From Membranipora membranacea (lineage: Eukaryota; Bryozoa; Gymnolaemata; Cheilostomatida; Membraniporidae): a stretch of DNA of 64,000 nucleotides. The stretch lies in the NCBI GenBank assembly GCA_914767715.1, contig OU612073.1:2480001-2544000 (forward strand). The letters run 5' to 3'. Of this stretch, positions 1-64,000 are shown in pieces. Under the pieces are notes generated by a model that was not told the origin of the DNA, did not search any database, and saw nothing but the letters and a program-made list of their open reading frames with translations. The translations under genes and the position numbers were made by a program. Position 1 is the stretch's first letter. Each line of letters begins with the position of its first letter.

Positions 1-968
1 TATGTAATGTATTTGTAAGGTTATGATGAGCACATATTACGCAATAGTATGTTAAGAGCGCCATAAGTTTTATCAGTAACTGATTAATCAAGTTTTCAAA
101 AAAAAATTGCTATCAAAATTTAATTGTCATTTAATAAATAGTGCTCAAAATATTATAGTATGAGGTATATCAATCTTTTAAAGTTGCTTACCTTTTGTCT
201 TTGAGTGCTTATCACACATGGTCTTCTTTATAGCGCTCAGCTTTTTTGAGTGATTAGTACATTTAACAACAGCACAGCTAACTTGCGGCATAATGAAAAA
301 ATTCTGGTTCCAGATATTTAGTCAACTTGTTATGTGTGTTTCTAATAATGTAATGTAGCGTTACACATTTCCTTGTTTACACCACATTCCATAGTGAAAT
401 AATCGTCCAATCATAGCTCTCATACTGTTTTGTTTGTTTACAATAATGGCTTGCATCTGCAAGGGTGACCACATTACGATGATGCATGCTACTATTCATT
501 GATGCAAAATCAGTTGTCCAAGCTCTGCAGGTATGTTGTAGAGACTGAGGGTTTACATGATTTAGTTATATTGGGTTTGTGGCTTACCCCCCTAGAAAGC
601 TTTGAATTTGCAGTCTGAAGATCTCACCCAATGGTTTTTTATATGAAGTACCACACCCTCAAAACAAGAGGAGACAACTCTAGTTTATTAAAAACAGGTG
701 ACAAATAATGCAGGAAACTGGTGTATACAAACATTTACACTTATGGCTGTTGCTCACCCATTTTACATGGTCGGATAAAGGAACAGATGTTCGAATTTTA
801 GTCAAATCACACTGTCCCCGCTTAGTTAGTATTATACTTCTCATATATCTTCATATTGGCTTGAAGATGCCCTGTCTCTAAATGAGATGCTGTCCGGAAA
901 ATATAATAACTACTTGTCTTTGCCATCAAGGGCAATTTATCACTAATCATTCTTCTTTAATCATTCAG

Positions 969-3900
969 ACTAAGAACATTGAACGAGAACTGAAGTCTGT
1001 TAAGAATGACAACTCCAAATTAGTAAAAACCCTACAAGAGACTCTAGAGCTCAATGAGCAGCTGAGAGCTCAAGTATCAATACTAGAAGAGACTGTGTGT
1101 AAACAGCAGACTGACTGTGATAAGGCTATTACTAAGAGGTGAGAATAATGAATAGTAATAATGTGCTAGGTAAAAACTTATATATAATCACTTATCTAAA
1201 AAATATCTATATATATTTTTCTTTTTATTGTTTGTCTTTTGTTTATGAGGTCAAAAATTTGTTATTTTAATTTGTTTATAACATACTTATTAATATGAAA
1301 ACCTCAATTAAAACACATAATAATAAATATTAATAACGAGATACATATCACATCCATCCCTCCCTAAGTAAGTTAAATATTCCGGATAGATCTTGATTGT
1401 TTCATTGCCAACATGTTGACCTCATTTTGAACATTTCAGTCTTTCTCAAAGTCAGGACCTGAAAGTTGGCTGAGTTTTTAAGTGCAGGAGAGTGTGATTA
1501 TCAAACCCGCATTCAACATAAATTATGGATGTGTTTCTATTCTGTTGTATTAAAATAAAGAATAATATGGCGAACCCAACTAAAAGGGAACATTTTCAGA
1601 CAACCAATTTCCATTCTCTAATATTCCAGCAAAGATCTTGAGAATCGATTATCACAGCAGGAGTCGGCGTCCAGCTCAAGAATAGCAGAGTTAGAAACAC
1701 AAATAAGCAGAGAGAGGGACAAAGCTTATCAGAAAATGGAGGATCAGCTTAAGACAGTGAGTGTCTGTCATTAGGAAAAACCTTATATTGAACTCTGCAA
1801 AAATCATAATCTGATAGTTTGTGTTGCTGAGATGACAGAGACTTGCTAGAGGTCTCAAACGCAATTGACTTACTGTTCGATGAAACTAAAATCTTCTGCC
1901 TGAAAAATTCGGACAAGAAAACAAATTTGCCTAGTTCAAAATCAATAGTTTTCAGATCAAGTATTACCGAGGATTTGGCTTAATGTCCTTGCACATTCTC
2001 ATTGGAGGACCACCCTTGGTCTTGCATCACCTAATAACCTACCTTTTCAGTTTAACCTCATCTTTGCAAGCTCTATATCACCAGTAGCAATTATTTCTTT
2101 GAGATGTAATCGAGTCTGTTGTTGTTTCTTGACTTGTTTCTCATCTGATAACTGCAGCTGGTGTTCAATGAGAAGAAGCATCTGATTAGAAGGAGTGTCC
2201 CTGCGGTCTTCTGACTTTACGTTGAAATGATCAGACATGGAAAAGCGCTCTCCTACTTATTTGAACAAACCGTTAAGGTCGAGTATTATCTTGATCAGCT
2301 TGATTTGGTTAGAAGTCCTTGTTTAACATGAATATAAAAACTGTTCACAATTATCACACTGCAGGTTCTAAAAGAGACAGAATATTTTGGAACGTAACAG
2401 TGACCTCTTACATCAGAACTCATCACTCAAATCAGAAATCTCGGAGCTCAATGCCTCAGTTGAGAATCTAAAGAACAAGTTATCCGATGCCAGGGATGAG
2501 ATATCTCGTGTGAAGGATAATCTAAAACACAAGAGCAAGCAATCCTCGAAACTGAAGGTAGCTTCTTAATAATAAATCATTCTCTTACTGCTCTTTAGCG
2601 CCACTTTTCAGTGAAGTGTGATCAATTTTCCCTAGATTCAGAGTTTCTCCCCCTCTCCTTATCAGCAGAAGTAGAGCTATGTCAAACGAAGACAAAAGTG
2701 ATCACAGCCTGGTTAGTAAAAATGTCAATAAGTAGCAGTGACTTTATTTGTTGGTCACACTCTCATGTGAAATGCAATCACAATATCTTGAGATTATACA
2801 GCCAGCTTCATATTTTTTTTATATGATTAAGGATGATTGAAATCCGATGTCTTATCACTCGCTCAACCCGAGGCATGGGCGGCGGCGGATATTGTTACAT
2901 GATTTTTGTTTTCGCTCATAATCATCATTTTATATTATTTACATAAATTAATATCACTTTTACCGCATGTCACAGGACATTGAGCATAATACGAGACAAC
3001 TCCAAGATGACAATGAGGAGTTGTTCTCTAAAACCAAATCACAGCAGAAAACAATCAACAAATTTGTGTCACAGTTTAAGGAAGTTCAGCAGGAGATGAA
3101 ACAGCTGGTAACTCTACACACAGAGCAAACTGAGGTGAGATTGTATATTTATACCATAGTCTTAAAAAGTGTCAGTCCTACTAGGCCATGGTTCTCAGGC
3201 TTCAAAGTCATTAGGGCGTATGAAATAAAACAGTCTGTGAACTTAATTGCAGTAAAACTGCTGCAAAGTCTGAAAATTGGGATTATAGTTGATCATAGTG
3301 ACTTATTGTCTCCATCTGTCCACTATGATCCTCGCTAATATATTTTTTAAAAAGGCTATTTTTTGACAATTTAAACATTTTTATTATTTTTATTTGCCCT
3401 ATGAAGACACAATAGTTGACTTACTGGGGTAATATATCAATTTTTCTAACAGGACTGACCCTTTAATATATTAAGTCTATGACTTATACTGTCATAGATC
3501 TGACTACCATCTATAGCTATACTCTCAGCTATGCTGGGACATGTAACTCCAAATACACATAAATATGTGCAGAGACTGATTGATAAGTTTTTACTGGTCT
3601 AAATAACACTCTCTGCTGTGATGAAAATCATTGCTTTTACATTGGGGAACCTTGCATGTCTCAAAGAGATGGGTAAACACATTTACATCCAATGCAGTAT
3701 CCGTGTGCCTACGGAAGATAGAAAAAAATCACAAAGACAAAACCGACCATTGCTTTGGATATAGTATGTAAATGATCTAGATATTGCAACATACCATTTG
3801 TTGTTACCCTTGACCTGATTTCAGAGAGAAAACAGCTGCTAACTCTACTGGTCCTTGATTTAATCCTAAATTAATATCTTCTTAGCTAATCTAATTTTGG

Positions 3901-6900
3901 GATTTGATGTGAGATGGTGCCAAAGACTTTTCAAATTGAGGACAATTTATTTACTTTCAATTCCTTGTAGTAGCAATTTTCACATTGTAAGCAGAAGTAT
4001 TTTTCGATAGGCAGCGTTGTGTTGAAAGCCATATATGTGTTCTCATTTCAGCTACTGGGTGAGAAAGAAAGGTTGCTACATGCTGAAGAAATGAAAACTG
4101 CAGAACTTAGGAAAAAATATCACGATTGCCGAAAACAGGTACCCAGGATTTTTTGCCCATTGACTGGTTGACACAAATATTCAGGTTCGAGAAATCCACA
4201 TAGCAGTGCCTACTGAGGGCCATAAATCAGCATTGATAACTGTTATATAGTTGTATGGAAAGTTATTGTTGAAAAGAGTTGTGTTATCTTTTCTCTTGTG
4301 GAGACAACTCCCAAGTCCAAGGCACATGTATTGTCAGCCGTCTCGTTTGGTCTATCTATGAGTACAAGAATATACAGAACATTCAGAACACAATATACAG
4401 ACTTGTAGGAATATAGTGGAGCGTGCCCTGCACCAGACTAGTGTTGGTAGTGTAGAAGGTGTTGGGAACCTTGCTACATAGGTTGAGAAAAACACACGAC
4501 CCCCAACTGGAGGCTTTGGACATCACATCCTGGTTGTTTATGCAGTGTATAACACTCTTATCCAGCTTTCTGGATACCCTTGAGCACCTGTTGTTAGTGG
4601 TTAGTGGAACTTTCCTGAGTCATAATTAATCTCAACTTGAATCAAACGGGAATACTTTAATGTAATTAACTTGTATCAGGTCAGTTGGGGTAATTTACTA
4701 GCGGACAGGATTGTTATTGTCTTGTACCTGACTACAATCTAATACTTACCATGTTATACATTTTGTAGATCGCCACACTGCAAGCCATGCAAAAAGGAAC
4801 AGAGACAAGGCTTATGGAGGCAAATAATGACACTCTTATTGTAAGTCGCAGAGATCTATACCAGTTCTACTTATGTATCATACTGTAGAGGAGTACATAT
4901 AGCTAACGCTTAGGGCTGCTTCTTTTGGAAATCTATTTGTTAGTTAGCACTAAATATTACTAGCTGAGGTTCGAATCTATGATAAATAATGAATTGAAGT
5001 GAGTGACTACATGTAAGCGTACCTTAAACTTAGCTTAACTAAGCATATAGGGTAAGTTATAATATGTGTGCTGTAGGTAACTAAGCATATGGTTATAACA
5101 ATTAAATCATGCGATGATCTCTTATATCTTGTGACTTGTTACTGGCAGGCCACAGAAACACTAGAAGATACCAATCGTTATTTAAGGATAGATTTTCTGC
5201 TCTCACCTCGGAGTTAAGCTCAGCTAAGAGGCAGCATCTCGATCTGGAGTGGAAAAATCTAGATAAAAATCATCAGCTGACTCTGGAGAGAAAGAAGATG
5301 GACAATACAATGCTAAAGCTAGAAATATTATCAGGGTAAGTGAGAGCTGTAAGTAATATGACTTACAATGAGAATCTTCACAGGTAACTGTGTAAGTTCT
5401 AATACAAAGATCCTCTGCATATTCTTATAACTCTGAGCTCCCTTTGAAGGGCTAATCACAGCCCCCCCCCCCCCCCCGAGGTGCAAAGTTAGCCTTTCCA
5501 CATATTCCATATTATGTCAGCTAGCCCAGCCTAGTGCTCTCTATAAAAAAAATCACCTGAAGCTAAACTCAGGTAGCGTTTACTTCTATAGGATTGTCAA
5601 TGATTTCCCCAGTAATAATTGTGAGGTATGACGTGTGCCTTTGTTAAATTCAGCCATTCAGCTTGTATGATAATCGGAGTCGCTTGATTAATGTGGGATC
5701 AATTAGTTCATTAGGTCAATCTTTGATTTGAATATATTTACAGCTATGCTAATTTAAACTTTGATGGAAGTACACTGCTGTATTCTTTCAGATGACAATT
5801 GATTGGTCAATTCTGAGCTGGCCCAGTAGCGTTACCATATATATATAGTATATTATTTCTCTATGGCTTGTCCATAGCCTTCCTGCCTATATATAATATA
5901 AATATATATATATATATAAATATATATTTATACATATTTATACATATATATATATATATAGATAAATGGACAGTGGCAGAAGCTCAGGCCTATCATTACA
6001 AACTAAGACTTTTATTTACTCTGTTTACAGGCTAGTCGACACCAGCTGACTAATATAGCTGATAAGACAGAGTTTGATGCCTCGCTTAGAGAAACATCCA
6101 AAGAGAGGCTCAGATTGAGCTCCTCACCTATCAGGTATGTTCTAACATTCCTTGTCATCTTGTTACAACCAAATAGCAATGATCAGTATTAAGACTTACC
6201 TCAGCAGACAAGTTTAATCTTTATATGAAATTTTGTATTGTGGACTTACCTGAGTAGATTAGCTCAATATTTATATGAAACGCTATTGCTGACACAATGT
6301 GTGCCTGTCATGTCTCATGTATCTATACTTGTTTGCTGACTGCTGTCCACTTTAGCTATAACAGCAGGCCACCGTGCAGTGAAAACTTAAGCTTATCTTG
6401 ACAGGCCTTTTTATGGAACAGGAGTAAGCAACTGTAAGAACGTGGTTGCAATTTTCTGTCTTGACAAGATTGGTTAGTGGGCGGCTGGTGGGGCGTGGTT
6501 GCCTCACCGCCATCAAAACTTGTCAAGACAGGCTAAGTTACAATTATCTGTCTTGTATTCTCCTGTGAAATGAGTGTAACTTCTCTAAGAACGATCCGTA
6601 GTTGTCCTCTCTCTGTTGTTAAGTAGATAACTCCAGATTGTCTTGCTTGATTCGTCAAATATTCCACAAAGTTATTAGCCATTTTTTATTACATAGGTCT
6701 CGGAGACAGCAAACTATCCATGATATAATATTAGATGATATACTGAGTGTATCCCAGCAACCACGAACTCCTCCACTTCATACAAACACAACCAAAGAAG
6801 AGCTGATAAAATAGACTCTGATCATCTTATATCAGCGTCACCGGTATGTAACATGAACATCAAATAAGTTATTTACTTTAAAAAAAACCACCATTCAAAG

Positions 6901-7194
6901 TTTAGTCATAATGTGTTTTCTGTTTGTAGCGCTATGTTATGAATAATGCAAGTCAGCCATAATAATAGCGTTATGTCCTTTTGTAGTAACAGGTCTTTTT
7001 GTGAGTGACAGGAAAGTTTATCTCAAGAGGGAGATCATCTACTGTTCACACTATAGAAGTCAAAACATGATGATGTCCCTTGCTAGTATAAACAAATTAA
7101 TGATGATTTAATGTTGTTATTGTAGTTTACATCCAGCAGTCAGAAATTAGATGCTATAATTAATGAAATCGAGAAAAGACGGCTGATTTCCTGA
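969..7194 (+). CDS. coiled-coil protein, 3' part of gene (10 exons)
   Basis: Visible exons: 969-1138, 1630-1756, 2381-2557, 2976-3134, 4052-4138, 4769-4840, 5149-5335, 6036-6134, 6697-6843, 7126-7194 (TGA at 7192). Each has AG/GT borders. Phases agree except for one missing base in exon 7 and one in exon 9 (separate entries). The product, about 431 residues if read through, is almost all charged heptad-type coiled coil (for example NIERELK, ENLKNKLSDARDEI, LTSELSSAKRQ), followed by a Ser/Arg/Pro-rich stretch and a short helical C-terminus ending KLDAIINEIEKRRLIS. The first visible exon enters in phase 0 with no convincing ATG, so the 5' end probably lies outside the window. The pattern suits a centrosomal, ciliary or other structural protein, but I do not recognise the family. 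The gene is convergent with the Roco-caspase gene. Confidence 0.75.
5179..5186 (+). other. apparent 1-base deletion in coiled-coil exon 7
   Basis: Exon 7 is entered in phase 0 and reads ATETLEDTNRY, then soon meets a stop. The neighbouring frame, from the Lys-Asp-Arg that follows, runs open as heptad sequence to the donor at 5335 and matches the next exon's phase. Exon length is 187; 188 would fit. The break lies in or next to a T3/A2 run. Confidence 0.6.
5889..5961. repeat. (TA)n-rich microsatellite
   Basis: Mostly TA dinucleotides with TATTTA/TACATA interruptions, in a coiled-coil gene intron. Similar TA tracts lie at 10499-10556, 16098-16156, 40749-40826 and 41119-41162. Confidence 0.85.
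6808..6814 (+). other. apparent 1-base deletion in coiled-coil exon 9
   Basis: A TAG at 6812-6814 directly follows an A4 run in exon 6697-6843. The frame one base over continues open (IDSDHLISASP) to a good donor and enters the last exon in phase 0. The exon is one base short of the length its neighbours require. Either an assembly error in a homopolymer or a real disabling change would explain it; if real, the protein ends here at ...EELIK. Confidence 0.6.
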
Positions 7195-8912
7195 AAATTG
7201 ACGAGACGGTGTCTCCATTTTAGTCACAGCTCTGAGATTTCTGCCTGCCACATACCAACTGGCAATGATAAATTATGTTTATTGTGTCTTGTGTTATTTC
7301 TGTGGAGTTTTTGTTTGGTTATTAGTGACTGATTCACTTGTAGGCTTGTGATATTCTAGTGTTTTAGTTGGTCAATTTTTTATGACTTATAACCTAGCCG
7401 TCATTTTGGTCAGATAATTTATGGCAGTTTTTGCTACTACTCAGCTGAAATATCGGCTTACAATAATGTTTTAGATTTTTATGATGACTATAAAATTATT
7501 GTGGGGTGTACCCTCGATCTTCATTGAGTTTGCTATTTGCCTGCCGCAATGATAACATCATATGTTTTGTGGCACAGCAGCATTGAATGATTTTCTTTAT
7601 CAAATTGTATGAGGCAAATTGTGACTGTCTCGAAAGGTCATTGATGTATCAACGGGCTCCAATAACCCCTCAGAATTATTGGTAATATGTACTATGTATT
7701 ACATATCATTATTTTTTATTTATTTTGTATCATGTCACATGAAATAAAATCAATTAATAGGTTTGCACCCCTGGTCTTTACAATCTTGGACAGTTTTTAC
7801 CTTGGATATACATACAAGCTCTCATCTTAAAGTAGTATTTCTGCTAACTAATACCTACTTTCTCACTTTCCCCTACTGTGAGACACCTCTCAGTCTTTTG
7901 CACTCTATGACTATCCAAACAGTGGGAGAACACCAAGCATGATTATATTTCACATTCTTTGGTATAGCGTTCAACACTTTAGCATCAGAATTGAGTGACC
8001 TCATCGTACACATGGACAGTAAATCACATCATCATAATAGTGTTGTAAGAACATGATCATAGTTGAACAATGTGATATGCAAAAACATCATGTTTTATAT
8101 CATTAAAACCAAGCCGGTAACTGCTGCTTTGATTATGGCAAGTGATTTTGTTGGTATTTTTTACATTTTCTGTAAAAACAAAGTGACCTGTTAAGTTACA
8201 GTTATTTTTGGACCCTGTTTAGTAGTCAAACGATGTAGAGTACTTCAACTTATCTGAGCAGATAAATAAGACTGATGTAACTTTTATTTACAAGTCATTA
8301 GAAGTTATCTTTTCATCATTCATGAGAAGACAAGTACTACTTTCTATAACAAATCGTCAATGTATCTGTAAATGCGTATTGTGAACCTTGGTTATAACTA
8401 TAACTGTGAAGCGATGAATAATAAAGAAAAAGAATTGACTCGATACATGTGCTGTAGAGTTATACTGTTAAATAACCGAGAGCTGGTCTCCCATTATCCC
8501 CTTATATGATATCAGACTATACAAAAATGTTTGATATAAGCCAACTGAGATAGACTCTCGAGGTTGCACTGTCTCCTTAATTCTAGGGATAAGGTGACCC
8601 TGTGTCATAGGACAGGCTAGCGTAGATCTGAACTTTACCGCAGTCATCCAAAAAGTGACAATAGTGTTTTTGGTAAAATCGAGGCTGTATAATAAAATAT
8701 GTCAGCTGTTATAATAATACTGAAAAATAAAAACAACTGCTAAGAATGTAAACATTTTGTTAGAGAGAACAGCATCATATAACTTCTGGCTACAAAACTG
8801 ATGTGTCATATTCTCTGTGAAACTAAAATAATAATACAGAAATGCTGAGTTATGTGGCCTCGGAGAGCACCACATCATAAATGTCCTTTTGTACTCTAGG
8901 ACATAATGTATC
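7195..8912. other. intergenic / 3' UTR interval
   Basis: Between two convergent genes. AT-rich, with no ORF showing splice logic or a recognisable product. It should hold both 3' UTRs. Confidence 0.6.
7743..7748 (+). terminator. AATAAA polyadenylation signal
   Basis: A canonical AATAAA about 550 bases after the coiled-coil stop codon and before the convergent gene. It is a plausible 3' end signal. Confidence 0.35.
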
Positions 8913-11504
8913 CTAAGATGTGACATCAGCTTCAGGTCTTAACTTTGCCACTTTCCACTTCAAAAACAACCGAGAGCTTTCCTTTTCTCCTTCAGTGATC
9001 TCTTCTAGTTCGCCTGGATAAACAAATAAAGTACATATGTTGAGGAAAGAAGATCAAACAACCACTGGGTTTTGAAAAGTCATGATTGAAATTAACATTT
9101 GGTTTACTTCTTGTGGGTCAGAAGGAAAAGAAAAATTCCAAAACTGCTGGCAGATTTCAATCAAATAAATTAAGCACAATCAGGACCATGGGCTAAGAAT
9201 CTTGGAATCCTGAAGGGCCAGTGCATCAGAGTAAGGGTGCAGACCCCTGAGGAACGCCAGCCGAACAAAAACTCACAAATTGATCAAGGTTAAATCTTAA
9301 GATTGATTTGAGACCAGGGTTAACACTCTACCCTAGAGTTCCTCTCCTGGGATCTGGAGCTACAATTGGCACAACAAGGTTCAAGTAAATGGCTAGTTCC
9401 AGAATGCACTGCACATTGGGACAACAGTGAAAACGTTAAACTCAGACATACCAGGAAGCCAGGAGAGATAAGTCAGTCTTGGATTTCTGAGATCAGTAGT
9501 GATACTATCTGGATGTTCTCCTTGTTTTCTCATATCTATTCCAGGCTGTAAGAAGAGCATCCTGGTTCCCATATTACAAGTTATCCTCGGCATCTGAGCT
9601 ACGTATGCCTCTTCCTTTCTCTCAGGAGGGAGAGATGTCTTTAGCTGGATAGTTGCCTTTACAGTGAACTTATTCACTGCTTCCTGTATCTGTTAAACAA
9701 CATGTCCAAATGCTTAATCAAACTATCTAGTTGTGAGTTTGAAAGTTTGATCTACGTTTCAGAGTTTCAATGATGTTAAACGCAACAGTTTTAACTTACA
9801 CATACCATTCATTTGTCTCAATTTTCAAATAAGTATCAAAATTTGGCAATGACATTGAAAAATGAAATTCATATGGAATCTGTCAAGATGGTTTAGTTCT
9901 TAAGGTAGAAACTTATGCACAAAAATATTACTTTAAACAATGTCATGTACTTACTATGTTTCCCAGCATCTGAAGGTGATATCGATGAGCATACTTGTAG
10001 AAAGTGATAATCAAACCTCTTATGAAGGGCGATCCATTTTGATCTCGAGGAGCAACAAAACCTGAAACACATCAATCAATATAAAAATATGAATAGTTTA
10101 TCGCTGCTTTTCAAGCTGGTAGTGATCAGGGGATTTTATTTGTTTTAATCAGATAGTCTCTGTAGGGTTATTTATGTGAAGCTACTTTTACTCACCGTCA
10201 AAGCTAGACTGTATGATGAAGAGATCAGCTACCAAGCCATCTTCTGGTTTGTTATCCATATAGTATGTCCTTATACGTGAGTTGTCTCCTGATGCTTGAC
10301 CTAATTCTGTACGGACTTCTGTGTGCACTGCTGGGTCAGGTGCTATGACATCATCGAGCATTATATCCCTGTTACCTATAAATATGACAACAGTAACATT
10401 TTAGTTCACTTCAACTGATAACTGAAGGAGTACCTCTAGGTTTGATCCAGAGACATATTTTGCTATCAGAGTAAAATACAGTTCATATATAAATCCATAT
10501 ATATATATATATATATATATGTAAATATATATATATAATTATATATAATTATATATAACCAATGACCTATCAGGCTATCTAACATACAGTTATTGCATCA
10601 ATGAGAGGGAGTTCATTGATTGCATCAGGTAAGGTAAACATGATTTCAATCGCGAAAAATAATTATGGTTTTTGCTGATGAATGGATGTCCCAATAGAAA
10701 TATACATACATTACAGTCGTCCTTACTTTGTGAATTAGATCAAGTATGATCCAATTTGCCTGGTTACATGCCGCCAGCAGTTGAATGGAAACAGCCACAA
10801 TGTGGTCAAATAGGATCAATCCTGATCTATTTGGGCATGGTAAGACTTAGACTTTGATATGAATGTGCTGTGCTCTGATGGCAGTGGTCATTTGTATTTA
10901 GTAGTAAAATTTACTAACCTCCAGCGCAGGCTTGTATAATGATGAGTTTTGGTTTTCCTTTCATAGCCGGGAAATTTCTGGCTGAGATTAACTGATAGAT
11001 TTCAGTCAGCCTGATGTGTTCGTCATCGGACCCTTTGACGCTCCCTTCAGCACCATGACTAGTTAAAACCAGTACAAACATTCCTAGATCTTCGTATACT
11101 GAGCGGCCTGTCTGGTCTACCAGCTGAGTTTCTCTGTGAATATCTGTCACTATATCCTTTAGAAAATCAAATGTTCATTGTCACTGGGCAGCGATTGAGA
11201 CCGGCCTCACTGACAGAACGTAGTCAGGGACATTAATATGAACTAACTCACTGATGATTGAATAGACCACAAAAGGAGGCTGCTGCCTAGGCTAAATAGA
11301 CAATGGAAAAATGTTTACCTTTGACCTGTAGTTTTTATACTCTCCATTCACAACAAACCCAAAGTTATCCAACATATTCTTCATATTCTCATGATCTTTG
11401 TCAGCACCCTTTCTCCAGTCTAACTCTCCCTCTAGGTTTGTGTACTCAAACTTATTAGACAGTATGAGAGCTCTACCTCTTGTCTTAGTCATCTTATATA
11501 ACAT
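8913..11504 (-). CDS. caspase (peptidase C14) part of the Roco-caspase gene
   Basis: Six exons, about 349 residues. The start is a typical p20 N-terminus (YKMTKTRGRALILSNKFEY, then RKGADKDHENMKNMLDNFGF). The catalytic His lies in TSHGAEG (about residue 1128) and the catalytic Cys in QACAG (about 1171). In the small-subunit part, ADLFIIQSSFDGFVAPRDQNGS fits the substrate-pocket segment (Arg kept) and SPFIRGLIITFYKYA the helix after it. Length and order suit an active caspase. The QACxG position is Ala, where Arg, Gln or Gly is usual. Asp residues in the 40-residue inter-subunit stretch (after QACAG, around LDDVIAPDPA and SGDNS) could be cleavage sites. Confidence 0.85.
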
Positions 11505-14500
11505 CTAAAATAGGATGATGTAATATGCTATGTTCACATCATGGATGATCGCGAAAAATGAATATTGTCATCTCGAAGAAAATATTTGTACTACAAAACT
11601 TGAAGGTTTGTGCGGCAGCAGGGAGGGTGGGAGGCGGCAGGTGACGTAAACGTTACACTGTGTCTTAAAATAAACAATAAATAAATCAATATGCTCTCCC
11701 CTATTAAGGAAAATTACCAGTACGTACACATTCATAGTGCTCAGAGCATCATTTGAATCAGTTGTTTGCATCACATTGTGAATCAAATAATGAATAGTCA
11801 ATGATGGGAGTTGTCCACTCTTTGAACAAGTATACACTACTACTAAATATGGATGCTTGTCGTTACCTCGACCAGTTATGTGTAGGAGTAATATTTCATG
11901 CATCTCTAATAGATCTGAGCAAATATGACCAAGAGGGTAGATGAAAAATATGTTCATATAGAGCCACTCAAAATTAGGTATATTGGACTAACTTACCATT
12001 TCCTGTGAGATAGTTGACTGTAAGTCACTGATGACCAGCGGTAGGTCGATTATTGGAGGTTGTGATTTCATCAACTCTATGATCTCATCCACAGCTTCCT
12101 CATTATTCTGTGTATCATTTCTGACATTCTCTCCACCAGCTGCTACTGCTCTGTGTGTCTCTTCTGGTTGTACAGCTGTGGGGCATTCAAAAGGAAATGT
12201 GAGAAAAATTAACAAAATTAACAATGATATATAACTTAGGATAATAATGATATTATACTCTTGTTACAGAAGGTGAATTTAGATTCCCTGTACAGACCCA
12301 GACCAGCTGATGTATCTGGTGGCTGGAGAGTGGAGATATAGGTGCTGACTTTATCTTTTTCTGCTTCTGTCAGCGACAAACCTGCCGAAACAAAGAATTG
12401 ATAATGTTATATACCCAAACAAATGAGTGATTCACATTCTACAACAGAAAATATTTTTATAAAAACAGATGAAAACTTTCTACTTGCATGGCAGAAAGTA
12501 GAAGTAAAAGCAAAAACATGTACAAGATACAAGATTTATGCTTGGTCTCCTCACACTTACAAGGAAATCTTAGAGGCCTCGGTACTTGGAGTTGTCCACC
12601 GTTAGTTTGGTCGTTACAGCAGGGCACAGGGTCAGCGTTAGAGAGGAGTGTGCTCAGCTGATGAGAGAGAGGTACATCTTTGTTAGTGTGTCTCAGAGGA
12701 GAGTACCAATCTGGATCTACTTCTGTCTCAGGCTCACACTCTTGTAGATACAGACAGTGAGCACAGTAGAACTTACAGATAGGTCGAGCTGCAACCCAGA
12801 TAGACAGCAGGTGGTTGATAAGTGAGTCTGTGATGCTGATCAGCTGCTTCCATGAGGAATCTAACTCCTCCACAGGTGTATCCACCTGAACTGTGACTCT
12901 GCGATCAGACCTGCTGTGTCTTACACTGCTAACAGTGTTACCATGATGTACCATAGCTCCACTCCGAGCTGTTCTGATACGAATTCCAGAGTCAGTGAAG
13001 GGGGACAGATATACACATGTTAGCAGGTAGTATGCATATGAGGGAGGGGATAGGCCAAGAAACTTGATATCTACTCTAAGTTGTAGAAGTTTGTTGTCTG
13101 TAGGAATAAGGTCCAGTGAGTCAGTGGAGAAGTAAGGGATGATGAATGTATTTCTTGGTGTTGTGTGAATTGGACCACATAAGATATGGAATGCCTTGAG
13201 TACTGGCAACGCAACCTTATATGGAAAGTTGTGTTGTGAATACAAACTCGAGAGAACAGCCTCATCAACAACACCACTTTGCAACAGCTGACCAACAAGT
13301 TTCTCATACTTCACTTTAGGAATCGTCTCATTTCCTACAGCTATGAAGTTTGGTAGGGCTGCCAGTCTAGACTCCCATCGATCTCTCAATCTGTGATGAA
13401 ACAAAAGGGCGATGGCATCAGTGACGGCAGTAAGTCTATGGAACACATATCCCCTCAGACTATCCTCATGTTCAAACCACAGAACTATACCAACATTGTG
13501 CATGTAGCGGAGCACCGTCAGATTTGCGTCACCTGGGAATTTCTTTGTGACTTCAGTGAGAAGAATGAAGGGCACATCACTGTTCTGATCAAAGAAGAGA
13601 AGCAGTAACTCCCAAAGTTTTGGGATTATTGTGAAGAACGGTTCAGCTCTGATCTGAAGGGTCTGCAATATCTGAAGAATAATCTCCTTACTGTTATCAC
13701 TGCTATCTAACTCAAATATATTCTGCGGAGGAAAGATTTCTGATGATGACGAGAAGAGGGCAATACTACAGAACTCAGAGGGACCTTTAGTAAATCTCTT
13801 CTCTTCCTCTATCATATCCCTGATTAGAGAAGTCAGAGTACCTAGCAGCTCAATCTTTCTGGTGTCAAAAAGAGAAACATCAGGGAATTTGTCTTTATGG
13901 GTGAGGACAAGAAGAGGATGGCCTAGATGAGGACATGACACATATAGATGTGACATGTAGTCCAGGACTAGTATCCTCACCGCTTCTTTTGGGCCACCTG
14001 ATGACAACAACTCCTCAAACTGCTCCATATTGACAACAATGACTGGAATATAATTACTTCGTATTACCATATGATAGGTAATATGGTAAATACGGTCACC
14101 TCCAAAATCAAAAACTTTCAACTGTGACTCTCCAACTGTGATCTCAGCCATTTTGAAAACCTCAGTAGTGTCATCCTCAATCCCTTCTCTGTTACGATAT
14201 GCGAGACTTCTTTCCTTTGTTTTCAAACTATTAATGAGACTAGTTTTACCTGCCATTCTGTTACCGATCACTGCTGCAGAAACTATAGGGAGCTTTACAC
14301 CACCGTGCTGTTTGAGATCTGTGTAGTATTTTCTTATAGCCTGCAGGCCCTGCTTACAGACTGCATAGGGAGGAGATGTCAGAGCTTCACAGTAAACACA
14401 GTCCAGCTCCTCTAGAGCAGGTAGAAGAAGAAGACGAGAGTCTAATGATTGGAGTTTTCTGTTACCGTAGATGTGCAATTTCTTGAGCTTCTTCAGTTGT

Positions 14501-17500
14501 ATAATAACTGGTGGGAGAGATGTGAAGCTATTATCTCCTATAAATAATCTCTCCAGGTTCGAGAGATTTGACAACCTGAAACAATAATTGTATGAGCTAT
14601 ACGAATTAAGATAAAATACAGACGTCTATTCTCAATATCAGTCTATAGCTCTTTTGGCACCATTGCCTGAAATAATGGTAAAGCATCAAAGGGCAGATGA
14701 TAGTGTTGCTCAAGTATCACAAATATAGACATGACATAAATTTAATTCAACACTGTGTTAATTGCATCATGCATCATTGGGTGATTATATCTGGTAGGTC
14801 GTAACTTGTCTCCCTTCGCTCAATATCTCACCCCATCCCAACAACTCCTCACCAATGAGTGAATTTATGATTAATTTGTATTTATAATGGCTATGTGCGG
14901 ATTCAGTACCTCTGTGTACAAATCCCAAAATAAGCATTCATGGCCAACATCAGTGACTTTGATTTGTAAGTCGATGATGTAATCGCAACATAGGGAACTT
15001 CAAGTAGGCTGCCCTGTTCATATTTTATTATTTTATTATGTGTGATAGTTTGGCAACTTTTTGAAAAGGCAAAAATTGACATCTTAGCTCGGATTCGCAG
15101 CCTCTTTGTGTTTTTTGGGAAATTCTCACAATTCCTCAAAGGAGGTTTTTCTGAAGAGAAATATATTGTCTTCGAAGCAGTGAAAGAAAACCTCATGGCC
15201 AACATAGTCTCGCTTCTCATGTCTTATATGAGCTCTTATATGAGACAGCAAGATGGCGCTGATGGCTACTACCTCCACTACTATCGACATCCTCAACATG
15301 GAAGCTCTACACCTAATTTTATCATCCTACCAAAAGCTTCATAGGCGTACCGGGGCAAAAGGTTCTTTTACAGATGCGATTTCCACCATGTTGAAAATGA
15401 TCAGATGTTAATCAGCAGTTCTCAGCTCATCTCTACATTTTAGGTATGCAGTTGACTCTGCAGGCATTTTCTATCTACTTTGTTTGTTGACAGTTGACAG
15501 TAAGAGCAAGATGGCGCTGAATGTCGCCAACCAATGCTTTGAAAATATACAGCGAAGAGGCAAGATATTGGTTTCAGAGAAAAAACTTCCACATTTTCAA
15601 AAAGCCGGATTTGATGACGACAATTAAAAAACTATGGTAAACACGTCAAACATCACTACTGTATCATATGTATATTTTGGGTCTACATTATTTGAAAATA
15701 TTGCTTGTAGTATAGACAAAACGGAAAATATTTTTTCACTTTATATTTGCTCCTAAAACGTACAAAATATATTTAAAGACATCGAGAATTCGTCTTCATG
15801 GTGTGAAATCCTAAAATTTTGGAAAACAGAAAAAGCGAATTTTTTAGAGGGAAAATAATTACTAGTTGTCATCTTCTTGTACAGGAAAAAACCAATCTTT
15901 AAACTTAACTATATCATGATCATTCTTAAAGGACAACTGTCGTATTCCTGTATTCCGTATGATCTTTCTGAATTTGGGTAACTTGAAATTTGAGGATGGC
16001 TTTAAAAGACCAGCGGAAACATACATACTTATATCAGTATATCGAATATCTATATAATTAATAAATATGATGATGCTGTTTAAAAAACCTGTTGGAAATA
16101 TATATATATATATATAATATAGATAAAATGATATATATATATATATATATATATATTTCTATCAGTCATAATATACAGAACACACACACATACCTGGTAC
16201 TGATATCAGTGAGCCCACAGTGAGACAGATACAGCTTAGTCAGCTCAGTCAGCTCACACAGACCATCAGGTACAGATCTGAGTGGGTTATCAGTGAGGGC
16301 CAGGTACTGTAACTTAGTCAGCTGTGATATCCTGTATTATATATAATATGAGTCAGATATAATTACTTGTGCTGGAGGATTAATATTATACAGCAAGATA
16401 TTTCTCAAACAATATATTAAATTTTCTTCATTTCGCATGAATATGATCAAAGTATATCATAATATCTCATATTAAATCTGAATATCTATATAATTAATTA
16501 ATATAGAATTATTCTCTGGCTACATGAGTGCAAAGATGAATTTACGATACTGATATCAGTCATAATATACAGAACACACACACATACCTGGTACTGATAT
16601 CAGTGAGCCCACAGCTCCTCAGATCCAGCTCAGTCAGCTCAGTCAGCTCACACAGAGCATCAGGTACAGATCTGAGTGCAGTGTTATTACTGAGGTACAG
16701 GCTCTGTAACTTAGTCAGCTGTGATATCCTGTATTATATAAAATATGAGTCAGAAACAGTATCTTGTGCTGGAGGATTTAAGTTATCATACATTTTTAAA
16801 TGATAAATCCAATTTTCCTCATTGCACATAAACATCATCAAACTATATCATAAATCTCATATCAAATCCGAATATCTATATAATTAATAAATATAGACTT
16901 ATTCTCTGGCTACATGAGTGCAAAGATGAGATTGTACAGCACATGTTGTTTAAAATTTTATATATTAGTACATATAGAACATGGCCAAGTTCAATACACA
17001 AGTTTAAATACTTTAATTACTAATTCCTTGATGGTATGCAGTAAAGTTTTTTGTTAAGTTCCAAGATTAAATCTAATCATATATTTTCAATTTGCCTATG
17101 TATGTTATTTGTGGTGTATACTGGCCACCAATAATAAAAATGGGCGATGCAAGAGTAGCCGGTGTCACATAGAAGGCTGAGGATAGATTGTTTCATGTAA
17201 GGTTTTCTCATTTTCAATTCCCATCAAAAGAATGGAACAAAACGACATCAAATAAGACTTAATTCAAGCTTGCTGTTGGATAAGAATATTTTGCTAATGC
17301 TTTAGTAAGTGTGAGTAAGCGGGCTGTGAGACAAGGATAGAGATAATAGGAGCCTTGCCCGGGTCATATCACTGATAAATAACTCAGAAATTTAGCATAA
17401 TAGTATCATGTGTACTCTACTTACCTCTGCCATTCAAATGTGCCCTGCCCGAGAGAGCCTTCATCAATATCCTCCAGTCTGAGCTGTAGGAGATGAGGAG

Positions 17501-19201
17501 CTAAAACTGGTAACCAGGAGGGGATACTCATCAGACCAGAGATACTGAGATGAGTGATAGAGTTATCTCCCTTATCTAACTCTATCTCATCCCATGTCAT
17601 GTCTCTGTAGTCTGCCTCCGGTCTCATCTCTATCTCCTCCTCTCCTGAGTGTCTGTACCAGACTCTGTACTTATCTATAATGTGATTATATTATAGATAA
17701 ATATAATAAGGTATTAAAGATCATAACTATTATAATTATATTGATCTTTGTTTGCTCATAATACTTATATGGGAATGTAAGATAACAGTTAGATAAATTG
17801 TTGTCAACAACACTATAGGATTTAGAATGAAATACAGGTACAGGTTGGTCGGTGTGGTTTTAGTTGCCTGATCTTAGGTGCAGAATACGTTACATTTGAG
17901 GAGCAGTCCATTTGATAAAACACACCAAACAACCTGTGAGAATAGGAATGCAACAAAATTATGAGTTGTCTGACCTTACATGCCAATTTCTATTGCTTAT
18001 AAAAACCGTCAGCAGGGAGAATTATCCCTGCTTTTAGCTGTTGCAACAGTTTCTGTTTCCTAACATTAGGAAAACGTCCCCTCATTTAAGAGATTGAAAT
18101 ATTGTCATGAAAGCGGAACAGTTCTGAGCTATTTTCAGTTACTGAAGAGGTTCACTGCTAAACAGGTATAATGATGCCCTTTGCTTACAACAATGAGTAA
18201 GATAATTCCCTCTGTAAACAGGAAATACAGTCATACCATCATTATCAGTGTTATCCCCTCTCTCACCAGCAGAGTTATCCCCTCTCTCATCATCAGAGTT
18301 ATTCCCACTCTCACCGAAATTTGATTCGGAGTTATCTACAATCTCAGCTGGTATGTTGACCTCCTCCTGGTATATCTCTTCAGTGATGTCATTTCCACTA
18401 CAAGTTACACAGTCTCCCTGATCTGATAGAAATACATCTGTGTTAGCTGCTGAATTTATGCATCACAAATCATGAGTGTAATATTACAGTTTGTTTTTAG
18501 TTTGACAAGGTTAATCAACTCCGCCTCCCCCGTGGGTTTCATCATAGACAATGATAGTGAAGAAATTTTACGATTGATATGAGTCTCAGCAAGTTTTGCG
18601 CTGAAAAATATGTCCTGTAAATAATGATCAACCACGCATCTCTGTATAAAGGCAAACTGTTAATGGAAATACCCATCCGGGGCCAACTGGCCATCCTTTT
18701 CACCTTGTATCAATTTCAGCATGTCACCATAACAAAGCCATCTGGTTGCAAATATTGTAGCCGGATGGCCTAGCAGCAATTTGTATTATAAACCCATCCG
18801 CATGGCTGTTTGGCAACTGCTGGTTGCCCAATACCAACTAGAAAGGGCATTCATCAGCCTACTGATGCCGTATACCCATCCGTATCTGTCTTTATCCCAG
18901 TAAACTATTCTGGATGGTTTCCCCCTATAAAAACCCATCTGGCAACTGCTGGTTGCCAAGTTGTCATCATGCAGCTGACAAATAGACCGGTTGGTACTTT
19001 GGAAACCATTTGATTTCCAATATAGCTAAAGAAACTTTCACTCAGCAATTTCCAAGGCTAATTGGTGCAAAATAACCTACTGAAATGGCATAAGATAAAT
19101 TAGATTGTCAAACAATTTCATCCTTACCATCAGAAACTGACTGTCCATCACCTTTAGCTGAGGGAGGAGGATCATTCCCTTTTGAGGAAGGCTCAGCTTT
19201 T
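8913..19201 (-). CDS. LRR-Roc-COR-caspase fusion protein (5' end not seen)
   Basis: Fourteen minus-strand exons: 19201-19128, 18422-18237, 17674-17425, 16728-16588, 16331-16194, 14575-12561, 12381-12268, 12175-11997, 11504-11319, 11156-10919, 10375-10196, 10061-9955, 9689-9452, 9013-8913 (stop 8915-8913). All junctions are AG/GT and all phases match, giving one frame of at least 1,381 residues. Order: acidic Ser/Asn-rich N-terminal part, LRRs (about 100-310), Roc GTPase (about 360-550), COR (about 560-930), short linker, caspase (about 1033-1381). Roco proteins are STAND-like GTPase switches; caspases are Cys-dependent Asp-specific proteases. One chain with both suggests a ligand- or nucleotide-controlled protease, cytosolic (no signal peptide or membrane segment seen). 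No CARD, DED, death or kinase domain is seen in the visible part. The first visible exon enters in phase 2, so at least one upstream exon is missing. Function is inferred. Confidence 0.85.
12561..14575 (-). CDS. large exon: end of LRRs, Roc GTPase and COR domain
   Basis: One 2,015-nt exon. After the last LRRs it holds a Ras-like Roc domain: P-loop GNRMAGKT (about residues 367-374), G3 motif DFGG (about 419-422, followed by Asp where many Rocs have Gln) and G4-type THKD (about 488-491). The following ~380 residues (GEFF-like PFFTIIPKLWELL, FPGDANLTVLRYMHNVGIVLWFEH, then a Cys-rich end) match the usual COR layout, including the typical 'dropping-in of helix-turn-helix then length/position of YxxH' pattern only loosely. 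Roc and COR together form the GTP-controlled dimer switch of Roco proteins such as LRRK and MFHAS1. No kinase follows; the chain continues through a ~100-residue linker into the caspase exons. Confidence 0.85.
14576..16193 (-). other. intron of the Roco-caspase gene
   Basis: A 1.6-kb intron with no supported exon. A short motif AGCAAGATGGCGCTGA-like is present twice (about 15246 and 15507), and a (TA)n tract lies near 16098-16156. Confidence 0.5.
16194..17674 (-). CDS. LRR-coding exons of the Roco-caspase gene
   Basis: Exon 17674-17425 opens the repeat region (HLSISGLMSIPSWLPVLAPHLLQLRLEDI). Exons 16728-16588 (141 nt) and 16331-16194 (138 nt) each code about two LRR units of the LTKLQ.L.L..N.LRSVPDGLCELTEL type, both flanked by phase-2 introns, so they can be added or skipped without changing frame. 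Repeats continue into the start of the large exon (NLERLFIGDNSFTSLPP). LRRs usually bind ligands or partners, or hold the GTPase in an off state. The two short exons look like a recent duplication (see findings). Confidence 0.85.
18640..19010. repeat. intron segment with repeated CCATCCG and a palindromic motif
   Basis: Inside a Roco-caspase intron. ACCCATCC-type motifs recur about six times, and GGCAACTGCTGGTTGCC, itself a 7-bp-arm inverted repeat, occurs twice (about 18811 and 18939). No coding sense seen. Confidence 0.5.
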
Positions 19202-19521
19202 CTGAAACATGAAAGATAACTTCCCATACCTGTTTCCTATAATAGAACAAGTGAAAACTTCTGCATCCAAATGTCGTCAGACAGCTTACGTATACAATAG
19301 GGACCCTGATATGTTTTAATCAATCTGACAGAAAAGTCATTGAATTCTATAACTCCACTGACCGTAAAAAGTAAAATGTTTTGGTCATCTTGTTTTGCTT
19401 CCTGACCAATTTTGGTACATGGTTGAGTGTTCTTAATTCAGTTTAAGAGTAACTGGGAGAGGGAACAAAATATATATAACATTGTTTAAAGCCCTATGAG
19501 ACAGGATGCAAACCATGCGTT

Positions 19522-19736
19522 CTACTATCTAAGGGTACTAAATTGAGGTACATGTTATATTATCCACTATCTGAGTTATAAGACTGCAACCTCAGTGTTC
19601 GGAGAGAAAGAAACCTGAGCTCAGTCTCACTCATAGATGTAATGGACCGAGAGTTTTGTTGCCAAGGATAGATTTTAAGAGGCGGGACTTTAGGTGGCAG
19701 TGCAAAAAGTTTTATTGACTTTAAGTAACAGAGTGA
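19522..19736. repeat. dispersed repeat, copy 1
   Basis: About 215 bp matching 20846-21056 in the same direction. Both start TCTACTATCTAAGGGTACTA and end near GATT/GACTT-TAAGTAACA, with scattered substitutions between. Family not recognised; no RT or transposase. Confidence 0.75.
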
Positions 19737-20845
19737 TGACATTTTGGAATTTACTAAGAAAAAACGAAGTCAAGCCAGCTGTTAAATTATGTCATCAGCG
19801 TTTATAGTTGTGTTTGTCACTGGAATCTCTATTACCTCCTACTTTACCCATCTCCTGATTCACTTAACTCAAATATGATGATAATATAATAGGAGAGTGA
19901 TCAGCGAACCGAACGCCTTCACAGTAAAATTTATCTTGATCATCAAAGTCCTCCACTACTCTGATATTTGCATGAGGGTGTACAGGCTGTAAATAAATCT
20001 AAGAAGTTCCTTGTTTGGAATGAAAACTTTTCTAATTCTATCAGAATGAAACAGTTGCAGCGTCAGACCCTACCCTGGCCTAAAAACACAAGCTGTACCC
20101 TAAAACAATTGGATTGAAATTGTTGATTAATCTGGAATTATTTCGACAGTAAGTCGATAAAAATTGATTTGTGAGTAAATGGGTAAATGAGTTCCTTAGA
20201 TAGATATTCTGAACCCTTAAATGGTCTAATAATTACATGAGATTACATGGTCTTTCATCATAAAAGAATGGTGTGTGGTTGCTAGCGAGAATTGAAGTAG
20301 AGATAAAACTACCATATGAATAATAACATGCCAAACCACAGGACCTGCCATGCCAAAAGGCAGAGAAGCCACCTTCCATCTCAACAGGTACCTGTTGTAT
20401 AGTTCTATACCACTACACAATAAGGACCTCGCACCCCTAAATTGTTGTTGGTTTTAATTGGATTCAGTTTAGTTGACCGCATATGATAACTGTGTGAGTT
20501 TGAGAATTGTTCTAGTATTTCAGGGCTATCAGTCTTTTTAAATAATTTTAATTTGAATAATTGCATGATATTACTGCACAGATTAAGGGTGTGAAGGTTC
20601 CCTGGCTCTTGGAGCATAAACTGAGCCTGAATTTAACCAACATGTCTTCTCCAATTCTTTGGTCTGTCTTTTGCAATACTTAATTGGCCCTCCCCTCCCT
20701 CTTTTATCTCTTGTTTCAAACAAGATAAGGGGAGTTAGTTTGCATATATGTCAGGCGTCAGTGTTACCGCATATTCATCTCTGTTGCAAAAGGCTACCTG
20801 GGCGAGCGTAGGTAGACTGAGGATAATATTGTCTACATTTTTTTC

Positions 20846-21056
20846 TACTATCTAAGGGTACTAAATTGAGGTACATATTATATTATCCATCATCTGAGTT
20901 TTAAAACTGAAATCTCAGTGTCCGGAGAGAAGGACATGTGAGCTCAGTCTTACTCGTTGATGTAATGGCTGAGAGTTTTGTTGCCAAGGTTATAAAGGTT
21001 TTAAGAGGTTGGAATTTAGTTGGCAGTGCAATAAATGTTTATTGATTATAAGTAAC
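20846..21056. repeat. dispersed repeat, copy 2
   Basis: Second copy of the repeat at 19522-19736, same direction, diverged by substitutions and small indels, 1.3 kb away. Confidence 0.75.
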
Positions 21057-24000
21057 AATATGTTTACCCTCTCGATTAATAAACCGAATATAGTAACCAA
21101 GACTTTGGTTTTTATCAATGTAAACAGCCAAAGCTGTCAGATTTTTGAGCAAGACCCAATAGCTGACGCAAATTATTCAGTTATGGAATCATTCACGAAT
21201 AACCTTACTATTCACAGCAGTAATTTATACCGTTCCAGTTTTTGTCTCAGATAAGCCTAATTTCTATAACAGCCAATGAGTAACTCTTGGCCTATCTTTA
21301 TGGCTTGCCTTCGTGGGTTGCCACCATGTGTTCTGTTATCACCAGGTTTAAACTGGTTTAATAATAATTGCATGGGGCAAACAGTATGACTGATAAAGAA
21401 GAGATAACAACGTTACAACCTTCTTTAAAAGCACTCCTAAACATAGACAAACTTACTAAGGACTAATATCTCACCGTCTAGAATTGCTCTAGAATCAATG
21501 TCACCTATAAATAATTTTCAGACACAAATAGACCACTACACAGAGCAAGAGTTTAAATAGCTAAATTAAGGGTATAACATAAAGTGACCCAAATCGAGAG
21601 GAACTAAAATCTAAGTGATATTTCATCATCTAGGTAGGGTAATTGATGTAAGTGTTCTAATGGCCTGTTACCACTAGAACGTAGCCGTTAGACCTCCATG
21701 TAGCGACCAGTTTTTTTCAGTGAATTTTTGACCTGTTGTCTCCTTACCACCGCTACAGTTTTATGCCCGGTTGGCTATGTCACATCCAGACATGATTGTA
21801 TCAGTCATTTACTTGCTAAAACTTACCTATTGGTATCAGTTCGCGACATCAATATGGCTTTGATATAGATATACATGCTGTTTCAATCCTGGCTGAATGG
21901 ATTTGTCACAAATATGATAAGTGGTTTGTATTGAACCCATCCACTTCTATGTTGCAAATCACCCTAAGACAGTTAATCTTAGCTAGAGCTCTAATATGCT
22001 ATATAGTTTGAAGGTGACTTAATATCAGCTAGCACCAGTTTTCTGTAGCAAAGGTTGGTGTTCATATTATGTAAAGTATTGGGCGAATGGAGTATACAAT
22101 GTATATTGGTACTTACTTAATAGAACGAGATTAGTAACCTCTTCTGATGCAGATGTCACCGATGCTTTAAAGATTGCCCAATGATACTTGACCCAGTTAG
22201 TGACCAAGTTCCACAATTACTAGAGCCTTAAACCTGCAACAGGAAGCGCTGCAAGTAGTGAGTTGTCAGGGCAAAGGTTATTCTGCAGCTAAGCTATTTG
22301 GCAGTGTCATAGTTAGAGGGCTGGGTGTATGACATAGGAAAGATAAGGAACAACTCAAGCAAATGTGTGACAGCTGACAGATGTGGAGAATTGTGAGTCA
22401 ATTTCTCAGAGCTCATGTAAGGAGGACCAGAAATATTACAAACTAATTATATCTGGTTGGATCTCATCAGCGTTTAACATAAAACTGAACAGTATTGTCA
22501 GCTTACGGTCAAAGGTTTACCTGAGATAAAAGTAGTTAATGCACTCTTTTACAGTATCTGTATCTGTATCAGTTTCTGACTAATGAATGGAAGCTGATCT
22601 CAGTCCTACCTCATCACTCCTGAACACATGAATATGAAAGCTTCACCGACCAAGACAAGAAAGTATAAAGTCAACAGACCTGTAAATATGTACCAATGAC
22701 GGTTTAAGTAACTTTTACAACAGCTAGATAAGTACCATTGAGTCTTCATCAATAACACAAGCCTTATCTCAACATATAACTATTGCCTACTAGGTATATT
22801 TTGAAGGGTTTACATAGAGAATACCAGAAAGCTGTTTACTTGAATGTTGCTAAAATACAGAGAGAGACAAATAGTGTACAGTTAGTAGGGAACCCTTACA
22901 GTGTTTGTAAAGAACAAAGGCTCTGATGCAAGTCCTGTTATTGAGTGAAACCCAATGGTCTCGACCACTGGGGGCACTCAACCACAAAACTTGCACAAAC
23001 AGCAAAAGGCCTAGATGAAGGGATGTATTGTATTAATCAGTATACCAGACTCTTTTGGGCAACTTTAAAAGAACTCGGATGATGGAACAAGGTATTGAAA
23101 TCGTACAATGGACTTAACCATCCAACACCCTACACCACTGGAAGTCCTATGGTCTAATGGGCCTACTACTCAACATCCACTGTGGACTGAATCACTATGA
23201 GTAAATCACCCTCCTAAATGCTAATTGATATTAAATCTAATAAATCGCAATTAAAACTAATTACATACTGAGGTAGGAAATATTGCGTATAAATTTGCTG
23301 TCAAGAAAACGCATGGTTACTATATATACAAGCCTCTTGTTAGATGTGTAGCAGAGGCAGTTTATATATCGTAACAACATCTACTAAAATGCACCATTCC
23401 AACATATAATAGCGTGACAGATTGCCACATTAGGCAGACGTAGTTCAGCCTCTAAGGTAAACATCTTTCCAACATAGTTTAGATACAGTTGTGCCGGCTG
23501 GGAATGTAATCAAGGACTTTGCTGAAAAATATGGTGGTTCTTTATTATTAAAGAGTAATATGTCATTAGATCTATAATGACTTAGTACTCTTTTATTACA
23601 AAATCTATGATAGTTACTGTATGTTTACCAATGAAATGAATGATGGGGTAATGTATACTTGTCTAACATAGGTTTTGTTGCATAGATCTGTTGTAAGAGA
23701 GATCTAAAACACACAACCAACAAATGGAGGCAAGGCACATATATAAGGGTGTTACCTCTTGGTCACTCCACATCTTCAACATCTTCTTAGCCTGGCAGCA
23801 ACATCTACACTACAGCAATGAATGTATCATGCATAGTACTAGACAGTAAGAACAGTACAACAGTATAAAAGGGGGCGTTTAAACAGGAAATGAAGAAATA
23901 TAAAAACTGGAATACCTTCAACTTGAATTTTTTTCTCATTGTTGTGAGATTAGATGAGTTGTTCCCTCCCAGAAAGTAAGTGCACAACCCTGATAGATCT

Positions 24001-24163
24001 TTAAAGTCTTTTCACACTAATTTGCCATCAATAATGACAAACTCTAATTGCTGTGACACGCAGACACGGCGGTTTTCAAGCAGCAGTTTCTCTTGATTTC
24101 ATACTCGTTATGGCTTTATGTCATGCGACTGACCATACAAACCTATTATTGTCAGTTATACAG

Positions 24164-25040
24164 TTTAACGATTCCCTATCGTTAGGCTTTCAGTTTAGTG
24201 GATAATGTGACTTGGGATTTTTACTGATGGAACTTGGACTTTTGTCGTACAATTTATAACATTTATTGTCGAGCTTTACCGAGATTCACACCGTGAAATC
24301 TAAAAAGATTAACACAAACAATGACTACATGACTATGTATAAAAGCATTACACAGTTCTCAAAAATTTAACTTTATACTTTACAACTTTTAAAATAAACT
24401 TTTACTTCCAAAACGTAAAATTAATAAGGTGTCAAATGCATCAATCCTGATGCCAAATTAAGTATTTGCACACTTCAAGGTATATTTATAATATAGTTAA
24501 TCTTTGAATGAGGAATGCAGGTTGCAATAAAATGATAAGGTTAATATTCATACCTTTTGCCTTTTTCCTCTAAACTACTTTTGTATATACTATCTTGATC
24601 TAACTGATCTGAGTTCGTAATAACGTGAACTGCCTTCTTTCACATGTAAAATTACACTGAACCAGGATAAGTTCTGCCAGATATACAGGGAACACACCAA
24701 CACAAAGACCAGGGCGGGCCCAAATCCCCCCAGACCAATCACGGACAGCCAACGCCCCATAAAGATGTTGGGAGGTGGCCAGAAGCTGCAACACATACAC
24801 TCCTCGACACAATACTGCACCCTGGATCCCCTGTTTGAAGAGTAAATTACTCTATTGTCCCCTGAAATTGGACTGAACCTAATCCTGCAGATGAGAGCAG
24901 TGACAATTTATTTGGAGTTGAAACGAGTCTCCAGCTTAAGCTGGTGAGACAAAAGAACTTTTAATTTGAATATATAATACATGGGTTTGTTACATAATGA
25001 ATTTAAGTTTGTTTTTGTAAAGCTGATGAGTATCTTTACA
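24164..25040 (-). repeat. 3' LTR (left copy)
   Basis: 877 bp, with no difference from the right copy seen on reading. At its outer end is TAACGAT-TCCCT-ATCGTTA, a 7-bp-stem hairpin. A short minus-strand ORF (24590-24820) appears in both copies only because the LTR is duplicated. Confidence 0.9.
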
Positions 25041-25609
25041 CTCCCATCTTGATTTTTCATAAAAAATTAACAATACAGAGAAAGGTCGATCAGCTCTGCT
25101 GACTGTTCCAGACCCGGAAATAAAACTATACTAAGTCTTGACGTAATATACGGGATTAATGGGATAACTATATATGAGGTTTATAACGTATATTAATGAG
25201 ACATATGGGGCAATGTAGCATCTGGAAAGTTTTCGCCAAGTTAGATCACAGTTTGAGTAAATACTTAATTGAAATAGGAGAAGTCACAGACCAGACATAC
25301 TTTGGAATTCTTCAAGAGCGAGAATCTGCAAACCCCCTGGAGTCTGGGCTGTTTATTTATACATATGAAACAGGATCCTAACAGAGCCAGTGGCCAGCTG
25401 GTTGTATTTACTAATTGATCTAGCAGCAGAATCTTACTTATTCTGTCCTGCCACCTGCTCCAGTGTCAACAGACCTCTCACTGAACACCTTGAGCAGCTA
25501 ACTTGAGAACTTTGTGACAACCTCTATTTTAAGAGAGCATTACGCTCCCACCGTGAGCTTTATGACTTCGACAATCTATCTACTTCAAGCCTGAGATAAT
25601 AGTGAGACA

Positions 25610-27211
25610 TTACTCCTGGAACCCTCTCTCGACAACTCTTGCTTTTGAATTGTTACATGGCTCTACGAAGTTTGGAACTAGTACTGTTCTTGTCTGTCTC
25701 ATTGCAACTTTATTGAATAATTTATGATGCGATCTCACCTGGAAACCCTCAGCTACCATCTGTACACGTGTCAGCCTGACATCGTTGTATGGTTTAGCTG
25801 GGGAGTTCCCTGGTGGTAAAGCATCAGTCACACCGAGTTTTCGTATCATATTTGGGGTTTTAGGACGGGTGTGTTTGTTGTCGATCTGCATCACTGGTAA
25901 TGGCCTGGAAGTCACAGTTTCCCCATCAAGTGATCCAAAGTGCAGCATACCGCTATATATGTATGCATATATGAGAAAATACATGAAGGTAAACAAGAGG
26001 ACGTGTCTGTTGAGCTCAGTTCTACACCCCTCCCTTTTCGCAATCGGCTTAGGTGTCGGCCATGGTTTAACTTGAGGGCCTTGAGTTGCAGGTTTGAGTG
26101 ACATGGCTTCTATAGCCAACACAACTCTTTCAGTTGAGAGATCAAAATTTTGATTCAACGAATTCACAGTTTTATCATCGTTCGGTTTATCCAAATGGGA
26201 TGGATTCATAGGAATTGAGTCTATGACCTGTACAATTGCTACATCTACCTCCACATCATCTTTAATGGAAACTGGAATTGTGAGACTGGATTTGACAGTA
26301 TTATTTATTGCTTCGCTGTCAATTGCCTTTGAACACATCTCAAATTCTTTCCCCAATACATCCCGGCCTAGTGGTGATTTGGCAGCAAAGAACTGCTCTT
26401 GGCTGCCCTTGATTACCTCAACCGGAGTGAGGGCATCAATGCATGCACTATCTAACAGAGTAGCTACAGGAGCATCTAGAGAGGGAGGGAACGGATAGGC
26501 TATATCTTCTACAGTTTCCAGAGATTTACTGGTTGGTGTTTCCATGATTATCTCCTCTGTATTAGTTTCAGGGATAAGCTCATTTGTTATGGCGATTGGC
26601 GATGTCTGAGGTGGAGAGGGGGGAGCGACAGGGATGATACCTACTTTTTGTCTTTTCCTTGCCTCCCTTTTCACTATGAACTGTTTAAAACGCTCCAAGG
26701 ACAAAGCTCGTGCTGCCCCTCTAGCCCTATCCTGTTCTAGTTCTGTTACAAGGTCAGCTCTCAGGGAATTTGCTTTCTCCTCAAAGTTCTGTACTATGGG
26801 AAGGAGGTTTTCATGCAGATTAAGGCCATGAGTGGAGCACAAATCCTCAAGGTCAGACGCTTGGGCCAATATCTTGGCTAAATCAAAGTCGAGGGCCCTA
26901 ATAATTTTATCAACAGAGAAACAAGAATTATCAAACATGTTCTGGAAGTCTTCTAAGATAATAGGACAGTTTTCAGATAATTCATTAAATAAATGAACTG
27001 CTCGATGCTTGACTGCAGATCTAGTTTGATGCACCAACAAGGGAGCGCCTACTTTGCTCTTGACAGATACATCACTTCTACTGTCGTGGTTACTACTGTC
27101 ATCAGACATCTCATTTACGTTATCTAACTGAGAATTCTGAGAGCTGATCTGATAATCAGATTGCCCAACCAGTTGATCGCTGGCCGCTTCGGCAGACACT
27201 GGGTCAGTCAT
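25610..27211 (-). CDS. single ORF of the LTR element (533 aa, Gag-like or unknown)
   Basis: A long uninterrupted ORF from ATG at 27211, the only sizeable ORF of the interior. Residues 1-60 are Ser/Asp/Asn-rich; 60-190 are helical and charged (HLFNELSENCPIILEDFQ, ending in a basic KREARKRQK); 190-400 are acidic and Pro/Thr-rich. One strongly hydrophobic segment (HVLLFTFMYFLIYAYIY, about 405-425) looks like a membrane span, and a basic C-terminal part follows. No zinc knuckle, protease DTG, RT YxDD or integrase motif. Position suggests Gag; the membrane segment could instead mean an Env remnant fused to Gag, or a captured host sequence. Not recognised. Confidence 0.6.
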   Translation of the reverse strand: MTDPVSAEAASDQLVGQSDYQISSQNSQLDNVNEMSDDSSNHDSRSDVSVKSKVGAPLLVHQTRSAVKHRAVHLFNELSENCPIILEDFQNMFDNSCFSVDKIIRALDFDLAKILAQASDLEDLCSTHGLNLHENLLPIVQNFEEKANSLRADLVTELEQDRARGAARALSLERFKQFIVKREARKRQKVGIIPVAPPSPPQTSPIAITNELIPETNTEEIIMETPTSKSLETVEDIAYPFPPSLDAPVATLLDSACIDALTPVEVIKGSQEQFFAAKSPLGRDVLGKEFEMCSKAIDSEAINNTVKSSLTIPVSIKDDVEVDVAIVQVIDSIPMNPSHLDKPNDDKTVNSLNQNFDLSTERVVLAIEAMSLKPATQGPQVKPWPTPKPIAKREGCRTELNRHVLLFTFMYFLIYAYIYSGMLHFGSLDGETVTSRPLPVMQIDNKHTRPKTPNMIRKLGVTDALPPGNSPAKPYNDVRLTRVQMVAEGFQVRSHHKLFNKVAMRQTRTVLVPNFVEPCNNSKARVVERGFQE

Positions 27212-27894
27212 AACTGAATTGCTTACTTTTTACAAAAAATGTAAATAAGGTTAGTCTTTCAAGAAGTGAACTACAGATTAAATACTATGATGACATACTG
27301 CTTGTGGCATGCAGCGTGTAATTCTGATAACAATAGGCCTGTTTGAAATGACAGCTCAACTCCTTAGACTTGTACCTCAAAGGTAACGTTACAACACAAC
27401 AAGTGTCACTGTCTCATCACAGGCTAAGAACTTTGTTATCTATTTAAAGGGCCACCATAGAGTAAGTCACCGTTCAACAAGAGTTCCCAAATGCGCAGTG
27501 CCGAGAAGCATAAAAGCCCGAATCCGCCCCCGCCAACAACCTGGTTAAATCGCTGACCACAATTAAATCACGAGGGGGAAATGGTCCCGACCTGGGCTAA
27601 GTGATGGGATAATTCCGGGCAAACCTGGCAGAAAAATATCCTGATTCAGTTTACAACCAAAAATTAAAAAATTAGCTGAAATAAAAAGATAATTCTCCTA
27701 AGATCAATTAAAAAATAAAAAACTGACTCTAAGTCAATATTGAATATAATACAACTTATCACTTTCCGCTGCTGCTTCACCGAAAGTCTGTCCTGGTGGT
27801 TGAATATCCTAGGGTAGATTGTTAATTGTTACTGAGATGTTTCGCTAGAGGTTTGACCTGTTCGTCGTGAAATGTCTTGTCGGCAGAACTCGCT

Positions 27895-28064
27895 GCTATC
27901 CGCTCGGAGTATCCTTATCTGCTGAGAAGCTATCTGCTCGGAGTATCCTTATCCGCTGAGAAGCTATCTGCTCGGAGTATCCTTATCCGCTGAGGTGCTA
28001 TCTGCTCAGAGTATACTTATCTGCTGAGAAGCTATCTGCTCGGAGTATCCTTATCCGCTGAGAA
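27895..28064. repeat. 34-bp minisatellite, 5 copies
   Basis: Five head-to-tail 34-bp units (start GCTATCTGCTCGGAGTATCC, end CCGCTGAGAA) with a few substitutions. They end 14 bases from the 5' LTR, in the element's leader region. Confidence 0.9.
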
Positions 28065-28078
28065 GCTCAAGATTTCAC

Positions 28079-28955
28079 TTTAACGATTCCCTATCGTTAG
28101 GCTTTCAGTTTAGTGGATAATGTGACTTGGGATTTTTACTGATGGAACTTGGACTTTTGTCGTACAATTTATAACATTTATTGTCGAGCTTTACCGAGAT
28201 TCACACCGTGAAATCTAAAAAGATTAACACAAACAATGACTACATGACTATGTATAAAAGCATTACACAGTTCTCAAAAATTTAACTTTATACTTTACAA
28301 CTTTTAAAATAAACTTTTACTTCCAAAACGTAAAATTAATAAGGTGTCAAATGCATCAATCCTGATGCCAAATTAAGTATTTGCACACTTCAAGGTATAT
28401 TTATAATATAGTTAATCTTTGAATGAGGAATGCAGGTTGCAATAAAATGATAAGGTTAATATTCATACCTTTTGCCTTTTTCCTCTAAACTACTTTTGTA
28501 TATACTATCTTGATCTAACTGATCTGAGTTCGTAATAACGTGAACTGCCTTCTTTCACATGTAAAATTACACTGAACCAGGATAAGTTCTGCCAGATATA
28601 CAGGGAACACACCAACACAAAGACCAGGGCGGGCCCAAATCCCCCCAGACCAATCACGGACAGCCAACGCCCCATAAAGATGTTGGGAGGTGGCCAGAAG
28701 CTGCAACACATACACTCCTCGACACAATACTGCACCCTGGATCCCCTGTTTGAAGAGTAAATTACTCTATTGTCCCCTGAAATTGGACTGAACCTAATCC
28801 TGCAGATGAGAGCAGTGACAATTTATTTGGAGTTGAAACGAGTCTCCAGCTTAAGCTGGTGAGACAAAAGAACTTTTAATTTGAATATATAATACATGGG
28901 TTTGTTACATAATGAATTTAAGTTTGTTTTTGTAAAGCTGATGAGTATCTTTACA
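28079..28955 (-). repeat. 5' LTR (right copy)
   Basis: Same sequence as 24164-25040, offset 3,915. It would hold promoter and polyadenylation functions for the minus-strand transcript; no canonical TATA box was singled out. Confidence 0.9.
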
Positions 28956-28960
28956 TACAG

Positions 28961-30661
28961 TATATAGATATATACATGTATACAGTATGCTCATAGTGCA
29001 ATAAATACATAGTAATATATAGTCAGGCGGTTAGTTTCGCAGTGTTAGAAATTGTCCCAATAGTGTATACGCCTGTTCACAGTATTGAAATGTCGGACTC
29101 GAGACTTCTATACCCTATTCTATTCTACACAAATTGGTAATTTACTCAAATTAATACAGAATTTGGTTTAACCAAGTCGCAATTATTCAAATAAGCTATT
29201 CTCCGATCAACCTGCAGATGACATGGGACATGTCTGCGAAATGAAAAATGACTAGGAATATCAGCGGCCAAACGGGGATATTGGGAAATATAGTACCGAA
29301 ATCAGGCGGAAAGTTGCATAATGAATAATAATTTGTGAGAAAGGCTGTAGAAAGTGAGCTTAAAAAATCTGACAGCTTCTCTTGCTGATGTCTTGGCACC
29401 ATCCAGCAATCAGGATACATCTATTGACCAACAGACTGAAGGGTCAGATCAGGGAGTTTGGGACATTGTTATATCTGAAACTAAGGGTTTTAGGATGATC
29501 CTCTCAGTAAAAAGCTGTCTGTGGATTTCCTCTCTACTCGCCGCCAGCTTTTGGGGTGACTCTACAAGTAATATAATCCTCATGTGAGTAATCTAGCTGT
29601 CCTCATAAGTTTACATATTCTTTATCTTTATCAGCGTTGATGACAGTTGATTCTGTGATCCTCCGTAGTCATATCCAGTAGAGTGTCAGTAGTAATATCA
29701 TCAACTGTAAATGATGCTAGCTGGGCTGGACAACGTTTCAATGGTCAGCGGGTGGGTTATTAGTATGAAGAAAAGAAGAATAAAAAAGACATGACAACTA
29801 CTATGTACATAAATTACCATGATGGATGCTAGCGGGTTGGCTGTGGTCAAACTGCCGCTTCACTCGCCCATCAACCACCCACGACCCACCTCAAACACAG
29901 GGAGCGATGACAACCCCCAAGAGTAGCCAGCAGGCCATCAAGGACTCAAGTGGGCTTAGATTCAATAAATTGGGATTATTTATGGGAGGTGAGAAGGTAT
30001 CAAAATGATTATGCCGTAGATTTTAGGGCTCACATTTGGAAGGAGTGTTTCTTGCCATCAGTGTTGATGTGACACCTAGTAGCTCCGTACCTGGTGTTGT
30101 GCTCGGAGTGGTATGGAAGGAACCTGTTCCTGTCGACTGCTGCGTCATCTGTGATGATTCTAGGAAATAGACATCTATCGATATTGTTTAGTATTCGATG
30201 TTGCACGGTAAACAGCCATAAGTAGAGTCCCTTTCTCGATCTCGTCTTTTTCTTTATTGTTTTGCTTTTCGTGTTTCTATTTGTAGCGTCCTACAGCCTA
30301 CTTTTAGTTTTGGTTTCTTAAGGATCCATAATATGGTAGGTTATATATATAAGGTATAACATGATCCCTCAGTATGAAATATGATGGTAGTAGTCTGCAC
30401 TATCTGTTTGCTGCTATATGCATACTTGCCAACCTGTAACTTAGTGTGTCTGACTGGTTTCTGGCTGAGTCATGTTATTTATGCCTTTGTACTCCAACTT
30501 CATCTGAAATGGGAGTTTCCTTAACATTATATGAGGTAGGGCAACTCAAAAGTAACATTGCTGAAAATCAGCAGTGAGCAGTGGAGCAGAGAGGTTGTGT
30601 TTTTGATTCACGCTCTCTACTAATTGCTATTTATGGCTAGATAAAAAGAAATTCTACTATC
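28961..30661. other. interval without a recognised gene
   Basis: Short ORFs (29354-29587, 29826-30008) have some coding look (LADVLAPSSNQDTSIDQQ; TTPKSSQQAIKDSSG) but no clear splice partners or family. The right part may include the 5' UTR of the LINE that starts near 30.6 kb; its exact 5' end is not visible. Confidence 0.4.
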
Positions 30662-31780
30662 ATGGCGCTTGATTTGAATAAATCAGGCAAAAGATTTAAA
30701 TTTTATGCTGTCATTGCTGGGCATAAAGTTGGACTATATAACGATTGGGATACTGCCAATCTCCAAGTGAACGGCTACAGTGGAAATAAACACAAAGGGT
30801 ATGAGACGGAGGCAGCTGCTTTAAAATATCTTAAAACAACTGGAGGCATATCAAATCCAATCAAATATTATACCAAAGTATCTACAAAGGATGCTAGTAC
30901 CGGATTAGGCACAAGCAGCGACAGCAACAAAACATCAACATCCACAGGCCCTTCTACACCGCTTTCCACGATGACAACAGAGAACATGGACACTTATTCA
31001 CTGCAAGCAGAGTCTGACCTGGACCACTGCCAATCATGCCAGAAAATGCTGAGCATCATCGAAATTATGTCTGACAGACTAGAGCAGATGCATGCTAAGC
31101 TAGAAGCATTATCTATACCAAATGAAAACCCCATTGAGAGAGCAGTTCAAGTCATGTCAGAGAAACTAGACATGATGGAGGCCAAACTTGACAAAGTCTC
31201 CTCACCCCCAGCTGATTATCGTCAGGCAGTAATGAGAAATATCCAACAACCGATTCCGCCTAAGTCAGCTTTCACTGAACAAAGAAACCAATATCACCAA
31301 TCTCTCAACCAACGAGAACAACCTCAACAGACACAACAACAGCAGCAACAGCAACAACAGCAACAACAGCAGCAACAACAGCAGCAAAGGCAACAACAGC
31401 AGCAACAAGCACAACAACAACGTCAAGATCAGCGCCTTACACAACCACCAAAAAGTCAATATACTGACAAATCTACCCCTGAATTCGACCATGAAAAATG
31501 CTTTATAATACACAGTACAAAACAGGACTTCACGTCAATCAGTCAGGATGACGTGAGAAAAGCAATCGGCAAATTAAACGGACCAACGATGATTGACTTT
31601 ATCAAGCGATACAAATTCAACTCGGCAGACCCGAAATTCATACTACAGATAACAAAACCTGAACAAGTAGATATAATAATAAAAAATGGGAAGCTGAAGC
31701 ACTTGGAGGCTCATCAGCAAGACGACCCATTCAACCGAGCCAACATGTTGGCATCATCAAAGATGTTCCTATTTACATAA
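30662..31780 (+). CDS. LINE ORF1, first frame (372 aa)
   Basis: Residues 8-60 (FKFYAVIAGHKVGLYNDW, then QVNGYSGNKHKGYETEAAALKYL) match the RNase H1 N-terminal hybrid-binding (viroplasmin-like) fold, which grips RNA-DNA hybrids and dsRNA. Next come a Ser/Thr-rich region, a coiled coil (CQKMLSIIEIMSDRLEQMHAKLEAL), a run of over 25 Gln broken by few residues (about 220-260), and an RRM-like C-terminal part. The frame ends at TAA 31778-31780, overlapping the ATG of the next frame. ORF1 proteins bind element RNA. Two proteins or one frameshifted protein are both possible. Confidence 0.8.
   Translation: MALDLNKSGKRFKFYAVIAGHKVGLYNDWDTANLQVNGYSGNKHKGYETEAAALKYLKTTGGISNPIKYYTKVSTKDASTGLGTSSDSNKTSTSTGPSTPLSTMTTENMDTYSLQAESDLDHCQSCQKMLSIIEIMSDRLEQMHAKLEALSIPNENPIERAVQVMSEKLDMMEAKLDKVSSPPADYRQAVMRNIQQPIPPKSAFTEQRNQYHQSLNQREQPQQTQQQQQQQQQQQQQQQQQQRQQQQQQAQQQRQDQRLTQPPKSQYTDKSTPEFDHEKCFIIHSTKQDFTSISQDDVRKAIGKLNGPTMIDFIKRYKFNSADPKFILQITKPEQVDIIIKNGKLKHLEAHQQDDPFNRANMLASSKMFLFT
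31681..31687 (+). promoter_or_regulatory. A-AAA-AAT heptamer, candidate -1 frameshift site
   Basis: In the ORF1 frame the bases read A AAA AAT, the X XXY YYZ form of a -1 slippery site. From here the -1 frame is open (WEAEALGGSSARRP, then QHVGIIKDVPIYIMNEDL) and joins the 31780-32007 ORF without a stop. It could equally mark a chance deletion in an A run. Confidence 0.4.
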
Positions 31781-32007
31781 TGAATGAAGACCTCCAACAA
31801 GAGGTCCAAACAGTATTCAAAGACGCTACAGTGTACCGAATGAGGACCAAAGATGGCACTAACCCTCTACGAACTGTAAAAGTTAACTTCAATGATGAAA
31901 CACAGCTAGGAAATGCACAGGCAAACGGCAAAACCTTTAACAAGCATCAGCTTTTGTTTCGAGTAGAGAAACCGTACGTCTTCCCTCCCAGGACCTACAA
32001 TGGCTAA
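31780..32007 (+). CDS. LINE ORF1, second frame (C-terminal part, 75 codons)
   Basis: Continues the RRM-like end of ORF1 in the -1 frame; the stretch before its ATG, GIIKDVPIYI, already reads as ORF1 in this frame. Its ATG overlaps the first frame's stop (TAATG) and its own stop overlaps ORF2's ATG (ATGGCTAA), the arrangement of termination-reinitiation. It lacks a CCHC zinc knuckle. Confidence 0.65.
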   Translation: MNEDLQQEVQTVFKDATVYRMRTKDGTNPLRTVKVNFNDETQLGNAQANGKTFNKHQLLFRVEKPYVFPPRTYNG

Positions 32008-34930
32008 TCTAAGCGTAAGAAACCAAGCATCAATAAACTCGTCTAACATTTATGAACAAAGTCTCTGCTACCATAACCGCATATGGAATACTATTAGCTC
32101 CCTATCTGAGATGAAGCCTGCATCCAGCAACAATTTGAGACTTCTACATCACAACGTAAGGTCACTATATAAAAAGATGTTTTATTATGAAAGCCTCAAT
32201 CTTTTTAAGTCAACCGACATTTTTTCTGTTTCTGAAACATGGCTCACTCCTGATATTCCAGATAGTTTTGTTGACTTGCCTGGATTCTCAATAGCTAGAT
32301 GTGACAGAAAATCTACAACCAAAACCCGGGGAGGCGGTGCTGCGCTCTTTGTAAAATCTTCATATAAATTCTCTATAATAAGTCAATTAAGTGTTAAACT
32401 GTCCAAATTTTGTGACTCGGTTTGGATAAAAATACCTTCCACAAACAACCAACACGGCTACATCATCGGATCAATTTATCTTCCCCCTGATGCTAACAAA
32501 ACCGAATTCATTACAATGATGAGCTCAATTCTTCATCAAAACCAATATGTTGGCCATAAGTTTATACTACTAGGAGATTTTAATATTAATTGGAATTCCT
32601 CATCAAACGAAAAAACACATTTAGAGCAGAGCTTCTTGTCTGCAGGGCTATTACAGCAAGTTAATGGGATTTCATACATTAGCCATTTAGGGAAAGAAAG
32701 CTTATTAGACCACAACTATGTGAACAGTGACATTAGCATTAATAGTTGCAAGATCCTGACATGCGATAGATCAATTTCTGATCACTATGCCACATACTTA
32801 GTAATTAATCAACATCATGCTATAAAACAGCCACGCAAACTAATTAGAACCAGAAATATTCACAGCATTAATCATGAGGAATTTTATAATGACTATTCGA
32901 AACTTCCACTACTGCAAACAGCAACTGACATGAACAAATCATTGCATCACCGCATGGAAAATATCGAAAACTTTATCTCTGACCTGATTGACAAGCATGC
33001 TCCAGTTAAAACAAAAAGAGTGCGAGGGGCTAAAAACCAGTGGCTTTTCCCTGATATTCAGCATCTCATTAATTTAAGAAACAAATTTCACAAGAGGGTA
33101 TTCAAGGATATACCTAATCCAGCTACAGCGCAAGTCAAACAGTTCAACAAGTTTCGAAACTTTGTTACAAATAAAATTAGGAATGCTAAGAAAGACTTTA
33201 TAAATGACTCGTTATCTAAAGATGAAAAAAGTTTTTTCACCTGCCTGAAATCACTGACAGGAAAGAAGAAATCCTCTGATCAAATCGAGAAAATTAGCTA
33301 TCAAAACTCTACCTACACCTCAAACTCTGACAAGGCAAATGCCCTTAATAGATATTTCACCACGGTCGCTGGACAATCGGTTTTTATTCCTAAGATCGAT
33401 CCACAACCTGACCTTTTCCATGGTCCAAGTTTCTCTTTCACATATGTTGAGAGCGAAACAATCTACAAACTGATAAAGTCCCTCAAACCAAATAAACGGG
33501 GTGGCTTGACCATGTTTCCAGCTTCCCTGTACCAAATTGTTGCAGACCTATTAGCTCTTCCCATAGCCCTGATCATTAACGAATACTACAAGAAATCAAT
33601 ATTCCCTGACTGCCTAAAAACAGCCCTGGTCACCCCACTCTTTAAGAAGGGCGATAAAACAGACCCTTGCAATTACAGACCAATTTCCAGTCTGCCAATC
33701 ATATCAAAGGTGTTTGAGCTAGATATGAAAAATCAAATTATGACCTTTATCGAAACACATCTTATACTCTCAGATCGACAATTCGGTTTTCGTAAGCACC
33801 ATTCTAGTGAACAGTTACTACTTTCTCTTTTACAAAATTGGAGAACAACGCTAGACAACCCTCAACCGAATTTCATAGGTGCACTGTCTTTGGACGTACG
33901 TAAAGCATTTGACACTATAAATCATGGACAACTCATCCACACTCTAAAGCGACTAAATTTTGCAGAGTCAACAACAAAATTATTTACATCCTATCTTTCA
34001 CATCGAACCCAAATCATGAAAGTTGATCATGATCAGTCCAGTGCACTACCGATTACATGTGGAGTACCCCAAGGAAGTGTTCTAGGTCCAATCTTATTCA
34101 ATCTTGCTATCAATGATCTCCTTAACAAGCACAAAACTGCATTCGCTTACGCTGATGACACCGTTATTTACTGCACAGCAACAGATATCCATACCTTAAT
34201 GGATAAATCTGAGTCATTGATGACAGAAGTATCGAATTGGTATTCAAACAATCTCCTTCAACTCAACTTATCCAAAACTCAATACTGTATTTTCTCAAAT
34301 AGGAAAGTAGAAGATTTTTACCAAATCCAAATAAACAATTTGAAAATAGAATCCAAGCATTCACTCAATCTTCTTGGAGTTATTCTTGATTCAGAACTTA
34401 GTTTAACCCCTCAGGCTAATGCCACCGCCTCTAATGCAAACAAAATGGTCTACTTGTTATCAAAACTAAAAAAATACATGACAGTAGAAAACTCATTGAA
34501 GACTTACAAATCACTGATCAGACCTATAGTAGAATACTGCTCATCATTGTACCTTGATGGTTTAGCCAAAAATTCAGAAACATTAGAAAAAGTACAAAAT
34601 AAAGCAATCAGAATCATAACTTCAGCCCCCAAACAATTTTCTGTCACATCTGGCCGCTTGCTCCTAAATTTACATACTCTCCACAGTAGAAGGAATTTTC
34701 TTGTTCACAATTTTGTCAAATCGAGGGTCCATAAAGGCCGTGCATCCAAGCACATACTTCATCTCGTTAGCAAATCAAACAGACATACACGATCACTTCG
34801 TAGCAACTGTGCAATAATTAAACCCTCATTTAGATCAAACCTAGGCAAATCAGCCTTTTTAAATATTTTTCATACATTTGTAACTAAATCAACCAAGCCT
34901 CATGAATCATTATCATTTAATCCCACCTAA
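32000..34930 (+). CDS. LINE ORF2: APE endonuclease and reverse transcriptase (976 aa)
   Basis: N-terminal endonuclease: LLHHNVRSL, SETWLTPD, GDFNINW (about residue 192) and the catalytic SDHY (about 259). Reverse transcriptase: VTPLFKKGDKTDPCNYRPIS, DVRKAFDTI, GVPQGSVLGP and catalytic FAYADDT (about 714-720). The C-terminal domain follows (YKSLIRPIVEYCSSLY, a typical LINE thumb/tail motif). It nicks target DNA and primes cDNA synthesis there. No internal stop, so it may be active or only recently silent. Confidence 0.95.
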   Translation: MANLSVRNQASINSSNIYEQSLCYHNRIWNTISSLSEMKPASSNNLRLLHHNVRSLYKKMFYYESLNLFKSTDIFSVSETWLTPDIPDSFVDLPGFSIARCDRKSTTKTRGGGAALFVKSSYKFSIISQLSVKLSKFCDSVWIKIPSTNNQHGYIIGSIYLPPDANKTEFITMMSSILHQNQYVGHKFILLGDFNINWNSSSNEKTHLEQSFLSAGLLQQVNGISYISHLGKESLLDHNYVNSDISINSCKILTCDRSISDHYATYLVINQHHAIKQPRKLIRTRNIHSINHEEFYNDYSKLPLLQTATDMNKSLHHRMENIENFISDLIDKHAPVKTKRVRGAKNQWLFPDIQHLINLRNKFHKRVFKDIPNPATAQVKQFNKFRNFVTNKIRNAKKDFINDSLSKDEKSFFTCLKSLTGKKKSSDQIEKISYQNSTYTSNSDKANALNRYFTTVAGQSVFIPKIDPQPDLFHGPSFSFTYVESETIYKLIKSLKPNKRGGLTMFPASLYQIVADLLALPIALIINEYYKKSIFPDCLKTALVTPLFKKGDKTDPCNYRPISSLPIISKVFELDMKNQIMTFIETHLILSDRQFGFRKHHSSEQLLLSLLQNWRTTLDNPQPNFIGALSLDVRKAFDTINHGQLIHTLKRLNFAESTTKLFTSYLSHRTQIMKVDHDQSSALPITCGVPQGSVLGPILFNLAINDLLNKHKTAFAYADDTVIYCTATDIHTLMDKSESLMTEVSNWYSNNLLQLNLSKTQYCIFSNRKVEDFYQIQINNLKIESKHSLNLLGVILDSELSLTPQANATASNANKMVYLLSKLKKYMTVENSLKTYKSLIRPIVEYCSSLYLDGLAKNSETLEKVQNKAIRIITSAPKQFSVTSGRLLLNLHTLHSRRNFLVHNFVKSRVHKGRASKHILHLVSKSNRHTRSLRSNCAIIKPSFRSNLGKSAFLNIFHTFVTKSTKPHESLSFNPT

Positions 34931-35228
34931 TGTTGTTAACTTGTATTTTTGTTTGCCACTCTCTGTTTCTTCTTTTCTTTTTTCATCTTATTCATGCAAT
35001 TTATGATACCATGCTTTCATTATCCTACACACTATATAGTGTGTAACACCCTACCACTTATATCTTTTTATTCAAGTCATTTTTTGTATCTATGTTAATG
35101 TGTTGTTGTTGTTAAATCTTTTATTTCATGTAATATTGAACCTCAAAATTACACGAAGGAACTGTTAATGTGTATGAGGTCAACAAGTTATTTTTAATTT
35201 GCTTTAATTATAAACTTTTAGAAAACCT

Positions 35229-35258
35229 CAATAAATAAATAAATAAATAAATAAATTT
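35229..35258 (+). repeat. (AAAT)n 3' tail of the LINE
   Basis: About seven AAAT units directly after the 3' UTR; such short tandem tails end several LINE clades. Confidence 0.85.
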
Positions 35259-36186
35259 GATGTCTAACAGAATCAGTCTAATTATTCAATATAAAAACAA
35301 CAAACTGTCTGATCTCCTGCAATTTAGTTTTCACAGCTTGGGAGTTGTCCTGACCTATCAAATTCTCAGTCTGCGCATGTGCGAACTGTTGAGGCATACG
35401 TTCGTCTCTGCAGCATAGGGCTTGAACTAATTCACCTAGTCTGAGTACCTAAATTGGGAAAACAATGGAAACCCATAATTTGGAAATATTTGGGCCTAAA
35501 TGGAACACTGGTTTTGATATCTCATAACCTTGAACCCTGGGAGTTGCCTTTCTTGATGGAAGGCAGCGCCACTACTGCTGTGCTGCAGAGATAGACTATG
35601 TCACAAGGCTATCCTGCAAGCAGAATGTCAAATTCTTGGAAGTTGTATAAAGGTAGATAACTTGCCCGCTACATTTAGATTAAGCATTCCAATGAGTAGT
35701 ATTGGAGCTCTGCACCGGTCACCCACCTGAAGGTTCATTTTTACCATGGATCCTCGGCAATGGAAAACAAATCCTCAGAGGAAAAATATTTGTGATAGGC
35801 AAAATAATGTTCTAGTTCTTTTCCAAGGACAATACTGATCAAATGAATACTTTTGAACTAAATATCAGTAGCATTGTTCTGGTTTATTTCTTCTATTGGA
35901 TGGGTTGAGGAAGCTGCCTCTCTTTCTCAAACCAAATCCTTACTCTAGCTAGTCAAGGAGTTAAAGACTTAAACTCCTTGCTCTAGTTTAACTCATTGTT
36001 GTAAATGTATTGTAACTGTTCATTCATGCAATGAACTCCATTGATTCGTGTACCACAGGTTCACTACCCACTGTACGACTCTGAGGGTAAAATCAGGATG
36101 TCTGTCTCTGTTTGGGCTTTATTTTTTTTTTAATTTATTGGGATATATTGGTGAGTAAGTGCTGAGCAAGGATGGTCACACATTGC
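35259..36186. other. interval without a recognised gene
   Basis: No ORF or repeat structure that I can support. Confidence 0.4.
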
Positions 36187-37532
36187 AGCCTAGGCGGAAA
36201 CACTTCAGTTCGTCCCTGTTTCCAGTTCGTCCCTGTTTTTGTTTCGTCCCTTGTTGGTTCGTCCCTTATTCAGTTCGTTCTAGTTTTCAGTTCGTCGTCA
36301 TGCAGTGTCAAGGTTACATTTTGAGTGAGCCCAAGCCAGAGACATTGATACAAGCTCCCTATTACTATGGCCCAAGCATGGGCCTCTGTAGCCTGTCTTA
36401 AAAGCTTGTTAAGACAGGCAGACAGTATCAACCACCCATATGCTGGACATTGGCAAAGTAAAGACAAGAAAGTCCCATGGGCCCAAGTTGTTTGTAGGCT
36501 TTAACACGAAGGTTGGTGGACTGTTGTGGCGGTATGGTTCTTTTTATGAAGCCTAGTGTTGTAGAGGTTTTGCTGGTAATGTGCTCAATATGAGAGTTCC
36601 ATTTCAGATCTTCTTGTACTTTTACTCCTAGGTATTTGATGGTGTCAACCTTGGGGATGACTTCCTGGTGTAGTTGGTAGGAGGGGGGCTCTGTCTTTGT
36701 CTACTGAATCGGACAAACTCACATTTGGAGGGGTGGAACTCCATGTTCCAGTTGAGTTCCCATTTCTCCGGCTTGCGCAGATCTTCCTTGAGCTGGTACG
36801 TGTGATTTATCAGCCGTGGCATATATGATTGTGTCATCTGCGAAGAGTCTCACGTGGGATGTAACTGAGCTAGGAAGATCGTTTATGTAAAGCAGGAAGA
36901 GGGATGGGCCAATGACAGAGCCATGTGGTACACCAGAGGTCACAGCACATAGATCAGATGAGACTCCTTGCAATGTGACAGCTTGGGTTCGGTTTCTGAG
37001 GAAGGATGCAGTCCAGTTAGTGATTTGGTCGCTTATACCAGGTGATTTCATCTTCTGGAGGCAGGCATGCATCAACTTCCTTTCCTGCATCAAGATCTTT
37101 CTTTGAGGGTGAAGTATTTTGTTGCCTTCTATGTACTTCATTATATGGCTGGTGACGATATGTTCCATCAATTTGCTTGCAATGCATGTATAGCTGATAG
37201 GTCGATAGTTCTCTGGTCAGCTCCTGTCTCCCTTCTTGAAGATGGGTGTGACATCCGCATGTCTCCAGTCATCGGGGACAGAGCAGTACTGATGCTGCTT
37301 CTTTCAATCCTCTGGCACTTATCCCGTCGGGCCCGGAGGCTTTATTAGGTTTACGCAGATTGTCTCTCTTGATTTTGAAAATCGATGTATGAAAAATAAG
37401 GGAGCACAACTCCTATAACTGAGTTCAACCAAATATAGGGACGAACTGAGAAAAGACGAACATGTGCAGGGACGAAACAAAATTGGGGACGAAACAATAG
37501 TGGGGACGAAACGAATGGCATTCGCCTAGGCT
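36187..37532. mobile_element. inverted-repeat element with TTCGTCCC arrays
   Basis: The left end reads AGCCTAGGCGGAA and the right end is its inverted match. Just inside the left end (36208-36300), (G/T)TTCGTCCC-type motifs occur six times; inside the right end (37438-37516) the reverse complement GGGACGAA(A/C) occurs five times. Repeated subterminal motifs in opposite directions are usual for transposase binding sites in DNA transposons. No transposase is seen; the interior carries a decayed reverse transcriptase. Target duplication unclear. Confidence 0.65.
36540..37380 (-). pseudogene. decayed LINE reverse transcriptase fragment
   Basis: The minus strand shows RT motifs across shifted frames: KITNWTASFLRNRTQAV-like, TSGVPHGSVIGPSLFLLYINDLP, VRLFADDTIIYATADKS, and then the usual downstream LRKPEKWELNWNMEFHPSKCE. 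Frames change and stops occur, so it is dead. It sits inside the inverted-repeat element and has the opposite direction to the intact LINE. Confidence 0.85.
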
Positions 37533-39424
37533 TGTCAATTCATTTGGCTAAACTAATGATCAAATTCTCCTTTACAATGTTTACAAATCACGATTGTGGT
37601 GGTTATGTGCTCTTGAGGCCTACAGTACCCTTGATTTACCTATAATAGTAGTTATCTCATTGATACCTGAGACTTGCAAGCATGTGTTTTGTGCGGCGTG
37701 AATGGAGGAGCTGTTTTGAACCACTAGTAGTACAATGTATGTACTAGTAATTGGATGTACCGGCTGGTGAGACTGACTGGGTCCAAGTGAGCGGGTTATA
37801 ACTGAGATACTTTTACACACAACCTGTAGTAATTAAAATATTATTACACTCAACTAAGGCTTTCTGCATTGATAGCTACTGAGTCATCATCATAATTACT
37901 GTATGCTATTCTCAACTGTATTTATTCCAGTCATTATCTCCTCCAACCAGCACAATAGCACACTATTTAAGTTGTAACTTGGAAAAGGTAGGGTCAAAAC
38001 ATTGGCATAGCTCTGGGAACTGGCGCGTTCTGGGCTGTCGCTGACACATAGTCGGAAAACCCTTGCTGGCATTCTGGGATGCCATCGGCTTAGCCGGGAA
38101 AACCCATGGCTGGTGGTATTCCACTACATATATCGAGCACACATACAGATGGTCAACTGGCCATTACAACTAACTAGCTCACTTATCTGACCTAACAAGG
38201 TTACACACTTATCATACACCATTGGTATCCAATCCATTCATACTCTCACCTGGACATACTGACAGACCCACTCGACAACTATCTCTCTGGTAATTATTAT
38301 TTACATCTAAACCTTCTTGCATACTGATATAAATCTTAGCTGGGCTAAGTTGAACCACCTTGCGATTAGCATCCAACCACGTATCACAATAACAAAGCTT
38401 TACTGATCCGCAGGTTAGGCCTGGGTTCAATCAAGGACATTGAACAGATCTCAGATATTTCTGTAACCAGTATGCACCATTATTAGAAAATTTGACCAGG
38501 AACTTGTGTTGAATGATTGGGATCATAGGACTGCTGCAGTTCCTGATTTTGGGCTTGGTGTGGGTGGGGGTGGGAAGGATGGAAGCTCTACTTGCTTTGC
38601 AGTTGACAGTTTGGAGTGAACATAACTTTTAACTGCTAATGATGGATCATTTATCATACCCGAAACACTTTCTTATTGGTTAGAACATATTGTTGTGATG
38701 TTGCTTTGAAATGTGTCAATATGACCAAACCAATCAGAAAGTGTTTCGGGTATGATAAATGATCCATCTTTGGCAGTTAAAAGTTCTGTTCACTCCAAAC
38801 AGTCAACTGCAAAGCAAATAGAGCTTCCCACCCCCCATCCACACCAAGCCCAAAATTAGGAACTGCAACAGTCCTATGATTGGGGTCGGAATTACTAGAA
38901 TAGAAAAAGGCCTACTTTGTCAGTTCAACAGTTGTGATTCTATTTATCCACCTCCACATGACTTATCTGTGTGTACATTCCTGTCTGTAGATGAGATTTA
39001 AAAATTCTGGTCCTAAATCAAGCCATTTGTGCATCTTGAGCAAAGTTACAGCGGACAGTGAGAGGGCATACATACTACCGAAAGACCTCAAAAATATAAA
39101 GTCTGACAGCTAGGTCTGCAGTAGTTATGCAACATTTTTACACTGAAAAAATTTAGCACTTCTGTGTAAAAAATTATGTATCATTCATTTTACACATTGC
39201 CCCCCCCCTTCTAGTCTATGAGGTATCAAAACCTAGTGCTGTACCAACCTTATACGCTACCACGTCTTTCTGTAGATTAGAACAACCATCAGGCCGAGAA
39301 AAATTTGTGTGTGTTTATCTATGCAATGAATCAAATGTATCGTCTATTTTCAGCACCTATGCAGAAGCTTTGGTGCAGCTTGATGTGATGGCGATGTTAT
39401 TGCCGTGCTGTTATTTCCGCTAAT
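37533..39424. other. interval upstream of the MINDY-4 gene
   Basis: Apart from the hAT-like foldback element I see no gene. It should contain the MINDY-4 promoter; no clear TATA box or CpG-rich core could be chosen. Confidence 0.4.
38524..38878. mobile_element. foldback MITE with hAT-like 8-bp target duplication
   Basis: 355 bp that fold almost end to end: the left arm (CATAGGACTG...) and right arm (...CAGTCCTATG) pair over about 160 bp each with few mismatches around a ~40-bp loop. Flanks are ATTGGGAT (38516-38523) and ATTGGGGT (38879-38886), an 8-bp duplication with one mismatch, as hAT elements make. No coding capacity. Confidence 0.8.
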
Positions 39425-41116
39425 ATGACGGTAGCTGTTCAAATCTTAGAGAGTGTGTCATTATCGCTGGTCAGAGAGTTTCTGAAACGAAAGGTGAGCC
39501 TAAAATCAGTATTAAAATGAGTTTTAACAGCCGCAAAATGAAATACAGGAATATATAACAGGAATTAACATCTTAACATCTGTACAGCGTAAATAACCGA
39601 CTTGCTGTAATGGACGGATGGGCCGAGACATTTTTGAGGACAGTTGCTGATTCTGATGACCGATAAGTCACTTCTGTGTTTCTCATATCGGGTAACCTTG
39701 TTTTACTATCCTGTCTTTCCTTGACTTTGTTGTTATCGCTACGAAATCAACAAAGTCATTCAAAGCGGCCATCAGTATGTCATACCCACGATTGCCATAA
39801 GATTCGGTTTTCTAAGATGCATGTTACTTACTTGCTTGCTTACTTACTTTCTTACTTACTTACCCACTCACTCATTTACTTAGCTACTCACTTACTAACT
39901 TACCTACCTACCCACTTACTTACTTACCTACTCACTTACCAACCTACCTACTCACTCACCAACCTACCTACCCACTTACTTAGTTACCTACTCACTTACC
40001 TACTTACTCACCTACTTACTTACTGACTTGTTGCCAGGGCTTGTCCTCCACATACCATGAGCTGGATAAGGAGTATCCTCGAGATGAGAGAAGCATCACT
40101 AACAGAACAGAGCTAGCTCGTATTCTACACATGGAGCGACTGCTCAAGCGTAACAAAGTAAGTCACATTATATCTTACTCAATTGTAAGGTAAGTCACTT
40201 GGGCCAAGTTCTACTCATCGCCTAACTTCCCCTAGACGGCTACTGAGCACATCCGAATATTATAAAGTTCATACTCAATTGGAAAGTAACTCACTTGGCT
40301 AAGTTCTACACATCACCTAACTTCCCTTAGACCGCCACTGAGCATGAGCATATCCAAAACCAGCTGTATACAATATCTAGGCCCATTCTATCAGCTTCAG
40401 GTTAAGTAGGCTAAGGCATCACACATATATCTGTTCTGTTCCAATTATTATAATTGGCTGGGTATTGGAGGGCAGGAATATCTACGTTTTCAATCATGTT
40501 TAGCCGCACGGTGAAAACTATAAACCTATCTTCATGTAAGGATGAGTAAGTATTTTAAACATGACTGTCTGTTAATGGCATGAGTTTTTTAAAGTTATTT
40601 AAACGGACAGTTTTCTGAGCCCCGATTTGAGCTTATGTTCGGAGTTGTCCTCAACAGTTGGGCACTCTTTAACCCCCACAGCATAGGAAAAACAGTTGAA
40701 ATTGGTGTATCTTGGAAAGTCTTATAATAGGATAAAATCTATGCAATGTATATATATATATATATATATTGCATTGATTTATATGTATGTATTGCATTGA
40801 TTTTATATATATATATATATACACACATTTGTGCAATAAAGTGTCATATATTATATATCCCACTATTGTACCCATAAAAACCCTGGACAATGAGTGATTC
40901 ATATATATATATATGTATATAGTGGCTATCAGTGTGTAGGGCATATCTTTGCATTGGAGTGTCAGGCTATTTTATCTACCATTAATTACTATTGGGTTAA
41001 GGATGCCCAACATGATTATTTAAGAGGATTTAAGACTGATTTTTTGTGGGTCATATAGAATGACTCCTTATTTTTGAGTGACACTGAGTTGACACTTAAA
41101 AGCACAGATTTGAATC

Positions 41117-41162
<46 letters not shown>

Positions 41163-44100
41163 CTATATTTAGGAAATGGAGCAGCCTGTCAGGACAATGT
41201 TGGAGGTGATAGCTCGTTATTTGATTGACCCGGATGAAGAGCCTGAGTTGCCGGGTCGGAGGGAACAGGAGAAGGATGATGTGTATAGTTATCAGCCCCC
41301 TCTAGTCAGACCAAAAAGTCAAAGACGTGTCAGTAATGCGCATAACGGTATGTTCACATTTCTACTCGCGCAGCAACAAAGTCGTGGCTTTTCCCATCTT
41401 GAATTAGAAAACCCCTTTCTTGCTCAAAATTTATGCTGGTCCTTCGGAAAACCACTATGATGTAAATACTAAATTATTGAAGTTACTGCTTCTCAGAAGG
41501 CTCAATTTAAAGCTAGCTTACATGTATTCAACGCCTTTAGCTCATATAGACTTCAACTAGTCAAAATTTAGTGCTAGTTAGTTTAGTGCTAAATTAATAA
41601 TAATTCCGCTACGGTATTCAAGTGATGATTGATTGATTCTGTCGCTCTTATGATTGTCTCTTATCGAGCAGATTGGGCAAACTTTGTTGACCTTTCGATA
41701 ATTTGCTGTCGACTCTTGATCCAACACGGGCCTTCTGCCAATCAAATTAATCTCCCTGATCGTCCAAGCCCACCCTGAACAGGACATTAACTCATGTCTG
41801 CAGCACAACTCTGGTCTATACTACTGTTTGGAAGTTCACTGCTATAGGAGGTAACTCCGAACGCTTGGTTTTGAGATTTATACAGTCAATAAGGACTGGC
41901 TATCGCGTATGTTTTGGCGTTATTATAATTATCAATGTTTACTTGTACATTTAGAGCCTCTAGACAGAGACCTGGGTCTGATGATAACAGAGGATGACCT
42001 TGACACTGAACTCATCGCTGGTAGAGGTATGCAGGACGTGTATCAGTCTGATATACCACAACCTTCACCGGAGGAGATAACTCAAACACAACAACATCAC
42101 AGGACAAATAAGCACAGAAAGTCTCGGAAACAAAGCAATCAAAATTCACATCAGAAGGTAATTAAACACCATGGTCTCTACTATATGCTCTCTTGGTAAG
42201 ACCTGAGCTCTGGTCCAATCCTTTAATATTTTCTGGGTAAGACCTGACCTGTTAAAAGGTGTTTTAAATAAAGGAATAAGACTTGATATAAGGTGTGCCC
42301 ATATGAATGATTTTGTGTAATAAACTCCCACCCTCTATTTGTTAGTTTACTGCTTTCACTTTGAACAGTGTGCCCATAACCTTCTCCAACATTCTGGTTT
42401 GTCTAATTTTTGTTTCATATTTTAGCCGGACCAACAGGAAGCAAACAACCTTCAAACCAAACATTCAGGTCACCTCACTGCTGGTTTTGGTGAGGGAAAA
42501 CAGGTTCCGAACCTGACACAACAGAGCAGCACATTCATATCAGAAACTGATCAAAATGGGGACACAACTTCAGACACACCAACAGGAAGTGATGAAAGTG
42601 AGACCACGCCCTCCAGTCTCTCAAATCAAGACAGCGGCAAAGGTAATAGCAAATACGCAACAAGCAAGTTATCCAGAAAATTTATTTGCATTTTCTTCAA
42701 CAATTCTGGTAGTTACAGGTACAGGCATTTAGATCCTTGATACAAATCACATCACAGGTCAGATTCCTCAGTTGTCTTTATGAGTGACAAGCAAGTCTAG
42801 GGTGACAAGTCACCATACTTTATGCCAAGGAAGAGTCAAGCCACAACTTGTAACTTATGACCGCAGGACTTCTTATGTCTATCTTGATCCGTACCTGATA
42901 CATGTTAGCGAAGTGTTATTGTTAATTTGGTTGCAGACATTTCACCCGCTCCGACAAATACAACTGTTGAATGTCCAGAAGAACCACCACCAGCTCCTCC
43001 TCCACAGGACATGGATACAAAGGAAACACCCGAGGTCACTGCCGAGGTCAAACTCAAACCTAAACCCCCTCCGAAAATGCCTGATTATCTCAACTCAACA
43101 ATGAAGAATAATCTGGAGAAGTCAATGGAGTTACTGAGACAGAGAAGAATGAGTCAACTGAAGCTGGACTCTGTCATCGGTGCTACTAATCAGGAGGTGA
43201 GATGATAGATGTTAGATGTTCTTAACGGCAACCAGGGTTTCTCAGCAATGCATAAATGGGTAGTGAATACTGTGCTAAGCAGCATCAGCTTTGCGAATGA
43301 CGCCATACAAAGTCAAAGTAGTTGCTGACTCTTAGCTGAGTTACACTTCAGTTTAGGGGAGGTTCAAAGACATTGCTGTAATAATGATAGAACGCAAAAA
43401 AAGTATACCTTTCCATATAAACCAATCATACACAATGGTGTTAAAAATAGAGTTGTGGAAGGATTAAAAGATTTGTCAAGATGCTTCCGTTAAATTGATA
43501 ATTGGGCAAAGGTCAATTCTCATAATGCGGCAAAAATTATCTGAATCGCTTAGTAATAGTTGCCTCTCAATGAAGTATGACTTCAATAACCTGTAATGCA
43601 TAACACTCGCAATAACATTTTTGTCACCAAACCCGCTAACCCGCTTAAATAACAGGAGCACTGTAATTGTGAGGACAGTTCTTTGTAAATAAAAAGCTGA
43701 TTTTTGTTATACCGGATAACAAAACATATGCCACCTTAAATTTGTTAATTCACTAAGTCACTAATTTATATACAGAGTTGTGTAGACGAGGATCACAACG
43801 AAGCAGACAGGGGAGATAAAGCCAAAAATGAGCGTCTGACTGAAACAGACACAAACGATGACAGTAATACAGAGCTAGAAGATGACAGCTATAGTCCTAG
43901 GATAATCAGGTGGGTTATTTAATGGGAGAGGTATGGGTTGATGGCGCTAATTAGCAGGACCGCTTTTCACTGCTCTCGTCCCATAGCTCATCCCACTACA
44001 CCATTGCCACCCTATGCAACACAGCGTACATGTTAGGGCTGTTTGCCTTAGGGCCTGCTACACAGGCCGATGTTTGGCATCTATTAGCATCGACATAGGC

Positions 44101-47100
44101 TACGATGGGATCAACCTGTGCTCAACGATGTGCATTGTATGCATCTATAGGCAACACCGGTCTGTTGGTGTTTCAGTCGACTTAGTCGGTCGATCCTCTC
44201 TTTTCATTGGCTGATGGGTTTATAGCAGTAACGCTCAAAAAGTATATGGACTATTATTGTCTGTGATTGGTTAATAATGAGTCATGATTGTTAAATGGCC
44301 ATACTGGGATATATAATCAGTCGACCACAACGTTGGCTGCATCTGCACGTGTAGCACATGTTACGATATTAGCATCGAGCACAGGTTGTTTGTAAGATGC
44401 AAAACATCGGCCCATGTAGCATGGCCATTACATGGCCCATTGCTGGGACCCCCTGAAGCGAGTTTTTAGCTGTCCTTCCATGCTGTCACATGTCTTTCCG
44501 TGAGTCAGTCAGAAGAGGTATACACCCGAGGGGGCTGGAACAATCAACCTTGAAAGCTCCCCCAATGGGATTCAAACCCACAACTCTCGCGGCACTAATC
44601 GCCTATTTAATGAGGGCGTTATGGCAGCAACTTGTTTCAATTGTGAGAAAGGGACTCCTCCCATTATATTTTAATATTAATTCATATCCACCCAAAGAGA
44701 GTGCCATAGTGAAATTTAAAAAAAGTTCTACTCCCAGTGTGGCAAAAAAACAAGGAAATTCCCGTTACACAACACAAGCCCTGTTTGGAGCATCTACCAT
44801 TGGACAGATAAAAAGAGGTGCTTTGGGAACAGGCAGTTTTAAATGACAACCAAATTTAGTCTTAATTTTGATTCTATGTGCGATTAGTACCTTTTCATTA
44901 TGTGACACCAATTTTCACTGCGGAAATGATTGTGAATCAAGTTACTTGCAAGAATTTTGCAATAATTTAAGGCATGAGACAACCAAACTGCACCACATAA
45001 AATTTCCATCCGTTCAAAAAGCACAAGTAGGCATACATATGCAGCATCAATTTGATTCTACATTTTTCAATTGCAGCTCACCGCTCATAGACAAACCTTA
45101 CTCTGACTCTCCTGAACCCGAAGTCGATGATGATGATAACACCAAACCAGGTGGAGATAAACCAGAAACAATTATTACCCGCCAACCAGTACAGTTTATG
45201 GCTGTTAAATCTGTTATATCTACAGCTAAATCCATAGACGTTAAGACTGCTACGGTACGGTTATCAATAATAATTGTCATGTCTATTAGTTGTTTATCAT
45301 TATGATACCAATTATTTTGCCTTGCCATGGCAATGAGCTATAGTAGTGTTTTTCATCCTCAAGCATATTATTTTCCAAACCGTCAGAGATGACCTGAAAT
45401 TTCTGGCTGCATGTGAACACATTTATAATAATGACATAATGATATACACTTTATTTGCTATGGAGTGTCCCTTTTGGGGCGTATTAGAATATGCTTACAT
45501 AAGACATGAGACAACTCATCTATTTAGCGCACCCTTGTACAAGGTTTGCATTATTTATCTTGTAGGAGCTGAAGAGGCTGGTACTGGGTTCAGCGTCTGT
45601 ACTGTTTTATGATAACTGGTTATGTCAGGGTATAAGTTTCTGTGATATCCCTTCTCTCATGTTCGGTATGATCCAGCAACGACAGGGCACCTGCGGGCTA
45701 CTGTCTGTAGTGCAGGCATACTTCATCATAGAACTGCTTTTCTGTGACTCCAAGACAAAAGAGCTGCCAGCCCAAAAGTAAGAGTCAAGTATTAAATCTT
45801 AATGACTGAATTTGCAGAGAAACTGCATTAGATATTTTTTCTCATGGAGTCGCTCTCCTTCAGCTGAGCTAAGCTGCTGTGAAGAGTAGTCACATTCAGA
45901 TAAAAGGTAGTTTCCAATGATCACATCTGCTTACTGTTTGGCAGCAGTTTCTGAAGCGACCCTACCTCAATGCAGGCAAGTTTTAATCGCTGCATACACA
46001 TCTCCTCAACCTACATATAATATAATACATATATGATATATTAACAGGAAGTTATCGCTGAGCCCTGATGTACGATCTCGTATATTAGCCCGAGCTATCA
46101 GTAAGATGTTATGGAGGTGTGGTGAAGAGAAGAGAGCCGTACTAGCTTTACCGAGTGACACAACGATAATCACCGGAGGGGGACGATATAAACCTGATCA
46201 TATCACGGAAACTGTGAGTCATATGTGTGAGAAAAAATGTGGTGATTGGAAGATCAATATACCATCATATATACAACCATAAGTATACATACCATCATAA
46301 TATAAAAAAATATACCATCACATATGAAAAATAAATATACCATCACATATGAAAAATAAATATACCATCATATATAAAAAATAAATATACCATCATATAA
46401 AAAAAAATATACCATCATATCTATAAAAAAATAAATATACCATCACATATAAATAAATATACCATCATATGTAAAAAAAAAGAAAAAACTATCATACATG
46501 AATACATAAATATCTGTGCATATAATGTGTCCGACCACATGAGCAATTCATGGATGAAACTTGTAGTTGGTATACCCTATAGGAGTTTAGTTTTCGCGGC
46601 ATTTAGGATTCGCTTTTCGCATTGTTGCCTCGGTTGCGAAATTTAGTGTAACTTAAATTAAACTCACTCACCATAGTTTCATAAACAATGTACTATTATA
46701 CAGGAATACACCTCACTTCGGGAAGCTAGCGTGGCGCAGTGGTCTAAGTGTCTGCCTCTCAATCAGATGGGGATTTTATGACCTGGGTTCAAATCCCAGC
46801 TTGGACATTGTTTTTTAATTTTCACTAGTGAGCCTACTAGCGAATTTAGAACTAGTGAAATTTAGTACAAGGTCCAGATAGCGAAATTAAACTCTAGCTA
46901 AATTAAACTCCTATAGGGTAGGACCATGATCCCTTTCTCATTCGGGCCCTGCTGTAAAATATTGCAACCAAGCGGTGTTAATTAATGTCATACTTTTCAT
47001 ATATGAAATCCGATAGCAAAGGATATATCCTTTGCCATCGGTTTTGGCTCGATTTAGAGACAGCGATTGTTCACCAGATATAAGATTTCGAAAGTATCAT

Positions 47101-48745
47101 GAGGACACTATTTGAAATCACGATGTACTGTAAGATTCCAACTTGAATTGGGCTCCAGAAGCAATTGTAGAAGAAGCCTCACAGCGTTTAAAGAAATGAA
47201 AGTCCAGTTGTCATAGACATTTAACTCGATATCTATTAGTTTACCTACATTGCCTCATCGCATCAGACTATACCTGTTTAATTTATATTCCTACAGCTGA
47301 TGATAAATATGATCGACAATTATGAAGATGTGCTCAAATATACGACCAAGTTTCTACCTTACGTAAGTCAATTTACCCTTCAAACAAAAAAGTAATCTTA
47401 TCTACACAGTCAGCATGTTTAAGGATAAATTTTCAAAGGACCTTTCAACACGAGCAAGTTTTTTTTAATCATAGGAAATATCGAAAAGAAGTTTGAACTT
47501 TGTGAGCAAAAGACACATCTGAGGGAGCATGGGTTGTATCCGCCTATAAACACTCCCCCAATGGAGCTCAAACTGGCAACTGTCACTTTATCCATTGCCT
47601 GACTGCAGACACAGACCATCTCACACCACAATGTTTTATATTATAATATATATGTCATATTATAATATATATAATATATATTTATTATTTTGTAGTTTGA
47701 GGATGATGACTGTAATGGTGCTATATTATTACTTTACTCAGCCGTTCTCTCTCGGGGAATAGAACAGTAAGTTTACAAATACAGTCAAACCTCCACTCAA
47801 GGTTTCCAAATACAGTCAAACCTCCACTCAAGGTTTCCAAATACAGTCAAACCTCCACTCAAGGTTTACAAATACAGTCAAACCTCCACTCAAGGTTTCC
47901 AAATACAGTCAAACCTCCACTCGAGGTTTCCAAATACAGTCAAACCTCCAGTCAAGGTTTCTACGTAATTATCTCCACGCGTCGTTGAATAGTTTTGATT
48001 ATTTGGGCTTGTTTGTTATGAAATGTTTATTTAGTCATTTTTGACAATCACTAGAGAAGTCGATATAATCCACAGTTCAGCTTTGTTAGCTTGGGGAAAA
48101 CTGAATGTTAGCTAGCACAAATGCTCACTAGATATAGGGGGCAGTTTGATGTTAGCTGGTAAAAATTCCACAATTTCAAGCCTGCGAATTAGAAAACTTC
48201 TCCTGCAAATACTTAACTCCCCGAGGGGTAATATCAATCCGCTAACTTATATCATTGCTATAACTGATTGTTACTTCACCAAGTCTCTAATATTCAAACA
48301 ATGACTTTGTGCAATCCTTTATAGGGGAAACTTGGAGTTCTATGGCCAAGCTTCAAGTAATAGCAGTTTACTATATGTTTTATTGTTGTACATATACAAT
48401 GTATATATTATTTTGTATTAATTTATACTTTTTAATTTTTTTTATTTATCAGAGTGATAGATGATATGGAGTCAGCAGATACTCCGCTGATCAATGATTT
48501 TGCCATGTGCAGTCAGGAGCTAGTCAATCTACTTATGTGTGGTAAAGCTGCCAGTCATGTGTTCAATGATAGTATGGAGGTCACTCAGGGAGTAGGGAAA
48601 ACTATAATACTCAAAGGGATTCCCTGTAGGTCTGATGTCGGCTTCATGTCACTCAAGGAACATCAGAATCGTAAATATCAAGTATGTCATTCAACCATTT
48701 GAGTAAAAGATATGCAAGTGGCTAATGTTGTACCTTAGTTAGACG

Positions 48746-48792
<47 letters not shown>

Positions 48793-50592
48793 CGATCGCT
48801 CGATTGATTGATCGATTGATTGATTGATTGATTGATTGATCGATTGATTGACTGATTGATTGATTGGTCGATCGCTCGATTGATTGATCGATCGATTGAT
48901 TGATTGATCGATTGATCGATTGATTGATTGATTGATTGATCAATTCATTTATTGTCACACTGTGACCAGGTGAGCTCAAATAGTGTGTAATGTAAAATCA
49001 GGCAATAGATAGACACTCTCTACTTAATCTCTAAACAGATTAAGACCATAAGACAATAATTCCTATGTACTCTAAATCTTGATTTTACTGTTTGGCAACC
49101 AAGAAATTCTCACTATCTGGAACCAAATTTGGACATGTGATCCCATCGCATTGAAATTCATGAGATGCATTTCATGCTGACATCATAACCAGTTTAACGC
49201 ATGAAACTATACCTGTCCAACTATATCTTAATAATAACTGTACAACTACAACCATAAAATCATTATATTTAGTTCTACTGCAGTGATTATAACTATATTA
49301 GATCAGAGCGGATTACTGTACTATTACTTTACTGTTACGTACTGTTTCTATGCTGTTACTGTACTGTTTCTGTGCTATTACTGTGCTGTAACTGTGCTGT
49401 TACTGTACTGTTATTGTATTTTTGCAGGTTGGTACTTTTGTGAAGACACCTAAATACCCTGTATGGATCACATGTATGGACGATCGATACAGTCTCGTAT
49501 TCTGCCTCAACAAAGACCTCATTAGTGACTGGAAAGCAGAGAAGAGATTTGATCTTATCTATCACGATACTCTGGCTCAGAATGACTCACCAGTACGTCT
49601 GACATTAGGTGGGTAGGTCAGCTGGTTACCTGGGTGGTCCCTTTTCATATCATTTTTTGTATCAATAAATGTATGTATATCAAATGGCTTTCATTCCAAC
49701 AATAAACTCCCGTTGCCTCAGGAAGAACAACGCAGGAGAATTGAAAGGTAATAGGCATTAATTATTTCTTAAAATCAAAAAATGTTAGTGAAATGCTGAG
49801 GGAGGGAGTTTTTTTGTTTTGATGCATTCGATGTATTTTGGAGTTGTCCATGCAAGGAAGGAATTTGCAGTCCCATGATGAAAACCTATCAGGATATATA
49901 TACACCCAAGGTTGCTGGGAGCTGGATAGATGAACTTTGAAACCTCCCTAGTGGGACTTGAACCCATGACTCCTGTGACACAAATCATTTCTCAATGAAT
50001 AGCAAGCCATCTCACCATCCCCAAGTCTAATAACATGGGTATTAATATAGTCACATACAAAGGCGCCTAGCAGAATTGTAATTCATTGCAAAGCTCTACC
50101 AAGGGAATCAAAGACTTCAAAATGATCAATTCTTCTTAACTTTTGTTAGTAATAACACAATAGTTCAGATAATGTGATCAATTAAGTAATAGAATTTGTA
50201 AGATTGGTTTGTACTGAAGTATCTTATTACTAACTTTTAACAATTCTTGTTTATTTTCATTCACAGACACGACTAACAGATTTTACACGGCACCAGAGAA
50301 CGATGATGAGGTACCACCACTCGACCTCGTGCTCAGAACTAAGTGGGTTTCTTTCTCATAATAAGTATTCTCAAATCTTATTTTGGAGTTTTCCGTCAAC
50401 TATCAAACGATATGAGACAACTCCTTAACTATTATTTTATAATTTTCTGACTATTGCTTAAAAAAATCATTGTTGTGTATGTACATTTTATTATTCATTC
50501 ACATAGACAAAAATTGCACTGACAGATACATGGCGAATCAGTTACACTTTTAATTTTTCAGGTGGAAAGATGCAAAGATTGACTGGAGTTGA
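39425..50592 (+). CDS. MINDY4: MINDY-4 type deubiquitinase homologue (FAM188B), 16 exons
   Basis: Exons: 39425-39493, 40038-40157, 41173-41347, 41955-42157, 42426-42642, 42937-43196, 43776-43909, 45077-45254, 45566-45777, 46048-46213, 47297-47362, 47696-47766, 48453-48681, 49428-49608, 50267-50342, 50562-50592 (TGA). All phases match; 795 residues, close to human MINDY-4. The N-terminus (SLSLVREFLKRK, then LEVIARYLID) is the family's LisH-like start. The middle is acidic and Ser/Pro-rich. The catalytic domain starts near 453: Gln489 and Cys495 in MIQQRQGTCGLLSVVQAY, then ILSRG, SQELVNLLMCGKAASHVFND, RSDVGFMSL, KTPKYPVW, and the end LDLVLRTKWKDAKIDW. MINDY enzymes trim Lys48-linked ubiquitin chains. 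Here the residue aligned with the catalytic His is Arg720 (CMDDRYSLVF), so activity is in doubt. Confidence 0.92.
39829..40024. repeat. degenerate (CTTA)/(CTAC) tetranucleotide array
   Basis: About 195 bp of ACTT/ACCT/CTAC-type units ending a few bases before the exon-2 acceptor of the MINDY-4 gene, so the pyrimidine-rich array supplies the acceptor's upstream sequence. Confidence 0.85.
44047..44440. mobile_element. foldback element in a MINDY-4 intron
   Basis: The left arm, around CTACACAGGCCGATGTTTGG and ATTAGCATCGAC, pairs with the right arm around TTAGCATCGAGCACAGG and AACATCGGCCCATGTAGC. The arms are imperfect, the centre is about 150 bp, and no protein is coded. Exact ends and target duplication not determined. 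Confidence 0.55.
44490..44640 (-). mobile_element. SINE-like element, copy a
   Basis: On the minus strand, a tRNA-type B box (GGTTTGAATCC) is followed by CATTGGGGGAGC and a body shared with 47450-47635 and 49850-50020. No ORF. Probably a tRNA-derived SINE, truncated or diverged. Confidence 0.5.
46257..46497. repeat. ~24-bp tandem repeat, about 9 copies
   Basis: Units of the form ATACCATCA(T/C)ATATAAAAAATAA, variable in A-run length, in a MINDY-4 intron. Confidence 0.85.
46575..46918. mobile_element. TA-flanked inverted-repeat element (mariner-like MITE)
   Basis: Ends CCCTATAGGAGTTTAG and AAACTCCTATAGGG are inverted repeats, each directly next to TA (46573-46574, 46919-46920), as Tc1/mariner insertions leave. 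Further inside, GCGAAATTTAG/GCGAAATTAAACT-type motifs recur in both halves. No transposase. The centre holds a tRNA-like sequence. Confidence 0.7.
46727..46814 (+). tRNA. tRNA-like sequence (Leu-CAA-like), probably a pseudogene or SINE head
   Basis: A box TGGCGCAGTGG, anticodon-loop-like CTCAATC (CAA), a long variable arm, a perfect T-arm (CTGGG-TTCAAAT-CCCAG) and a T6 run at once after the 3' end, as in pol III genes. The acceptor stem does not pair (GCTAGCG against CTTGGAC has only two Watson-Crick pairs), so a working tRNA is unlikely. Confidence 0.45.
47450..47635 (-). mobile_element. SINE-like element, copy b
   Basis: Shares CTCCCCCAATGG (plus strand) and the flanking order with copy a. 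The head on the minus strand starts GTGAGATGGT-like. The B box is decayed (AGTTTGAGCTCC). Confidence 0.45.
47777..47962. repeat. 31-bp minisatellite, 6 copies
   Basis: Six 31-bp units (AAATACAGTCAAACCTCCAC...) starting 10 bases after the donor of a MINDY-4 exon. The units are nearly identical; no spacers. Confidence 0.92.
48746..48941. repeat. (TGAT)n array with GATC interruptions
   Basis: About 195 bp of TGAT/TGATCGAT units. One block containing GGTCGATCGCTCGATTGATTG is present twice, showing duplication inside the array. Confidence 0.92.
49300..49424. repeat. TACTGTTACTG low-complexity tract
   Basis: Degenerate ACTGT(T/A) repeats that run up to the acceptor of the MINDY-4 exon at 49428. 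Confidence 0.7.
49850..50020 (-). mobile_element. SINE-like element, copy c
   Basis: On the minus strand: GTGAGATGGCTTGCT (A-box-like head), B box GGTTCAAGTCC, CACTAGGGAGGTTTC, then a body with CAGCAACCTTGGGTGTATA that matches copy a's CGGGTGTATACC region. Best-preserved head of the three. Confidence 0.55.
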
Positions 50593-50945
50593 GCGAGAGA
50601 GACTTGATATTTATAGTACTTTAGACACAAGACCATCCAACGATTACGACATTACACCAAAGATACAATAACTCCTGAAGTTTTTTATACAAAAATGCGG
50701 CCATTTCTCTGCAAGTTGGTGCAAGCTAACTGTGATTATCAAATTTATTACCTCAAAAACTTTCCGTCCATGAGAAAAAACTAATCTGTGATCATGATTT
50801 ATATGAGTGTATCCTTCCAAGTCTAGCTTGAGTTCTGACCAAATTAGATTGAGCCCTCCTGCTATTCTAACTACATAACTATTGTTCGCCCCTCTTGTTT
50901 GCTTTTCTCTATCCGATAGTGCAGCATTGTGTTTCGCTGTGACAT

Positions 50946-50951
50946 AATAAA
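50946..50951 (+). terminator. AATAAA polyadenylation signal of the MINDY-4 gene
   Basis: A canonical hexamer 354 bases after the stop codon, the first good one on this strand. Confidence 0.5.
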
Positions 50952-51104
50952 TAGCTTGTAAAACATGAGCATCTAAACTAAATGTTCATGAGTTCATTAT
51001 AAACACACACACACATTCACAATGGTCCCATGCCTCGAATTTGTGGTTCACTCCAATTTCGCATTATGAATGCTAACCCTTTCCATGATGGAAAAAACAT
51101 TAAA

Positions 51105-51205
51105 AGAATCTACCGCGGCCTGGACTTGAACCCCAGCCTCCTGTGATAATGCCCTTAGTAGTCATTGTGTGCAAGAGCGCTAACCATTAAGCCACGCTGC
51201 CAATG
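51105..51205 (-). mobile_element. tRNA-like SINE head, different family
   Basis: On the minus strand, GGCAGCGTGGCTTAATGG and TTAGCGCTCTTGC fit a tRNA 5' half with A box, and GGTTCAAGTCC is a B box; an insert lies between. The acceptor ends do not pair well. It is downstream of the MINDY-4 gene. Confidence 0.5.
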
Positions 51206-51934
51206 AAGAATTTTATGATTCAACATGTTATGTGTATTCGCGTCAAAAAAGTCTTTCGGCACGATCGGAAAGTGACATTAATGTCATTTCCATGGATCGA
51301 TAACTCCCGAATTCCTTACGAAATCGCAACATGGGACCATAGTGTTCATATATATAGATAGGGTTTAGAACTGAAATCGAGTTTTCATGCTAGATTTGTA
51401 ATATTGCGCCGAGATGTCTTGTTTGTTGTCTCCTCCGTTGCGTATTTGGCTGAGTGTTCATCGAGCTAACAGCTTTCTTCGCAGCAATCACTAGAAGAAA
51501 AACAACTATTTGTTTTAATGATGTATTATTATTGTGTGGTTAGAAGAAATGATCACAGATCAAATGTCTGCCTGTCTTGGCATGCTTTGTTCCGTAGGTG
51601 GGGGGGGGAGTGTAGACAGGCTAAGATAAAAGATGCAGTGGCAGCATGTCCTGGAGTGTGTTGCATATACACAAGACCAAGGCAGTTTAATGGTGGTGAT
51701 AAAATGATAATTGGAACGAGAATTTCCTAAAAGCCCCTCGTTGATAGTCAACAAAAACACTGAAAGTAGGGGGTCTATCCCTGTAATTCGGTTCACCTAT
51801 ATTGCTACTTTATTTTGAATGGTTTGCTTAATGAAAAAAAACAATAGCGAGCAATAGCAAGAATTAGACAACAAAAGTTCCCCCTATTATCAATTGTGCT
51901 AAAACATCAGTAAGTCACAATGATAAATTTTTAC

Positions 51935-54235
51935 CTTTTTGAGAGACACCTTTGCCAAAGCTATGATAGCCATTTACTGAGCAGCAGAATACTAATATAT
52001 CTAATAATACTGTCAAGGTCACCATTGCAAGCAGAGTAAAGGTGAAAAAATCTCGAGCGGCTCCGTCAGTTCTGACCTGTAATAAAGATATAGAGAGATA
52101 ACACCAGGTCCATAGTTCTAGGTGGGGGGGGGGGGGGGGGTGCAAGGTGGCACTGTCTCCCCTAGAAAGCTAACTACAGCAGCCTAAAAACACTGTGATT
52201 GGATAATTCATGTCAGAATATGCTCTTCTGGGATTTCCATTTGCTAAGTATGCATCAATTTGCTTGGGGAGGAGCTTACAGCACTTCTACTTGTGATATT
52301 TCGAGCTTGCCTCAAATTTTTGCCTCCCCTATATTTTCTTCTCAACTACGATTCTGAACACACTGCTGAGGTCAGGGTCACTCAGTAAATGACAAAAAAT
52401 CAATATTTCCGTCATATTTTTTTTGATGAATCACAAAAAAGAAAATATGACTTAACACATTCTAGACAACGCTTTTACTCCTTGATCTAGCCATACCCAT
52501 ACCTGTGACATAAAGTAACAGAAAAGTGAAGGCTTCAGACATATAGTAATCCAGCATACAGCAAGCCTGAGTTTGTGTTCATAAAATATCTACAAACATA
52601 CAAAAAAGCTATATAAATTGTTTATGCATTGAATCAGACAACCTTGGTTAACTTTGTACTGTTTTTCAATGACAGACTACCTAAGTTTTCTCTAAGGGGA
52701 CCATTCAACCTAAAAATTACCACTCTAGATCTCACACTATCTGGGAGTAGAAAACAACATGGCAATCAGAACCTAGCCAATGTGTTAGTTGGTCAAACAA
52801 ATCAGAGCCAACTCATCGGCTATCCTGAATTAGGCAGCAGAACCGTTATTTATGCTTATTGGACAACAAATAGCTATTTGTTTAGGCAATAAGATATTGT
52901 GTGAACTCGGTGGTTCTGCCTTCATCTAACCATGTAAGTGTATATTATGTATAAATACAACAACCTACGTCCTACAGTTACCTACAATACACCCAGAGCA
53001 CAAGACAACTCAAACAAAACTTTAATGTTTTAATGATATATTGATTAACTTACTGAAGTCAATAGTACAGAATTCCAGCAGATTATATATATGATAACTC
53101 CAAGCACAAGCCCTAAATCTATCAGACATGTAGATGAATGTATATATGACTGTATCAGTAAAGATGAGGTCACTCCTACCTGTGGAATACAATACGAACA
53201 CAAATTAGAACAACTTGCATATCTCAAGTTTTAAACAAGACAAATTAGGCTTATACAAGGGCTTCTCTCGCCTGGGGGGCCGTCGGACGAGGGGCAAAAG
53301 TCTGGGGGGCTCAGACTAATACAAGGGTATCACATAGAGCATTGCTATTTATAGACTGTCTTAACAAGCTTAACAAGCCCCCCCCCCATCGAACAAAGGC
53401 TATGCTATTTAATGACTATGGTCTGCTAGAATGTGATGAGATCTGAATGGCAGTTTCAACTAAACACAACATAAATGTATTGACTAAAGAAAGAAAAGAG
53501 ATGAACGAAGAAAGAAACAGTGTTTACTGCTTTCGAGGTTATGACCCTTTGCCGATTTGAAGATTATGGAGGCGCTATATAAACACAATTTTGAAATAGA
53601 GAAGCCTAGCTATATTGAACTGACACAGTCAAGCTTTCCATATGGGGACACGCCAGTGGGCACTATATTAAAAAAACTGTGTGAATTTAAATTGATATTA
53701 CTTCACTTTTCCTACCATACTTTGCATACCAGATCACACTGCTTCCGTGAGCTTTCTAACGCGACCCTCATCAATCTATTGAGTTTGGTAACAGCTGGCA
53801 AAATGAAACAATTTCAGGGCATGATCATGCAAAAAAACTAGAACCAGCTTTGTGCCTTTTAAAATAGTACTCGCCTTCTTAATAACCGTGAGATATGATT
53901 CACACGTAAATTGTAATAGGTCTTTAATTCAACTACCAAAATAAACTCAATTCAATCTATATAAACCTAAAGGTTCCTTTTTATTGCTATAAATAATATG
54001 TATATGTATATAATGGGTACATAATTCATTGACTTACAGAGAGTTGAAAGTCGATGGTAAGTATAGAAGTGAGCTTGATTATATTATCACAGGCCCTCAG
54101 CCTTATCTTACTATCCATACAGAACAATGTGAGCGTCGGGTAGAAGCGCTGAAAGTTGTACAGCTGTACTATAGTGCTGACTAATACTGATATTATCGGT
54201 ACTCCGAGTAACCCCAACGTTCTCAGCAGTTCCTC
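51935..54235 (-). CDS. exons of an unidentified multi-span membrane protein (partial)
   Basis: Candidate exons 54235-54038, 53179-53054, 52566-52503 and 52076-51935, all with AG/GT borders. Each codes hydrophobic spans: LGVPIISVLVSTIVQLY; LGLVLGVIIYIICWNSVLL; a short third exon; and FTFTLLAMVTLTVLLDILVFC. The first two exons are 0/0 in phase. The third is open in two frames, and neither links both neighbours cleanly, so an exon or alternative splice site is missing. The 5' part lies further right and was not found. Family not recognised. Confidence 0.4.
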
Positions 54236-54276
54236 CTGGTGAATAGAACAGCACAATTAACAGATATCAAAATACA

Positions 54277-54485
54277 ACGCCATAGATATAGACATAGACA
54301 CATACAACATAGGCACATACGTGACATAGACATGGACACGGGCACGGGCTCGGGCAAAGGCACGACACGACACAGACACGACACAGAAACGACACAGAAA
54401 CGACACAGACGTAGAAGCAGACACAGACACAGACACACTGACTTGACATTGATATAGGTATAGACATTGACACAGACATGACATA
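54277..54485. repeat. CAGACA/CATAGA degenerate array
   Basis: About 210 bp of (A)GACACA and (A)CATAGA units with gradual variation; open frames across it on both strands are by-products. Confidence 0.85.
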
Positions 54486-55869
54486 GACATGCCATGCTGG
54501 ATGAAATGAAGTATAAATTAATTCTGAACATGCTAGCCTAGCCTTTTCTCAAAGGCCCTTGTTTGTTTGGAGGGGGGGGGGGGGGCTGTCTGATGAGGTT
54601 GTACTGGCAGTATTACATCAAGTTATATTTGCAGCCAACCATACGATATAAAGTGAAGATACACAATCTAATCAATCAACAGCCATTCCTCATACTTGTT
54701 GGGTTTACTGAAGAATTTTATCGACCTAGGTATCACAAATGAATATATTCGATTCCTTACATTTTCCATAGTTTTCAGGTTGTCTTTGATATGCAGTCCT
54801 AGAATCTTCCATCCATCGATTAGTCTCAACTCACCTAACTATGTATCTCTGTGTATACTAACAGCTATGAGTCAGCTTCACTAATTGTCCAACAGTTGGA
54901 TCATGAGAGAGGTGCCGAAACGTCTTATCAGCTCCAAAAGTGCCCCACCAATATTCACATAATTGTACGATTGTTTGATCGCACGCCAATTATATTACAT
55001 TGTCTTGTGTGCTCCTAGATAAGACTTCGCAGCTCAGGCATGCAGGCTCGATTGTCTGTCAACAAATGTGTACACCGCAAAGACTCTTATCCGCTTGGTG
55101 CACTGAGTCATGTATATATCGTAAAACCTCAAGGCAAAAGCTCCAATGTTGTTATTGAGATATGACTAAGATTTAAGGCTACAGTTTATTGTGACCTGGG
55201 GACTGAATCATAGCATTTGAGGTTAACTTCAGATTGATCCATCCTCAACTCATACACTGATTAGGTCACTGCTCTGAACGATCTGAATGCTTGTAAGGTC
55301 AACAAAACATAATATCATCATAGAGAGTAACAATCAACTATGCAACATTTATACAAACCACGAAAACAACTCTCTGCCATCTGCCTTGGAACAAAAATTA
55401 AGCAGCTGGATTTCTTTGTTGTGATCTGCGATAAACATAAGGTATAAAAAAGATAATCACTAGTTATCAGAAAAATCCTAAACTCTCCTGTTTACATGTA
55501 CACAGTAATTTGGCTTTGCAAAAAAAGGATAACAAAATATTCACATCGGATTTGTTGAATGCCTACACCATGTAAAACATATGACAAGCTTTATTTCATT
55601 GATCAAGGATTAAAACATATGAATATACAGATGATAAAATCTATTTCTGCTCTTCAAAAAACCTAAAATAAATGAGAGTGCTAATATCTGAGTAAAAAGA
55701 GGAGAATGTGTAATAAAAGATTGTAGCTTACTCTGCAATCGTCACTTGGTCATTATTATAGAAATGAATAAATTATAAGGGATTTTGATCTTAGCACTGT
55801 TCTTGTCTTGACATGGTCATCTATCACACCTACGAATTCAGTACTATCGACAAATCATCCCCCTTTCAT

Positions 55870-57300
<1,431 letters not shown>

Positions 57301-57335
57301 TAGCCTGTCTTGACAAGCTTGTCAAGACAGGTTAG
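57301..57335. repeat. perfect palindrome, best copy of a dispersed motif
   Basis: TAGCCTGTCTTGACAAG followed at once by its reverse complement (last bases slightly changed). Related copies: 36389-36420, 53352-53378, and separated half-copies at 6388-6406 and 6456-6537. Confidence 0.8.
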
Positions 57336-58374
57336 GTAATTGGGACCTTTGTTGTTGACAGTTTTCAGTCTAGGTGGTTTATCATACTCACTGACAGAGT
57401 TGGTAGTTGGTAGTACTATAGTAGCAGATGTGTGATTAGTTGGCTTTATCAGTTGAGTATTGTCTGACCTGTCTGTCTGTTGTTCTAGCCTGTATATCCT
57501 TACCGCGAGTAAGTTCTGTGAGGGCGTGATGAGATCAATGTAGTCCCAGTCTTAAGGCGCTGATACATGTGTCAAATAGGTTGAGTATTAGATGGATGAG
57601 ATCTTTGGACTATTTGATAGCTGTGCCTGGCATGTTATCAAATTTGCCAGTTTTCCGGGTCGTTCCCATTAACTGGTGAGCCGCCATTGCCAAGGATCAT
57701 ACTATCATACTTGATCTAACATTTAGTTGGCTATCCATACTTTATATCTCAATTTTATCTTGAATAAATAGTAACAAACATGGAAAATCTTTGGATAATA
57801 TTAGATTGTTTAATGCTACCCCAAAGTCATGATATTATCATATAAAAAGTTTGATTGAAAACCCATACCAAATGTTGGTATCGTGAACCACATAATTGTT
57901 TATAACTTACCACACAATTTCACTGATATTTGGCTTATATAAGATAAAAAACAAGGATAACAAAATCTTCATATTGGATTTTGGAAAGGCACTGCAACAT
58001 CATGTATAACATTTAGGGCATAAAAAAATAAAGGCTATATGAAGCAATATCATGTTCCGTAAGTAAAATCTGAATTTAGTAATAGGTTCTGCATGATCCC
58101 CTATTACAGACTGCTCCCTTTTTGCTGAGGACCAAAAAAAAATTGAACCAATCCTTTTCTTTGGCTAGCAAGGTAAGGGCGTTATGTCTGGCAGGTTGGG
58201 GTTGCTATGCCTACCACGTTGGGGGGCATTATGTCTTGCAGGTCTTCTATTGTACAGGCTGTTAGGCTGTTGGACTTGATATAATATTTAAGTCATGTGG
58301 AGATGATCAGATTAGACCATTGTGTTGGTGAGTCGATAGCTCAACATTTCAGATTTGTTCACATAGCCGCAATG

Positions 58375-58380
58375 TTTATT
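58375..58380 (-). terminator. AATAAA on the minus strand after the receptor stop
   Basis: The hexamer lies about 110 bases past the stop codon; a plausible polyadenylation signal. Confidence 0.4.
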
Positions 58381-58489
58381 TTCTCTCGATATCCTCCTAA
58401 TCTCTCATCGATTCCAGCTCACAAAGTCTGTAATCCGTCATCCTGAGTTAAGGGTGACAGGGAAATATTTAAAACTTTGTCACTGTGCT

Positions 58490-61400
58490 TCATGTGAAAG
58501 AGGTATCTGTGGTCATAGATTTCAGCGCTTGGGATGCTTCCATATCCTCGATGTGGCCTGCGTGCCCGTTCATACTCGGTAGTTTTACGGGCTTCTCAGA
58601 CGGCCCCCAGCACTTCATTGCAAATCTGCACTCTTCAGTAATCTCTGAGCAAAGGGTTTGCTGTAACAAAAAAACAATAAAAGAATATGAGTAGTTGTTA
58701 ATTTTCTGACACAAATCTCAACTTGAACCACAAGTTGAGCAAATCTTATCTATTCTCGTTACAACTGTCCTGGTTTTTTTGGATAACCTCAGTCAGCTAA
58801 GCTTGTCAAATAGATACTTCACGCTTCTATTCGGCAGCACCTTCATGTTTGTTAAACCCATAGAGTATAATGACTCTATGATTAAACAACCCATCAGGTA
58901 AAAGGAGTCGTCTGTCTTCGTTGAAAGTTAAAATCCATCTGCAATACCACTGTGCTGTGACAAATCACGCTAGATAGGGATAAGACCAAAAGCAGCCCCT
59001 GGGCCAGAACTTTAAGTTGGGAGTGCAGTCTGTTCCTGATCTCAATATTGCTGGGTCTGACATACGATGACCGCTCTTTCTATCCCAAAAAAACAGGCAC
59101 TGTGCTTCATGATACACTCTCTCGTCATTCTTACCTTGTCAGTTTTACTATTGACGAAAGCGTTGACAAGGAATTCTATCAGAGCTATGAGTAATGCTAA
59201 AGCTAATCCGCCGATTAGAAATACGAAAACACCTCCCAGGTTGTTCATGCCTAGCTGAGAGGCGTTGGAAGATGACTTGGACTCGTCCGTGGTGTCACAA
59301 GTCGTCTGATCAACCTGGAAAACAAACACAAGAAAATCAATGAGATATCTTGAGTACATTTACTCAACATCTTAGGTACAGAGAGGGTGTTTGACATTAT
59401 CTTTTACTGAATATTAGATTTCCTCTGTGTAGTAACGCGCTGTAAGTCATGTTTACAAGAATGCCGTCTACTGTGGCTGTTTGGTGAGAAGTAAGTACAG
59501 AGAAAGAAAGGTGTTTATTTATTGTGGTGGATTATCTTAGTCTCCATAGATGGCATGTCAACAGGCGGCTTTGACAACTTCTCTGACATTGAACAAAACC
59601 AGTTCTGATAAAGTTCCCAAACCACAATAGACAACAAATTATTCTATAAAAAAATGTTGCAAAGTTAAGCGGACAATCTATGAACAGAAGACACTATATT
59701 AAGCTTTGAATTGCTCTGCTGCTGCTGTAGCAGGCAAACAAACAGCTATCCTAATTTACTTATTTATTGAGGTTTTCTAAAAGTTTTAAATTAAATAATA
59801 TCAACTCGGATCGAGTTTTATCCAGTATCTTCTCCGTATCCAGGCCCATTAGCAGGGTGAAACCCTGTCATAAAATGAACCGGTCACTTCAGGTTCTTGG
59901 TTTAATTAGAGCAACCAAAAATCTTTCTGAGATGATTTCCGGGAGATCTATAACTCATATCTAAACCTTATTTCATTCTATAGTCCAAATATTCAAAGTT
60001 CAGCTTTTCAACACGGTCACATCATTGCCCATCTTATCTGTTTCATCCCAGGAGAAAGATAGTTGTAGGAGACATAACATGTAGAACAAAGATCTAACAA
60101 ATCTGAAAACTGCAAAGCAGTCAAAAGCATCCACTTCTTATAAATGTAAAAAACACACTAATAACATGATATATTAATGCATGTATATCTCTGATCGATA
60201 GACCCATGATCTGATTGACAATGTCAGAAGGAATTTGGTGTGACGACCCGAGGTCAGATTGAAGAATAAGGGGTTGTTACAGTTAGGTACTTAGACTAAA
60301 TAGACTCAGAGTCAATTTAGTCTAAGTACCTAACTGTAACAACCCCTTATTCTATAATCTGACCTCGGGTCATCACACCAAATTCCTTTTGAGATCGTCA
60401 ATTAGATCAGAGATGCACATGATAGATAATATTGTGATCTCGATGTCAGTGTGAGCATATAGTTCAGCAGGTAATACTAAAATATATATGTCTATTTGAC
60501 ATTAAGCCATTATCTATAAGTCTTACATCACAGCAACGGTTGTGTCCCTGTAGTTGTGGAGGAAAGATGAACACAGTGAGATAAATAAAACTGGATGGAA
60601 ATCACACGTCTATAAAACGATCATACATAAGGGTGCTTTTGCTCACCGACAGTTTCGAGTATACTTTCTGAAGATCGATATTAAAGTTTGAAGTTTTATA
60701 TCACTTCATTTAAAAACTGAAACTTTGGTTGGAGGCATTTGTGGTACCCCCCTCAATCTATCGAATTACATGCAAAGAACTCACCAACCACATCAACAAC
60801 TCAGAGTTTGGTAAGCACATAATTTCTTTATACGCCACATATTGGCCTAACATAATTTACATCCAAAGGTTTATAAATTGACGGAAATTTTGATAGCATA
60901 AATTAGTCTTAACCTCTGACAGCACATATTTAAGGTTCAATTCAATGGTCCGAATCTTTCGCTTTCACTTTCTTTTTATGAATCGAGAAGGGAAAATCTT
61001 ACCAACTGCTGGCAGCTTTTGAACTTGACAAAAGTTTACAAGGGGTCAGCTGAATGACATAACTGCACTTGTGCACCAATCAAAGATGAGAAATACGTTT
61101 CAGCAACTATATATAAATAGCCATATGCTTGTTCAGAGTCAGACTTGTCCTCCTGATCAATAACCCATAATCCTAATTATATGTCAGGGTTTAGTTCTTG
61201 ATGGAACTGTTTTGTCGCTAAATGAAGATGATACTTACATTCCACCATTTGTTGTAAAGATTTAGAAGTATCTGCATTTCACTTAGATTGAGGATAGCAT
61301 TAGATAGGGCATCTCGATAGGGGGAGTCTTTAGGCACCCCTATACCATAACCTTTACTATCTAGTTCTCCGCCGACCTCCATCAGATCACAGTGCTGGGA

Positions 61401-63798
61401 TAGCTGATACCTCAGAGGTATAGATTCCATCAAGTATGCATATCTGTGTTCAACAAAATATATAGATAGATAATATATTGTATGGTCTAAAAATAGAAAG
61501 ACAAGGAGGAGGTAAATCTCCCAGTCTTGTGACACCTATAAAGCCATGGCTACATGAGCCGATTTTTACATCGACTTGGGGTCACGAGTGGTTAATCGGG
61601 GGATCTGCACGAGTGATTACTCGTGTTAAGTGGACATCGAACTTGTTGGTCTTTTGCCAGAGTGATCTGGACGATCCTCTATGCTGATTGGGTGTCACTA
61701 GATAAAGTTTGATACAGTTTGTCGTCATTGTAGTTGCTACCCCTTCAATAGATAAGCTTACCTGGTAACTGAAATCAACTTGTTCAGCCATCATGATCAT
61801 GTCTTATTTCGCTTAGGACATATTCTAGGACCTTAAGTAGTGATATTCTTTCTACAACTACTATAAAGTTTTGCCGATTTGTATGAGAATAGTTTGAATT
61901 GTCTGATAATAATGCATGGAAAGACGACCTCTGGGAAGTTTTGATTATTGGTAACCTCATTATCTGCCGAGAACTACAAATATTATTGAGCTAGAAATCG
62001 ATAAAACTTACTTGCCAGCCTTTACTTTAGCTATACCCAAATCACTGCCGTTAACAAATACATCAGGATTCTGTGACATAAAATTCCACATCTTCTCATA
62101 GGTGGGGATTTTAGAATTCTGTAAGCAAAAACATACAATGTGATGAATCATTAACATCGATGAGTCTCAAATTATAACAACTTTATCGTACAAATATTTT
62201 TTTACGATTTTAAGGTACTACAATTACCCAACATTGCAGACATTGAGAGAGTAATTCGGACATAGAAGCTGGGCAGACGATTGCTTCTCCCATCCACAGG
62301 CTTGCTAATAATACAACATGTAAAAGTGAATTAGATCAGATTCAGTTGCACGGAAAGCCGCTTCACAAAAATAGCTTTGGGAGCGAGGCTAACTTATTCT
62401 ATCCGCAGTGAACTGTCTAATAGCCAGTGGAATGGCTCTGATTGGCTGTCTGACTGACCAAATAGCAAATCAAAAGAGCCAACATATTGGCTAACTGTTT
62501 ACTAGCTACTCACAGAAATATTCTGTATGAAAATATCAAATATTGAAATAGAACAATTATGAATTATGCAATTATTAGTATTTGAATTTCCTGATATCCA
62601 GATCAAAGAACATTGGGTAATGAATCTAGATGTTAAACCCAGTATGCAGAAATATTTTATTTCCGGACTCACAAATAAAGGGCAGGTAGGTAGAATGAAA
62701 CAGGCATGTATTTTCTTTAGTTTAATGTGCCCATTTTTTAAACCGAAAAAAAGTTAACACTACAGTGTAAGCTGATTAATTCAAACTTTATAATTCAAAA
62801 CTCCTGTTAATTCAGACAAGGAAAATTGGTCCCTTCAGTCAGATCTCAATGCATTATAATGTCACCTAATCCGGACTCTGCTTAATTAGAACAAACTTTT
62901 GTGGTCCCCAGAGGTTTGAATTAAGTGGACTGCACTGTAACAAGAAATGGACATCGAGACGTTCACAAACCTTGAAGAAGCTCATAGTAGATCCGCCGTA
63001 GTAGGCTCCGTATTTGATGGAGGTTTGTTTGGCCAAGTCGTCGGCGTTTTTGATAGGAGCAGTCATCCTGGTAATAGTGAGGAAGGCAGCGAGGTTAGCT
63101 GTGTATGAGGAGATGAGGATCAGAGTAAAGAACCACCAGACACCAGCGATTATCCTAGTGGAGCTGGCCTTCGGTGCAAGCTCACAACCTGTTAAAGAAG
63201 ATTACACTGTTCTTAACAATCTTGCTAGTCTGAGCACTTAGACTACAATCTGGCTAGTGTGAGCACTGACTGAAGTAGGATGTAAAATTAGGCCATTCCC
63301 TCAATTACATATTCTGGTGATAAGAGCTTTGATCTAATGGCTTGGGGGGTTTTTGGTGATGGGAGGTTATCTAGATGGTAGTATTTCTTTGGAGAAGCTT
63401 TATAATTTGCCATAGATAATATGGAGGCAGTCTATTATATGAAGCAAAAATACAAGTTACACCTTATACGACCAGCTGTGTTTTGTGATTGCCAAAGCTA
63501 TCGATTGAATCTACGACAACAAATTTATATTGATTTCACAAATTGAAGTATAACGGTATTCAAATTGATACTACTGTTAAGTCTCACAAAAACATAAAAA
63601 TATGTAAAATATGTGTGTAAGGATATAGAGAGAGCGAAGACAACTGTAAAAGAAAAAAATTGTAAGTTGTCCCCCTTACCTTGCTGCATTAGAGAGCCGA
63701 TGGTGAACCAGAAACTGTTGAGAAGCGTGAAGTCATTCTCCACCATGTCAGACTCAGGGTTACAGGGATGGGGATTCTTCCACTCGTACGGACTGAAT
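58490..63798 (-). CDS. ionotropic glutamate receptor, kainate/AMPA type, 3' part
   Basis: Exons: 63798-63680, 63188-62971, 62118-62012, 61443-61239, 59314-59135, 58660-58490 (TGA 58492-58490); all phases match; 332 residues. Order: extracellular [12 protein letters not shown], re-entrant pore loop ending SLMQQG (Gln at the Q/R site), channel helix M3 with [11 protein letters not shown], ligand-binding S2 half ([19 protein letters not shown], glutamate-contacting [19 protein letters not shown]), M4 ([23 protein letters not shown]) and a short tail SLCSEI-like ([16 protein letters not shown]). The amino-terminal domain, S1 and M1 are outside the window. These are glutamate-gated cation channels of the plasma membrane. 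The [10 protein letters not shown] stretch and S2 are closest to kainate types. All visible ligand and pore residues are kept, so it is probably functional. Confidence 0.93.
60208..60416. mobile_element. palindromic foldback element in a receptor intron
   Basis: Two ~95-bp arms pair almost perfectly over the inner 75 bp (AAGGAATTTGGTGTGA at the outer side, TAGTCTAAGTACC near the centre), with a very small loop (ACTCAGAGT). Pairing fades outward. No coding sense; target duplication not seen. Confidence 0.8.
62763..62937. mobile_element. Tigger/pogo-like MITE
   Basis: Ends CAGTGTAAGC... and ...GCACTG, each next to TA (62761-62762, 62938-62939). Inside are TTAATTCAGAC, TTGGTCCC and GTGGTCCCC, and TAATCCGGAC, the sequence style of pogo/Tigger termini. 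No transposase. Lies in a receptor intron. Confidence 0.7.
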
Positions 63799-64000
63799 CT
63801 GAAACATCAGATAACGCCATACAACTAGCGGGATCTAATGGGCAAATAATTTGCACAAACTGATCTTCAAAATCAAGACATGAAATCTACCACCAGCTTA
63901 TGACGTGTACAATTTGCAATTTACAATTTGATTTATCAGATGGTATATTGCATTCAACCTGGTGTTACTACTAATTGAGCACAGCGTATCCCTCGATCCT

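What the first reader, a model, noticed from the sequence alone, without database searches (positions are those of the whole stretch)
8913..19201. One gene encodes LRR-Roc-COR joined to a full caspase
Seen: fourteen consecutive minus-strand exons with AG/GT borders and matching phases connect LRRs, a Roc GTPase (GNRMAGKT, DFGG, THKD), a COR region and a caspase with His and Cys motifs. The three COR-to-caspase junctions are phases 1, 1 and 0 on both sides, so two separate adjacent genes are unlikely. Known: Roco proteins usually end in a kinase, death domain or nothing, and caspases usually carry CARD or DED prodomains. Inference: a GTPase-switched protease in one chain, similar in logic to NLR/apoptosome signalling without a separate adaptor. 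I do not know of a described family with this architecture.
Basis: partly seen in the sequence, partly recalled or inferred. Interest (0 to 1): 0.9.

Follow-up and report, generated by a model that had tools for sequence, protein, structure and literature searches.

The report
Bryozoan GTPase-caspase fusion receptor gene family
A moss-animal genome carries many tandem genes whose single predicted protein joins a leucine-rich sensor, a Parkinson-protein-like GTPase switch and a cell-death protease, which looks like a receptor that could trigger cell killing without a separate adaptor.

Summary
Minus-strand exons 19227-8913 encode one predicted chain of about 1390-1400 aa: N-myristoylation-type start, LRRs, Roc GTPase, COR, and a caspase with intact His/Cys. 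The ATG is at 19227, not 19201. Exon 7 probably ends at 12298, not 12268. The genome matches Membranipora membranacea (Bryozoa), chromosome 9. Three lines join the halves. (1) 14 of 35 named Watersipora subatra relatives align in one piece from the Roco part past the catalytic Cys. (2) 51 of 95 long-frame Roc loci have a caspase hit within 5 kb downstream on the same strand, none upstream or on the opposite strand nearby; random placement gives about 0.1. (3) In eight paralogues linker exons 7-8 are 83-96% identical without a gap, while introns 6-8 are 49-78% with 53-279 gap columns. In the chromosome-9 array LRR exons vary from 2 to 7 per gene. Best reading: an expanded, NLR-like family of Roco receptors with an initiator-type caspase where LRRK2 has its kinase. 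Prokaryotic LRR-Roc-COR proteins with caspase are already mentioned in print; my searches listed no animal report. No transcript or functional evidence was seen.

The parts
19128..19227 (-). Exon 1: start codon at 19227, MGSYLSCFRKAEPSS...; N-myristoylation-type start (Gly2, Ser6) with Cys7 (motif recalled)
   Evidence: in-frame TAG upstream; found at 13 places on chromosome 9, all minus strand
18237..18449 (-). Exon 2: acidic, probably disordered linker with a 24-bp tandem repeat
17425..17674 (-). Exon 3: KYRVWYRHSGEEE motif and lead-in to the LRRs
   Evidence: RVWYRHTGEAE in Watersipora P0001
16588..16728 (-). Exon 4: LRR exon, phase 2-2, two repeats
   Evidence: with flanking intron a tandem copy of exon 5, 86% over 391 columns
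16194..16331 (-). Exon 5: LRR exon, phase 2-2, two repeats
   Evidence: 2-7 such exons per gene in the array, neighbours spaced 382-397 bp
12561..14575 (-). Exon 6: last LRRs, Roc GTPase and COR in one 2-kb exon
14242..14265 (-). Roc P-loop GNRMAGKT (residues 385-392)
12268..12381 (-).
   Evidence: dN/dS 0.29-0.49 in five comparisons over 27 codons
11997..12175 (-). Exon 8: linker
   Evidence: dN/dS 0.31-0.88 in five comparisons
11319..11504 (-). Exon 9: start of caspase p20 (MLYKMTKTRGRALILSN)
   Evidence: four Watersipora models end or change within about two residues of the aligned position (by eye)
10919..11156 (-). Exon 10: caspase p20 with catalytic His1146 (11057-11055) and Cys1189 (10928-10926)
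   Evidence: dN/dS 0.16-0.19 in four comparisons, 0.58 in the near-identical L022
10196..10375 (-). Exon 11: p20/p10 linker with several Asp, start of p10
9955..10061 (-). Exon 12: p10 with the substrate-pocket Arg (APRD)
9452..9689 (-). Exon 13: end of p10
8913..9013 (-). Exon 14: C-terminal tail and TAG stop

Best explanation
One gene of a large, tandemly expanded bryozoan family encodes a cytosolic, probably membrane-anchored receptor-protease: myristoylation-type N-terminus, LRR sensor, Roc GTPase, COR dimerisation module, flexible linker, initiator-type caspase. Most likely mechanism (inferred): at rest the LRR folds back on Roc-COR, as in CtRoco and LRRK2, and keeps the caspase apart or masked. 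A ligand on the LRR, or nucleotide exchange in Roc, moves the LRR away and changes the COR-COR arrangement. Two caspase domains come together, dimerise, cleave themselves at Asp residues in the p20/p10 linker and act on local substrates, which leads to cell death or inflammatory-type signalling. Shown: the single reading frame, the domain content, intact catalytic and pocket residues, conserved order in paralogues and in a second genus, dN/dS well below 1 on caspase exons 9-10 in most pairs, variable LRR exon number. Inferred: membrane anchoring, GTP control, dimerisation, an immune or allorecognition role, cell death as the output.
Against: No transcript was examined. The Watersipora proteins are database gene models found by similarity to the fusion, and 18 of the 35 carry no precomputed Pfam caspase match (lists), so caspase-less forms may be common or the models truncated. 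44 of 95 Roc loci had no caspase hit within 5 kb; hit lists were capped, and some of these, when read, do have one (L016-L018, L020). Exon 8 selection is weak (dN/dS up to 0.88). The linker of cassette B (L010 type) differs in length and content. Only 3 of 35 Watersipora models (P0001, P0026, P0040) start with a Gly2/Ser6 pattern; three more start with MG without it. CtRoco becomes monomeric with GTP, so 'GTP gives dimer gives active caspase' may be the wrong way round. Ligand, substrate and cell type are unknown.
Confidence: 0.62

Rival explanations
1. Two neighbouring genes, a Roco gene and a caspase gene, that keep their order by tandem duplication but are transcribed separately.
For: No RNA evidence was seen. 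Four Watersipora models stop or change just before the caspase (P0010, P0017, P0019, P0020), and 18 of 35 carry no precomputed Pfam caspase match.
Against: 14 of 35 Watersipora models continue through the linker into the caspase. Linker exons 7-8 keep length, frame and most splice sites while the introns do not. No AATAAA/ATTAAA lies in the interval 12560-11505 (weak, because about 600 bp after the stop hold none either).
Confidence: 0.05
2. The caspase part is a catalytically dead decoy or scaffold, like c-FLIP.
For: Five paralogues have GHG in place of SHG at the histidine motif (L010, L013, L015, L020, L023).
Against: His and Cys are present in the window gene and in those GHG copies. Pocket Arg and Gln are invariant in the five domains aligned, and dN/dS is low on exons 9-10 in most pairs.
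Confidence: 0.07
3. The family serves developmental or colony-level cell turnover (for example polypide regression), with LRR variation following other partners, and not immunity or allorecognition.
For: Caspases serve development widely and bryozoans recycle polypides (recalled). No immune expression data were seen.
Against: Tandem arrays, LRR exon number variation and apparent exchange between copies are the pattern of recognition families; brown-algal ROCO genes with single LRR exons are proposed immune receptors on similar grounds (PMC11378527, abstract and passages).
Confidence: 0.22

Closest known systems
Prokaryotic LRR-AP-GTPase(Roc)-COR proteins with variable C-terminal effector domains (Kaur et al. 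2021, PMC8195603, passages read)
   Same: LRR, Roc, COR, then a C-terminal effector; caspase is in their list of at least 24 C-terminal domains; several paralogues per genome.
   Different: Prokaryotic genes. Here an animal-type caspase (CED-3, caspase-9 and caspase-2 score best) in a spliced animal gene with a myristoylation-type start and LRR exon arrays. Whether the bacterial caspases are close relatives was not tested.
LRRK1/LRRK2 (Roco kinases)
   Different: The enzyme is a caspase; no kinase, ankyrin or WD40 family is listed in the Pfam scan.
MFHAS1/MASL1
   Same: LRR-Roc-COR; NCBI gives this name to many of the Watersipora relatives.
   Different: MFHAS1 consists only of LRR and RocCOR (PMC6337361 passage); the name here is a label that overlooks the caspase.
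Aplysia ROCO proteins with TIR or death-like domains (PMC9334734, passages)
   Same: An animal Roc-COR joined to an innate-immunity domain.
   Different: TIR or death-like domain in place of a caspase; a handful of genes, no tandem array in the passages read.
Expanded amphioxus caspases (PMC3196919, passages)
   Same: A large animal caspase family (at least 45 genes) with unusual domain combinations.
   Different: The combinations described in the passages are DED and DD prodomains; the words LRR, GTPase and NACHT do not occur in the text.
NLR inflammasome / Apaf-1 apoptosome (recalled)
   Same: Repeat sensor, nucleotide switch and caspase activation.
   Different: STAND ATPase in place of Roc-COR; the caspase is recruited through CARD or PYD contacts and is not part of the same chain.

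Membership tests
Roco proteins | Roc GTPase with P-loop, DxGG and [TN]KxD-like motifs | tested here: met
   Pfam Roc 2.7e-7, above its cut-off; GNRMAGKT, DFGG, THKD
Roco proteins | COR domain directly after Roc | tested here: met
   No Pfam COR match in the window protein, but the predicted fold of its own exon 6 aligns with LRRK2 and CtRoco Roc-COR through residue 671
Roco proteins | GTP binding and hydrolysis | not testable with these tools
   needs protein
MFHAS1-type Roco (LRR-Roc-COR only) | no C-terminal catalytic domain | tested here: not met
   Peptidase_C14 follows COR
LRRK-type Roco | kinase after COR | tested here: not met
   no kinase family in the Pfam scan of the whole chain; Peptidase_C14 lies there
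DAPK1-type Roco | kinase before Roc and a death domain, no LRR | tested here: not met
   LRRs present; no kinase or death-domain family listed
Caspases (C14) | p20/p10 fold with Cys-His dyad and substrate-pocket Arg/Gln/Arg | tested here: met
   the fold was computed on the Watersipora relative P0003, not on the spliced window protein
Canonical initiator caspases | CARD or DED prodomain | tested here: not met
   Pfam scan of the whole chain up to E 1 lists no death-fold family
NLR / STAND receptors | NACHT or NB-ARC ATPase | tested here: not met
   none listed; the switch is Roc-COR
Prokaryotic LRR-AP-GTPase conflict proteins | LRR-Roc-COR plus C-terminal effector | tested here: met
   architecture only; membership of the prokaryotic group itself was not tested by a tree

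The most novel reading that the evidence does not exclude
Colonial bryozoans run a recognition system of many adaptor-free inflammasome-like receptors in which Roc-COR, not a STAND ATPase, gates a caspase in the same chain. LRR exon number changes and exchange of caspase cassettes between tandem genes would diversify what is sensed and which protease is fired, for immunity or for colony allorecognition.
Probability: 0.3. Interest if true: 0.88.

Novelty: new variant of a known kind. Interest (0 to 1): 0.76.

Why it matters
How Roco GTPases turn nucleotide state into output is an open question that is studied mainly with kinases. A natural Roc-COR-caspase offers an independent read-out: protease activity. 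It would also be a further animal route from a repeat sensor to caspase activation, beside NLRs and Apaf-1, in a phylum whose immune and allorecognition molecules are little known. An animal counterpart of the prokaryotic LRR-Roc-COR-caspase arrangement raises the question of convergence versus inheritance.

Tried and rejected
Two adjacent genes: judged unlikely. Sponge origin was my first guess from the LRR style (first paper search); rejected, because the window's C1 length (41,072,641) equals the longest scaffold of the Membranipora membranacea assembly (PMC10290214 passages; 339.4 Mb in 21 scaffolds there, 339.3 Mb in 18 contigs here; chromosome 9 25.74 Mb). Dead caspase: not supported. 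A poly(A) signal in the COR-caspase interval as a test: uninformative. Closest caspase type: the two rankings differ. The window sequence alone scores caspase-2 best (3e-15); the family profile scores CED-3 best; no tree was made. Caspase homologues in long proteins of other phyla: the search with a Watersipora caspase region (P0007, E up to 1e-5) returned 7 proteins, all Watersipora and P0007 itself among them; the alignment search returned 36, being 22 Watersipora and 14 from unnamed short contigs. Both are limited by shared 5-residue words, and only the 7,990 candidates sharing most words were scored, so absence elsewhere is weakly tested. The first exon-6 reference had the wrong frame and was corrected. 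In some searches one domain can fill the list; no conclusion is drawn from families that are not listed.

Literature: searches (and 70 for the species). PMC7159879 (passages) mentions AP-GTPase-COR in prokaryotic ternary systems. PMC12902671 (passages) says the Ensembl annotation of Watersipora rests mainly on transcriptomic data; the proteins seen here bear NCBI names, so their transcript support is unknown to me. Bryozoan genome papers PMC13326412 and PMC11480708 were only searched for terms and hold none of caspase, Roco, MFHAS1, leucine-rich, immun, apopto.
Full report
What is there. On the minus strand, 14 exons from 19227 to 8913 give one open frame of 4,200 nt (1,399 aa plus stop), with GT-AG borders and matching phases at all 13 introns. 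Pfam lists leucine-rich repeats, Roc (2.7e-7, residues 383-469) and Peptidase_C14 (3.8e-28, residues 1059-1332) and, up to E 1, no kinase, death-fold, NACHT or NB-ARC family. Two details change. The start codon is 19227 (MGSYLSCF), with an in-frame TAG four codons upstream; this 33-residue exon is found at 13 places on the same chromosome, all on the minus strand. The donor drawn at 12268 is GT in only 4 of 12 copies with a recognisable exon 7 (the window gene included), while a GT that ends exon 7 at 12298 in the same phase is present in 12 of 12. That alignment held 13 of the 25 loci read; L028 has no recognisable exon 7, and the 12 loci with another linker, or too diverged for blastn, were not put in.

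Whose genome. The window is contig 9, 2480001-2544000, of a 339.3-Mb assembly. Its contig 1 is 41,072,641 bases long, equal to the longest scaffold of Membranipora membranacea in PMC10290214 (passages). I take the species to be this cheilostome bryozoan.

Is it one gene? (a) Other genus. A protein search with residues 370-1395 returned 20 proteins, all from Watersipora subatra; an alignment search returned 36, of which 22 are Watersipora and 14 come from unnamed short contigs. Over named Watersipora proteins were seen; 17 of 35 carry a precomputed Pfam caspase match, and in 14 of 35 one BLAST alignment to the window protein runs from the Roco part to at least residue 1196, past the catalytic Cys. 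P0005 has both parts in two alignments. The other 18 have no caspase match; four of these (P0010, P0017, P0019, P0020) end or change within about two residues of the place where exon 9 begins (by eye), which could be truncated models or caspase-less isoforms. The 14 unnamed single-frame proteins all stop aligning at residue 953, the exon-6 donor, so that boundary is old. (b) Own genome. From (67 rows, 65 loci after joining two split pairs) and from those rows with an open frame of at least 370 aa (67 of 148 rows; the 81 shorter ones were dropped) I made 95 Roc loci. One search gave 145 caspase hits, 135 after merging. 51 of 95 Roc loci have a same-strand caspase hit within 5 kb downstream (53 within 12 kb); 0 of 95 have one upstream within 12 kb and 0 of 95 on the opposite strand within 14 kb (for 30 loci known alone the distance is from the Roc hit, not from the exon end). 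Random placement would give about 0.09 (clustering ignored). These searches score only the best candidates, so the counts are lower bounds; 84 of 135 caspase loci have no listed Roc exon within 5 kb upstream. (c) I read 25 of the 65 loci (20 best, 5 last). 24 of 25 have a tblastn caspase hit on the gene strand and 0 of 25 on the other. L032 has none by tblastn but shows a diverged caspase-like stretch by eye; the L033 hit is a single weak fragment. (d) Between the window gene and eight paralogues (L016-L019, L021, L022, L025, L026) exons 7 (to 12298), 8, 9 and 10 are 83-88%, 92-96%, 85-87% and 83-97% identical with no gap column in any, while introns 6-8 are 49-78% over the columns without gaps and carry 53-279 gap columns each. 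Intron 9 is 43-50% with 48-88 gap columns except in L019 and L022 (94-95%, none), where a recent exchange may cover it. Three closer copies (L011, L012, L014) are 92-100% throughout and do not discriminate. In L028 exon 7 is not recognisable and exon 8 is 60%. dN/dS is below 1 in 20 of 20 comparisons (five of these paralogues, related to each other, times four exons): exon 9 0.19-0.32, exon 10 0.16-0.19 (0.58 for the nearly identical L022), exon 7 0.29-0.49, exon 8 0.31-0.88.

A tandem, shuffling family. Thirteen chromosome-9 copies are 88-94% identical to the window gene in the exon-6 protein. Of the 13 first exons, 12 are followed on the same strand by a Roc exon. The place at C9:2133555 has a first exon and a caspase hit but no listed LRR or Roc exon. 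Between exon 1 and exon 6 lie 2-7 copies of a two-repeat LRR exon, neighbours spaced 382-397 bp (150 of 1,074 LRR candidates were scored, so more may exist); in the window the unit is duplicated at 86% over 391 columns. Exon-6 and caspase similarities disagree: L010, L013 and L015 are 94.8-96.5% identical in exon 6 but 80-81% in exon 9 and 86.5-87.8% in exon 10, whereas L019 and L022 are 91% in exon 6, 87-88% in exon 9 and 97-99% in exons 10-14. Blocks of high identity end near the exon-6 donor and near exon 9. I read this as exchange of caspase cassettes between copies; no formal recombination test was made.

How it may work. Bacterial Roco is a compact dimer without nucleotide, with the LRR folded back; with a GTP analogue the LRR swings away by about 135 degrees and the protein becomes monomeric, and in LRRK2 the LRR covers the kinase cleft (PMC11052575, passages). 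Human MASL1/MFHAS1 changes complex size with nucleotide (PMC3995007, abstract). Initiator caspases activate by induced proximity (recalled). The simplest model is an LRR lock over a Roc-COR-caspase engine, with COR contacts bringing two caspase domains together. The direction of the nucleotide effect is not known. The start MGSYLSC fits an N-myristoylation motif (pattern recalled), as do the starts of 3 of 35 Watersipora models (P0001 MGAKSS, P0026 MGCSLS, P0040 MGNGQS), so the receptor may sit at a membrane; most of the models begin otherwise.

Known and new. A Roco review sorts the family into LRR-RocCOR, Roco kinases and DAPK (PMC6337361, passages; the word caspase is absent). Kaur et al. 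2021 state that prokaryotic LRR-AP-GTPase-COR proteins carry caspase among at least 24 C-terminal domains (PMC8195603, passages). Aplysia has Roc-COR with TIR or death-like domains (PMC9334734, passages). Amphioxus caspases show DED/DD recombination (PMC3196919, passages). Brown-algal ROCO genes shuffle single LRR exons (PMC11378527, abstract and passages). My full-text searches listed no paper that, from its title and abstract start, reports an animal Roc-COR-caspase; subscription journals are mostly outside that library. I therefore call it a new variant of a known kind: Roco effector receptors, here with an animal caspase and in NLR-like numbers.

Noticed in passing
L010, L013, L015 against L019, L022 (chromosome 9 copies): Roc-COR exon and caspase exons have conflicting similarities, with block ends near the exon-6 donor and exon 9, as if caspase cassettes were exchanged between tandem genes.
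   Followed up: partly
L023, L025, L026, L028: A further caspase hit lies well downstream of the first on the same strand; it could be a double-caspase gene, an alternative C-terminus or a remnant copy.
   Followed up: no
L010, L013, L015, L020, L023 (first cassette): The histidine motif reads GHG in place of SHG; His and Cys are kept.
   Followed up: partly
G000:C9:2130015-2133653: First exon and a caspase hit without a listed LRR or Roc exon between them: perhaps a gene that lost its sensor and switch.
   Followed up: no
window 12560-12770 (end of COR): Cysteines of the YCAHC...C...RFPC pattern are invariant or nearly so in the relatives; a possible metal site at the COR-linker border.
   Followed up: no
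Watersipora P0016: A Roco-caspase followed by fibronectin type III repeats (Pfam ids) and, by eye, a C-terminal hydrophobic segment.
   Followed up: no
window 30641-34927 (+): LINE-like element: a frame with an RNase H1 N-terminal domain, then one with reverse transcriptase and a weak endonuclease match.
   Followed up: partly
window 24161-28822: Direct repeats (300 nt, 100% identical, spacing 3,915) flank a 539-aa frame without a Pfam match: LTR-like element.
   Followed up: partly
window 62869-63201 (-): Exon of an ionotropic glutamate receptor (PF00060, 1.4e-23).
   Followed up: no
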